From Apostichopus japonicus (lineage: Eukaryota; Echinodermata; Holothuroidea; Aspidochirotida; Stichopodidae), in NCBI RefSeq assembly GCF_037975245.1, contig NC_092561.1, positions 7,732,001 to 7,796,000 of the forward strand: a stretch of 64,000 nucleotides of DNA, read 5' to 3'. This document shows, piece by piece, positions 1-64,000 of the stretch. Both the position numbers and the translations under genes were made by a program. Each line of letters opens with the position of its first letter. The stretch's first letter is position 1. The notes beneath the pieces are model-generated. The model had not been told where the DNA came from, made no database searches, and saw nothing but the letters and a program-made list of their open reading frames with translations.

Positions 1-444
1 ATCACCGGAAATGGCACATCCCATGCATGCCTTGTAAGTTGAATCTGAAAATTCTTTATTTTGAGATCTGATGATTGAGAATTTTACACTTACAAAAAAA
101 AAGGTCAATTAGCAGAATTGTATTAGATGAATTGAATGAAGGACTTAAGGTAATAAGCTCTGCCTTATTCACTGTTTACACAGGTAAATGAAGATATAAA
201 AGCACACCAGGGCTTTATTATGATAGCTGTAGCCTGTATGAAGTGGAGAAGCCATATGGGGAATTTAGGTGTAAATAAGTTGTTATCATTATTTCTTCTA
301 CATCCCAAGAAGGGACTTACTAGGGGAAGGAGGGGGGGGATGAAATGAGTGGGTGGGCCAAGTAGGGGACTGTGCCTCAATAATGTTAGTTAAAACATTG
401 GGGTACTGTTATATAGGAGCTGACATTAAAACTGATAGGCCAAC

Positions 445-1131
445 CAGGGCCGTCTTAAGAGATCACCGGGCCCTGGGCCCGGCAATGGAGCGGGGCCCCT
501 CAATCAAGTGAGTCCGAAAAAAAGTTGCGTGAAAAATTGACATCCTTGACAATCGCTCAAGCATAGACATGCCTGCATTTACCACTCCTCCCTATGTCGC
601 GCATAAAGCATAAAACTTTAGCTGAATAACATACATGATATATCTAAAAGCTGAAATACATTATAGAAGAGTAATCTTCTAGTTGCCCTCCATCCCTTCC
701 CTAACAATACTGGACTCACCATTTGTAACACCCTTGTGTTGAGTCGTTCAACTGGGGAAACTAACGAAATTTGCGGCATTTCTTGATCGTAAACTGTTGT
801 ATGATTGGCTGAAAGTCAATTATTTTGAGGATGTCGCTTTCTATGCATATGGGAGAGAGCCTATTAAGTCCGAGTTGTCTGGTGTTGTTAGCCTTCGGGG
901 CATTGTATATTCCAGGGTTGCCAACTCAGATTCGAATATTTAATGTCAAACTCTCAAGTGTTTCACCAACTCTCGTCACAAGTTGTCAAGTATCGAATTC
1001 AATCAGGCATAATGGCCTATTCAATAAGTTTTCCTCCCAGATTAAGACATGGGATTACTACGATTGCGGGGCCCCGGCATCGCGGGGCCCTGGGCCAGGG
1101 CCCAGTGGGCCCATGCGTTAAGACGGCCCTG
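445..1131. mobile_element. Non-autonomous hAT-type transposon, 687 bp
   Basis: Perfect 14-bp terminal inverted repeats: CAGGGCCGTCTTAA at the left end and TTAAGACGGCCCTG at the right end. Both ends are flanked by the same 8-bp direct repeat AGGCCAAC (437-444 and 1132-1139). An 8-bp target duplication plus CAGGG-type termini is the hAT superfamily signature. The subterminal DNA is rich in GGGCCC. There is no transposase-like ORF, so the element is non-autonomous. Copy B carries AGGCCAAC only once (14811-14818) with no insert, which is a precise empty site. Confidence 0.93.
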
Positions 1132-2713
1132 AGGCCAACATAAAAGTACATATAGACGTAATAAATATATCCATGAGCCATAGTTTAGTAATAAAGTTCT
1201 ACACTGTTCACGATAAAATCTTAGGAGTTCTCTACGTGAATTGTTATTCTAAAAAAATGATCAGTTATAATTAACCCTGTGTTTTATTGTTTGGAACGCC
1301 ATTCCTACAATACGTGCCTAGGAACTTGAGGTTTCACTGCACTAATCTGACTAATGAAATCAGAAGAAATGATATGAACAGTTTGCTTAAACTAAGTGAA
1401 ATAGTGCTCACTGCCTAAGCATTCACATTATCTTAATCAAAATATAATTTACATATAATGTTATATTGCTTATATTGTACGTGACAAACAACATATAAAA
1501 AAATATAAAAATAAAATAAAATAAACTAGAATGGAGATTAGCGAATGCTGCAGGCTTTCATTATCTCCTTGCTCAGCATATAGCCTCACCGGTGTATGGG
1601 CCCGGTTCCTCAGTTAATTTACGCTATAAATGAAATCTGTAATTCTTATATCTTCAACCCAGTTGAAGTTGTAATTTCATTGGGGGTTGAGCAATTGAGA
1701 ATGAAACATTAATAACCAATTATCTCATAGCACAATGAGATGTATTATGAGATACACGAGTCATTATGAGCCTGATAATGGGCTAGTGCTTACAGGAGCC
1801 AGCCACTAAACCTGGGTGGAGAAATTTGATGTTATTTCTTCCACCTCTCAGAAAGAGGAATGTGCCCCCCTGCCCCCCCCCTCCCTGCCGTGATTGATGC
1901 CCCTGCTTGTACAGACAAAAGTTTATACCTAAGATTACACCAGTTGACGCTTAGAAAACATAAAATTCTGGGTGTGGACTCCTACATCCCGACAAAGTGT
2001 CTACTACAATGACCCAAGTGCAGCCCCCCCCCCCTTCTCCCCTACTTAAAATCTATCATTCTCCTCTGGCCCATCAACACAATTTTTAACGCCATACCTT
2101 AATCGATTGGGGGAGTTGAATTTGCTCCCCTCCATACCGGCGTGTGTGTGTTCAAGGGGGGGGGGGGCGCCTGTGTTTGTGATGGCTAGAAGAACTAGTT
2201 GAGTCAATGTCGTGCTTGGTACAGTAGGTAGATGCTCCTTGTTGGTTAAATGTTCTCTATTGTTTGTGCTTCCCGTTTCATGCATATTGATGAGTGGGCG
2301 GGGTAAACGTACAATTCATATAATGGCAATATCTTTTCAAACCTATGTCTGATTTAGTTCATACTTGGTATGGTGATGTAACTATATAGTAAGTATATGC
2401 TCTTTTCAACAACTTTGACCTTGTTCATATTCATGATTTGGTGGGGCGTAATGGGAAATAGTCAAAAACAGCTTGAAAACACATATATCTCATCAACCAC
2501 AAGTTGAATAAATGTCATACTTGGTAAATGCCTCATGATTGAAATTGGTAGAGGTTAAAAGAGGTCAACAGGTAACAAAGTTCCAGCACTATCAAAGTCA
2601 GTGTGGTTGGGTTTGCCATCAGCAATATCCGAACAGTTCCATTATGCCAGTGATCGAGTTGCACCAATATCTAGACTTCTGTCTTGATAGGGCAAAGAAA
2701 TACCCGTCATACC

Positions 2714-2840
2714 GTAAGTTAAAAAGAACAGCTTTTAAATTCAGTTCATTGAAGGTCTTGCTACTTAATTTTCTTGCTCTCAATTTGTTAATCCAAATGA
2801 TGATAGTAATAAACATTTAACATGATATTTTTCTTTACAG
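2714..2840 (+). other. Probable 5'UTR intron of TRIM copy A
   Basis: A GTAAGTTA donor follows 'cgtcatacc' at 2714. A pyrimidine-rich acceptor 'ttttctttacag' ends at 2840, 19 bases before the TRIM start codon. In copy B the same positions read GTAGGTTA (16471) and 'cttttctttacag' (ends 16597). The sequence upstream of the start is not protein-like in either copy. In B an open frame happens to run through from 16296, but in A that frame is stopped, so I treat it as untranslated leader. Transcript data would be needed to confirm the donor. Confidence 0.5.
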
Positions 2841-2859
2841 CTTAAATTTCGCGACAAAA

Positions 2860-5666
2860 ATGGCCTGCCCATCGCCTTGGAAAGACATCGAAGATAAATT
2901 CTTTGAATGTTCCATTTGTTTGGATCTGTTTAAAGAACCGAAACTATTACCGTGTCTACATAGATTTTGTAAACCATGTCTGGAACCTATACTAGAAGGA
3001 CAGGTTGGGACATTTAAATGTCCTCTTTGCAAAGATGTCTGTAAAATACCAAACAATAGGATAGATGGGTTCAAGACTGACTTCCATATGAAAAGTATGC
3101 TGCAGTTTATTCAGCTACAGAAAACATTTGAAAATGAAGAAGTTAGGGTCTGTGTTGGCTGTTCAAAGAAGTTAAAGGTTACAGCATACTGTTTTAAGTG
3201 CAAAGATTTTCTTTGTGTCCAGTGTTATCAATTCCACTCGACCAACAAGATGGTTGCTGATCATCGGGGAAATGTATTAGCTCTGAAAGATGTTGAAGGA
3301 AAGAGTCTCACATTAGAAAAACTTGCATCATTGAAGGAAGCCCTTAGGTGCCATGTTCATACAAAATTTAAAGCTCAGTTATGTTGTTGTACTTGTGGAA
3401 ATCTCCCTGTTTGTGTGACATGTACGTATGGAAAACACAAAGGTCATGACCTACAAGACGTTGCGAATGTGTCGAAAGAAGAAAGAGAGAGATTGCAGAA
3501 GAGATTGGAAGAACTTGTAAAACTGAAAGAAAATGTAACCAGCTTAACTGATAAAATAAACAAAGTAAATGAAGAACTTACATCAGTCGTTGCAGATACA
3601 AAAGCAAAATGGAAAACACAGTACGAAGATCAGACCAGGAAGTTAAAGAATAAGAAAGAGAAAGAAAAGAGAGAATTCAACAGATTCAAAACAGTTCTTG
3701 AAGAAAGGAGTCGAAAAGAATTGCAAAAATTAGAAACAGAAATGGAAGAGAAGATTAGAGAAATAAGAGACGAGTACGACAGGATGATTAAAATCAAAAT
3801 TAGGGAATCAAAAGAGAAAGAGGAAACCAAACAAAATGAAATAGAAAACAGTGAATTAAAGATTGACGAAACAATGAACAAACTTGATGCTGTAATGAAT
3901 GAGAGAAATAAAACAATAGAAGAACAACAGCAACGCAAGCTTAGAGAAACACAAAACTTATCAGATCTTTGTAATCAATGGGTCAATAAGTTTGAAAATA
4001 TGTCTACTATAGCTTCGAGTGTCCTTGAATCACACAACCACTGGACAGACGCACAGTGCATTCCTGATATAAGAGCTGCGAGCGAACCCCTAGTTGAGGA
4101 TCTTATGAAAGATTTTCCAGAAATGGAATCTTTATCTGATATAACAATGGATGATCTACCAATGTTGTGTACTGATAGAGTAAATATATCGGATAATGTA
4201 GAATCTGTTGTTGATATTGATGTGATCAAAGGTACTTGGTTTTGTTTAACTGGTATAACAAGTACTGGCTCTGGTAACAACGTCATCTCTGGGATGTCAT
4301 CATCTGTCCATTCATTTATCACAGTGATAAACAGACAAGGACGTCAGATTCGTCAAAACAAGATAGATAAAGGCAAAGGGGGCTCTCTTCCCATTCGTTA
4401 CTGTGCTGCTTTATCACGTGATAGGATAGCTTCGGTGTGTAAGTCCAATCAGCTTGTTGTTTATAATATTCATGGTGGGTCCTTGACTCAAAAAAACATC
4501 ACGTCCTTCTTTGGTGACATCAAAACGGTGGGTAAGAAATATGCGAGTTGTATAACTACTGATACTATACGTGGCCACATCATTGTAGGTTCATCTATTG
4601 GATCGCTATTCATATTTGATGAAGAATTGAAGTTCATTCGAGCTCTGAAGCTGCCAGAGGTTATAAAATGCCCAAGAGATATCCTTTATCATGAAGGCGT
4701 TCTGCTGATATGCGATGAAAAGAGTAGATGTGCATACGCTGTTACCATGGATACATCTAAAACAGAGGGAGAGTTACTATACAAGCTTCCGATACCAGCT
4801 ATTGACGGAAAGACGTATCCTTGGAGTATATGTGCAGACAGGGCAGGTTTTGTATACATCTTGTGGGCATCGAGTGTATGTCATCCTGCAAAATTTATCA
4901 TCACACAGTACAGTCAAGATGGTCAGCAGTTGTTGACAACCAAACGGACAGAAGATACAGCACGGTGTATAACAACATTGATGACAGAGGAGGGAGAGAA
5001 ACTACTTGTAGCTACATCACGGTCGGGAAAGATGCTTTGTTATGGTCTGGTAAGTATATCTCAGTGTTCCTTACTTTAATATGATTACTACTAGTAACAT
5101 ATAAATGTTGTTGTCGGGATACTCTGATGTAACGACAATTAAATGGTACATTCAGCTTTGATAATACCACCAAGGATATCATCTTCCTGTATTGACTTTA
5201 TGTATGACCAAGTAGCATATAATATTTATAACTTTAAAGATAGTTTTTGCCTGAATTTAGCTCAAGTAATAGTATATAAATTAGTAGAAGTTATCTCTTA
5301 AACCCAATATACATTAAACTAAAGTGCAAAACTTGTTCACTATTTCCTTTTACGGAATTGAAAGAAGAAAAATTAAGAATTTTAACGAGATAATGGTACT
5401 GTTGTTGACAAGACATCGCAATGCCAACTTAAGATGATTAAAAAAAGAAAATAAACAACAAAGGTCAGAACAGGGAACATAACAGGCAAGAATGGAAAGA
5501 AGAAAAGAAAAGAAAAGAAGGGATTTGTTCGCTGAAAAAACATTACACAAAGAATCGACATCTAACATGTCTTTTTTGTTCATTCAAAAATGTGCTTCAT
5601 GAGAATAGAGAACTGGATCAACGTTTGTAACTTTATAAATGTTCTTTCCAACAGACACCAGAATAA
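2860..5666 (+). CDS. TRIM-type RING/B-box E3 ubiquitin ligase, copy A
   Basis: Predicted as join(2860..5049, 5655..5666), 733 residues. The RING finger is C3HC4: C17, C20, C32, H34, C37, C40, C54, C57. B-box 1 spans about 98-135 (C98, C101, C111, C114, C119, C122, H126, H135) and B-box 2 about 164-196 (C164, H167, C185, C188, H193, H196). A long charged coiled coil covers about 205-390. The last 300 or so residues contain repeated beta-strand-like motifs resembling the propeller-type C-termini of TRIM56/TRIM71-like proteins; I cannot assign NHL repeats by eye. The start is the first ATG after a good acceptor, in the context acaaaaATGG. At codon 730 a GTAAGT donor interrupts the frame, and a 'ttctttccaacag' acceptor at 5654 adds Thr-Pro-Glu and a stop. 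Unspliced reading would end at 5079 instead. Known role of the family: ubiquitin transfer, often in innate immunity. The substrate is unknown. Confidence 0.9.
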
Positions 5667-6294
5667 AGTCAACCTGAAAATATACATGAAAGAAACGAAT
5701 ATCCAGAGTATACACCACACACTGAATCGAAATATCAAAGGCTGGGTGCAGCTGATGAGGAGAGAATTATCAAAATTTGCTGAAACAAACTAGAAAATTT
5801 AAGATGAAACGGATCATGATGATTAAGATCGGTCTTCTTAGTTTATATAGTTTCATTAGAATGAATTGAAAGGTGGAAAGAATTAGACCGTCAACCCATT
5901 TAGCTTAACGGTTACTTTTTTACAACATTTAGTCACAAAACAATAAGGTACAATAATGACGTAGACATATGTTTTACCAAACCTCGCTTAAAGTTGGCTG
6001 CGAAGGAATATTAATCAGAAGCTGACCGAACTTTCATATTTTCGGTGTGGTATTAATGACTTTTATGGAACTTGTAAAGTTAGATCTCGAAAATCAAGTA
6101 CATTGAAACATATGCGTAGAACTGCTGACGTTAATGCGAGTAAATATGGATGTGGAAACGTGTCTTTACGATTATAATTTACCACATGAACATGTGGGAA
6201 AAATCGAATGGCTTAAAACTTCGCTTCACATCTTGTGTTTATCTAATGGACAGTTTTAAATCATTTTTCTTTACAATTCGGATTATCATTTCTA

Positions 6295-6435
6295 CAGTGG
6301 ATTAATAGGGACATAGGAAAGAAAGATTTTGAGATAAGTAGTCAACTTTTTATTTCAAATTATTGACTTAATAAGTCAAACTGTTGACTTTTGATCTCAA
6401 TTTCTTTCCTTTCCAATGTCCTTATCAAACCACCG
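6295..6435. mobile_element. Foldback MITE with TA target duplication, 141 bp
   Basis: The ends are CAGTGG...CCACCG, flanked by TA on both sides (6293-6294 and 6436-6437). The two arms are inverted copies of each other for about 50 bases: the left arm runs GG-TTAATAGGGACATAGG and the reverse complement of the right arm runs GG-TTGATAAGGACATTGG. Only about 35 bases lie between the arms. TA duplication with CAGTG-type ends suggests a Tc1/mariner-type MITE. Copy B lacks the element at the aligned position (about 20000), although the empty site there is not exact. Confidence 0.75.
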
Positions 6436-6860
6436 TACATTTAAGAAAGGAAAACTGTGTATTTGTCCTGCATGAAGACCCACTTCAGCATACTTTAGCC
6501 GTGGTCTGATTTCACTGCTTCTTATGATATTCGCTCAACTATAGTATCTACTGCATGCATAAGATCTGAAATAGTCGATTGAAGTAAAATCCAAAAGTGG
6601 AGAGGAGTGGCAAGTGATATGAAGGGTGACAAGCTGGCTCCGTATTATTAGAAAATACCAACAAAAGTATTGTTGCTCTGTTTTGTTCAATGATAATAAT
6701 TTCGAATGAAGAACAGTCATATGCAGCCTCCAATGCTAAATCTTTCTTTCGATTAGCGTGTGGGACTGCAAAACTAGCCGAATTTGTCATGTTTGATCTT
6801 TTAATATACGATTTAATCATATAAAGGACTTTTTTACTACTCTGTTTTCCTATAAACGAA

Positions 6861-7590
6861 TGCGATGGTTTCGGGTTATTATTATTATTATTATTACTAA
6901 TCTTTATGCATTATGTTCCAGGGCCCCACAATTAACCGCGGTCCCGGGCTGTAATATACTGATGTCAAACCCCCCTCTCGTTAGGCCTGGCTACTATGTA
7001 CTATACTTTAACATAACATAAACAATTATGAATGTTATAATGAAAAATATTATCAACAATGTTCTATTCAGAGTAATACATCTCTTGTGATACACTAAAT
7101 CAGCATAAATGGTTTCTCGTATATATCACTTTAATACCAGACTAGACGCTTTTAAGGTCGGAATACTCGAACCAAAATTGTCTTCTGAACATTTCTTCCA
7201 GGTAAAATAGTATCTTATTATAATATATAAACCACCTACGCAAGTTACAATGTTAATGTCCGGAGCATTTCATGTGTAATATCGACAAAGATGGTGTGAT
7301 CTTCAAAATATTTCACGGTTTTATTTCATTTGATTTCTTGACGGTTTGATAATGTTTAGCATGATCCCGGACTCACCTTTAATTCCTTTACGTGAAAGGA
7401 TGTTTCTCGTTGTAGGTAAATATAGGAAAACACATAGAAGAGCTGTTTGTTACCAGTAGTCACCGCCAGCAAGTCATCATATTATAGTTTGGTCTGCTTT
7501 GGAATTGAGGTAGTTGCAGCTACAAGTCAATACAACTATGCCTTGAAGCAGAGGTAACCGTGAAGGGAGACAACGTCGCGTAGGTAACAA
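6861..7590. other. Intergenic, no gene seen
   Basis: AT-rich sequence after the end of copy A. It contains a short ATT run near 6881 and a GC-rich fragment, 'cagggccccac', near 6919 that resembles a hAT terminus but has no partner. No ORF or RNA gene is recognisable. Confidence 0.6.
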
Positions 7591-8027
7591 ACGTGATGTA
7601 AGTCTATTACTGTCTTAGTGGTTAATATAGGTAATTGTCAAGGGGAGCCTCTGCCTCATGAAGGAGGTAACATGAGGTAAGTTTATTACTGACTTAGTGA
7701 TTCATAGAGGTAATTGCTGAGGGGAGTCTCGTGGAGGAGGTAATATGAGGAAAGATTAATACTGTCGTTATGTAAAAAGGTAATTGTGGAGGTAAGCCTC
7801 ACAAAGGAGGTAACGTGATATATGTTTATTTACTGCCTTTGTGATACTGGAGATAATTTTGGAGGTAAGCCTCATGTGGGAGGTAACGTGAGGTATGTTT
7901 ATTTACTGTCTTAGAGATTAATAGAGGTAATTATCAAGGTGAGCCTCGTGGAGGAGGTAACGTGAGGTAAGTTTATTACTGTCTTAGTGATTAATGGAGG
8001 TAATTGTGGAGCCTCATGATGATTAAG
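7591..8027 (+). repeat. Minisatellite, about 73-bp unit, six imperfect copies
   Basis: Repeats begin near 7594, 7670, 7744, 7815, 7888 and 7962. A typical unit contains 'gtgaggtaagtttattact', 'gtcttagtgattaat', 'ggaggtaatt' and 'gagcctc...ggaggtaac'. Copies differ by point changes and short indels, so the array is not newly amplified. Several units contain GTAAGT-like words, but no coding exon is nearby. Confidence 0.85.
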
Positions 8028-8236
8028 CCTATATATTGTGTTCGTCAACAATGAACCAATAAACAACTAAATATTTTTTGTAGTCCTAAAAGATTCTGAC
8101 CCTCCAATATATTTTCAAAAAGATATGATAAGTGCATGTGAGATATTTCTTATCATTGGCCATGACAGTAAAGCAATAGTCAACGTTCGACATGCGAGAG
8201 CGACCATTATCGACATGTTTTGTATATTTGGCAAAA

Positions 8237-9086
<850 letters not shown>

Positions 9087-9796
9087 ATTTATTATTATTA
9101 TAATTATTATTATAAGACTTCTATTTGCTATAATTATTGGAACTATTCAAAATCTGCTTTCTGTTACAGAATGAAATAGAGCATAACGTAGTAAATACTA
9201 ATACAATACTATTATAGCTCGCAGTGACCAATGATGAGGCACAGCCAAAAGCTTGAATGGACATGCTTAAACAAACCACTACAACCACACGAAACATATG
9301 TACAACAGCTAACGAAATAAGTCAACACAACTAGAGAAAACATTTTGAATGTGCATAAAATTAACTTTGTTCTTATTATTCTTTGTTGGATTGAGGTCAA
9401 TATACTTTTCACCGTTTATTGCAAATTTAAATTTATAAAGAATTCCTCCATACAAAGATTCTTGTTTTGGCGACTATTTTGGTAAATACGATTGTTCCCA
9501 TGTGGAATTAAATAGTTATTTGGGTAAAATGTAGTATGTAGTTATATCCCCATCATATTAATTTAAACATTTGCTCCCATGCCTCTTTGTCTTAAGAGTA
9601 ACTACTTACTTCCTGTTCATGACTTATTCACCCTACACCCACATGATATTCGTAGAAGCCCCCTTTGTCTTAATTCCATGAACTATTCATGCTGAAGCAC
9701 AGATGACAACCTGTTGCATCTCAGGTGTATTACAAATATGGTTAGTCATAGCACTCTCCTATGTGCCTTGTAATTATAAGTAAGACCAAGAGTTTA
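9087..9796. other. Intergenic, no gene seen
   Basis: AT-rich sequence between the GAT array and a possible solo LTR. It starts with a short ATT-rich run, and I find nothing else recognisable. Confidence 0.5.
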
Positions 9797-10007
9797 TGTC
9801 ACAGAGAGGTTATCGCCCCCTCACAGGAAGTTGAAATGATTTAAATACTTTAGTTTTTTAAAATGTAAAAGACTAAGATTTCAGACTTCAGAGAGTGTAC
9901 TTCAGATACACTCCAGCAATAAAGCTTTTACTCTAGAATTATATCTATGTCTGGAGTGTCTCTTTGTTTGTTGTTCATTATTTATTAACGGAGCACCCCA
10001 ACGTAAC
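9797..10007 (+). mobile_element. Possible solo LTR, about 211 bp
   Basis: The segment begins TGTCAC and ends GTAACA, an imperfect inverted pair with the TG...CA ends expected of an LTR. It contains AATAAAG (about 9918) followed by a T/G-rich stretch, as in an R-U5 region. The flanking pentamers (GTTTA and GTACA) match poorly, so the target duplication is not convincing. The right end abuts the downstream end of the LINE relic. Confidence 0.3.
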
Positions 10008-10009
10008 AG

Positions 10010-11896
10010 TACATCCATTCCCAAAGCCAAAAAGATACATTTTTTGTGAAAGAAAAATTACTTTCTTAAAAAAACAATTATCCACTTCTAAAATCAACTT
10101 TGATGTGAACTGACAATCCCAAAACAAGTGCACAAGACTTTCATCCTGTGTTGTATAGACGGTACTCTGGCTATTCTTAGTTCACCCATACTAAGCAAAA
10201 GTTTGTTTATCGCAAATATTCTATGTAAAAAACGGATTTGAAAATAAAGCAGTTTTACATCACAAACAGTAGAACTCGGCATTTAATAAAAACAAATGCC
10301 AGTTCTCTTCCGTGAAAACCTTGAACTTTTTATTCCATTTTCCTAATGCTGCAGGTTTCTTAGTAATACGAGAAAGCATCTTAGAATAAATGAATTGAGA
10401 AATCGAAATAGCATTCATGACCGTGTTAAGTCAATGGCAGTTGTGATTAATTGATTCAGTGTTTATACAGCCAAAGTATAGCGAAAAAGGGAATCTATCT
10501 GAATTCGGCGCATGAACCAATTATAGGCCATTAGACTACCGAACTGATCAAACAAGTCGCTGACATGATACATTCATCTTAAACAGGTGATATACATAAC
10601 CACCGCATTATCTACAGGAATAAAGAAATTATTCCAGATGAATTGATGAACTATTCCAGATGAATTGATTACCGAAATTCTCAGTTGGACTGTTAAAGTT
10701 AATGTAACACCCAAGCATATGCAACTTGATTAACAAACGCATTATTAATATTGTGAATATCTTCTTAAAACAATTGCACTGAACAAAAAGATTTTGCCAA
10801 ATGGACCTAACACAATGTCGAAAACACTTTCCAGGGACCATGTATATCATTGCAGTATCGTTTAACCCAGGTACACTTTAAATTCTTAATGAAACTTTCC
10901 ATATGAGTAACTTCAACCTCACTAATAGGACTGATACTTGTTGACCGTTTAATTTTGTCCGGGTTGCCAGACCAAATAAAATAAAAAAATAAAAATTTCA
11001 AAAGCTTACTCGGATGACTAAAAAACTAGCGTGAGGGGCAATGTTATGACAATAAGTTTATCGGACAAAAAGGTCATTTTTAAGAAAACCAAACTACGTA
11101 CGAACGACTGCTCCGCTCTCAACCCCAGTCCCCTTGCATCGGGAATGTGACCGTGTGATCATCGTCGGGCGTGCATCACCAATCCCCTCGAAAGGGAACA
11201 GATACTACACATGATCCAAAAGGTGTTAAATCACTGGACGCCCATGTTTGAACAATTTGAAACAAATTGGAATTGGTTAAATTAATTGAAGGCCCGACGC
11301 CTGATATAGCAAATTAAATCCCTTATAGTTGAAGTGAGGGACTCCTTTCTATCATCTAGCAAAAAAACAAAAAGCGGTGTCGTCTGCGTATTGTAAAACC
11401 TTAACTTTCTGACCACTAATAATTATGCATTTAACATTTATATTATTTGTAAACTTTTAGAGCTAATACTTCGGCAGCCAGAATGAAAAGATAAGGACTC
11501 AGTGGACAACCTTACCTCAATCCTCTGCTGAAGCGGAAAGGAACCAATGGAGTGACCGTTGTTACAAACACAGGCGTTGCTATCGTTGTAAAAAGCCCGG
11601 ATCCATTGTCTTCGACTCTTGCTGAACTTAAAATAAGATAATGTTCTATGTATAAACTTCCACTCGAGCTTATCAAAAGCTTTCTCGAAATCAATTAAGA
11701 AAATAAAACCTGTAATGCCCGGATCAGAAGAATACTTAATTAAGTCTAAGACGTACCTTCTGTTTTCACCAATAAACATGTTACTAAGCAAAATGCAGGC
11801 TGGGGACCTATTTGAAAGATTTGAAAGAATACGTTTTAATGTAGACGCAATCGCCTTAGAAGCAATTTAATATGATGTTTAGAAGTGAAATAGGCC
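10010..11896 (-). pseudogene. Decayed L1/Tx1-like LINE (reverse transcriptase ORF remnant)
   Basis: Read on the minus strand from about 11896 downward, the pieces fall in the order of a LINE ORF2. First comes a RPISLLN motif, then a block with FIGENRRY and LIDFEKAFD (11870-11560), then a GCPLSPYLF block (about 11500), then the catalytic YADDT box (about 11385). Further down are FIWSGNPDKIKRST and a block ending WVKRY (10980-10840), then a late region with FLHRIF and a LVHLFWDC zinc-knuckle-like motif (10280-10110). Each block is in a different frame from the next and several stops interrupt them, including one right after the RGLR of the RT domain. No endonuclease domain is visible; the 5' part is lost at the ATT array. 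It is a dead retrotransposon with no host role implied. Confidence 0.88.
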
Positions 11897-11899
11897 TAT

Positions 11900-12031
11900 A
11901 TTTTTTATCATTATTATTATTTATAATTATGATTATGATGATTGTGATTATGATTATTATGATTATGATTATTTTTATGATTATTATTTGTTATTATTAT
12001 TATTAATATTATTATTATTATTATGATTATA

Positions 12032-12081
<50 letters not shown>

Positions 12082-12152
12082 CATCACTATTATTGTGGTT
12101 ATTATTATGATCATCATTATTATTGTCATCATTATTATTATGATTATTATTC
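11900..12152 (+). repeat. ATT/GATT-rich trinucleotide array
   Basis: Runs of (ATT)n and (GATT)n with scattered TCATC interruptions. It lies exactly where the LINE homology stops, so it may have expanded at the truncation point. The Ile-rich open frames are artefacts of the repeat. Confidence 0.95.
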
Positions 12153-12159
12153 AACTTCC

Positions 12160-13110
12160 ATCGTTACTATGCTTACTCGCAAACCCTGTATTGATTTTTG
12201 TGTGCATGTGTACGCACCGAGTGTAGAAATACAGCTGTGCACCACTGAGTGTAGATCAGTGCCCTGCACAAATGTACCATTAAACAAGTTACGGGAGGGT
12301 GTAAGGCAATTGCTAAATACACTAACACCCAAATTATCAACAGGGGATTTCCATTATTATCGCCTGGTTTTGGACGTTCACCGGTACTTTGCGTCTCGTC
12401 TGTTGTACTTTCATTTAGTTTCTTTGAAAAACAACAAAAGCAACAACAGCAACTAGATAAAGTATGATTCAAGTACTTTTGATATTTCAACGTGAAATAC
12501 AAAGACGCCTTAATACTCCATTGTCTTAAAGCTAAAAGGACAAGGTTAGTAACTATATCTGTTCCGCGATAGGTCTCTGAGTTCAATGTGTGCATGAAGG
12601 TACACAGTGTATCATAGCTTTCGGCCATTTTAACCCGGAAGTATTGAATAGTGTGAGGGTTGGTTATAAAACTGAAGTACAGTAGATAATTACGGCGTTA
12701 AACAGCGAGTTCTGAATCGAGTACAGTAATAATGTTCTATGATAGGTATTTAACAACTTAATGGAATACTTTCGAAGTACCTAGGCAACACTATTTCCAA
12801 TATAATAAACACCATATTACAACTGACGGGAATAAGACTATAATATACTGTACATATAACTGTACATGTGTATTGCTTCTGCCATTGATAGTACTGCATA
12901 AGACCTTCCCAATAAAAGTCAGATCAAATGACATATGATACCAATTTTAAGAGCTGCCACATGAAGGTACTAATGTTAAATGACTATAACTATCTGCCCT
13001 GTTTAAGTATAAGGACATCAAGCTTCTTGGAGAAGCTACAGGTGAAAATATATTATTAGCACAATATTGCGTTCAGGAGCTACTTTACACAGGGGAATCA
13101 ATCCCAATTG
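12160..13110. other. Intergenic, no supported gene
   Basis: A 151-codon open frame on the minus strand (12173-12628) and shorter plus-strand frames overlap one another here. None resembles a known domain or shows convincing coding bias. I treat the interval as non-coding. Confidence 0.5.
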
Positions 13111-13114
13111 AAAA

Positions 13115-13163
13115 GTGGGGTGGGCAGGGGTGTGGGTGGGGTGGGTGGGGTGGGTGGGGGAGG
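13115..13163 (+). other. G-quadruplex-type tract
   Basis: Nine runs of three or more G separated mostly by a single T (pattern GGGGTGGG...GGGTGGGGG). Short loops of this kind favour a stable quadruplex on the plus strand. It is followed, after a short gap, by a GC-rich repeat-like stretch (13200-13310) containing palindrome-like GGGGCCC words. Confidence 0.75.
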
Positions 13164-13488
13164 ACATAAATAACTTAACATGCATACAAATGAAGGAGTG
13201 AGCGTCTTGGCGCAAAGGCTGTATCGGGTAGGGTCCAGGGGCCCGCCTTAGGCTCCTGACGGGGTCCAGTGGCTAAGTCCCTGCGGGGTTCAGGGGGAGG
13301 ACTCACACCTAAAAATCGTCAAGTTTACTTCTGTTTGGTCCTTGAATTGATATGCCAGTCATAAATATATGTTAACAAAAGTCACATCTGACAAGTGATA
13401 AGACATAAATTAAGAAAGACATATCTATTCAGCATCTAGTTGTTACTTAGGTCCTTTATTGTGATAAATAAAATTGAAACTTAAAACA

Positions 13489-14363
13489 AACGGAAACATT
13501 CTAAAACTTTGCACCCAAGAAAAAAATCTCACCTTGTTTTCAGATATCTACAACATGCACACATATGGTAATATAAGTACATGCTTAATTCTTTGCATTT
13601 TGTTCAATCATTACTTGTCACTAATAAGTTCCCCTATGGGGATCGATTAAATAGTCCTGTAGAGACTCAACGTTTGCGTTATCTCATATATTTATTATTT
13701 ATAGTATACGCAATGTATACTTTTGATGTAAAATACCAATCATATCAGTTCAGCGTGGGTGTTCTCGTCATATCAAAGTCCAATCTCAATTTCATATAAG
13801 TTTCGTGCGTTGTTTTCATTGTAGGCTACATACGTACAATGTACAGTGTATATTATCATGTATTTCCTTCCTGGTCCGACTCGAAATAACGTAAGAAAGA
13901 AAAATCTGGCTAGGTTAATAACTTGATGCAAGAGTACTGGAAAAGGTAAACATTAAAGTAAGGTACGGTAAGTCTTAGAAATGCATAACGGTTATAATTT
14001 CAAAAATGTCTCCTTAGTTCATCAGTATTTTGATATACCATTAAGAGGGATAAAATAGAGCAAAATTGCAATAGTGATTAGTATTATCGTTAATTTTGTA
14101 TATCTATTGCCGTTGTTATATCACTAAGCTAAACAATCAGAACAGAACAGATATCTAGGTCATAGCCATGATACCGAATTCACTAAACCCTGAAGTTATA
14201 AACTGACTGATTGAGTAAACTTCGAATCATCATGTATTGTCATTGCAAGTCAACTGTTTAAACATAAAAAGGTAAACATTCTTAAACTTTGCATGCAAGA
14301 AAAAAATCACCTTGTTATACAGATGTCTGCAACATGCAAACATATGGTATCAGAAGTACATTT
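13489..14363 (+). repeat. Two direct copies of an about 95-bp segment
   Basis: 13489-13582 and 14266-14363 align: both contain an 'aaacattct-aaactttgca' segment, then 'caagaaaaaaat', 'caccttgtt', 'caacatgca-acatatggta' and 'agtacat'. The second copy ends just before copy B begins at 14382, so it may mark an older boundary of the duplicated unit. The rest of 13320-14381 holds no gene that I can see. Confidence 0.75.
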
Positions 14364-15806
14364 AAGATCATTGTTGGTTACATCACCGGAAATGGCACTT
14401 CCCAGGCCTTGTAAGTTGCATCTGAAATTCTTTATTTTGAGATCTCTTGATTGAGAATTTTACAATTACAAAAAAAAAGGTCAATTAGAAAAATTGTATT
14501 AGATGAATTGAATGAAGGACTTAAGGTTATAAGCTCTGCCTTATTCACTGTTTACACAGGTAAATGAAGATATAAAAGCACACCAGGGCTTTATTATGAA
14601 AGCTGTAGCCTGTCTGAAGTGGAGAAGCCATATGGGGAATTTAGGTGTAAATAAGTTGTTATCATTATTTCTTCTACATCCCAAGAAGGGACTTACTATA
14701 GGGGAAGGGGGGGAGATGAACTGAGTGGGTGGGCCATGTAGGGGACTGTGCCTCAGTAATCTTAGTTAAAACATTGGGGTACTGATTTAGGAGCTAACAT
14801 TGAAACTGATAGGCCAACATAAAAGTGCATATAGACGTAATGAATATATCCATGAGCCATAGTTTAGTAATAAAGTTCTACACTGTTCACGATAAAATCT
14901 TAGGAGTTCTCTACGTGTATAGTTATTCTAAAAAAAATGATCAGTTATAATTAACCTTGTGTTTTATTGTTTGGAACGCCATTCCTACAATACGTGCCTA
15001 GGAACTTGAGGTTGCACTGCACTAAGCTGACTAATGAAATCAGAAGAAATGATATGAACATTAAGTGAAATAGTGCTTACTGCCTAAGCATTCATATTAT
15101 CTTAATCAAAATATAATTTACATATAGTGTTATATTACTTATACTGTACGTGACAAACAACATAATATAAAATATAAAAAATAATAAACTAGAATGGAGA
15201 TTAGCGAATGCTGCAGGCTTTCATTATCTCCTGGCTCAGCATATAGCCTCACCGGTGTATGGGCCCGGTTCCTCAGTTAATTTACGCTATAAATGAAATC
15301 TGTCATTCTTATATCTTCAACCCAGTTAAAGTTCTAATTTCATTGGGGGTTGATCAAATGAGAATAAAACATTAATAACCAATTATCTCATAGCACAATG
15401 TTTTCAGAGCTCCTTTTATGAGATACACGAGTCATTATGAGCCTGATAATGGGCTAGTGCTTACAGGAGCCAGCCACTAAACCTGGGTGGGGAAATTTGA
15501 TATTATTTCTTCCACCTTTCAGAAAGAGGAATGTGTCCCCATGCCCCCCCCCTCCCTGCCGTGATTGATGCCCCTACTTGTACAGACAAACGTTTATACC
15601 TAAGATTGCACCAGTTGACGCTTACAAAACATAAGATTCTCGGTGTGGACTCCTACATCCCGACAAAGTGTCTACTACAATGACCCAAGTGCAGCCCCCC
15701 CCCTTCTCCCCTACTTAAAATCTATCATTCTCCTCTGGCCCATCAACACAATTTTTAACGCCATACCTTAATCAATTGGGGGAGTTGAATTTGCCCCCTC
15801 CATACC

Positions 15807-15890
15807 TCCACTCTGTTAAGCTGCTCATGCCACTGAGTGACTCTTTGTGGTTTTATGATGTTGAAGGCTTGGTTACTTTGCAATAGTGAT
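15807..15890. other. 84-bp segment present only in copy B
   Basis: Copy A joins 'ctccatacc' directly to 'ggcgtgtgtgtg' near 2138. Copy B has 84 extra bases between these words, and they carry no recognisable terminal repeats. The segment is followed by a 17-G homopolymer (B) against 11 Gs (A). This looks like a deletion in A, or a slippage-related change beside the G run. Confidence 0.7.
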
Positions 15891-16616
15891 GGCGTGTGTG
15901 TGTTCGCGGGGGGGGGGGGGGGGGCGCCTGTGTTTGTGATGGCTAGAAGCACTAGTTGAGTCAATGTCGTGCTTGGTACAGTAGGTAGATGCCCCGTGTT
16001 GGCTAAATGTGCTCTATTGTTTGTGCTTCCCATTTCATGCATATTGATGAGTGGGCGGGGTAAACGTACAATTCATATAATGGCAATATCTTTTCAAACC
16101 TATGTCTGATTTAGTTCGTACTTGGTATGGTGATGTAACTATATAGTAAGTATATGCTCTTTGCAACAACTTTGACCTTGTTAATATTCATGATTTGGTG
16201 GGGCTTATTGGGAAATAGTCAAAAACAGCTTGAAAACACATATATCTCATCAACCACAAGTTGAATAAATGTCATACTTGGTAAATGCCTCATGATTGAA
16301 ATTGGTAGAGGTCAAAAGAGGTCAACAGGTAACAAAGTTCCAGCACTATCAAAGTCAGTGTGGTTGTGTTTGCCATCAGCAATGTCCGAACAGTTCCATT
16401 ATGCCAGTGATCGAGTTGCACCAATATCTCGATTTCTGTGTTTATAGGGCAAAGAAATACCCGTCATACCGTAGGTTACAAAGAACAGCTTTTAAATTCA
16501 GTTCATTGAAGGTCTTGCTACTTAATTTGCTTGCTCTCAATTTTTTAATCCAAATAATGATAGTAATAAACACTTATCATCATACTTTTCTTTACAGATT
16601 AAATTTCGCGACAAAA

Positions 16617-19418
16617 ATGGCCTGCCCATCGCCTTGGAAAGACATCGAAGATAAATTCTTTGAATGTTCAATTTGTTTGGATCTGTTTAAAGAACCGAAA
16701 CTTTTACCGTGTCTACATAGATTTTGTAAACCATGTCTAGAACCTATACTAGAAAGACAGGTTGGGACATTTGAATGTCCTCTTTGTAAAGATGTCTATA
16801 AAATACCAAACAATAGGATAGATGGATTCAAGACTGACTTCCATATGAAAAGTATGCTGCAGTTTATTCAGCTACAGAAAACATTTGAAGATGAAGAAGT
16901 TAGGGTCTGTGTTGGCTGTTCAAAGAAGTTAAAGGTTACAGCATACTGCTTTAAGTGCAAAGATTTTCTTTGTGTCCTGTGTTATCAATTCCACTCGACC
17001 AACAAGATGGTTGCTGATCATCGGGGAAATGTATTAGCTCTGAAAGATGTTGAAGGAAAGAGTCTCACATTAGAAAAACTTGCATCATTGAAGGAAGCCC
17101 TTAGGTGCCATGTTCATACAGAATTTAAAGCTCAGTTATGTTGTTGTACTTGTGGAAATCTCCCTGTTTGTGTGACATGTACGTATGGAAAACACAAAGG
17201 TCATGACCTACAAGACGTTGCGAATGTGTCGAAAGAAGAAAGAGAGAGATTGCAGAAGAGATTGGAAGAACTTGTAAAACTGAAAGAAAATGTAACCAGC
17301 TTAACTGATAAGATAAACAAAGTAAATGCAGAACTTACATCAATCGTTGCTGATACAAAAAGGAAATGGAAAATGCAGTACGAAGATCAGACCAGGAAGT
17401 TAAAGAATAAGAAAGAGAAAGAAAAGAAAGAATTCAACAGATTCAAAGCAGTTCTTGAAGAAAGGACTCGAAAAGAATTGAAAGAATTAGAAACAGAAAT
17501 GGAAGAGAAAATTAGAAAAATAAGAGACGAGTACGACAGGATGATTAAAATTAAAATTCGGGAATCAAAAGAGGAAGAAGACACCAAACGAAATGAAATA
17601 AACAACAGAGAATTAAAGATTGACGAAACAATGAAAAATCTTGATGCAGTAATGAATGAGAGAAATAAAACAATAGAAGAACAACAACAACGCAAGCTTA
17701 GAGAAACACAAAACTTATCAGATCTTTGTAATCAATGGGTCAATAAGTTTGAAAATATGTCTACTATAGCTTCTAGTGTCCTTGAATCACATAACCACTG
17801 GACTGACGCACAGTGTATTCCTGATATAAGAGCTGCGAGCGAACCTCTTGTTGAGGATATAATGAAAGATTTTCCAGAAATGGAATCAATATCTGATATA
17901 ACAAGGGATGATTTACCAATATTGTGTATTGATAGAGTAAATATATCGGATAATGTAGAATCTGTTGTTGATATTGATGTGATCAAAGGTAAATGGTTTT
18001 GTTTAAGAGGTATAACAAGTACTGGCTCTGGTAACATCGTCATCTCTGGGAGTTTATCATCTGACCATTCATATATTAGAGTGATAAACAGACAAGGACG
18101 TCAGATTCGTCAAAACAAGATAGATAAAGTCAAAGAGAGCTCTCTTCACCCCTATCGTTACTGTGCTGCTTTATCACGTGATAAGATAGCTTCGGTGTGT
18201 CAGTCCAATCAGCTTGTTGTTTATGATATTCATGATGGGTCCTTTACCCAAAATAATATCACGTCCCTCTTTGATGACATCAAAACGATGAATATGGTGT
18301 ATGCGAGTTGTATAACTACTGATCCTACACGTGGACACATCATTGTAGGTACATCTATTGGATCGCTATTTATATTTGATGAAGAATTGAATTTCATTCG
18401 AACTCTGAAGCTGCCAGAGGTTATAAAATGCTCAAGAGATATCCTTTATCATGAAGGCGTTCTGCTGATATGCGATGAAAAGAGTAGATGTGCATACGCT
18501 GTAACCATGGATACAACTAAAACAGAGGGAGAGTTACTATACAAGCTTTCGATACCAGCTATTGACGGAGAGACTTGGTATCCTTACAGTATATGTGCAG
18601 ACAGAGCAGGTTTGGTATACATCTTGTGGTATAGTAGAACTGGAACATGTATCATCACACAGTACAGTCAGGATGGTCAGCAGTTGTTGACAACCAAACG
18701 GACAGAAGATACAGCATGGTGTATGACAACATTGATGACAGAGGAGGGAGAGAAGCTACTTGTAGCTACATTACAGTCGGGAAAGATGCTTAGTTATGGT
18801 CTGGTGAGTATATCTCAGTGTTCCATACTTTAATATGATTACTACTAGTAACATAAATGTTGTTGTCGGGATACTCTGATGTAACGACAATTAAATGGTA
18901 CATTCAGCTCTGATAATACCACCAAGGATATCATCTTCCTATATTGACTTTATGTATGCCCAAGTAGCATATAATATTTATAACTTTAAAGATAGTTTTT
19001 GCTTGAAATTAGCTCAAGTTATAGTATATAAATTAGTAGAAGTTATGTCTTAAACCCAATATACATGAAACTAAAGTGCAAAACTTGTTCACTATTTCCT
19101 TTTACGGAATTGAAGAAGAAAAATTAAGAATTCTAACGAGATAATGGTACTGTTGTTGACAAGACATCGCAATGCCAACTTAAGTTGATTAAAAAAAAGA
19201 ACATAAACAACAAAGGTTAGAAAAGGGAACATAACAGGCAAGAATGGAAAGAAGAAAAGAAAAGAAAAGAAGGGATTTGTTTGCTGAAAAAACATTACAC
19301 AAAGAATCAACATCTAACATGTCTTATTTGTTCATTCAAAAATGTGCTTCATGAGAATAGAGAACTGGATCAACGTTTGTAACTTTATAAATGTTCTTTC
19401 CAACAGACACCAGAATAA
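16617..19418 (+). CDS. TRIM-type RING/B-box E3 ubiquitin ligase, copy B
   Basis: Predicted as join(16617..18803, 19407..19418), 732 residues. Domain order is as in copy A: RING at residues 17-57 with all eight ligands kept, two B-boxes (about 98-196), a long charged coiled coil, and a C-terminal propeller-like domain. I start at the ATG after the acceptor (ends 16597) because it is conserved in both copies. An upstream in-frame ATG at 16296 exists only because copy B lost a stop, and it would translate intron sequence. The donor is GTGAGT (18804) and the acceptor 'ttctttccaacag' (ends 19406), again adding Thr-Pro-Glu. Against copy A I count about 6 replacements in the first 240 residues, about 16 in the coiled coil and about 53 in the C-terminal 300, plus small indels. 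Role: probable ubiquitin ligase; target unknown. Confidence 0.9.
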
Positions 19419-20412
19419 AGTCATCCTGGAAAACACACATGAAAGAAAGAAATATCCAGAGTACACACCAGACTGAATCGAAATATCAAAGGCTGGCTGC
19501 AGCTGATGAGGAGAGAATTATCCAAATTTGCTAAAACAAACTAGAAACTTTAAGATGAAACGGATCATGATGATTAAGATCGGTCTTCTTAGTTTATATA
19601 GTGTCATTAGAATGAATTGAAAGGTGAAAAGAATTAGACCGTCAACCCATTTAGCTTAACGGTTACTTTTTTACAACATTTAGTCGCAAAACAATGAGGT
19701 ACATTTGACGTAGACATACGTTTTACCAAAGTTGGCTGCGAAGGAATATTCATCAAAGGCGGACCGAACTTTCATATTTTCGGTGTGGTATTAATGACTT
19801 TTATGGAACTTAGATCTCGAAAATCAAGTACATTGAAACATATTTCCGTAGAACTGCTGACGTTCATGCGAATAAATATGGAGCTGGGAATGTGTCTTTA
19901 CGATTGTAGAACATGCGGGATAATTCAAATGGGTTGTAACCTTGTTTCACATCTTGTGTTTATCTGATTGACAGGTTTAAATAATTTGTTTCTACAATTC
20001 GGAAGATCATTTCAGATAGGAAAATTGTTCAGTTTTCCAGCTTGAAGAACCCAGCTTACTTTAACCGTGGCCTGGTTTCATCGCTTCTTATGATATTTGC
20101 TCGACCATAGTCTCTACTGTATAAGATCTGAAAGATTCGATTTAAGTATAATCCAAAAAGTGGAGAGGAGTTGCAAGTGATATGAAGGATAACTAGCTCG
20201 CTCCGTATTATTAGAAAATAGCAACAAACGTAATGTTGCTCTGAATTTATTAAAGATAATAATTTCGAATGAAGAACAGTCATTTACTGCCCCCAGTGCT
20301 AAATCTAGCCTGTGGGATGGCAAAAACTAGCCGAATTTGTCATGCTTTGTATTTTAAGATACAATGTAATCATATATAAAGGACTTTTTCATTACTCTGT
20401 TTTCCTATGAAT

Positions 20413-20810
20413 GCATCCATTGGATTTACAACGTCCTTGCCTGTATATAGTTTGCATCGAATATACCTTCAGCTTGATACGCATAAGTAAGAAATTTGTA
20501 TTCATTATGTTAAAAGTATTTGATTATCCAGTTTTAAAGTAATAAAGTCAGTTCCATACTCTATTTATCTTTCTCATTTTGAAAACCTAGTTGGGATATC
20601 TTGTTTTGCTTGTATTGTAATTCTACCGTATGTACCGCTTGAACGCACTGGTACTGATAGTATGGACAGTATGAATATTCTGTTTCTACCAGATAAAGCT
20701 GAGGAACTATTCATATACATGAGAACCAACCAAAGTTAAATTTATGATTATCGATTCCAGTCAATGTGATAGACGGTCATATGGAAAGCCATTTTAACTT
20801 TTAATCAGGG
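20413..20810. other. Intergenic, no gene seen
   Basis: AT-rich. The stretch 'cactggtactgatagtatgg' near 20648 resembles part of the foldback family described at 36.5, 38.4, 44.1 and 56.7 kb, but no second arm is clear. Confidence 0.4.
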
Positions 20811-21075
20811 ATTTGGGATATCTGAAATTGTTTCTTATTTTAGACATCTCAATTTTATTTCAGATTTCTAAAATTAAATTTGGGATATCTAAAAAAAAAT
20901 TTCAGGCATCTGAAATTAAATGCAAGATATGTAAAATTCTACTTCAGATATCTGAAATTGAATTCGAGATATCTGAATATAAATTTTAGATGCCTGAAAT
21001 ATAATTTCAGATATATGAAATATAATTTTAGATATCTCGTTGTCGTCCGGTATATCGAGATATCCGAAATTTAGT
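20811..21075 (+). repeat. Satellite-like array of about 21-bp self-complementary units
   Basis: About twelve imperfect units built on 'agatatctgaaatt-aattt'. The core CAGATATCTG is itself a palindrome, so each unit can pair with any other on either strand. The spacing is close to 21 bp, which makes the open frame across it read as a degenerate seven-residue repeat. I regard that frame as non-coding. Confidence 0.8.
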
Positions 21076-21133
21076 TAAATTGCTCACACTGTAATTCTTA
21101 AACTATTTATCGTCAACAATGCCATAGTCATCG

Positions 21134-21197
<64 letters not shown>

Positions 21198-21260
21198 TAA
21201 TATAAATATACATATATAAATATATAAAATATATATATATACATTATATATATATAGCCT
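21134..21260. repeat. (TA)n array
   Basis: Pure TA for about 60 bases, then interrupted TA-rich sequence. It lies about 0.5 kb upstream of the UGT start codon. Confidence 0.95.
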
Positions 21261-21742
21261 ATCTATATATAATGTAGTTTATACCTGATTACGTGACTCC
21301 TGTGACCTAAAATGTTTTCGGATAATGTATCTTATTGATTGAACGACCAAACAAATATTCAAGTTAAACATAATCTGCCATTTAACACACGAAGTGTATA
21401 TTCTGTTAAATGTCTACTTTCATTAACACACAGACCTTGAGGTAAAAAAAAAACCAGCAGTATTCACATGACACCAGCAGCGGATACACTTCAACCACTC
21501 TATATGGCACTACATCATATTTAATTATAACTGATGGCAGGTTCTTTAATATACCACTGATCTGATCCTCTCGCCCAGATCAGATTTAAATTAGCAATAG
21601 CTACGTTTAGTGATATTTGAATACTTGAGTCATGTATGAAGAAGTTTTGTTTGCACATAGCGAAAAAGTTGATAACGTCCAGGACGTTGGAAAAGTTCTT
21701 TCGTGTACCATATATGCATGCACGGCTAACTACAATCTGATC
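21261..21742. other. Upstream region of the UGT gene
   Basis: No clear TATA box or initiator can be picked out. An ATG at 21632 is in frame with the UGT start but would add 37 residues in front of the signal peptide, so I treat it as leader sequence. Confidence 0.4.
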
Positions 21743-24700
21743 ATGTCGTCGAGTATTTTATTATGTTTGTCTTTAATAGCAATGTGGGTGATGTCCGCGA
21801 GCGGTCACCAAACGGCAAATATATTGATGGTCTTTGAACAACCTGGTACAAGTCATTTCAAAAGCGCTGCGGCTGTTGCCAGAGTTCTAAGTTCACGTGG
21901 GTACAATATCACCTTCCTTCTGCCAGAGCCGTACCATACCTACCCAGCTGCATCGCAATATCGAGACATATTCTCTTTTCTTCACATTCGCAAAGGTTGT
22001 AGCCGAAAATCTTTGATCGTCGACGCCGAGCAACTGGCGCAGGACGTCACCATTGAGTCTGACTCGACTAGTTTGCTCTTTCAACTAATCAAGGCCGTCG
22101 CAGATGCTTTTCTTAAGTCATCCGAAGATCTTCTATGTGATGTAGAATTAAATGACGAAATCATGTCATCTAGGTTCGATCTGATCATGACTGACGCGAA
22201 TTTTCTCTGGCAACAGGTTTTGGTACAAAAATGCCGGACATACCTCATGGTCTAATTTCAACGACAGCAACTTCATCTTTGACAAATTCTTGGATTAGAG
22301 CGCCAAATTTACCTTCAGTTTTACCTGGCTTTATGATCAGAACCCATCATCGCAAGCCATTGTCTTTCTTTTGGAGGACTTACAACACAGTTTTTATTTA
22401 TGGAGCCGTGATATTCTTCTCGGCAGTGTTGGATCCGTTGATGGGAGTTGTGACTTCTTCTTACAGTTCATCCGTGTCTCATTATCCTACGATAACATTT
22501 GGTCTCTCCGATATCTGGTTAACCAATGCCGACTTCACCACCGACACTCCTCGGCCCTTCTTGCCAAATATGGTTTTAGTTGGCGGTCTTAACATCGAAG
22601 AACCAGAGCCACTCAGTGAGGTACATATATATATACAAAATGAAATACGATAACACTGACGAGGGTATAGGTTAATGGGGAAGGAAGTGCACTGTTATTC
22701 ACTTCTGATTTAAATGTTCTCAAATGAAAATCACATTTCTGCAATCTGTTTTCTAATAATCCCACTTCGTGAGGTTAATCCAAGCAAGTCTTATTATTAT
22801 TTTATATTGGTGTGTTTGTTTGTTTTTCTCTTTGAAAGATTTCAGATTATCTTAAGATTATCGCCTTAAATGACATGTAATTACCCATCCTTGACCTCTG
22901 TGGCTCTTCAAAACAGAAAGCCGGCCACTTTAACGCTTAATTGACTGGTTCAGTACCTGCAGGGTTTATCAGGGTGCCCTTTCACTCTACTGTGAATTGG
23001 GGACGAATGACCTAATTTCATCTCAACACCTGGTCAAAAACAAGGACAACCAACCGGGTCAAAACGGCAATATCATTGAGAATGAGAAGGCTGTGTAATT
23101 TGCATGTGAGTTTTCAGTAACTCTATATACTGTTGAGTATTGTTTGAGGTATAGAGCCTTCCCCAATCCTATAGAAACACATGTCTGTTACTGACTGACA
23201 AAGGGAACATTGGGTAATGAAATGAAAACAAATGGCTCATGATTATATAGAGGAAATGTATCGCTGGCAAAGAGCAAAAATTAGTTGCCGCATTTCTCGG
23301 CCTCACCAAAAGAAGAAGAACAGAAAAGATTGTTCGAACTTTCAGAGTTCCCGATTAGCTCAGAAAATTAATTCTTATGAAAGTATGTTGTCGTGGTTAC
23401 AGACAGATTCATACGTATTGATTATAGTTGTCCTGCAGCTGAAGATATAGTTATGACGTAATAATCACCACCACTATTGTTTCACTTAGGAATACCAAAT
23501 GATCTTCGACAAGGCTGGCGCTGAAGGTGTCCTGGTCGTATCTATGGGTACAGTAGTTGACGGAGTATCACAAGAACAAGCTGACGTCATGTCGGCAAGC
23601 TTTGCCAGACTTCCTCAACTCGTCATTTGGAAGGAACCCAACCCACCTCCTCGGGTCATTGGCAACAACACTTACCTTAAAAAATGGATTCCTCAGAAAG
23701 ATCTAGTCGGTAAGATGTCTGATTGTTCACACTTTACATTACTATCGGGGTTGTAGGTGCTGCGAATCGGGACTCGATACTCACCCAACAGACTCCTCCA
23801 TCCGTCCGTCCATCCCCATCATTTCTTTTCAGCAGCACCTGACGATCCAATCAAAGTATCTGAATATAATGTATTCATACTAAACCAAGTTGAAATGTAC
23901 CATGGAATCCCCTCTGATGTAGAAAGGTGACTCTATCACCCTTACCAAGATCCCTTCTGATGTAGAAAGGTGACTCTAGCACCCTTACCAAAGCCTCTCC
24001 AATTAGTTCACTTCACCCTGTCTGCATTTTCTTTCTTGCAATTCGGTCAACACGTTTACCCAACCCATACAGTATTATTGATAATATGATTGTAATTGAC
24101 GGAATAAAGGAATGTCCCCTAGCCCCTTGTTGATGTCACCATTTGTATCATTTGCGTGTAGGAAACTGGAAAACGTTTACAAATGCGAGCTGTTTACTTT
24201 ATTTGTTAAAGATTGACTATAGTCTAGTCAATAGCCAACGTTTTTATGAAATAACATCGAGTTATCAAGGCACGACACCACCATCGAATTGATAGCAGTC
24301 AAGTCAAAGTGCATCCATGTTCTCTTTCTTGCAAAAAGAGTCCGGAAAGCGTTTGCCTAGATATTGCCTTAGTTATTGTGAACGAAGTGTAGGAAATGTT
24401 TGGCTCGGAAGGTTTCAATGTCGTGCAATTACAGCCGTCGTAAAACCCTCGATATCTAATAAAACACACACACATACATGTTTGTATTACATTCAGACCG
24501 AGGACCCCATTGTATTTTCCATTGTTCAAATCCACGTACCCTAACCTTAACAATACCCCATACAATAGAATTCTTCCGGGGACGTGATGATTCTTTAGAA
24601 ATCACAACCGAGGACCTGGAATTTTTTTGTTCAAGTCCTCGGTCAGATAGAAAAACAAACACAAGTAAACTCGAAAAACATTTTGTCTACTGTTGAAACC

Positions 24701-27700
24701 TTACAGAATGTATGATAAATGAAAAACAGACTTTTCATCTAACACAAAATATTTCTTTCTTTTTGCTTGTGCTTTGGGGGGGAGGGGTGGGGGCTGAAGG
24801 TTCTTCAGAGCAGGGCGACTAGTCTTCAAGAGGAGGAGAAGGCTTGACTGGGATAGTATTTAGACCCCAATATTTCTTTATTCTGTTACGGATATCAGTA
24901 ATTGTAAATGTTTTTTTGGTTTTAGGTGGCACCGACAGTTTGTACATTGAGCGAAGGTTTTATAGTTTCACATGTTTGAGGGGAGGATCCGGGGGTACGG
25001 GGACGGAAGGTGGCTGAATGTGGGGGACGGGAGCGGAACGAAAGGGCTTTGCCCGTCCCCCCCCCCCCCCTGGATATCACATGGCTACATATTTAATAAT
25101 CTGATGTCTTTAAAAGACTTAATCTTCACATTCGCAGTAAATGAACATTAAGTTTGACTGATTTTTCCCCTTATGATGGTCGCCACAGCTCATCCAAAAA
25201 CCCGCGCTCTCGTCTATCACTGTGGTAACAACGGTGCATTTGAAGCTTTACATCACGGTGTACCGATAATCGGTATCCCGATATTCGCTGATCAGACTGA
25301 CGTAGCTTACCGTATGATGTCTACTGGGATGGGATTGGTGATACAGTTATCCACAGTGACCAATGAGACGCTCTATCAAGTCACGGCAGAAGTTTTAAAT
25401 AATCCGAAGTAAGTATAGACCAACATAGTACGCAATTTTATAATATATTTGGTTTAAAGGATTGGTTCAGCTGTTTGACATGTCTATTTTGTATGTAAGA
25501 GCACAACAGGACAAAAAGAACAGTGAAGAAACTACCATGATAGCATGCTCTGTTAAGGAGATATGACACTTTGAAGATATCAAAATTTCTTTGAAAATTA
25601 CTGATGTAGAAAGAGTCCTCACTTCCTTAACATGTGTGAATATATTTCTTTAAAAATTATTAACATTTTTTAACATATTTGAAAATAATATAATCAACCA
25701 TTATCCAGATGTTTAATCTCTAATACTTCCTTTGACAAACATGAGATCTCCTGACATATCTTTTGGTTGAAAGTCATGAAATCTCGCAAAATATTTAGAA
25801 GGAAAAAAAAACAAAGACTTTTCAGGAATGTAAGGATGTGACATCACAGCTAGTCAGAATTTAGCAGTTTCTACACAATCTGATAAAACTTTACACTTGA
25901 ATTTCTCTTTAACCGAAAAAAGATATTTGAACAGTTTTTTTTCACCATTGTGTTTCTTTTATTGTCCTCTTTCATATAACATAAACATGTATGTATGTTT
26001 GGAGCAGTTGCAGAGCGTCCACACAGTCAGAGGGGCGTATGCCCCCCCCCCCCCCCGACGGACTCAAATGGACTGCTGGCGCCCTTTTCAGCTTTTTACC
26101 ACATTTTACTTATTCGCGATTATTGACTTTTTTTATTGCGCTCTCAAATACCTATTGACATTTGTCACATTTTGTTGGCGATGACACCTATTTATTCTTC
26201 GTTTATCTGCAAATTAGCAAGGCCCGGAAAGAGTCATTTCCGGCTATCTAGGGAGTATCTTTACTCAAACAATTTCTGTACGGTCCGCGCCAACCTGTGG
26301 TGGCGCTCCGCTTAGATAGTGTCGAAAGCGCCCCTATATAGACCATTCTCGCCCCCCCCCCCCCCCTCTGACCAATACTCCTAGCTCCGCCACTGTTATG
26401 GAGATATGTTTGACAATGCTGAATAAAATATCTAAGCAACTAACATAACCTATAGCGATGACAGTGGTTTCAGCATCAACAATTTTACATTCTACCTTAA
26501 AATATGAAAAAACAAAAACAAAGAGACGATAAGTGTGTGTGTGTTTTTTTTAAGATCCTATAGTGCAACTATGATAAGGTGACCAGACGTCCCCGATTTT
26601 CGGAGACAGTCCCCGATTACAGTGTGCTGTCCCCGATGAACAAGTGTCCCCGAAAATGTCCCAGATTCGTCAAAATGTTCAGGAATTTAGAAAATATCCC
26701 ACATTATTAGAAAAATAATTGTAAAAACAAAATTTAGTCAAGTGTGCAGTCGCAGAACGGAACTAACCAGTATTTCAGGTGGGCCAGTATAAAGTGGAAT
26801 ATGCTAGATCGATCTAGCCTAGCACTCTTTCGTAAAGTAAGTAAATTTCATCTAAGAAAAAGCTACATTTTAGAAAATAAAATTAATTAAAATAGTGCTT
26901 CTAATTATCACCATTTTACATCTAAGCACCTTAGGCACTTGAAAATTTTCCAAAGGGGGAGACCCCTCCCCCATATCAGTCACGCAATAAATGTCCCTGA
27001 TTCCAGTCAGGCAAATATGGTCACCTTAAACTATGACATCACAGATTTCAAATATGACCGTCTCATGCAGGCACTACTTATATATAAACTAGACTATTTC
27101 CCAAATAGAGCAACGTTATTCTCAGCTGTTTGAGAAATTTGTACATTTTCTATCAACTGTGCTAAAGTTGCTAATATATTTGGGTAAATTTATATCTTCT
27201 TTAGCATATTGTCTAGATGTTTTACTGTTCTCTGTCAAATCTCACGGAATAAAACTGGTCATGGCACTTTAATTGTTCAATATGAAAATTCACATTTTCC
27301 ATATCAGTAGGGGAAGAGTGAAATAAATACCCACTATTCCAAACCCCTGATACCCCCGCTCTCTCTATATGTCTCATAATTAAGCAACGTCACTTAATTG
27401 GCATATTACGTTAATTAAACAGTGAGTGTCTACAAATTGTTGTCTCTCTCTCTCGTATAACAAGATATCGTGAGCGTGCGCAGTATCTCTCAGCCGTTTA
27501 CCGAGATAATACCGTTACTGCTCCGGAGAGAGGTGCCTTCTGGGTAGAATACATCTTACGACATCGCGGTAACCGTCTCATGAGAGCTAAAGTCACCGAG
27601 ATGGGAATAATCCAGGAATATTTGCTGGATGTTTGGCTGTTTTGTGTTGTGCTCATTTACATAATAATGAAGTGTCTTCAATGGCTATTTGGTGCCTGCT

Positions 27701-27732
27701 TTCGTAAAACTATCACCAGCAAGACATTGTAG
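21743..27732 (+). CDS. UDP-glucuronosyltransferase-like enzyme with a one-base frame break in exon 1
   Basis: Exons: 21743-22620, 23490-23709, 25189-25408 and 27465-27732, all with GT-AG ends. Allowing for one missing base in the A run at 22227-22231, they give a 528-residue frame, the normal size for the family. Visible features: signal peptide at 1-21; GTSHF with the probable catalytic His38; Asp151 in MTDANF; SMGT at the start of the donor-binding half; the UGT signature at about 375-402 ending ADQ; a membrane segment at about 493-516 and a short basic tail. Known family role: transfer of a sugar from a UDP-sugar to small lipophilic molecules, anchored in the ER membrane with a lumenal active site. 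Exon phases match across all junctions. The frame break is either a sequencing error or a young inactivation. No neighbour shares its pathway. Confidence 0.88.
22621..23489 (+). other. UGT intron 1
   Basis: The donor is GAG/GTACAT and the acceptor is 'attgtttcacttag'. Phase 0. I see no embedded element. Confidence 0.8.
23905..23991 (+). repeat. Two tandem copies of a 43-bp unit
   Basis: Both copies contain 'ctgatgtagaaaggtgactc' followed by 'ta-cacccttacca' and differ at only a few positions. This indicates a recent local duplication inside UGT intron 2. Confidence 0.85.
24494..24646. mobile_element. Foldback element in UGT intron 2
   Basis: The left end CAGACCGAGGAC and the right end GTCCTCGGTCAG are inverted copies (11 of 12). 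A third copy of ACCGAGGACC lies inside at about 24607. Target duplication is not obvious. It is probably a small MITE. Confidence 0.5.
26005..26395. mobile_element. hAT-type MITE, 391 bp
   Basis: The left end CAGTTGCAGAGC pairs with the right end, whose reverse complement reads CAGTGGCGGAGC. Both arms then share GTCAGAGGGG and run into long C/G homopolymers. The flanking octamers GTTTGGAG and TTATGGAG match at 6 of 8 positions, as expected for an old 8-bp target duplication. No ORF. Confidence 0.75.
26575..27028. mobile_element. hAT-type MITE, 454 bp
   Basis: Ends are TAAGGTGACCA and TGGTCACCTTA, a perfect 11-bp inverted repeat. A perfect 8-bp target duplication AACTATGA lies at 26567-26574 and 27029-27036. 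The left subterminal region repeats the word GTCCCCGA four times. No transposase ORF. It is the second DNA transposon in the same intron. Confidence 0.92.
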
Positions 27733-29690
27733 ACCTACAAATAATGGTAGCATTGCGGCAACCTCTACAACTACAAAAGGGAGAAAAAAAATAGCTTCCT
27801 TTTCTTAGCGACGAACTCCCAATTTTAGATCAGCTGAAAGCTTTCAGCTTATCTACAGCGATGGTGCGATTCTGCCGAAATTCTGTCACTTGTTGCCACC
27901 GTGTTTGAATAACTACCATTTCGTCATTTTTCATCCAATGAGGCTGACTTTTCGTCAGTGGTTTTAATGTGAGGAAAGTTTACATAAATGGGGTCATAGC
28001 CATGATATAGGTGATTTTCTGGAAACGTAGAAAATTCTACTCTTCTTAGAGTATTTATTAAAAATCTGCTGAAATGTTGCGGATATAACGTTTGAATTAT
28101 GGTGAGCCAAAGTTGTTCAGAAAAAAATATTTTGTCGTAATGTGAGGGTCCAAAACAGGGCCTTCTGTAGAGCTTTCAGTTATGATGAAATGTAGGCCAC
28201 AGATCATAATGCAATGATCCTGATATATGTTTTTCAACTTTGTAGTATTCATAACCAGAATGCGTTTTGATGTGAGTATCAAAATGTCTTCCATCTTAAT
28301 TTTCCAGTCATTTTGGGAAATAATTCCACCCGTCGGAGAATTGATCAAGTCAAATAATAACTTGCTATACGGACTTCCCATCTAGTTAGATGTCATTCTC
28401 TGTAAAAGGATTACTTAATTGGCAGATTTGCAATTTGAACTTTTCCACAGTGTGTGTGTGCGGAATACGACATGTGAGAATGACGTACAAAATTGTTGGA
28501 GCCGATTCCGATTTCTGCTCTTTGTAAACAAGTTGCTGGTCGTTATGTTACTGTATGTGTGGAATTTTCGTGAGCAATTTTCGGTCAGCACACTTCAAAC
28601 ATGATATCCACAACAGTTTAGCAGATAGCAGAGGAATACTTTTCTTACGTTTTCGTTCTATCATTGCATGAAATTCAATGAAAACTACAAACTGCATATA
28701 CTGTTGGTTCTTTGTTTTTGCAATGGGGCATAGCTTATCCCTATAGTAATATACGAGATCTTTGAGATTTTTATATCATCCAAATAATCCAAAGCATGAG
28801 TTGCGGGACCCAGTTTTATGAAGAGCCTCAAAGTACATCACATAAAATGTAAGTGCTCTTTTTGGAAACAAAGAAACAAAAGAGAAGTTGAGTATGCTTG
28901 ATTAGCTAAGACCTACTTATCGCTTATTAATACAGATTTGACAAGTGGGAAGCTTTGTGCATATACTATATTGTTTCCGAACCTTGGTCTGACACACTTG
29001 CCTTAAGATTCAATATAAAGTCAAGTTTCATTAATATAACTAAAAAAGAGTCCTTTTCGAGATAATGATGCCAGTATAATTCCTGCACTTTTGGGTAGGA
29101 TTACATTAGTCAAGAACAAGTGGCAGTGATCACACGCATGTTTACCAGATATATGACACGCACAATGATTGTTCCTGTTTGCTGGTTATATTATCTAATT
29201 ATAGAGTACTGTCTATACTACAGAGCCCGGGAAGTTACATGCAAGAAATTTTTGTCGAGATCATGCATTTTCGTGCATACGCACGTACGTACTATGTAAC
29301 GTTATGTTTAACGTTAGGTTTCGGTTAGGTGATATATTGTAACGAATCGCGTGGACTATATCATGTTAATCATTAAAGTGTTACTAAATCCCCATTGTAC
29401 AAATTGGCTGATCCGCCTTGTTCTCCTTCAGGAAAAGTGCCAAATAGCATGCAGGAGAACATTTTTTTTTTTTATGGCTGTGATTTTTATTCAGGGTGGT
29501 TGCACCTCACAATTCTTTTATCAACTTAAGATTATTTGTAACATATCGTCATTGTTGTTTAACCATGAAGTTTAACCTATATTAAAACTCATACCTTTTT
29601 TTTTCATCCTATGTATAAATATATACTGTTATGTATTTAAACTGGATTTTTAATAAACTTGATATGCACGAAAACGTATATGACTATATG
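27733..29690. other. Intergenic downstream of UGT, no gene seen
   Basis: AT-rich. The UGT 3' end lies here, but no strong AATAAA is found in the first 300 bases. Open frames at 28097-28381 (minus) and 29351-29575 (plus) show no recognisable domain. Confidence 0.5.
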
Positions 29691-29699
29691 TGTATCATG

Positions 29700-30010
29700 C
29701 CAGCAGCGATGCCCGCTTAATCGAAGGGTATTTTGCCATTGTGTCATCGTGTGGTACATGCTGACCGTGATACTGAAAATGCACGTATCCGTAATTTCCA
29801 AGAATTTCGTAGGCCTAACGGCCCACCGGACAAAAAAAAAACATACATGGAAGGAATGAGTACTGCCAATCAGCAGCGTATAGAAGCTTACTGGACTTTC
29901 TTGAGAAGAAGGAATGTACTCAATTTTGGATGTTTACCTAATGCAAGACTTAATTTTCAGAGGAGAGTTTACAGGGGATTTGCTAGATGAAACCCTAGAC
30001 TCCTCTCCTA
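29700..30010 (+). pseudogene. Integrase-core (DDE) transposase relic
   Basis: The open frame contains HADRDTENARI, resembling the second-Asp box (DRGTEN) of rve-type integrases. After a spacer comes GMSTANQQRIEAYWTFLRRR, which carries the expected Glu and matches the STANQRIE-W box of integrase-core genes common in invertebrate genomes. After a one-base frame shift near 29920, FTGDLLDETL follows, again a family motif. The N-terminal part with the first Asp is missing and stops follow the last motif. It is a dead fragment of a mobile-element gene. Confidence 0.7.
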
Positions 30011-30545
30011 GAACTTCATCCTGCACACAGTGCCATAAGTCTACATATTATAACGACAATGTCTTCATTATCATATACGTAAATAAAAATAAGCAGCACA
30101 AAAAAAGAGTTTTCTTTCGCAGGGAGAACTTGATGAGATTGTCAAAATGTCGAACACATACATACACCCGATACGCCTTACCTTAAACATTCATGTACCA
30201 AAGCACACACCCCATACGCGCTACCACAAACATTCATGTACCAAGTGGACATACTGTGTCGCTGTACCGCGCGTCACACCTGTGGGTTGTTACTGTCAAT
30301 CTACATGTAGTCAATCCAATTGACATTGATGTGTGCTTTCATCAACCAGAATTTCGATCCAGCATAATTGAGATGAAGACATAGGCGGGATTATAAGGGC
30401 AATGGGTGAACTTGCCGAGAGTGGTTATCCTGTGTAAATTGTCAGATTGAAAGCACCAGGGGTTCACTCTGTACAATCATAACACTTGGGTAATACGCCC
30501 TCAGTCACAGTTATACAAAGCCAATTTATACGCTTTAACACAACA
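30011..30545. other. Intergenic, no gene seen
   Basis: Two nearby copies of 'attcatgtaccaa' (30189 and 30232), in similar surroundings, suggest a small local duplication. Nothing else is recognisable. Confidence 0.4.
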
Positions 30546-30546
30546 G

Positions 30547-30720
30547 TAGAATCACTGTGGTCGAGTGGTACGGACTTCGGTCTGTGACACAAGATCCGGG
30601 GGTTCGATTTCTACCTTCGCCTGATGAGTACCAATACAAGGACGAAACCGGTCGTGAAGTGGAATTTTTCTAGTGTGTTGTTCTTTATTTATTGATATAT
30701 ATACAAGTTTCGTCACAAAT
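30547..30720 (+). repeat. tRNA-derived SINE-like sequence
   Basis: An A-box-like GTGGTCGAGTGGT (about 30556) and a B-box-like GGGTTCGATTT (about 30600) lie at tRNA spacing. They are followed by a non-tRNA body with 'gacgaaaccggtcgtgaagt' and a T-rich tail. The cloverleaf is imperfect, so this is not a functional tRNA gene. Confidence 0.55.
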
Positions 30721-30729
30721 CAAAATTTA

Positions 30730-32987
30730 AACCAAGACTTAAAGGGAGTGAAGACTCGCGCACAAAGAAACGTCTGATGCCGGTAATCTGACTTAGTTTC
30801 GAATGAGGTGTAATAGAAGTGTTAGACACCACCATGGATCCCAGAAAAATACACACACAGCTTGCTACCATCAGTAGTTAGACAGTAGTGTACGGTCAGT
30901 ACATGCAGCTACGGTCAATGCCCACAACACAGTGTACATAGCAGCGATGGACATCTCAGGTCCAGATAAAAGATAACAAGGTATCATGTTTCATTACTGT
31001 CTGCATTTTGTAGCGACAAGAAAAGAACTTCACTTGCAAGCAACGGAAAGTTTTTTTTTTTCTGAGGGCGGCACGCGGTTTGCGAGTCTTCAATGCCTTT
31101 AACGAAACTTGTAAAACGGATGGCGTTGTTTCAAAATCTTTCTTGACTGTTAACTTGTCGCTGCTCGTGTCTGTCATGAATGTAAAAAATAAAAGGAAGC
31201 CAACAGTTTGAAGTGTTGCTATAGATCTTTATATGACATAATTTTATGCAGACGAAAAAAAATCTCCACGTGTTATAAAACGGTTCTGGATGGGAGCAAA
31301 TAAATTGGGCCTATGTATGGACTATATGTGATATTGCTTCCTAACGTTCTGTTCCGTAACTCATGGGAGGAGGGTAATTGGGGGTGGGGAGGGGTTGGAA
31401 GGAGGTATCGCAATGCCCAGTAACTTTCATGCTATGTGATCAAAAAAATAATTGATTGGTTCAATGATAATTATCAGTATCTCATTTTTCTTCGAGATAG
31501 ATGAACCTGTCCCTGTTTTTTTTATTTATTTTTTTTTTTGTCTTCTTCTTCTTCTTCTTCTTCTTCTTCTGTATATACCTCGCCCCATAACTTTTCCAAT
31601 AAAAATGTAGCTGAAACGAAAACAAATAATCTCATAATGCGTGCATGTACACAAGATAGGCTATGGAAAATGAAAACATCTTTAAGATTAAAATAAATCA
31701 AGAATAAATAATAAAACTAGAAACGATAAATAATAAATCTAGAAACAATAACAAGAATGGGGCCGGAGAAAAAAAGAAAGTAAACGAAATAGTCTTATAT
31801 AAATAATTGCCTGCCTTAAGGTTGAACAACTCAATTTAATACAAAATGGGGTACGTTAACTACTTAAGCAGCTTACTGAGGATTTAACTTCCAACGGTGA
31901 AATAACAAGCACACCTTCATGGAACTTTAATCAAGCAAATAATCTTTATTTGTCTTTTCTTTATTTATTTTTTTATTATTTATTAAAATTTTCCTTCGGG
32001 TAAGCGCACACATTTATTTATACTTGCATATTAAAATTAACTATTTATAACAAACCCTGACCGACTATCGCGATTCGTGACAAAAGTGACAGATTTGATG
32101 AAAGTTTACATAATACAAAATTAAATTGACGATTTTATCGATACAACCTATTACCATGGATGTAAAAATACTTGTAGCTATCGCAGAATCGCCGTAGGTT
32201 ACATAAGACTTTTAATAATCCTCTATACGAATGAGGGATATAATCTAATAGTATGTATGACCATTATATGGATCCACAAATTATTAATGACATTAATCAC
32301 AGTATATAACCTACCACCCCGCTACCCCCCCCATCCCCCCTAACCTCATTCCCACACCCCTCAACGTATATAGTTTCTACATTGATCTTCGTCAAATAAA
32401 ATTAGCCAGATATTTGGAAAGTTCCTTTAAGCTTAAGGCAAGACTCTGAAGCTTTCTAAATAAAAATCATCCAGAATAGAAACACGCATGAAAACTACAA
32501 TATGAAATGTCTCCTGAAAGGTAACGAGGGCGGTATGAAAGAAGTTAACATGCATACACTCCGGATGTGTGGCCTGATTAATTCCATTTGGCTTCGGCTT
32601 TGAGTTCAACGATTCCGTATATGCTGCAGTGATGGACGAATCTAGACGTAATAGTAATTATTGACTTTGCGACCAGCATTCTATAGTGATTGTCGATTTT
32701 GCAATCCTCGGGCCCCCTCACAATTGTGCAAGGTCGGTATGAGTGACGTCATAGTTTTTCCTTTCGGGAAACCTAAAATGGTAAAATGGAAACTGGGAAG
32801 TAGCAAGTGAAGTATCACGAGCTGGGTGCTTCTGTCAGCATCTGATTAAAATTCAAACTGTGTTACGTTGCAATTGTAGCCCGTTTTTCTCTTGCCTTAG
32901 GCTATACAATTATATCACCAATGTAACCAAAAGAATAGGCTTTCTAAGAGTGCTAATTATATTTTGTTACTCTTTGGAAAAGTTGGT
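30730..32987. other. Intergenic, no gene seen
   Basis: AT-rich. It includes a short (CTT)n run near 31542-31570 and C-rich sequence near 32320. No supported ORF. Confidence 0.5.
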
Positions 32988-33447
32988 CCTCTCCTCTCCT
33001 CTCCTCTCCTCTCCTCTCCTCTCCTCTCCTCTCCTCTCCTCTCCTCTCCTCTCCTCTCCTCTCCTCTCCTCTCCTCTCCTCTCCTCTCCTCTCCTCTCCT
33101 CTCCTCTCCTCTCCTCTCCTCTCCTCTCCTCTCCTCTCCTCTCCTCTCCTCTCCTCTCCTCTCCTCTCCTCTCCTCTCCTCTCCTCTCCTCTCCTCTCCT
33201 CTCCTCTCCTCTCCTCTCCTCTCCTCTCCTCTCCTCTCCTCTCCTCTCCTCTCCTCTCCTCTCCTCTCCTCTCCTCTCCTCTCCTCTCCTCTCCTCTCCT
33301 CTCCTCTCCTCTCCTCTCCTCTCCTCTCCTCTCCTCTCCTCTCCTCTCCTCTCCTCTCCTCTCCTCTCCTCTCCTCTCCTCTCCTCTCCTCTCCTCTCCT
33401 CTCCTCTCCTCTCCTCTCCTCTCCTCTCCTCTCCTCTCCTCTCCTCT
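32988..33447 (+). repeat. Perfect (CTCCT)n pentanucleotide tract, 460 bp, 92 units
   Basis: I see no interruption from 32988 to 33447. One strand is all pyrimidine and the other all purine, a sequence type that can form intramolecular triplex DNA. The long frames on both strands (Leu/Ser/Pro-rich and Arg/Glu/Gly-rich) are repeat artefacts. Confidence 0.98.
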
Positions 33448-35260
<1,813 letters not shown>

Positions 35261-35728
35261 AAAATAACCGTTTAGGCCTAGATAATGAGAAGGTTCATCG
35301 CATGAGTTATAGTAAAATTCTCATATATGTAAAATTAGTAATTCAAGTTTACAAATTCCGAGAGCCTATGTGGGTGGGTCCCTTAACATGGATTTTTTAT
35401 ATTGCGCAAACTTCTCGGCAACCGTTAGAAAAAGCTTTCCTGAACTACATCCACTCGAAGACCTGGAAAGTGACTTATTTTTAGGGTTTTTCGTGTAATA
35501 ATGCCACCCGTTTCAGTGGCTACATGTAATTACGGTCCGTATGCAGACAAGTGATCAACTGGCTCAAGGACTTGCGTAGTGTACCAACTGATAACAATGG
35601 AGAAAAAACACAATCTTTTCACTAGAAACTATTGAAGCGAAAGGGAAAGTTGAATGAGGGGACCTAAAGGAACATATTCAACCAACACACGCAATACATA
35701 ACAGTTGAGTTAGGCTATATATATACCA

Positions 35729-35825
35729 GCGTCCATAGCCTAGTGGTTAGGGTGTCCGCATATAAAGCGGGAGGCCCGGGCTCGATTCCCGGTGGAGGCT
35801 GGAAGCTTTTTCACATACAGTACCT
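35729..35825 (+). repeat. tRNA-derived SINE (near-complete tRNA head)
   Basis: 35729-35799 folds like a tRNA. The acceptor arms GCGTCCA and TGGAGGC pair at 6 of 7. TAGCCTAGTGGTTAGGG is the D arm and A box. The TCCGC/GCGGG anticodon stem has the loop ATATAAA (anticodon ATA). The T arm CCGGG-CTCGATT-CCCGG is a perfect stem. The extension 'ggaagctttttcac' is shared with the minus-strand copy at 38.1 kb, which shows a SINE family rather than a tRNA gene. An ATA anticodon would also be unusual for a real tRNA-Tyr. Confidence 0.75.
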
Positions 35826-36538
35826 TCCACGTTGCCACGTCAATTATTTGAAACAATGTCAAATTGATATAAGGGTTTAATTAGTGAAAGCCTCGGTGAA
35901 TTTGTTTTACGGTATTTGCACTTTTAAGCTATACATGTATAGCGCCACGATTTGTTATGGTGGCGCGCTGTAGATAAATTTAAATCAGTACCGTACTCGG
36001 TATGTGTAAATCCTTATACATGCGCTGGCAACCAAAGCAACATCCCATCACCATGAAAAAACAGCACGTGTATGGAGTAATCTTGATATTTCGGAGATGT
36101 TGAGTATCATCGCTCTAACACGACTTTTTTATTTCCTTCGCATACTTACCCATCCATAAAATTTTGGTTTGCTTTTTTCCGTGAATGAATTTAATCGCTA
36201 ACATAATTTGTACTTTGTTAATGGTAATACTTTAATCTCATGCTGTTAACTTAGGTACAGTAGGACAGTGTCACAGCAGGGAAGGCTTCGTAATTGTTTT
36301 GTACATAAATATTCCCTACTATTTACTTTAAGATACGCTAGCAAATCCAATCCGTAAATGGTCGGCAACGTCCAAACTTGTCTCAATTTCTGAGAGGAAA
36401 ATTAAAATTCTCTACAATAATTATTTGGTTGAACAATTATTCTTAGCCATGCTAAGATTTGGGGCAGATATCGTTGACGGTTTTGAAGTTATAGCCTATC
36501 TCATGCATATTCAACAGTTTTCCCCCACCTACTTCCAG

Positions 36539-36748
36539 CCAGTTTGGATAAAGTTTCTATTGTTAATACCACTTCATACTCTTCTACCATATCATGCTTC
36601 AAAACACTCGTACTGACAGAATGGACAGTTCCTAACCTTTATCTCATAGGAACTAGATATCCATACTGCTCGCACTGTAAGTATACAAACGAGTTCTTCG
36701 AAGCGTGACCTGAAAGAACATTGTAGAAAAAATTGTCCCAAATAAGTG
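36539..36748 (+). mobile_element. Foldback MITE, family copy 1
   Basis: The outer arms begin CCAGTTTGGATAAAGTTTC; the other end, 'gaaaaaattgtcccaa', is its approximate inverse. Inner arms ATCATGCTTCAAAACACTCGT and ACGAGTTCTTCGAAGCGTGA pair. A central GTTCCTA...TAGGAAC hairpin is visible. The same layout recurs at 38.4, 44.1 and 56.7 kb. Confidence 0.7.
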
Positions 36749-38032
36749 GGGTTTTTTTTCATCCAATAACCCACACCCTCGCTATAGAAGGTAGAACCCA
36801 TTGGAAATGTTCTTATGTCTGAAACATATAATTATGAAGTATTATTAGGAATACTGTTCTTTTGTTCATGGAAATGCACTTTGTATACGAAATATCATTA
36901 CAATTAAGCCCAGCTGTGATAATTGGGTCCCCCACCCCCCCTCCCCACCTCCCATCATCTACATTTTGGAAATCATTGGTGTATAGCTTACACAAGAAAC
37001 AACAAAGAAGAAAATCAATGACGTCATTTAATAAATATTGAATATAGGAAAATAAGTCCTTTGATATGGCATTGTGTTGGAAAAACAAAACAAATAGAGA
37101 CATATGGGTTAAAAATCGTCTAATGAATTCATGGGTGGGTAGGGGTTGGGGGCTGTGTATTTAGGGGCTTATTTTTCTTCTTACTACACATATATATGAC
37201 AATGATTCATGTTAAAATCCGTTTTGTAGTTACCATGTGACCTTTAACTTTATAAACTACACATCGATCAGTTTTGTTTTTTGCGCCGTTCAGCAATGTT
37301 ACGTCAGCAAGTATATACAAATTATTGTGATTCATGTAATATAAGAAAAATGCAATCGATAATTTCAAACAGTAATTCGGTGTATTTCGCAGAATCAAAA
37401 CAGGTGTTTTTAACAAACAAAACAACAGAATGTTTTTCCTGTTTCCATAATTAAAAAAAAAATGTTTTTTCCTCCCACATACTACGCAGATGAGGCTCTC
37501 TTTCTGTTTCAGATTTAAAATTTTACTTGATGTTATTTTTCTCTTCCACCCCCCCCCCCCCCTCGCGCGCTCTCTTTCTCTCTCTCACTGTCTTTCTCAA
37601 TTAAATTTTTGCCGCATTTTCACAATGCCTTGTGATAAATAGGCCTATACGCGATGGGTGATTTTATGTCTATTCAGCCAACCTGTGTGAAGGTCTGCTT
37701 GTTTACGCTGTACACCTAAAAAAAAAAATTGTCTGCACTTTTTAAAGCCATGGCCAAGGGCAAAGAGTCCATATACATTTAAAGGGCAACTTTCCGACAG
37801 AGTCAACACCAAAAGCAAAAATAGCAAGATTATTTCAACCTTAGGAGGAAAAGAAAATTGCGAATAATAATAATAATCTTATATTGATTCCCAAAAAGTT
37901 TTTGGTAATTAAAGGATTTGACATTAACAGAGGCCATGCCATGGGTAATCAATTTATGAAACGATATTATGAACGTGTTTACTCTTTTAGCGGCAGATTT
38001 TTGTATCAACAATGTGATTGAAATTGGCACTG

Positions 38033-38035
<3 letters not shown>
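36749..38035. other. Intergenic, no gene seen
   Basis: AT-rich, with a C homopolymer near 37550 followed by a CT-rich run. No supported ORF. Confidence 0.45.

Positions 38036-38072
<37 letters not shown>
38036..38072. repeat. (TA)n array
   Basis: Short pure TA run immediately next to a SINE fragment. Confidence 0.95.
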
Positions 38073-38076
<4 letters not shown>

Positions 38077-38094
38077 ATCGTAATGAGTTGGAAA

Positions 38095-38335
<241 letters not shown>

Positions 38336-38417
38336 CCGGAAAGGATTTAAATCCTACACACGAGTCACATACCAAAACTATAACAAATAAAATACACATT
38401 ATTTTTTATATAGTGTT

Positions 38418-38545
38418 TTTCCATGCCCCGCTTCCAAAGCACTCATACTGACAGTATGAGTCAGACTATATTCCTATCAAAGACTGGGAACTGTTGATAC
38501 TTTAAATAAGAGTGCTTTAAAGCATGGACATGAAAATATACAGTT
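38418..38545 (+). mobile_element. Foldback MITE, family copy 2 (core only)
   Basis: CCATGC...CTTCCAAAGCACTC at the left pairs with GAGTGCTTTAAAGCATGG at the right. The left arm continues CTCATACTGACAGTATGAG, itself a hairpin. The outer arms seen in the other copies are not clear. Confidence 0.6.
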
Positions 38546-40465
38546 TAGAGTGGTATGTGTTATATATGCATATATATATATATGGATGCACTGTATACTA
38601 GGATGGGGGTAGGGGAGATGGGGGGACTGAATTCCCCTGATTTTACTCTCCCCTCCCCCTTAGAAGTATACGTGATTGCGCGCGTCCCCTGGCAAAATTA
38701 CATACCTTTGACGTATAGACTTGGCTTAGATATCTCTTATGTAGCAGTTAAACCTCAAAGTAGTATTTGTGTATGCATCACCTCAGGCAAGAAATTGTAT
38801 TCAAATAAATTAATTCAAAATACGTATATAGCTGTGATTTTGTGTTATCATTCTACATAATAAATAAGCCCACGGTTCAACAAAAAGTTTGAAAATAAAA
38901 ATTGTATCTTATTCATGGAGACAGGTTGGAACAATTACGCTTAATTACATACGGAAAAAAGAAGAACTTTTGTGCTCCTTACAGTCACTTCCGCTTGTGA
39001 ATTCCACTTAGCCCGAAAACCCTCCTAGCCTACTTTAAATTTATAATTATTAATAAACAGATAGTTGCGGTCGTTCTCTTTGGTCTTTTAATATATATAT
39101 ATATTATTTTTTCTTCCCCGCGTGTCAGAATGACTTTGATTAATAAAGCGAATAACATGACCTATTACTTACTATCACAGCGGTGCCGTTCAATATTTTT
39201 ACATGTTTGTTTTCGGACGCAAATTAAAAACTCTTTTATCGGTCTATTTCGAAACTACGTCCTACTTAAGGTGTGTGTGTAAGTAGGGGGGGGGGTGTTA
39301 AGGAGGAAACAGGGTCTATAAGGACCCGTCAAAAAAATGACAGATTTTGGCATTCTTTAGAGAAAAGCGTGGAGTGGGTGGCAAAAATAGAACAGGGCCT
39401 ATTGTTTACCAGTTTTGACATCCTTCACGGGTCACAGAGATTAAGAACGAGCATCAAAAGCCTGCCGATGTCGCCAGTATACTTACCGATGTTGTTGGGG
39501 TAGTCCTTAGATCTCGACCCGCTCTGGCGGACCGTAACCCGTACTCTAAACTTTATGTGTCTTGATTTCCACCTTAAAGAAAAGGGGGGACAAATATTTA
39601 TGTCCATAATAATCCGAGGGAGAAACCCAAAAAAAATCCCGATGTTGTATACCTCCCCTGAATTTTAAGAAGGGTCAATATCCTCGATATTTTTTTCTCT
39701 TCAACCAGTAATTATATATCTTTTTATTTTTTTTATATTTTTATATCTACTCTGTTTTTAATGCTGTTTATTTATAAATGTCTTCCCCATCACGAGTCAA
39801 TTTTTTTTTCTAACATAGGCCTATATACCGTTGACCGTTTGATGACGTAATAACGGCGGAGAACGTAATACATGTGACGTGCAAACTATACTTGATCTGT
39901 CTGCGAAGTTTCCTTGATGTACGATTCCCCCCCCCCCCCCCCGCTTTCAAAAACTGTAGTTAAATACCGTATACTCAAATGTCTGCATGTACGTGCAAAG
40001 TTTGCAGTATTAGCATAATGGGTTATCCGAAAGGCAATGATCGTCGGTGTCAATAATGGATAAAGTGAAGTTCCCTCCCCCTAGATTCGAATCAATCTTC
40101 AGTCACTAGGAACCCAACTTAAACTAGAGTATAAAACCATCGCTGAAATAAAGTCGATCCCACCTCCTTCATCAGATGAGCCCTAAAAAAATAAACTCTC
40201 CATCGGAATGGGTTAGGTCTATACAGGTTTATGAACCCGGGTTGAATAACCTAAAGCCTAACACGATGTTTTTAATTGAGACAAAAGATGTTATCACATC
40301 TAAGTAAGAGATAGATCATAATGGCGGGGGATTGAGGTAAGATGAAGCAAAACTTTATCCTCTACAAATCCCCGTGATTTATATTTCAAATAATATTTAC
40401 AACAGAAGAGATAGGTCTATGTCTACATCAGGTCTGTCCGTTTAATGAGAGCAATATGTTATTGA
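38546..40465. other. Intergenic, no gene seen
   Basis: AT-rich, with short TA runs (38568 and 39092), a G run near 39287 and a C run near 39927. No supported ORF. Confidence 0.45.
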
Positions 40466-40483
40466 CTATAGTTGCATATCTAT

Positions 40484-40521
<38 letters not shown>

Positions 40522-40538
40522 TACATATGCAACTATAG
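40466..40538. repeat. Perfect 14-bp inverted repeat around a TA core
   Basis: CTATAGTTGCATAT at 40466-40479 is the exact reverse complement of ATATGCAACTATAG at 40525-40538, with about 45 bases of TA-rich DNA between. The whole 73-bp stretch can extrude as a hairpin. Confidence 0.9.
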
Positions 40539-43469
40539 TGTAGGACCACGTGATTAGTCCACCGGTGGATAATTTTTTTCTTTCTTTTTGTGTATCGGTT
40601 CCATCTTTGCCAATGGCATCGATTTAACTATTTCTTCGTAATTGTTATTGTTCTTGTGCTTGTTGGGTTATTTTAACTATTATTACCTCGATTTTTCCTT
40701 CTGTTTTGTTTGTTCTTTCCAAAAGAATGTTTTCCTCACTTGACCAACATAACGGAAGGTATCCTGTACCTAACTGATCCATTGAGTAGAGACAATTTCA
40801 TAATCACATTTTAGTTTCAGCCTAATTTGAGCCTACTGCCTCGTTCAAAATATCTACAGATGTTGGATAATATACAGTCTTGAATAGCAACACGTATTGT
40901 GTACATTTTCCATATTATAACAAGAGTTAAGTGTCCTTAAAGTGTCTATTTTCCATACCATTGCCCTCCCCTAACCTCACCTCCCCTCCCCGTCCCCTCT
41001 CTTCCATTTTATTGTCTCCTTCCCCGTCGTTTCCCTCCCTCCCTCCGTCCCTCCCCCACCCACCCCATCCCGAAAGCATGATGTGACCGCCGTCAGTTCC
41101 CTACATCGTATCCAAGGTTTCGCAATACTTCTTAACCGGAAGTGCCTTGGAATATTACCCAAACTTCCGCTAACCGTGACTCTTTAGACCACTATGTAAT
41201 TGCTTCCGAATTACTGATATTTCTAAAAGACCATTGTCGCATATTCCCTTTAATTATGTTACTGAGCATCTTTACGATAAATAAAAGCAACCCCTTGTTT
41301 ATTGTATTTCATTATTATTATTATTATTTTTTTTTTACCCTTCCAACGGTTTCGTCAACACCTCAATCAATTTTCGACACCCGACAAGAACGCAGAATTA
41401 GACCTATTTTCAGTCCAAGCTACTAAGCCTCGGAGTTTTCCACAAAACGACAACCGCCGTCTATATGAGAATGTTTAATAAATCGACTTGACTCAAGTCA
41501 ACTTGGTCGTGCCTAATTTCAAGTTCAGTGAGGGTCGTTTGTACCCCACGGGACCACTTAAGGACAAAGGCATTCGACAAACAAACTCATCAACCTCACT
41601 TTTCCGTAAAAAAAAAACTTTAGCCTCTCTTCAGTTGATAAGGTACCTCTTTGCCAAGTTATTCTGCCGACTACAATATTACGGTATCTTTGACAAAACT
41701 TAAACAAATATCGATGGATAGGATGAAGAGGGTGGGCGTGGGGGGGGGGGTACCTATCAGGGAGACGGAGTATCAGAATGATATCGAGAGATGGAAAAAA
41801 GAAAAGAACGACAAAATGTATATTTTTATATATTTATAAATTTAGAACGATTTTCGATATTGTTTTAAGGAAGGTTTCAAATGTTAAAATAGACAAAATA
41901 TGAAAAAGTGTCATACCCCATGTAGGGAAGTAATGACTACTGGAACGAATAATCTTTCTATGAATGCTTAAAGCATATTAATTAACGTAAATGTCAAAGG
42001 TCATGTGGTCAAGGTTCGTGTATTTCAAAGTTGGTGGGGTGTATAATGAATGCTATACTTCCAGAGTCGTAACTCCTATAATCGTCACGTGAGCTCAAAT
42101 TTGGGGATGAGATCTGCCGCGGGTGTGGGTGTGACTTAGGCCCCAACTATCTGCCTGTCACCCCAGAATAGAGAATAGGTCATACCTGCCCCTAGCAAAG
42201 CCCCCCCCCCCTTAAAATATATGTCTTGTCACGCGCCACGCCAAGATGCAAAACACCTGAACCCTTTCCTGACTTTTTGTCCTCTTCAGTCCACCTCCCT
42301 CAGTAAGAAAAAATATATGAAACATGAGATGGAAGGTGCATGCAAGGTAAAGCAGAATACCCTACCCCTTCTCCCCTCTTCCTAGCTCCCCAGCTCCCCA
42401 CCCACCCCCCCCCACCTCTGCCCAGCTCCCCCTCTCCCAAGCTCCGCCTCTTCCCACCTCCCCCTCTCCCAAGCTCACGATTTTGTGAACCTCAGGGAGT
42501 CCATTTCTGTTACATCGACAGCAAATATTTTTTTTTATTCAATAGACTGTCTGAACTTACGAAAGAAAAATGTTCATTAAAGTGTTCCGTAGAAATATGG
42601 TGTCAAAATTTCGGGTTCATAAATAGGTTTTGATGAAGTGCATTGGTCATGCTTTTGTCGGGCCAACTTACATTTTTTCACAGGCAATGAAAAAAGATAC
42701 GACACTGCTTATAGACCCCACAAGAAGCCCCCACAATCAGGAGAATTTCGAACGAAAAGTTTTTACCATTCTTGAAGAAGAAAGAACTGGCGATAATTGT
42801 TCCCACGATGGTTTGCATGAGACAAATTGTTTTGTAATTATGATGTCAATTTTTCATGGAAGCCAGCTTGGGTTTTTTTTTCTCTCCTTCTTGGTTTTTA
42901 TCTTTCTTTTTCCCAGGTCGCGATAAGGCACGTTTCGAATCCTTACATTAATATGTTGTTTGTCTCTAAACATGTTTGTTACAAAAAACACGTGTTACGG
43001 ATACTGCATGGATCGACGCGTATTGTTCAGCCCTATATAGTACAATTCGGTACAACTAGAACAAATATAAAGAAATCGATTTGGGATCGTAATCTGACAT
43101 GGTCGCCAATATCGAAATAGTTCGGTCAGTATTTAGAGTTTCGGTTTCAAGAATAGACTTTAAAATGCGAGAGCTATAACAATGTTGGGGGTCATTCAAC
43201 ACACGCGGTGAGTGCGTCATATTTATATTATGGTATTGGCATAACCGAAATTGTGTTGGCTTTTGATAGAGCAAACGACATCGTTAGACCTTTACCGCAC
43301 ATCATTTGACCTTGGATAACATCCGATGACTCCTGGTACAATCCGAAAAGCCGAGATGTCACGATATATGTTAATTTTATTTGGGAGATCACCAGTAACT
43401 CCTACTCCCCCGCCGTTACAACCCCATCTTTAAAATATTCTGGCAAGATCAATATTAGTCACCACTATT
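40539..43469. other. Intergenic, no supported gene
   Basis: It includes CT-rich sequence (40975-41065) and a C-rich, loosely repeated 'agctccc' stretch (42383-42478). One open frame around 42683-42830 sits just after an acceptor-like 'cattttttcacag', but it resembles no family I know. I do not annotate it as an exon. Confidence 0.4.
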
Positions 43470-44015
43470 CAAAATCACTGAGAATTCACTTACTAAAAAT
43501 CACAGAGAATTTATAATCGACCTTCATCAGCACCTAGTAGAATATTCATCAGTAATGAGTCAAGCACTAAATGAAAACAGAAAATGAATATTCATCGGTG
43601 ATCAGTAAAATACTTGCATATTCATCAGTAATGAGTCTATCACTAAATAAAAACAGAGAATGAATATTCATCAGTAATCAGTGAAGCAGTGAATTACAAC
43701 AGATCATGCATATTCATCAGTAATGAGTCAAGCACTAAATGAAAACAGAAGATGAATATTCATCAGTAATGAGTCAAGCACTCAATGAAAAACAGGAATT
43801 AATATTCATCAGTAATGAGTCAAGCACTAAATGAAAAACAGAGAATGCATATTCATCAGTAATGAGTCAAGCAATAAATGTAAACAGAATGCATATTCTT
43901 CAGTAATTAGTTTAACAAGAAATGAAAAACAGAAATGAACTTAAATCAGTAATGAGCATGAATATTTAGTACTTTATGAGTCAAGCACTAAATAATAACA
44001 TAGAATGAATGTGTG
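43470..44015 (+). repeat. Minisatellite, about 46-bp unit, ten or so copies
   Basis: The unit is built on 'tattcatcagtaatgagtca' followed by 'agcactaaatgaaaacagag' and 'aatga'. Starts fall near 43542, 43587, 43617, 43664, 43709, 43755, 43802, 43849 and 43894, mostly 45-47 bp apart. The flanking units are more degenerate than the middle ones. Confidence 0.92.
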
Positions 44016-44108
44016 TGAGAAACATTCATGAGATTGCTCAGTGATATACTGCAAAGGGAAAAATTGAGAACTGAAAATTAAGAGAGGGTCGTATGTTTTT
44101 ATTCTATC

Positions 44109-44313
44109 AGGCAGTTTTCTAATGCTAAAACCACTTCATACTGTGGTTACTATATCATATTTCAAAGTATACACTCTGACTGACAGAGTATACAGTTCCT
44201 AACCTGTATATGATATGAACATGACATCCATATACTGTTCATAATGTTAGTATGCAAGTGCTTTGATACGGGACATGAAAGTTAAGTATAGAAAAAACAT
44301 TGTCCGAACTTGG
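44109..44313 (+). mobile_element. Foldback MITE, family copy 3
   Basis: It shares with the 36.5- and 56.7-kb copies the left word 'ccacttcatact', the centre 'cagttcctaacctgtat' and the right word 'gacatgaaa', ending 'aacattgtccgaacttgg'. The inner arms ATCATATTTCAAAGTAT and the inverse region around GCAAGTGCTTTGATACG pair imperfectly. Confidence 0.65.
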
Positions 44314-47300
44314 ATTTTGTAAGCCGGCTCTCTCTGAAATCTCCGGCCCTCATAATTCTAATGCAAAAATACAAAAAAATATCAAACAAACATAGATCAA
44401 GATATATATAATTTTTTTTTTTTTTGAGAAAAGAGGGGGAGGGATGAATCGCAAAATATAAGGTTAGTTAATTTGAAACCCTCAAGTTATTTTGGATTGG
44501 CCTTTTTCAGTTTGAAGCATTCGTATTCCAAGAAATTGACCAGACACCAAGAGATACTCCAATCTGACGTTGTCATCGGTATATATTATTATTGCATATC
44601 TCGAGCATATGGTAAAGGAGCATATGGTGAAGGTTTCCCTTTTTGTTTAGAAGTTCACAGGCTAACTCCGTTTTTCTTTCAAGAGAGTTATTTTGGACTA
44701 GAAGTTATAATGCATGGTGAAATTTTTCGTCAAATATCAAGAAAACAAAATCTGCTAACCTTGACTTTGACACATCCCGGTGACCATACTCTCCACGCCG
44801 TCATTTCTACGTCATCTTTTTTTCTCTTCGACTCTTTCGACTCTGTTTGGCTCTTGGCCTACATCTTATCCGCCCTCCTACTGAGTTTTGTGTACGTGAG
44901 CATGTCACATGGGAGGATTATGAAGCATTGAACCGTGTAGCCCAGCCGTACGCTCTAGTACATTTTTCGCCCTTCTCAATGACAAACGTTAAGGGTCTAT
45001 TCCCTAACATCTCACCCGCTCAGCATGTCTCGGGAATATTTTATATAAATGAATGCCATATTTTTCGGCGTGTCGCTCCCTTTTCAACTTTTCATGGTAC
45101 ACATCGGTACACGTTTCCCCCCGTTGTCTGCGGGACGCGTCTCATTGGGGTACGACGACGAGGTTAAGGGAACTTTGAAGAGACAATAAGAAGTGGAATT
45201 TAATAATAGGATATGAAAAGAAAGAGAGGAAAGTATAACGGAAGAAAAAAAATATGAGGGGAAAGTGCTTTCCACTTTTACTAGTTATTTTGATAAAAGA
45301 AGAAGATGAAAGAGATGAAAAAGAAGAAAGACGATAAAGAAGGAAACAACACAAATGGCTTACTTGTAGGATTACTTTATGGAATGGTGGACAAATCTTT
45401 ATGAGCCTGCATACATACCTCCATTTAAGGAGAATGTTATATAGCTATATACCCCCCCCCCCCCCACACGATTGGGCTAAAGCCAAAGCCATGTACGAAG
45501 TCTCATGAAGTAGTACTTTTACACCGGAAAGTTTGTCAAATTGGACGGAACGTCTGTTTGTCGAGTTGTCATTTTGCATTAAATTACTATATTTTAAATG
45601 GATGCTAGCCTAGTTTCATTTCTAGTCATCTTAACGGACTGATGTAGTCGGGATGGAGGGTGTGGGGTGGGATAACTAGGAACAGTGCACTTCCCTATAT
45701 GCCTTTAACATTGTCTTTATCTTGAAAGTGTAGTCTCAGAGCGATTCACCCCCTCCCCAACCCAACCACACCCCACAACACTCCACCCCTCTCTGACGTT
45801 TCACACATTAGTATTTATATCGGTCATCTGGACTCAATCGATTAACTCTTGATTATCGGATTGCAGTTAAAAACATCCGAGTATATGTAACGTCCATCGC
45901 GGTATTCGGTTACTCCATCAATGTCTCCTCTCCATTTTCCCTTATCTCAGAAAAACCCTTCTCCCACCTCTCTACCTTGAAGGAATTTTTCATCTGTCCC
46001 TTCGTTTCCACTTCTCGATGACCTTCCCACTTCCTCTTTCCCCAAGTAAACCCCGCCACCCCCTTCCCCAATCTGTCAACCTCCATGCCTAACTCCGTCC
46101 CCACATGTTGCTTTTCAAACAGTTCCACGTCCCTTCTCTCCACTTCCGATCCCCCCCCCCCCCCTTCCCGCCCTTTAAATTTTCCCACAATTACCCCTTC
46201 TTCACTATTCAGGTTAGGTCGGCATGATTTGCGTCCATGGTTGTTCTTATTCATCTATAATAATTATAACATAATTACGACGACGACGTAAAACAAGGTT
46301 TGGAATATTGCAAGGTGAATTTCATGATGACAAGTTATGGAAGGCCGTTTGTGCAGTTTTGTTTTGACCATGTTTCCTTGCTAGCTTGGTGCCTTACATG
46401 TATACATCTGCAAAATTTCCACTTGGTTTCTTAATGACACACCTCTGTCATTAGTTGTCTAAATCAAGGCAGCCTGCTTCTCCGTTTCTTTTTTTATTTC
46501 TATTTGGGGGGGGGGGGGTGGGGGGACTATGGTCGAAGTTTGACAGGTCCTTATTTAAACAAAATTCCTGTCATAAGAAACAATCCAGACGGACGGTACA
46601 CTGTACTATTCGAAAACATGTGCTCGACTGTGAAGTAGGTTTATTGACACCCATTTAATAAAGAACATTCGTATTTTGAACAAAACGCCGCATACCTTTC
46701 AATTTATTCATCTGGTAACGCGATTTGTACTATAAACCCTAGTACAGTTCGTATAATATACCTATTTATGCAGACTAACGCTTTAAATCAGCTTTTTGGG
46801 GTTGGTAGACCTTTTTTACTTAACCTATCGAGCATTACTTCAAAATAGATATAGCTTCAATATTTGAATTTGAGGGAATTCTATTTGCACTCGCACCAAT
46901 ATTATTGTACTCGTTATACAAGTTATACATAAATGACTTACCTAGTTGCCCGCATTTCTTTCCAACGCTTGGAACCGTATAATAAATACACAGCGGTTGG
47001 ACACGGCGACATTCAACTGACAAACACACATAAACACATACACACACACACACAAAATGGATTCAATTGACCATTCATACCAGAGTATCGATCCTATTTC
47101 TATAGTCTTTTTAACCTTTATTAAAGATAACCGACCTTAAAAATGTACATTCAAGTAACAATTTCTGAAACAAACTTGACCAGTGATTAGCATCGCAATC
47201 TTTGATAAACTTACAAAACTTGTGACGTAATCCAATCATTGGCCAGTGCAAAGCGTCTCTTACAGTGACGTCTTCGATTGAGATCATTTACTTTCTATTA

Positions 47301-48790
47301 ATTACGAAATTGCAAAAAAAAAAAAAACATCTGTGCTCACAATACTTATTAGTCCAGGCCTACCCTACACAGTTTACGATTCATATACACAATCTAATTT
47401 GCATATAAATTTATAGGCAATTGTTGTTAATGCCATCGGTTCAAATTAAATATTTTTGAATGAGAATGGCTTCCTTTAATTTTGCATACTTACCAAATCT
47501 CACATTACTATGACTAAAACCAATCCTACATGAGTCGTGTATTTGGCAAGTGGTCTAAAAAATGTGTCTAATTTTAGCCAAGAAACTTCAAACCAATAAT
47601 CATTTTTTTTTTCATGTTTTCTATTTCTTCTTCTTCAAAGTGAGGGGGTGAGTACCAATTACTGTTGATTGTCTAAGACCTCCTATCACGGCTTTATGTA
47701 TACGGCTACATCAGTGGTGGCGGAGACAATTGGCCTTTGTTTCAATTCTCTCGCAAACTGGTTGTATCTCAAGGATGCTGCTGTACTTTTGTGATGGGTG
47801 CAAGTGGCACCCCACTAGGACGTTTTATACTATACTCACAATTCACGGTATATTTTAAGGTCTCTTGCACTTTTAGGAGTCAATGTGATCATGCAGTTAT
47901 TTCGTTTCTGTCTTCTTCTCCCCCGCTCCCCCCCCCCCCCCGCTTTGTGGGCTGGAAATAGACCATGATGGGTAATTAAGAACTTTATCATTAAATTATA
48001 ACTCTATATATAAAGCATCGGCGGAAAGTGAAAGAGACGTCCATATAGCTGCGTTTAACCCATCGATGAGTACTTCCTTTTTTTCGCCAGATATAGTTTA
48101 ATGATCTGACTATAATTTTATCAACCTGTTGAACTAGCAGATTTTGGCAATTTTTGTTTTGTCTCTAGCGAATAACCTATAGTGATAAACGGTCATTCAT
48201 GTACATTTGTCATAAGTTTGTCATTGTTGTGTTCTTCAACTTGAACTGTTAGTTCTACTAAGGAATATTTGGCTGGGCAAAATTTGCGATGTTATACAAT
48301 TTATTATGCCTTCAATGACATCACAATATTTTACAGCTTACCACCAATTTTTTTTAATCTAAAAATAACTATAAATAAACATTGTGGAGTGTTTCCGGTG
48401 GTATATGGTTAATCGATTGCTTAATACAATTTTTTGAAATTTCTACATCTTTTTATGATCAAAACCATATCTCATAGCATGTTGTATGACGAAGATATAT
48501 ATTTTTTTCCCAACTTAGCATGATTTTTGTTTCTCTAAATAATAACCAACTCGCTTATTGACAGAGGAAATTATTATTCCTACCTGCAAATTTGACAAAA
48601 ATTCTTCATACAGAAAACTTTCGCAGCTAAGCAACATTCCAAATATATCAGATTTCAAGGATAAATCAACAATGAGAAAGGTTTATGACAGAAAAGTAAA
48701 CCTTTTTAAGAACAGTTGCCTTTATGACATCACAAACCACATAGTGTGTCCAACTTTTGGGAGGATTCCAAAGTTTAGCGAGCCAACATA
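44314..48790. other. Intergenic, no supported gene
   Basis: The longest non-repeat frames are 44473-44931 (plus), 44847-45167 (plus, overlapping the first in another frame) and 45910-46254 (minus, Glu/Lys-rich). None has a recognisable domain or convincing splice context. C homopolymers lie near 45452, 46148 and 47930 and a G run near 46507. An open frame with an acceptor-like 'cttattgacag' precedes 48566 and runs to 48791; it is not recognised. Confidence 0.45.
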
Positions 48791-48794
48791 GCCA

Positions 48795-51860
<3,066 letters not shown>

Positions 51861-52122
51861 CAGAGCCGGATACATGATTTTTCAAAGGATGGGGTGTAGT
51901 TCTGGGGTCCCTGAAGCAGAGTCCCATGTCGGGGAGTGAGGATCCTCCCCCAGCACACAAATAACGTAAAATGGTTCATTCTGAAAAGTTTTTAGAGTAG
52001 ATTTATCTCTAAACGCAATGATGATGTGATAATAACTACTCTAATTTCTTGTGTGATGTTGAAGTGGGGAAAGGGGGGTGGGGTGTACACTCGACGACCT
52101 CACCACCCTGGACCGGCCCCTG
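51861..52122. mobile_element. Possible hAT-like MITE
   Basis: The left end CAGAGCCGGATACATG is loosely like the right end, whose reverse complement reads CAGGGGCCGGTCCAGG. The left end also resembles a lone CAGGGCGGGTCCAGGATTTTT at 55889. The flanking octamers do not match, so the boundaries are uncertain. Confidence 0.35.
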
Positions 52123-52719
52123 GAAATAGAACGAACACCCAACTTTAACTACACGATTCATCTGTTAACCGACTCTTGGGTTTTGTTGCTGCATGATCAT
52201 TGAACTTAATTTAGTGGGAAAAAATATTATTTCCTTTTTAAAATTTTTACCCGCTCACCGGCTCTTTAAGGATTTAAACGTTTCAGACGATGCCCAAAGG
52301 CAAAGCATAGAGTTTACGATCCATGAGGGATGCGTAACGAATGGATATTGTCAGGTCTACTTTTGGCTAACATGGAATTATCAGATTAAAAAAACCAATA
52401 TTTGGTGTTGAGGAGTAAATAGTTTACGCCTAAAGTGATAAAAACCATGTTGAAATCCCACCCAAATTCTCAAAAAGGAAAAGCTTTCAAAACCCAAAAA
52501 ATTGCTACTAACTGGGACAAAGAAACGTCTATGCATACACTGTGTGTTCGAATGGTCCGGGTTTCTTTGGGTTGACTCTCTTGTTGGTGATTATTGCTGC
52601 CGGAAAAGAGAAGACTTGGTACACGACGACTATGGGTGAACTGTTATAAGAGCCGTAAGACCCTTATTTGCAAACTTGTAGCGAGCCCGATATCTTACTG
52701 GTACTTCTAGCATAGTTAC

Positions 52720-53880
52720 CTGTACTCGTATTCACTTGTACCAGCGCACATGGATTTGAACTGATAATTGTACTCGCGGCATTAATTAGTAAACTTTGAA
52801 TGGTTGTTTTTGTTCCAATACTTGTGTTGCCCAGTATACATTTATAAATAAGCAAACTTACAAATGTTGAAAAGTGCACGACGAAATTTTCTTTTTTTCA
52901 TTTTAGAGTTTAACATGACTAATCCTTTAGTCAACAGACTTTTTAGTGTAAGTCCGCATACTTGTGCTCGCATTCTAGCATAGTTTATGCCTCTCTTCGG
53001 ACTCACCCTACTGTATGGTACTCGGATACGTGTTCCATTGGCATTCTGAAAATCTATAGTATGGATAGGCTATTAGAGAAAGATTAAGTTCTGGTACTCG
53101 CGTTAAAAGCTTTGCACTAGAATGTGTACTCGTAACAAGGGGAGTTATACTTGTACTGTTGTACCCATGCACTAATTGTTGAAACGTCCGCATTGTCTAT
53201 GGACACTGAAACTTTTTTTTTCATTTTTTGCACATTTACAGCGAGAATAACCCGAAATAAGTTTTCCAATCAATTGAATTCATGCTGTTGTACTAGTACA
53301 CATGATGTTGTACTAGTACACATGATGTTGTACTAGTACACATGATGTTGTACTTCCCACTCGTGCTGTTGTACTCTTACTCATGCTGTTGTAACCATAC
53401 TCGTACCCGTACCCGAGGCAGTGTTTTGAAATCTATTTTTTTACATACTAGAACAATATTTAATACGGTACTCGCATGCTTGCTCTTAGAGCTGTGTACT
53501 CCTATATACACCTGTATTCTTTCATATTCCAAGAAAAATTATATTTGTACGCGTGCTCATGCATTCTGTAGTACTCGTAGTAGGTCCTGCAAGATTGTTT
53601 GTTAATCTCAAAGACATACGAAGTGTCAGTATCGAAAAAGAACTTGGAATTTATCAAAATCAACACAATTAAAGTGCTGGTTTTAACCAGGAATCAGAAG
53701 TTCACTCCACTCCAAGCGACAAACTACGAAGGGTATATCAGAATGATGATCGTATCAAACAGGAATATAACTTTATTTTTTATTATTTTGCAAAAATGTT
53801 GAAAATTGTCAAATTTATAAAATTTAATAGTTTGCAATTAAATGGTGAAATTACCCACCTGTACTCGTATACTTTGCATA
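52720..53880 (+). repeat. Degenerate repeat region enriched in TACTCG
   Basis: At least nine exact TACTCG words occur on the plus strand in about 1.15 kb (for example near 52723, 52771, 53019, 53095, 53128, 53399, 53468, 53573 and 53863), mostly as GTACTCG. Many more near-matches occur (ctcgtgctg, gtactctta). A 20-bp tandem repeat lies in the middle. No ORF is credible here. Confidence 0.7.
53281..53400 (+). repeat. 20-bp tandem repeat, six units
   Basis: Units 'catgatgttgtactagtaca' at 53281, 53301 and 53321 are nearly identical. Three more (53341, 53361, 53381) keep 'tg-tgttgta' but diverge at the end. The unit contains the palindrome TGTACTAGTACA. Confidence 0.93.
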
Positions 53881-56682
53881 TGAACGGTTTTCTTCAACAA
53901 CAACAAAATTTAAAACTTAAAAAATGATTTGACATTTTTAATAAAATTTATCAATTGATGTCATGTTTTATTTGATCAATGTAACACTTTGTTACGAAAA
54001 TGATTAATTACACACATCATAAGTGTGTGTTTTTGAACAGTTTGATTCATACTGTTGAAATGATAATATTCAACGAAATCCTGTTAGCATTATTAAGGAG
54101 ATCAAAAAAGAAAAAAGGAAAGCTCCCTTACATTAAATGAGCAATTCATCACGTTGTTGCAAAATGCTGAGAAATTTTCAACTAAATGATGGGGTTGATC
54201 ATTCGATAAAGGTGGGCAGAATTGATCAATTTATTGCAAGTTATTAACTTCTCATTTCACCACTTTGCCAAAAATTCTTATCCTGTGAATCTTTTTGACG
54301 GCACCTTAAATAGATATACGTAAATATTACATGCAAGTGTATATAGTGATTCTCTCTGCCTTTTGCTATATAGTCTACGTCATTGTCAGGCGCCCTTTTA
54401 TACCCTTTTGCTATTTTCTTTCTTCTGGCGCTCTCTGTGTATAGCCAACGTTAGTTCCACTTTGGCCTTTCAGTGCAGTAACAATACAATCGGCGTCTTG
54501 CCTATCCCTTGTAATGTCATTCAATTTATTAGTAATTTCGTTATGGAAGTGATGTCTTTAATTTATCCCACGAGTTTTCCTGTACTCAACGAACTTATCA
54601 CAGAGCTTTGAACTTATCTTCAGGGACCAACAAACCTAGATCTTTCCAATTGAAATATCGACAGACGATAAAAAGTGTCGCCTACCACACAAATGTATAG
54701 AATCCATGCACGAGGTACTATTTTACGCCAGTGTTAATCAAATTGCTGTAGCTGTCCAACTGTGTTATCAGACGAAATTAGTTTCACCCATGAGAGAAAT
54801 GAAATGTCCCAACGTGACCTTTACCGAAATGGCTAGTTTGCATATAGACATATATAAATTCTATATAGGAAGATTCTAAGTTAGTAAAACCGGTGCATCG
54901 ATACGATCTGATGTTAAGACGGATAAAGATATCAAGAACAATTGACGAAATATTTGTAGTAACGAAACTAAACCGAACACTATACCGGCAGATATCTACT
55001 TTTCGCCCGTTTCTTCACACACAACACCACGTCCTATTGTAGCCGTGCACGGTACCATGGTACTAATAGTGCAGTCTTTGAAACGTTTCTGTAAACGAAC
55101 GATATGAAATTTACTTTCTTCTCGTCCAAACAAGGTTACAATGAGCTCCTATAGTTAGCCTTAGTTTACAATCAATGAATTAAATAGCTCTACCCAGATT
55201 GTAAATGTATTGCACAGGTACGGCTGAGTTCGTTTATAGAATATATAATGTAGGAAGTATCGACTTGATTCTTGGGACAGATAATTCTATCAAACTTATG
55301 TGCTTATTGTTAATGCATATGTTGACCCCCCCCCCCCCTCACCTCGCCTCCCACACATACTCCACGTCCATCTATCATTATCGTGACCTATAACGGTTGT
55401 TGTAGTTTGTAAGAGTTGGGATGGCGGGCAAATTGCTCATCATGTGTATTTTTTCAAGATGGGGGTTTACACGTCCTCCAAATAGCACCTCCCAACAAGT
55501 TGATTTGCTTCATACTGGAGTATGATAAAGTCTGCAATCATAACGGAAATCCCCTCACCTCACCTTTCGAGAGAACGTTTCAAATTCCTACAATGAATGC
55601 AAACAAGGCACCCAGGCACTGGATAATTATTTAGCATCCAGAATATGCCTCCGAGGGCCCAAGTTGGTATATGTTCTTTTTTAATTTTCATTACCAGCAT
55701 ATAGAACTACGGACTTATTTATGTAGTATAGCGTATTGCTCGGAATACCATTTACAGCTTACCATACGTCTTTTGGTAGTTGCCAGGAGTTCCTCATAGT
55801 CAACAGGTTATACCTTTTCATGCTGTCTTCATTGAACTTATGTTAGAATGAAGAAAGCCGGCCACCGTGGCCTTCCTGCCACTCTGGTCAGGGCGGGTCC
55901 AGGATTTTTTTTATAAAAAGAGAAGCTGTGGCCCTGAGGTCTTTGAAGCCGACACCGTGTAATGGATCTAGGAAGATCCTCCTCCAGAGAAAGAAATAAA
56001 CTTTTATATATCACATGGTGCATTGTGAGGCGTATTTAAACCATTAATTAGGTCGATTGCTGTGTGGAAGTAAGCCCTTATGCTACTAATTCGGAAAATA
56101 TGTGAGAATTTTTCGGGCACCTAATGAAAGCAAAATAATTTGCAATGTGTTTTTCAATGGTTAAACTTATATTATAATTATCATCATTAGTGTAACGACT
56201 TCCCCAATAATTCTAACCAACATGGCAGGGTGATAACACGGAAAATGATTGTATTTTATTGGCATGCGATGTAATAACCCATGCATGCCTATGTGATATG
56301 CACATGAACATGTTGAAACGCGCGAAAATTGTTATATTTTTCGGGCAAGTCGTTACAGCCCCTCCCCCCCCCCCCCAATCAAATTGGGCTCCTACGCCTA
56401 TGCAAATAACTAATTTGAACTTTGTGTGAGATTCAAAAGGGAGTGTATACCATCCATCTACCCCCCTCCCCCATCTCGTGTCCGAGCCCTCTGACTTTCT
56501 TGTCACTCAGACCTTCCTGCCACTATGGCTAATACAAGTGAAAGTCATATACTGAATGAAGGACGAAAGCTGGTAGTAAATGTAATACGCCCTCTCCTTG
56601 TCTCTTTAACCATTGTCATACTAATAGTTTAACTGCTCCTGTGTATTGTTAAACAATACGCGTCATATTTTCTTTCACACAG
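53881..56682. other. Intergenic, no gene seen
   Basis: AT-rich, with C homopolymers near 55327 and 56364 and a lone hAT-like terminus near 55889. No supported ORF. Confidence 0.45.
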
Positions 56683-56865
56683 CCAGTGTGGACAATTTCC
56701 TATTGCTAATACCGCGTTATACTGCCCTCTGATATCATACGTCGAAGCACTAGTACTGCCATTTCCTAACCTATATGTGATAGAAACAGGATGTGCATAC
56801 TGCCAAGACATGTGCTTCGAAGCATGACATGAAAAGTGCAGTTTGAAGAACTTGTCCCAACTGGG
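56683..56865 (+). mobile_element. Foldback MITE, family copy 4
   Basis: The left end CCAGTGTGGACAATTTCCT and the right end, whose reverse complement begins CCCAGTTGGGACAAGTTCTT, form outer arms. Inner arms ATACGTCGAAGCACTAGTAC and TGTGCTTCGAAGCATGA pair. The centre 'tttcctaacctatatgtgat' matches the other copies. Confidence 0.72.
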
Positions 56866-58995
56866 TATTTTCAAAATACTCGGAAGAGATATCCAGAGTA
56901 AATGAACCAGAAGTTTTACATATTTCCGTTTCCGCATTTCTAACGTCCTTCTCATTATATTACGAGAATAACCACAACAGCCACAGATATATTAAGACAA
57001 GTTAATTATCGACAGTGACAAAACACATGAACTTAAAGTAGTGGGCTCTTCAATCAGTCGTTACTTAAAGTGAAACAGTGCTGTACATTTACATGTATAC
57101 AAATACGAAATTAATCATTGAGAAAAAAAGAGTTACAAGTTTAAATTTGCTGTTCACGATCAATGTCGTTGCAGTCTCTCGAATTTCTCTGTCTAAATTT
57201 ACCTATATTTCATCACCATCTTATACTATGGCCACACTGGTATCTAACTTGTAGGCCTACCTTGATATTTCTTTAACTAATATCAATGGTGTCATGGTCT
57301 TTTGGTAAGCTGGACAGATCTCTATCAATGGTCAACGACCAGCTATCGATATTTTTGAGTTGGTCTATATGTTTGGTGTCACTCGTCTCCGCCATTTTGG
57401 AATGAACTATGATCTTCTGACGATGGGTTATAAACCATTTTTTGTAATGTCATGGACTAATTTACCCCGTGTGTGATATGCAAAGAATGCTTTTCAACTT
57501 GTTGTTGTACACAACCGTAAGTGTCTTGATGACATGGCGTGTCGAAAAGATGTGACGCCATTTTGGTGTTACTTCGAAAGATTTTGTCTAGACAAATTAC
57601 CGTTAAAGCTACAGAGATCGAACTCAAAGGAAGTTATTTTGGAAAGATACCATCGTCGTTTTGCTAACTTTTCAAACTAATAAGTGCTAAAATGTCCATG
57701 AAGGCAAACAATGGCGTACTTTAGCGGACGGAAAGGAGAGTACTCCCTTCCCTCCGTCCGCCTCCATCCCCTCCCCACTCATAAACACAAAAGCAAACAC
57801 CTCCCTCGAGCAAAATGATAAAAAACCTCACGAAAAACACACCTAAATTCAAAATTAGATGGCATTCATCGTTAACTAAACGAACCAAATTCTGAGGCTC
57901 GAAACTGTCAGCAATCCACAAGCTACTCTCCGTTTTCCTCACGCAGAAGACTACTAAATACGTCACAGAAAGATGTAAATGACAAAAATTAATGTAATTT
58001 AATTGTTTTCCTTAATGTGCAATGTACGACATTGTAATGTAGGAGGAGGGACTATAAGACAAACATTCTATTCATTGTTCACGTGATGTTTTTTTCTTTC
58101 TTTTTCGTATACTGCTGGGTTTGTTTTATACTCCTGCCACGTTCTTTTTTGATAGGAAAGTGGGCAAATTGTGTTTTGATCATAACATGCATAAGTAGAA
58201 GAATCTTCGTATAACGTTAGTTTGATTTTTTGTTAGGTCAACAAAGAGCTGTTTCAAGTTTTCTCTCCTTCTTTTCATCATCGGGTAAAAAATATGGTGT
58301 TCAGTTTTCTTCTGTGATATCATCTCTTCCCATCAATAAGTCTTGTCCTTCGCACTATTTCCAAAATGATTTAAATTTATTTAAACTTAAAAATTATCAT
58401 CTCTGTTTGGTGCTTACATATTACTTACATTAATTAAAGATCTGTTTTAATTAGCTGATCACCTTTATACGTTAGACCCGTATCAACAGACTAGACAAAG
58501 CTTTACTCATGTTTTTCTTTTATTCAAAATGCCTTTCGTTTTATTAATTACCCCTCGACCCTCACATTTTGTCCTATGGTATAAAGAGACCTATTTCTCC
58601 CTCCGTCGGCAAGTTCTTTATAGTAGAGCAATAAAAACTGCTCTAGACTGCTACTGCACTATTGCTTTAAGCTCATGGGAGTCGCGGTATGTAGGTGGTC
58701 TCGTCCATCCACTTTTGACGAATCAACTATTCCCCAGTCACCAGGCTATGCATTTGCTACACATCTGGTCTTTGGGTCCAATATATATATACGGAACTGT
58801 TACTGAACCTATACACTGAACACCGTCGAACAGATTTTGTAAATAAACATTTTGCTACTGTTTTAAGCTGGAAATTTTTAAAGTTTTCGTTATTTTGCTT
58901 TATATTAATCTAATATAGGTGTTACACCTCTTCACTGATATTGCAGGTATATTATTTGATTATAGGATATTGCATTATACATTCATTGAAGTGAC

Positions 58996-58997
<2 letters not shown>
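56866..58997. other. Intergenic, no gene seen
   Basis: AT-rich. Open frames at 57721-57966 (minus) and 58529-58819 (plus) show no recognisable domain. Confidence 0.45.

Positions 58998-59044
<47 letters not shown>
58998..59044. repeat. (TA)n array
   Basis: Pure TA run. Confidence 0.95.
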
Positions 59045-59046
<2 letters not shown>

Positions 59047-60663
59047 GGTATATGGTTTGTTGGCGAATCTGGCGTCGAAAGCTTAACAAGCAAGTATAGA
59101 AAGTTGGCTCATTAGGTGAGAGAATTTGATAGAGAGAGAGAAAAGATTTATAGACCAATACGAACGTTGGCTGATACCGTGCAGTGTAGTCTAGACTTAC
59201 AGACGATGCAGATCCAACCATGCAGAGCACGTAAACTGGCATCGAGTTTTATTATTTACTTTCAAACCATGCTCTCTCATTCATAACAAGTGTATATATT
59301 ATCATATCATATATATTATAATATACACCATGTATGGCGTATACTAAAGCTACGATCGAAACTAGGAAAATTTCTTCGAAGAGCTGTAACGGGAAGGAGG
59401 GGTGCTGGTGGGGTGCTGGTGGGGTGGAATTGGGTGGGATGGAATGATGGTTGTCAATAAATACCATACGATGGCGCATGGTTTTTAAATGCTGAGATAA
59501 TCAACCGATCATTCAAGTGGTTCGATTTGTGTTTTAGATTGTTCTATTTTCTGTGGAGTGGTTTCTTTCAACATTTTAAAACTATTTGGGTTTATTTGGT
59601 TAACTTTAGTTTCGATACAAAAGTCCTGCGACAATTGACTTTATTTTCACGAAGCTTTCATTTCGAAGATTGAAAATAGTTCCAAATGCTGTTTAACGAT
59701 TATACTTTGCCTGTTGTAACTGAATAATACCAATAGACGAATCTATGTATGGACGAAGAAAGTGTCAAAATGGCATAAATGAATTGTCACTACTAACTGA
59801 TTAAAATTAAATTTATGAACAATAGGAGGGTGACGTGTCTTCGTCAATTCTAATCTGAATTGAATAATTAGGCTTATTTAATATATTGAAATGTTGTGCA
59901 CGTCAATGCTAATGTTAATATTAACTTCAATCTCTTTGAGAATATTCATCCTTTTTCTTTTTTTAGAATTATTTATCATTATCAATCACTAACGACGTCT
60001 ATATCCGTCGTATTGGACTAAGAGGGGGGCTGGGTCGCAAAGTACCTATACAGATCAAGGAAACATTACCCAAAACATGTGTATTTACGGTACCACTTAA
60101 TCAGTTGAAACTTATTCAACATTGTTTCAAAAGTGGCATACTATAGCACAATGTTTGCATCTGAGCAAACTCCATTTTACCAAAACGTCTCAGAGGGGAG
60201 AGAGTGGAACTTCCCTCTCCTCAGTTCCCCTTCCCTTCGACATTAATATCTTACCCCCACCCCACCCCACCCCCACCCCTCAATGGTGGTTTCGCCCCTG
60301 ATAGGCTGCATCACCCACCTTTCACTTCCTATGTCATCTTCATCTATATTCTCTCCCATCTTATGTTGCCTCTATATCTTAATCTCATCAGTTGTTGGAT
60401 TTCGCTCATCAAATACGATCTCTCTACTTCTTCTGGTTACTGAATCTTTCCAAATGACCCTTTCACCTCGTTTAGCAGAAAATACGTAATGACATAAACA
60501 TATTCATATAAAGACATCATAAATGATTCTACAAGCTGTATAGAGATTGTGGATACACAACCAATCAATCATGCATATATCGCGTATATAAATAAATATA
60601 TAATCATTTTACAACTATTACACGAGAAAACAAAGACATACACACACATACATGTACATCATT
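59045..60663. other. Intergenic, no gene seen
   Basis: AT-rich, with a short G-rich direct repeat (ggtgctggtgg, twice, near 59400) and a C-rich stretch near 60255-60280. Confidence 0.45.
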
Positions 60664-60664
60664 A

Positions 60665-60700
<36 letters not shown>

Positions 60701-60741
60701 TATATATATATATACATATATACAAATATATATATATACAC
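60664..60741. repeat. (TA)n-rich array
   Basis: TA repeats broken by GATA and CATA words. Confidence 0.93.
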
Positions 60742-61972
60742 TCTTTTAGTGTTGCCAAAAATAGAATTAAATGCATATATGATCCCTTTTAATGAGGTTG
60801 GCTTCCCCCTTACCCCTCTGTCGCCTCGTTGCCAACAGACCATTCTCTCATAAATGCTCTCTATTTCTCTGACAACACACCGACGAAATAAAGCGAAAAA
60901 TCAAGAACAGAAAAGAGATAAAAAAAAAGAGAAAAGAGTTGTAAGACATCACAGTTTTAACGATAGATGCCGTGTCAGAGTCGCGTCATGTCTTCACGCC
61001 TAAGTCTAGTGTTTACCTTTAGACGCTATGTCAACTAAATCGTCGATATTTTCGTTGGGTGAACAGAGTAATATGACGCTAAGCATGATAGTATCATAAA
61101 GTCACCCTCGGCGCCGATAGGACCGCCAACGGTTTATATACATTTGTCTTCTGTTCTGCTATAGTAATATCAAGGAAATAGGTTCAGATCAAACTCGTTT
61201 TACGGTGATAATGTTTGAAGCATTTGCCGACAATACTTGTCCTAACAATTAGGGAATGCATTCAACAATGGGGGCTAAAAACAAAAATTTGAAGACTGAG
61301 AAATAACTAAAAATAAAAGAAGGGAAAACAAGGAATTAATGTTAGACTTATGTCAAAGACAATTTTTAAGTGACCCGTGGGGAAAGGATTGGGCGACGGA
61401 TAAAGTAAATAAACGAAACACTGAGAAAAGGCTTAAAGAAAAGGATCCAAAAACATATATATCTACAACAGGAAACATAAAAATAAAAAATAAGAAAAGT
61501 CTTATGTCCCTACGATAGACAAAACCTTTATTGTAGAAAATTAATAGACTTTACAAAAGATATGAAAACATAATAAAGTTTCTAAAACGGAAGTCATAAG
61601 ACTAGACACGTCAAATATGGTATTTAAAGATTTATTTCAAATACAGAAAATATCACATGTTTCTAAGAGGATTCGAGTTATTTCTTACTCCCACATGGTT
61701 AAATTCGAAACATTTGGGAAAAAGTTGCACGATTGCAACAACAATGAAGAAGACGAAAGACAGGCAGAAAGAGATAGAGAGAAATGCATTTTTGGTATAT
61801 ATTTACAGAAACCATTGATTTTCTTTGTTAGTCATAGGAGGTAGGGGAAAGGTAGGGGGAGGGAGGGGGATATGGAGGAGACGAAGGAGGGAGAGGATGA
61901 GGATGGCATAGGTTGTTGGGAAGACACTTTAGGGATAAGAAGGGAAAGCCTGATTGGAGAACGTAATGATAG
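60742..61972. other. Intergenic, no gene seen
   Basis: A-rich sequence; no supported ORF. A purine-rich G/A stretch lies at about 61840-61905. Confidence 0.45.
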
Positions 61973-61977
61973 ATATA

Positions 61978-62052
<75 letters not shown>

Positions 62053-62170
62053 TTATATATATTATATGTGTATATATATATATTTGTATAAATATATATG
62101 TATAAATATATATATGTGTGTATATATATACATATACATATATATAACTATATATATATATATATATACA
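61973..62170. repeat. (TA)n-rich array, about 200 bp
   Basis: TA repeats with regular TATTTATA, TGTA and ACATA interruptions. Confidence 0.95.
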
Positions 62171-63129
62171 CCCATAAACCCTCACACGGTTGGATGATTT
62201 CGACTCTTTTCTTCTCTTAGCCAAACCCTCCGGAGAAAGCATTCTTCAGTTTTATAATTACAAACAACTATTTGTCGTCGAAAATAAATCGTCTCTAAGA
62301 ATAAACCATCACGTTTTTTGCACAAACAAGTTGCGCAACATATCTTCTGGCTATATACGCATCGCTTAGTGTCGACTCCAAGTGCACTCCATTCATACCG
62401 TAAACTTACCATTGATTTTATTCTATTTTTAATGACCTATCTTGGCTCTACTCTTGCCTTGAATTTTACGCAAATGGAACTGAATGACTTAGTCAAAATT
62501 GGTCCCAATGGCCAAAGGCAACATGATACCGAGTTATTTATGGAACTTTTTGCTTGAATTTTGTTTGTTATCGCCTTCATTATTCATTTTATTTATCATT
62601 TTCTTGAAGGCTATATAGTATATGCATGACCCGAGCATCATCATGTATTTGATATAAGACAATGGGTGTTTCCACGTCAAGAGAAGATGACGTCATTGAC
62701 AGGGGGAACAACTTCAAACACAAGCCATGAATGCCAACGGCTTCGTTAAAACTTTCATTCAAATCGATAAATGAACTAAGTCTATATAAATAAGGTAGTT
62801 CTTATACTTATTTTAATCTCTTAGAATCTTGTGGTGATAATTGGTTATTTATTCTTTTCTTTTCTTTTTCATTTCATTCTTTGCTGTTTTGCGCCTCTCT
62901 CCCTCTGTCCATCTCTCCATCTCTCTTTCTTACAACCAAGTATATACCTCCAATTATTCCAGATCCCCTGCCTCCCCCCACCCCCTCCCACCCCCACCCC
63001 CAATTAATAAAGATATCCGGCTCCTCTGCCCAGTAACCGGTGTCGACTAAAAACATACACTTACTGCAAGACGCATCGAGGTCCGCTGTTATCACCTTTC
63101 AGTTTTGAAAATGAAAACATCCTGTAGTT
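62171..63129. other. Intergenic, no gene seen
   Basis: It includes a CT-rich stretch (62890-62930) and a C-rich stretch (62968-63000). No supported ORF. Confidence 0.45.
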
Positions 63130-63660
63130 CACGGGCTCCCTAACTGACCCCGGGCCTTGGGGTTGTATCCTCCTGCAAACCCCCCCCCCCCCCCTCCCAC
63201 CCACCCCTCACCCACCATCATTACCACTAGTGTGATCGCGCCTATTGCTTGCTCTCATTCTCGTAACGGTAACACTGACATTTACGTATACCTTACATAT
63301 AACTGTCAACAGTTTGATCATCCGAAGTGTCATGGAATACTTTGTTGTGGACGATTATAAAATGCGCCGTTGGAATGAACCAATAACGAACGGTGTTTAC
63401 TATACGTATACCCGCTTTTATCACGTTTGAGTCCATCAAACACATTATTCATTATTCTTTACTTCTCGGACCCCCTAATTTACCCCGGAACCAGGGCTCC
63501 ACCCCCTTCTGCACTCCCCCCCCCCACCATATACACAAACCCCTGACCACGGTTTACGGTTATTCCCATACCGGTAACAGTGAGGTTTAATTCACGTTTA
63601 CTTCGGTAAAATATAACTGTCGACAGTTTTACCATACTTTGTTTCATGAAATACACCACA
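63130..63660 (+). repeat. Two degenerate direct copies of an about 300-bp unit
   Basis: Shared landmarks in order: 'accccgg', a C homopolymer, 'accat', 'ggtaaca-tga', 'tataactgtc-acagttt' and 'catg-aatac', at about 63149-63335 and 63483-63653. A part of the same unit (cagtaaccggtgtcgac) may recur near 63032. Confidence 0.55.
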
Positions 63661-63889
63661 TATCAGCCTATATGGTAGTCTAGCGAATGTGGGGAGAAGT
63701 GGTATATATTTGTTTGGCATGAAGTATCAGTCGTTTTCATAACAGGCTAAAGTAAGGCGCTAGCGCGGGCGCAGAGAGCAGTAGTCCTGCAGGGGCCCGC
63801 CATATAGAGGAGTTTTGTATACTTGCTGCCCATTTGTGTTGGACATGGCAAATCTCATTTGGGCGAACCAGGGGTGGGGCGGAACATAT

Positions 63890-63940
63890 TGTTTGGGAGG
63901 GAGGGGGAGGGAGGGGAGGGAGGGAGGAGAGGGAGGACCC
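63890..63940 (+). other. G-quadruplex-type purine tract
   Basis: A series of GGGAGGGAGGGGG runs with single-A loops on the plus strand, more than six G runs in about 50 bases. Confidence 0.7.
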
Positions 63941-64000
63941 ATACAAGGTGGTCCCATACATTTGCAGAAGACGTGGCACGTTCCAAACAGCAAGTATATG

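Follow-up and report, generated by a model that had tools for sequence, protein, structure and literature searches.

In a large TRIM gene family of the sea cucumber Apostichopus japonicus, diversifying selection acts on about one tenth of the codons for the C-terminal domain, whereas the N-terminal half of the protein is conserved. When placed on the predicted fold of this domain, an NHL-like propeller, these codons cluster in the B-C and D-A loops, all on one propeller face. Positive selection on a recognition-type surface, as this face is predicted to be, is strongly supported by the family in the genome and not by the pair of copies, A and B, that lies in the window of 64,000 nucleotides analyzed here.

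Gene pair, family and domain layout

Both members of the pair are complete, intronless coding sequences that lie, like every feature located below, on the plus strand. Copy A (L001; 2860..5079) encodes 739 aa and copy B (L004; 16617..18833) encodes 738 aa, each in an open frame with a start and stop common to the paralogues. The two ORFs are real and intact and share 89% identity; the span given in a preliminary description of this DNA, 2860..18803, begins at the right base but ends 30 bases short of the end of the copy B stop codon (18833). Pooling three genome searches placed A and B among at least 136 TRIM places in the A. japonicus genome, a lower bound; in 119 of them the open frame is at least 700 codons long, and in-frame stops are present in some copies. 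The family is large, tandemly expanded and, in the copies read, intronless.

The layout predicted for both genes is TRIM56-like, comprising a RING, two B-boxes, a presumed coiled coil and an NHL-like propeller. In copy A, the RING finger at residues 17-57 (2908..3030; PF00097, E 7.6e-11) is followed by B-box-like finger 1 at residues 97-136 (3148..3267; PF22586, E 0.013, under its cut-off), B-box 2 at residues 161-199 (3340..3456; PF00643, 19.6 bits, under the cut-off of 24.1), and a region at residues 206-395 (3475..4044) presumed to be a coiled coil only from its position and charged composition. When 12 family members were scanned with Pfam, PF00097 exceeded its cut-off in all 12, and PF00643 matched two stretches in each of the 12, exceeding its cut-off in only two (L019 and L040). 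TRIM56 (5jw7, E 1e-14) was among the best PDB matches to the RING, after TRIM3 (8amr) and TRIM2 (8a38).

The C-terminal domain, at about residues 450-739 of copy A (4207..5076) and placed at 17964..18830 in copy B by alignment to copy A and paralogues, appears to be an NHL-like propeller with a period of 50 and a weak blade register. A phmmer search of the PDB matched it to the NHL domain of Mei-P26 (7nyq, E 3e-5) and to Brat (E 0.15). Pfam NHL was not among the matches listed for the 12 scanned members and was dropped as a source of the blade register because there was no match; other propeller families gave sub-cut-off Pfam matches only, to the EML propeller in L040 (E 0.007) and to WD40 in L045 (E 0.07). 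HH self-alignment detected weak repeats (best E 0.034), and its matches 3-5 provide a single, weak register for blades 1, 3, and 6. Neither B30.2 nor SPRY was among the Pfam matches listed for any of the 12 members. The best known antiviral TRIMs end in B30.2/SPRY, and TRIM arms races are known from vertebrate B30.2; the C-terminal domain here is not of that kind but NHL-like.

Selected codons and the predicted propeller face

Near paralogues were defined by at least 76% identity, and 37 of 39 matches were retained after one fragment and one sequence with an internal stop had been left out. Using custom code, we fitted a mixture model across sites in which omega may exceed 1, together with FUBAR-like site posteriors. 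The gain from the mixture (2dlnL) was 647 for the C-terminal domain, compared with 11.6 for the RING/B-boxes and 18.1 for the coiled coil; site models on further family members, a check proposed in the preliminary description, thus revealed a strong C-terminal signal. Columns with a posterior above 0.95 numbered 29 of 345 in the C-terminal domain, two of 214 in the coiled coil and none of 206 in the RING/B-boxes. With gap columns and their neighbors masked, the C-terminal gain was 255.9 versus 36.1 for the N-terminal half, and four gene groups analyzed separately yielded 30.6, 210.9, 131.6, and 143.1 versus N-terminal values of 2.6, 10.8, 7.3, and 4.8, the 30.6 belonging to the local four-gene group and being a value without a simulation of its own. 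Null simulations reached at most 3.0 on a single tree (8 runs) and 8.8-26.9 on a six-tree recombinant (12 runs), the latter with no more than two columns above 0.95. Because the masked N-terminal value exceeds the maximum of the recombinant simulations, weak selection or some other misfit may also affect the N-terminal half. Averaged over the whole C-terminal domain, omega is about 1 (0.84-1.54 by dS bin); relative to the whole domain, the variable positions compiled for it are enriched 5.1-fold in W, 2.2-fold in R and 2.0-fold in Y.

The loop map was placed from sequence and drawn after the variable columns had been seen, and its out-of-sample test consists of the other two subfamilies only. 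The 29 strongly supported columns include 19 of the 78 residues in predicted top-face loops but only one of 43 in bottom loops (p 0.0015), six of 153 in strands and three outside the map. In the near paralogues, the beta/alpha ratio is 2.16 for top loops, 0.73 for bottom loops and 0.87 for strands. The loop mask scores best in its own place among 274 circular shifts, a result stable to border jitter, and a mask-free test detected a variability period of 50 (block-shuffle p 0.0004), with a weakly positive N-terminal control (p 0.025).

The predicted top-face loops that carry selected codons in copy A begin with DA0 (residues 456-461; 4225..4242; codons 456 and 458), BC1 (480-485; 4297..4314; 482), DA1 (505-512; 4372..4395; 505, 509, and 512), DA2 (550-560; 4507..4539; 557-559) and BC3 (579-582; 4594..4605; 580 and 582). 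They continue with BC4 (620-623; 4717..4728; 620), DA4 (646-654; 4795..4821; 651), BC5 (670-678; 4867..4893; 670-672), DA5 (697-702; 4948..4965; 700 and 702) and BC6 (720-723; 5017..5028; 721). The replacement patches GMSSSVHS, KTVGKK, and WASSVCHPAK, singled out in the preliminary description, lie mainly in BC1, DA2, and BC5, respectively, and so on one predicted face, and the three indels between A and B fall in predicted loops DA1, DA4, and BC5, one in each.

We carried the loop map over to two other subfamilies with 37-42% identity to copy A. The 13-gene subfamily had a C-terminal gain of 66.3 and an N-terminal gain of 1.2, with beta/alpha at 1.42 in top and 0.64 in bottom loops; the corresponding values for the 11-gene subfamily were 149.9, 1.9, 1.72, and 0.61. 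In the C17 subfamily, strongly supported sites do not favor top loops (1 of 69 top, 0 of 41 bottom and 3 of 157 strand residues), and the top-loop excess is seen only in the beta/alpha ratio.

Proposed recognition repertoire and alternative explanations

We consider it likely that these genes constitute a repertoire of TRIM56-like ligases, encoded in the germline, in which a recognition face is being diversified, much as in finTRIMs on another fold. Differences located mainly on one predicted face are what selection for a separate target in every copy would produce, as in immune receptors. The variable face would bind different targets in different copies, and these would shift with time; a pathogen or other non-self protein is the most likely candidate. 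Target binding would cluster the TRIM, and the RING would ubiquitinate the target or a signaling partner. Tandem duplication, exchange between loci, and selection on the loops would together generate new specificities. Of the "immune-type sensor pair" originally proposed, the recognition-type selection stands by way of the family and the "pair" gives way to two of at least 136 places, while an immune role is suggested by evolution and kinship. More tentatively, and with more doubt than confidence, one may picture an antibody-like germline repertoire inside sea cucumber cells. Well over 100 TRIM ligases would share one scaffold and differ in the B-C and D-A loops that each displays on a single propeller face, and their recognition domains would be swapped from locus to locus, or even from one chromosome to another, largely without regard to the RING halves.

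Several known systems offer comparisons. Vertebrate TRIM56 resembles the layout predicted for the present proteins in its RING, B-boxes, coiled coil and NHL-like domain and is of similar length (755 aa versus 739 aa), but is a single human gene with isoforms, compared with at least 136 places and a predicted diversified face here. According to a review, TRIM56 requires its NHL-like domain for antiviral action, and that domain contacts viral RNA and proteins; the term "positive selection" is absent from the text of the same review (PMC11768893). The finTRIMs (ftr) of teleost fish likewise combine a lineage-specific TRIM expansion, recombination and site-model selection concentrated in C-terminal domain loops, with 2dlnL of 208 for B30.2 (PMC2657112), but theirs is a B30.2/SPRY domain of another fold, in fish, and the resemblance to the echinoderm family is in evolutionary mode only. 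TRIM5alpha, as told in that same paper (PMC2657112), also has a C-terminal recognition domain under diversifying selection, although this is a B30.2 compared across primate species and not among paralogues of one genome. The Podospora NWD/HNWD NLRs are reported to have a few positively selected positions per repeat, on a beta-propeller binding surface, with exchange among members (PMC4986451). Those are NLR-type proteins with near-identical repeats on a WD40 propeller, unlike the diverged blades and presumed RING ligase effector here. The TRIM-NHL proteins (Brat, Mei-P26, LIN-41/TRIM71, TRIM2/3/32) have a six-bladed propeller of the kind predicted here and the sequence kinship given above, but Pfam NHL is missing from the matches listed here, and they are mostly low-copy developmental regulators. 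The mode of evolution is already known from TRIMs with B30.2; for a family of this kind on an NHL-like propeller, no earlier report appeared among the best matches in the open-licence literature, which was the scope searched. The TRIM arms-race mode would extend to a different fold, in an echinoderm, with more than 100 genes and in three subfamilies within a single genome. This points to an additional recognition repertoire, an intracellular one, in the sea cucumber and defines loop positions that can now be tested for binding.

Diversifying recognition of something other than pathogens (self/non-self, gametes, symbionts, or fast-changing host targets such as transposon products and endogenous mRNAs) is unlikely, but deserves some weight; to our knowledge, hundred-member RING ligase families are rare among reproductive proteins, which counts against it. 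The data record diversification and not the ligand. Moreover, RNA binding is described for the NHL top faces of Brat and Lin41, and binding of single-stranded RNA for Mei-P26 (PMC9070667), but the RNA-binding faces described there are positive, unlike the top loops of the 37 members, whose net charge ranges from -7 to +7 with a median of -1.

Exchange between copies does occur, because the gene halves have different histories: the N-terminal and the C-terminal tree each reject the other (dlnL 195 and 536), PHI over all sites is significant in both halves, and across bins dS climbs from just 0.09 to 0.13 in the C-terminal domain, against about 0.08 to 0.34 in the N-terminal half. It is nevertheless improbable that patches brought in from divergent paralogues, by gene conversion or unequal exchange, merely mimic positive selection. 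The recombinant simulations, which reach 26.9 and not 647, already speak against it, and all six C-terminal segments, each with its own tree, remain significant (31.0-140.4). Exchange alone would not pick one set of loops, and the N-terminal halves also recombine yet have little signal. Relaxed constraint after duplication, in which loops drift without dependence, would fit the average omega near 1 and the in-frame stops, but is hardly credible given that bottom loops, equally loops, have a ratio below 1 and a single selected residue, that top loops lie above 1 rather than at 1, and that most places retain long open frames. Targeted mutagenesis was also weighed as a source of the variable codons.

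Divergence between copies A and B

A recount of codons differing between A and B gave 6 replacement and 6 silent changes in residues 1-205, as estimated by eye for the RING and B-boxes; 17 and 10 in residues 206-395, where about 16 and 7 had been estimated for the coiled coil; 5 and 6 in residues 396-440; and 47 and 12 in residues 441-739, where about 53 and 10 had been counted and the three small in-frame indels were recovered. Path-counted nucleotide changes in residues 441-739 (58.4 replacement over 686 sites, 14.6 silent over 202 sites) correspond to dN 0.090, dS 0.076, and omega 1.19 (bootstrap 95% 0.72-2.21; Fisher p 0.38), compared with omega 0.26 (0.15-0.46) for residues 1-419. The contrast between the C-terminal domain and residues 1-419 is real. 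The claim that replacement across the whole C-terminal domain exceeds neutral drift is not established from the pair, and pairwise dN/dS was rejected as proof of selection, because the interval spans 1. As this case shows, a gene pair that is not significant can conceal a very strong signal, one apparent only across the family. When only the top-face loops of the pair are considered, pN is 0.189 and pS 0.080 (one-sided p 0.04, nominal).

The two copies lie in duplicated blocks, that of copy A (1..6853, gapped) matching that of copy B (14382..20408) in four blastn pieces at 82-94% identity. It is exceedingly improbable that A and B are alleles (haplotypes) assembled in tandem: their flanking noncoding DNA differs by only 4.0% (103 of 2571 positions), and the pairs L034/L035 and L013/L015 elsewhere in the family are nearly identical, but the starts of A and B are 13.7 kb apart with non-duplicated sequence between, two further distinct TRIM copies (L002 and L003) lie upstream, and synonymous divergence is 8.6%. 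The C-terminal replacement rate exceeds flanking divergence (p 7e-6), and so does that at synonymous sites (p 9e-5); flanking DNA was therefore rejected as a neutral clock. Synonymous divergence in the genes at twice that of the flanks points to different histories.

The TRIM pair and its family

Two complete intronless TRIM reading frames lie on the forward strand of the window, copy A (2860-5079, 739 codons) and copy B (16617-18833, 738 codons). Their proteins are 89% identical, and both fall within a tandem segmental duplication (1-6853 vs 14382-20408), the aligned part of their near flanks having diverged by 4.0% (103 of 2571 sites). The copies differ by 6 replacement and 6 silent codon changes in the RING/B-boxes (residues 1-205), 17 and 10 in the presumed coiled coil (206-395), 5 and 6 in residues 396-440, and 47 and 12, plus three in-frame indels, in residues 441-739, with Nei-Gojobori omega values of 0.25, 0.34, 0.15, and 1.19, respectively. 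This recount about agrees with the numbers in the preliminary description. The replacement excess beyond neutral drift which that description inferred is, however, not established by these two copies alone, since the C-terminal omega has a bootstrap interval of 0.72-2.21 (Fisher p 0.38).

We searched the genome (671,581,487 bases, 35 contigs; window at C1:7732001-7796000) with three protein queries. The first scored the best 61 of 1229 first-look candidates as matches, and two further queries yielded at least 62 and at least 63. Combined, they define at least 136 distinct TRIM places on nine contigs, a lower bound given that scoring was confined to the best candidates. Among the matches listed, 44 are on C17, 30 on C1, 25 on C2, 18 on C20, 14 on C10, two on C16, and one each on C9, C11, and C22, and 119 of the 136 places have an open frame of at least 700 codons. 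Birth and death of copies seems to be ongoing, because some copies carry in-frame stops (e.g., L003 and the copy at C1:21521520-21523712). The L003 stop lies a few codons ahead of the usual end. Four pairs are near-identical (L034/L035, L013/L015, L012/L017, and L024/L027) and may be products of very recent duplication or of recent exchange, or else haplotypes that the assembler set in tandem.

Selection was analyzed in three sets: subfamily 1, comprising 37 near paralogues 75-100% identical to copy A (drawn from 39 sequences, with a fragment and an internal-stop copy excluded); a C17 subfamily, represented by 13 genes (37-42% identical to A); and a C2/C20 subfamily, represented by 11 (38-40%). 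Twelve of the 61 first-search matches and most matches of the two further queries fall outside these sets, and L040, L041, L043, L044, and L046-L048 contributed to alignments only.

Selection and exchange along the gene

Using our own MG94-type site likelihoods, we measured the gain (2dlnL) from a site mixture allowing omega above 1. For subfamily 1, the C-terminal part gained 647, against 11.6 for the RING/B-boxes and 18.1 for the coiled coil. A FUBAR-like grid placed 29 of 345 C-terminal columns above a posterior of 0.95, as well as none of 206 RING/B-box and two of 214 coiled-coil columns. Masking gap columns and the columns next to them left gains of 255.9 (C-terminal) and 36.1 (N-terminal). 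In four separate gene groups, the C-terminal values were 30.6 (the four local genes, a value to which the simulation calibration is not specific), 210.9, 131.6, and 143.1; the N-terminal ones were 2.6, 10.8, 7.3, and 4.8. When the C-terminal part was cut into six segments and a separate tree was used for each, the gains were 31.0-140.4. C- and N-terminal gains were 66.3 and 1.2 in the C17 subfamily and 149.9 and 1.9 in the C2/C20 subfamily.

Null-mixture simulations gave at most 3.0 on a single tree (8 runs) and 8.8-26.9, with at most two false columns, when six trees were analyzed as one (12 runs). Recombination can thus explain much of the N-terminal signal, and weak selection may also act there given that 36.1 lies above the recombinant runs. 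Since those runs top out at 26.9, the C-terminal signal is beyond what recombination explains.

In subfamily 1, AU tests with a smaller number of replicates than is recommended reject the C-terminal tree for the N-terminal part and vice versa. Across binned pairs of this subfamily (L001-L039, six closest pairs omitted), C-terminal dS increases little, 0.09 to 0.13, whereas N-terminal dS goes from about 0.08 up to 0.34. Close pairs of the C17 subfamily have a higher dS in the C-terminal than in the N-terminal part; in its most distant pairs, the C-terminal value has dropped to 0.55 of the N-terminal one. The two values are alike in the C2/C20 subfamily (1.33 and 1.06). A slower C-terminal clock would give a constant ratio, but the ratio shifts, which points to separate histories of the two gene halves, for which exchange between loci is the simplest explanation. 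PHI was significant in both halves when all sites were used (p 0.001-0.012). Restricted to synonymous sites, it was significant in one of three testable sets (N-terminal, 3.7-Mb cluster, p 0.009) and not significant for the N-terminal half of 37 genes (p 0.075) or for 14 C-terminal sites (p 0.74).

Selected sites on the predicted propeller

NHL domains are described as six-bladed propellers with four strands per blade (PMC9070667, PMC9634614). We set strand borders by the NHL-type pattern and by Mei-P26/Brat alignments. The B-C and D-A loops of propellers share one face, termed the top. On the predicted map, selected residues of subfamily 1 comprise 19 of 78 in top loops, one of 43 in bottom loops, and six of 153 in strands; three of the 29 selected columns (residues 438 and 453, plus a column inserted at 669) lie off the map. 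The ratio of replacement to synonymous rates (beta/alpha) is 2.16, 0.73, and 0.87, respectively, and the A/B replacements fall 24, five, and 17 into these predicted classes. The mask scored best at its actual place among 274 circular shifts, and when the borders were randomly moved by at most 2 residues, top exceeded bottom in all 2000 trials.

Because the mask was drawn after the variable columns had been viewed, a period test and the other subfamilies weigh more. C-terminal variability recurs every 50 residues (p 0.0004), with the N-terminal control weakly positive too (p 0.025). Aligned onto the other subfamilies, the mask gave top, bottom, and strand beta/alpha values of 1.42, 0.64, and 0.87 (C17) and 1.72, 0.61, and 0.77 (C2/C20). 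The strongly supported C17 sites, only four in number, show no top-loop preference of their own (top 1/69, bottom 0/41, strand 3/157). Those of C2/C20 favour top loops (6/74, 0/41, and 3/154; top vs rest p 0.015, top vs bottom p 0.087).

Proposed function, known systems, and other window features

TRIM coiled coils form dimers. By kinship with TRIMs, the RING end would act as an E3 ligase, the coiled coil would dimerise the protein, and the predicted variable face of the propeller would bind the target. Trp, Arg, and Tyr are over-represented at variable positions, and the predicted top loops have no common charge (range -7 to +7), so that protein or varied ligands would fit better than a single RNA class. 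TRIM56 is grouped with NHL TRIMs in subfamily C (PMC3503706), and the NHL-like domain of vertebrate TRIM56 is reported to mediate viral RNA and protein contacts and to be required to restrict several viruses (PMC11768893). The sea urchin is described as having 140 genes annotated as TRIM, several upregulated in coelomocytes after UVB (PMC13043383). An immune role is therefore likely, although unproven.

Fish finTRIMs are described as evolving in a like mode, but in B30.2 (PMC2657112), and fungal NWD receptors likewise as undergoing both gene-to-gene exchange and selection at the binding surface of a propeller (PMC4986451). An expanded B-box orthogroup is reported from bivalves (PMC8382680). 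The 2017 genome paper on A. japonicus mentions expansions of other families, and both matches to "trim" in its text refer to read trimming (PMC5638244). The mode of evolution is therefore known from other systems; its occurrence on an NHL-like face is apparently new, as we found no earlier report among the best-ranked papers of the open-licence literature searched.

Downstream of copy B, two overlapping frames at 21629-22653 match consecutive parts of UDP-glucuronosyltransferase (PF00201) and represent an intron-bearing gene or a frameshifted remnant. Long microsatellites occupy 8129-9100, 32953-33486, and 37960-38400; one array is of GAT type and open in several frames, one has a five-base unit, and one is TA-rich. 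Open frames inside them are no evidence of genes. A short tandem array at 43542-43956 consists of diverged copies about 81-85% alike.
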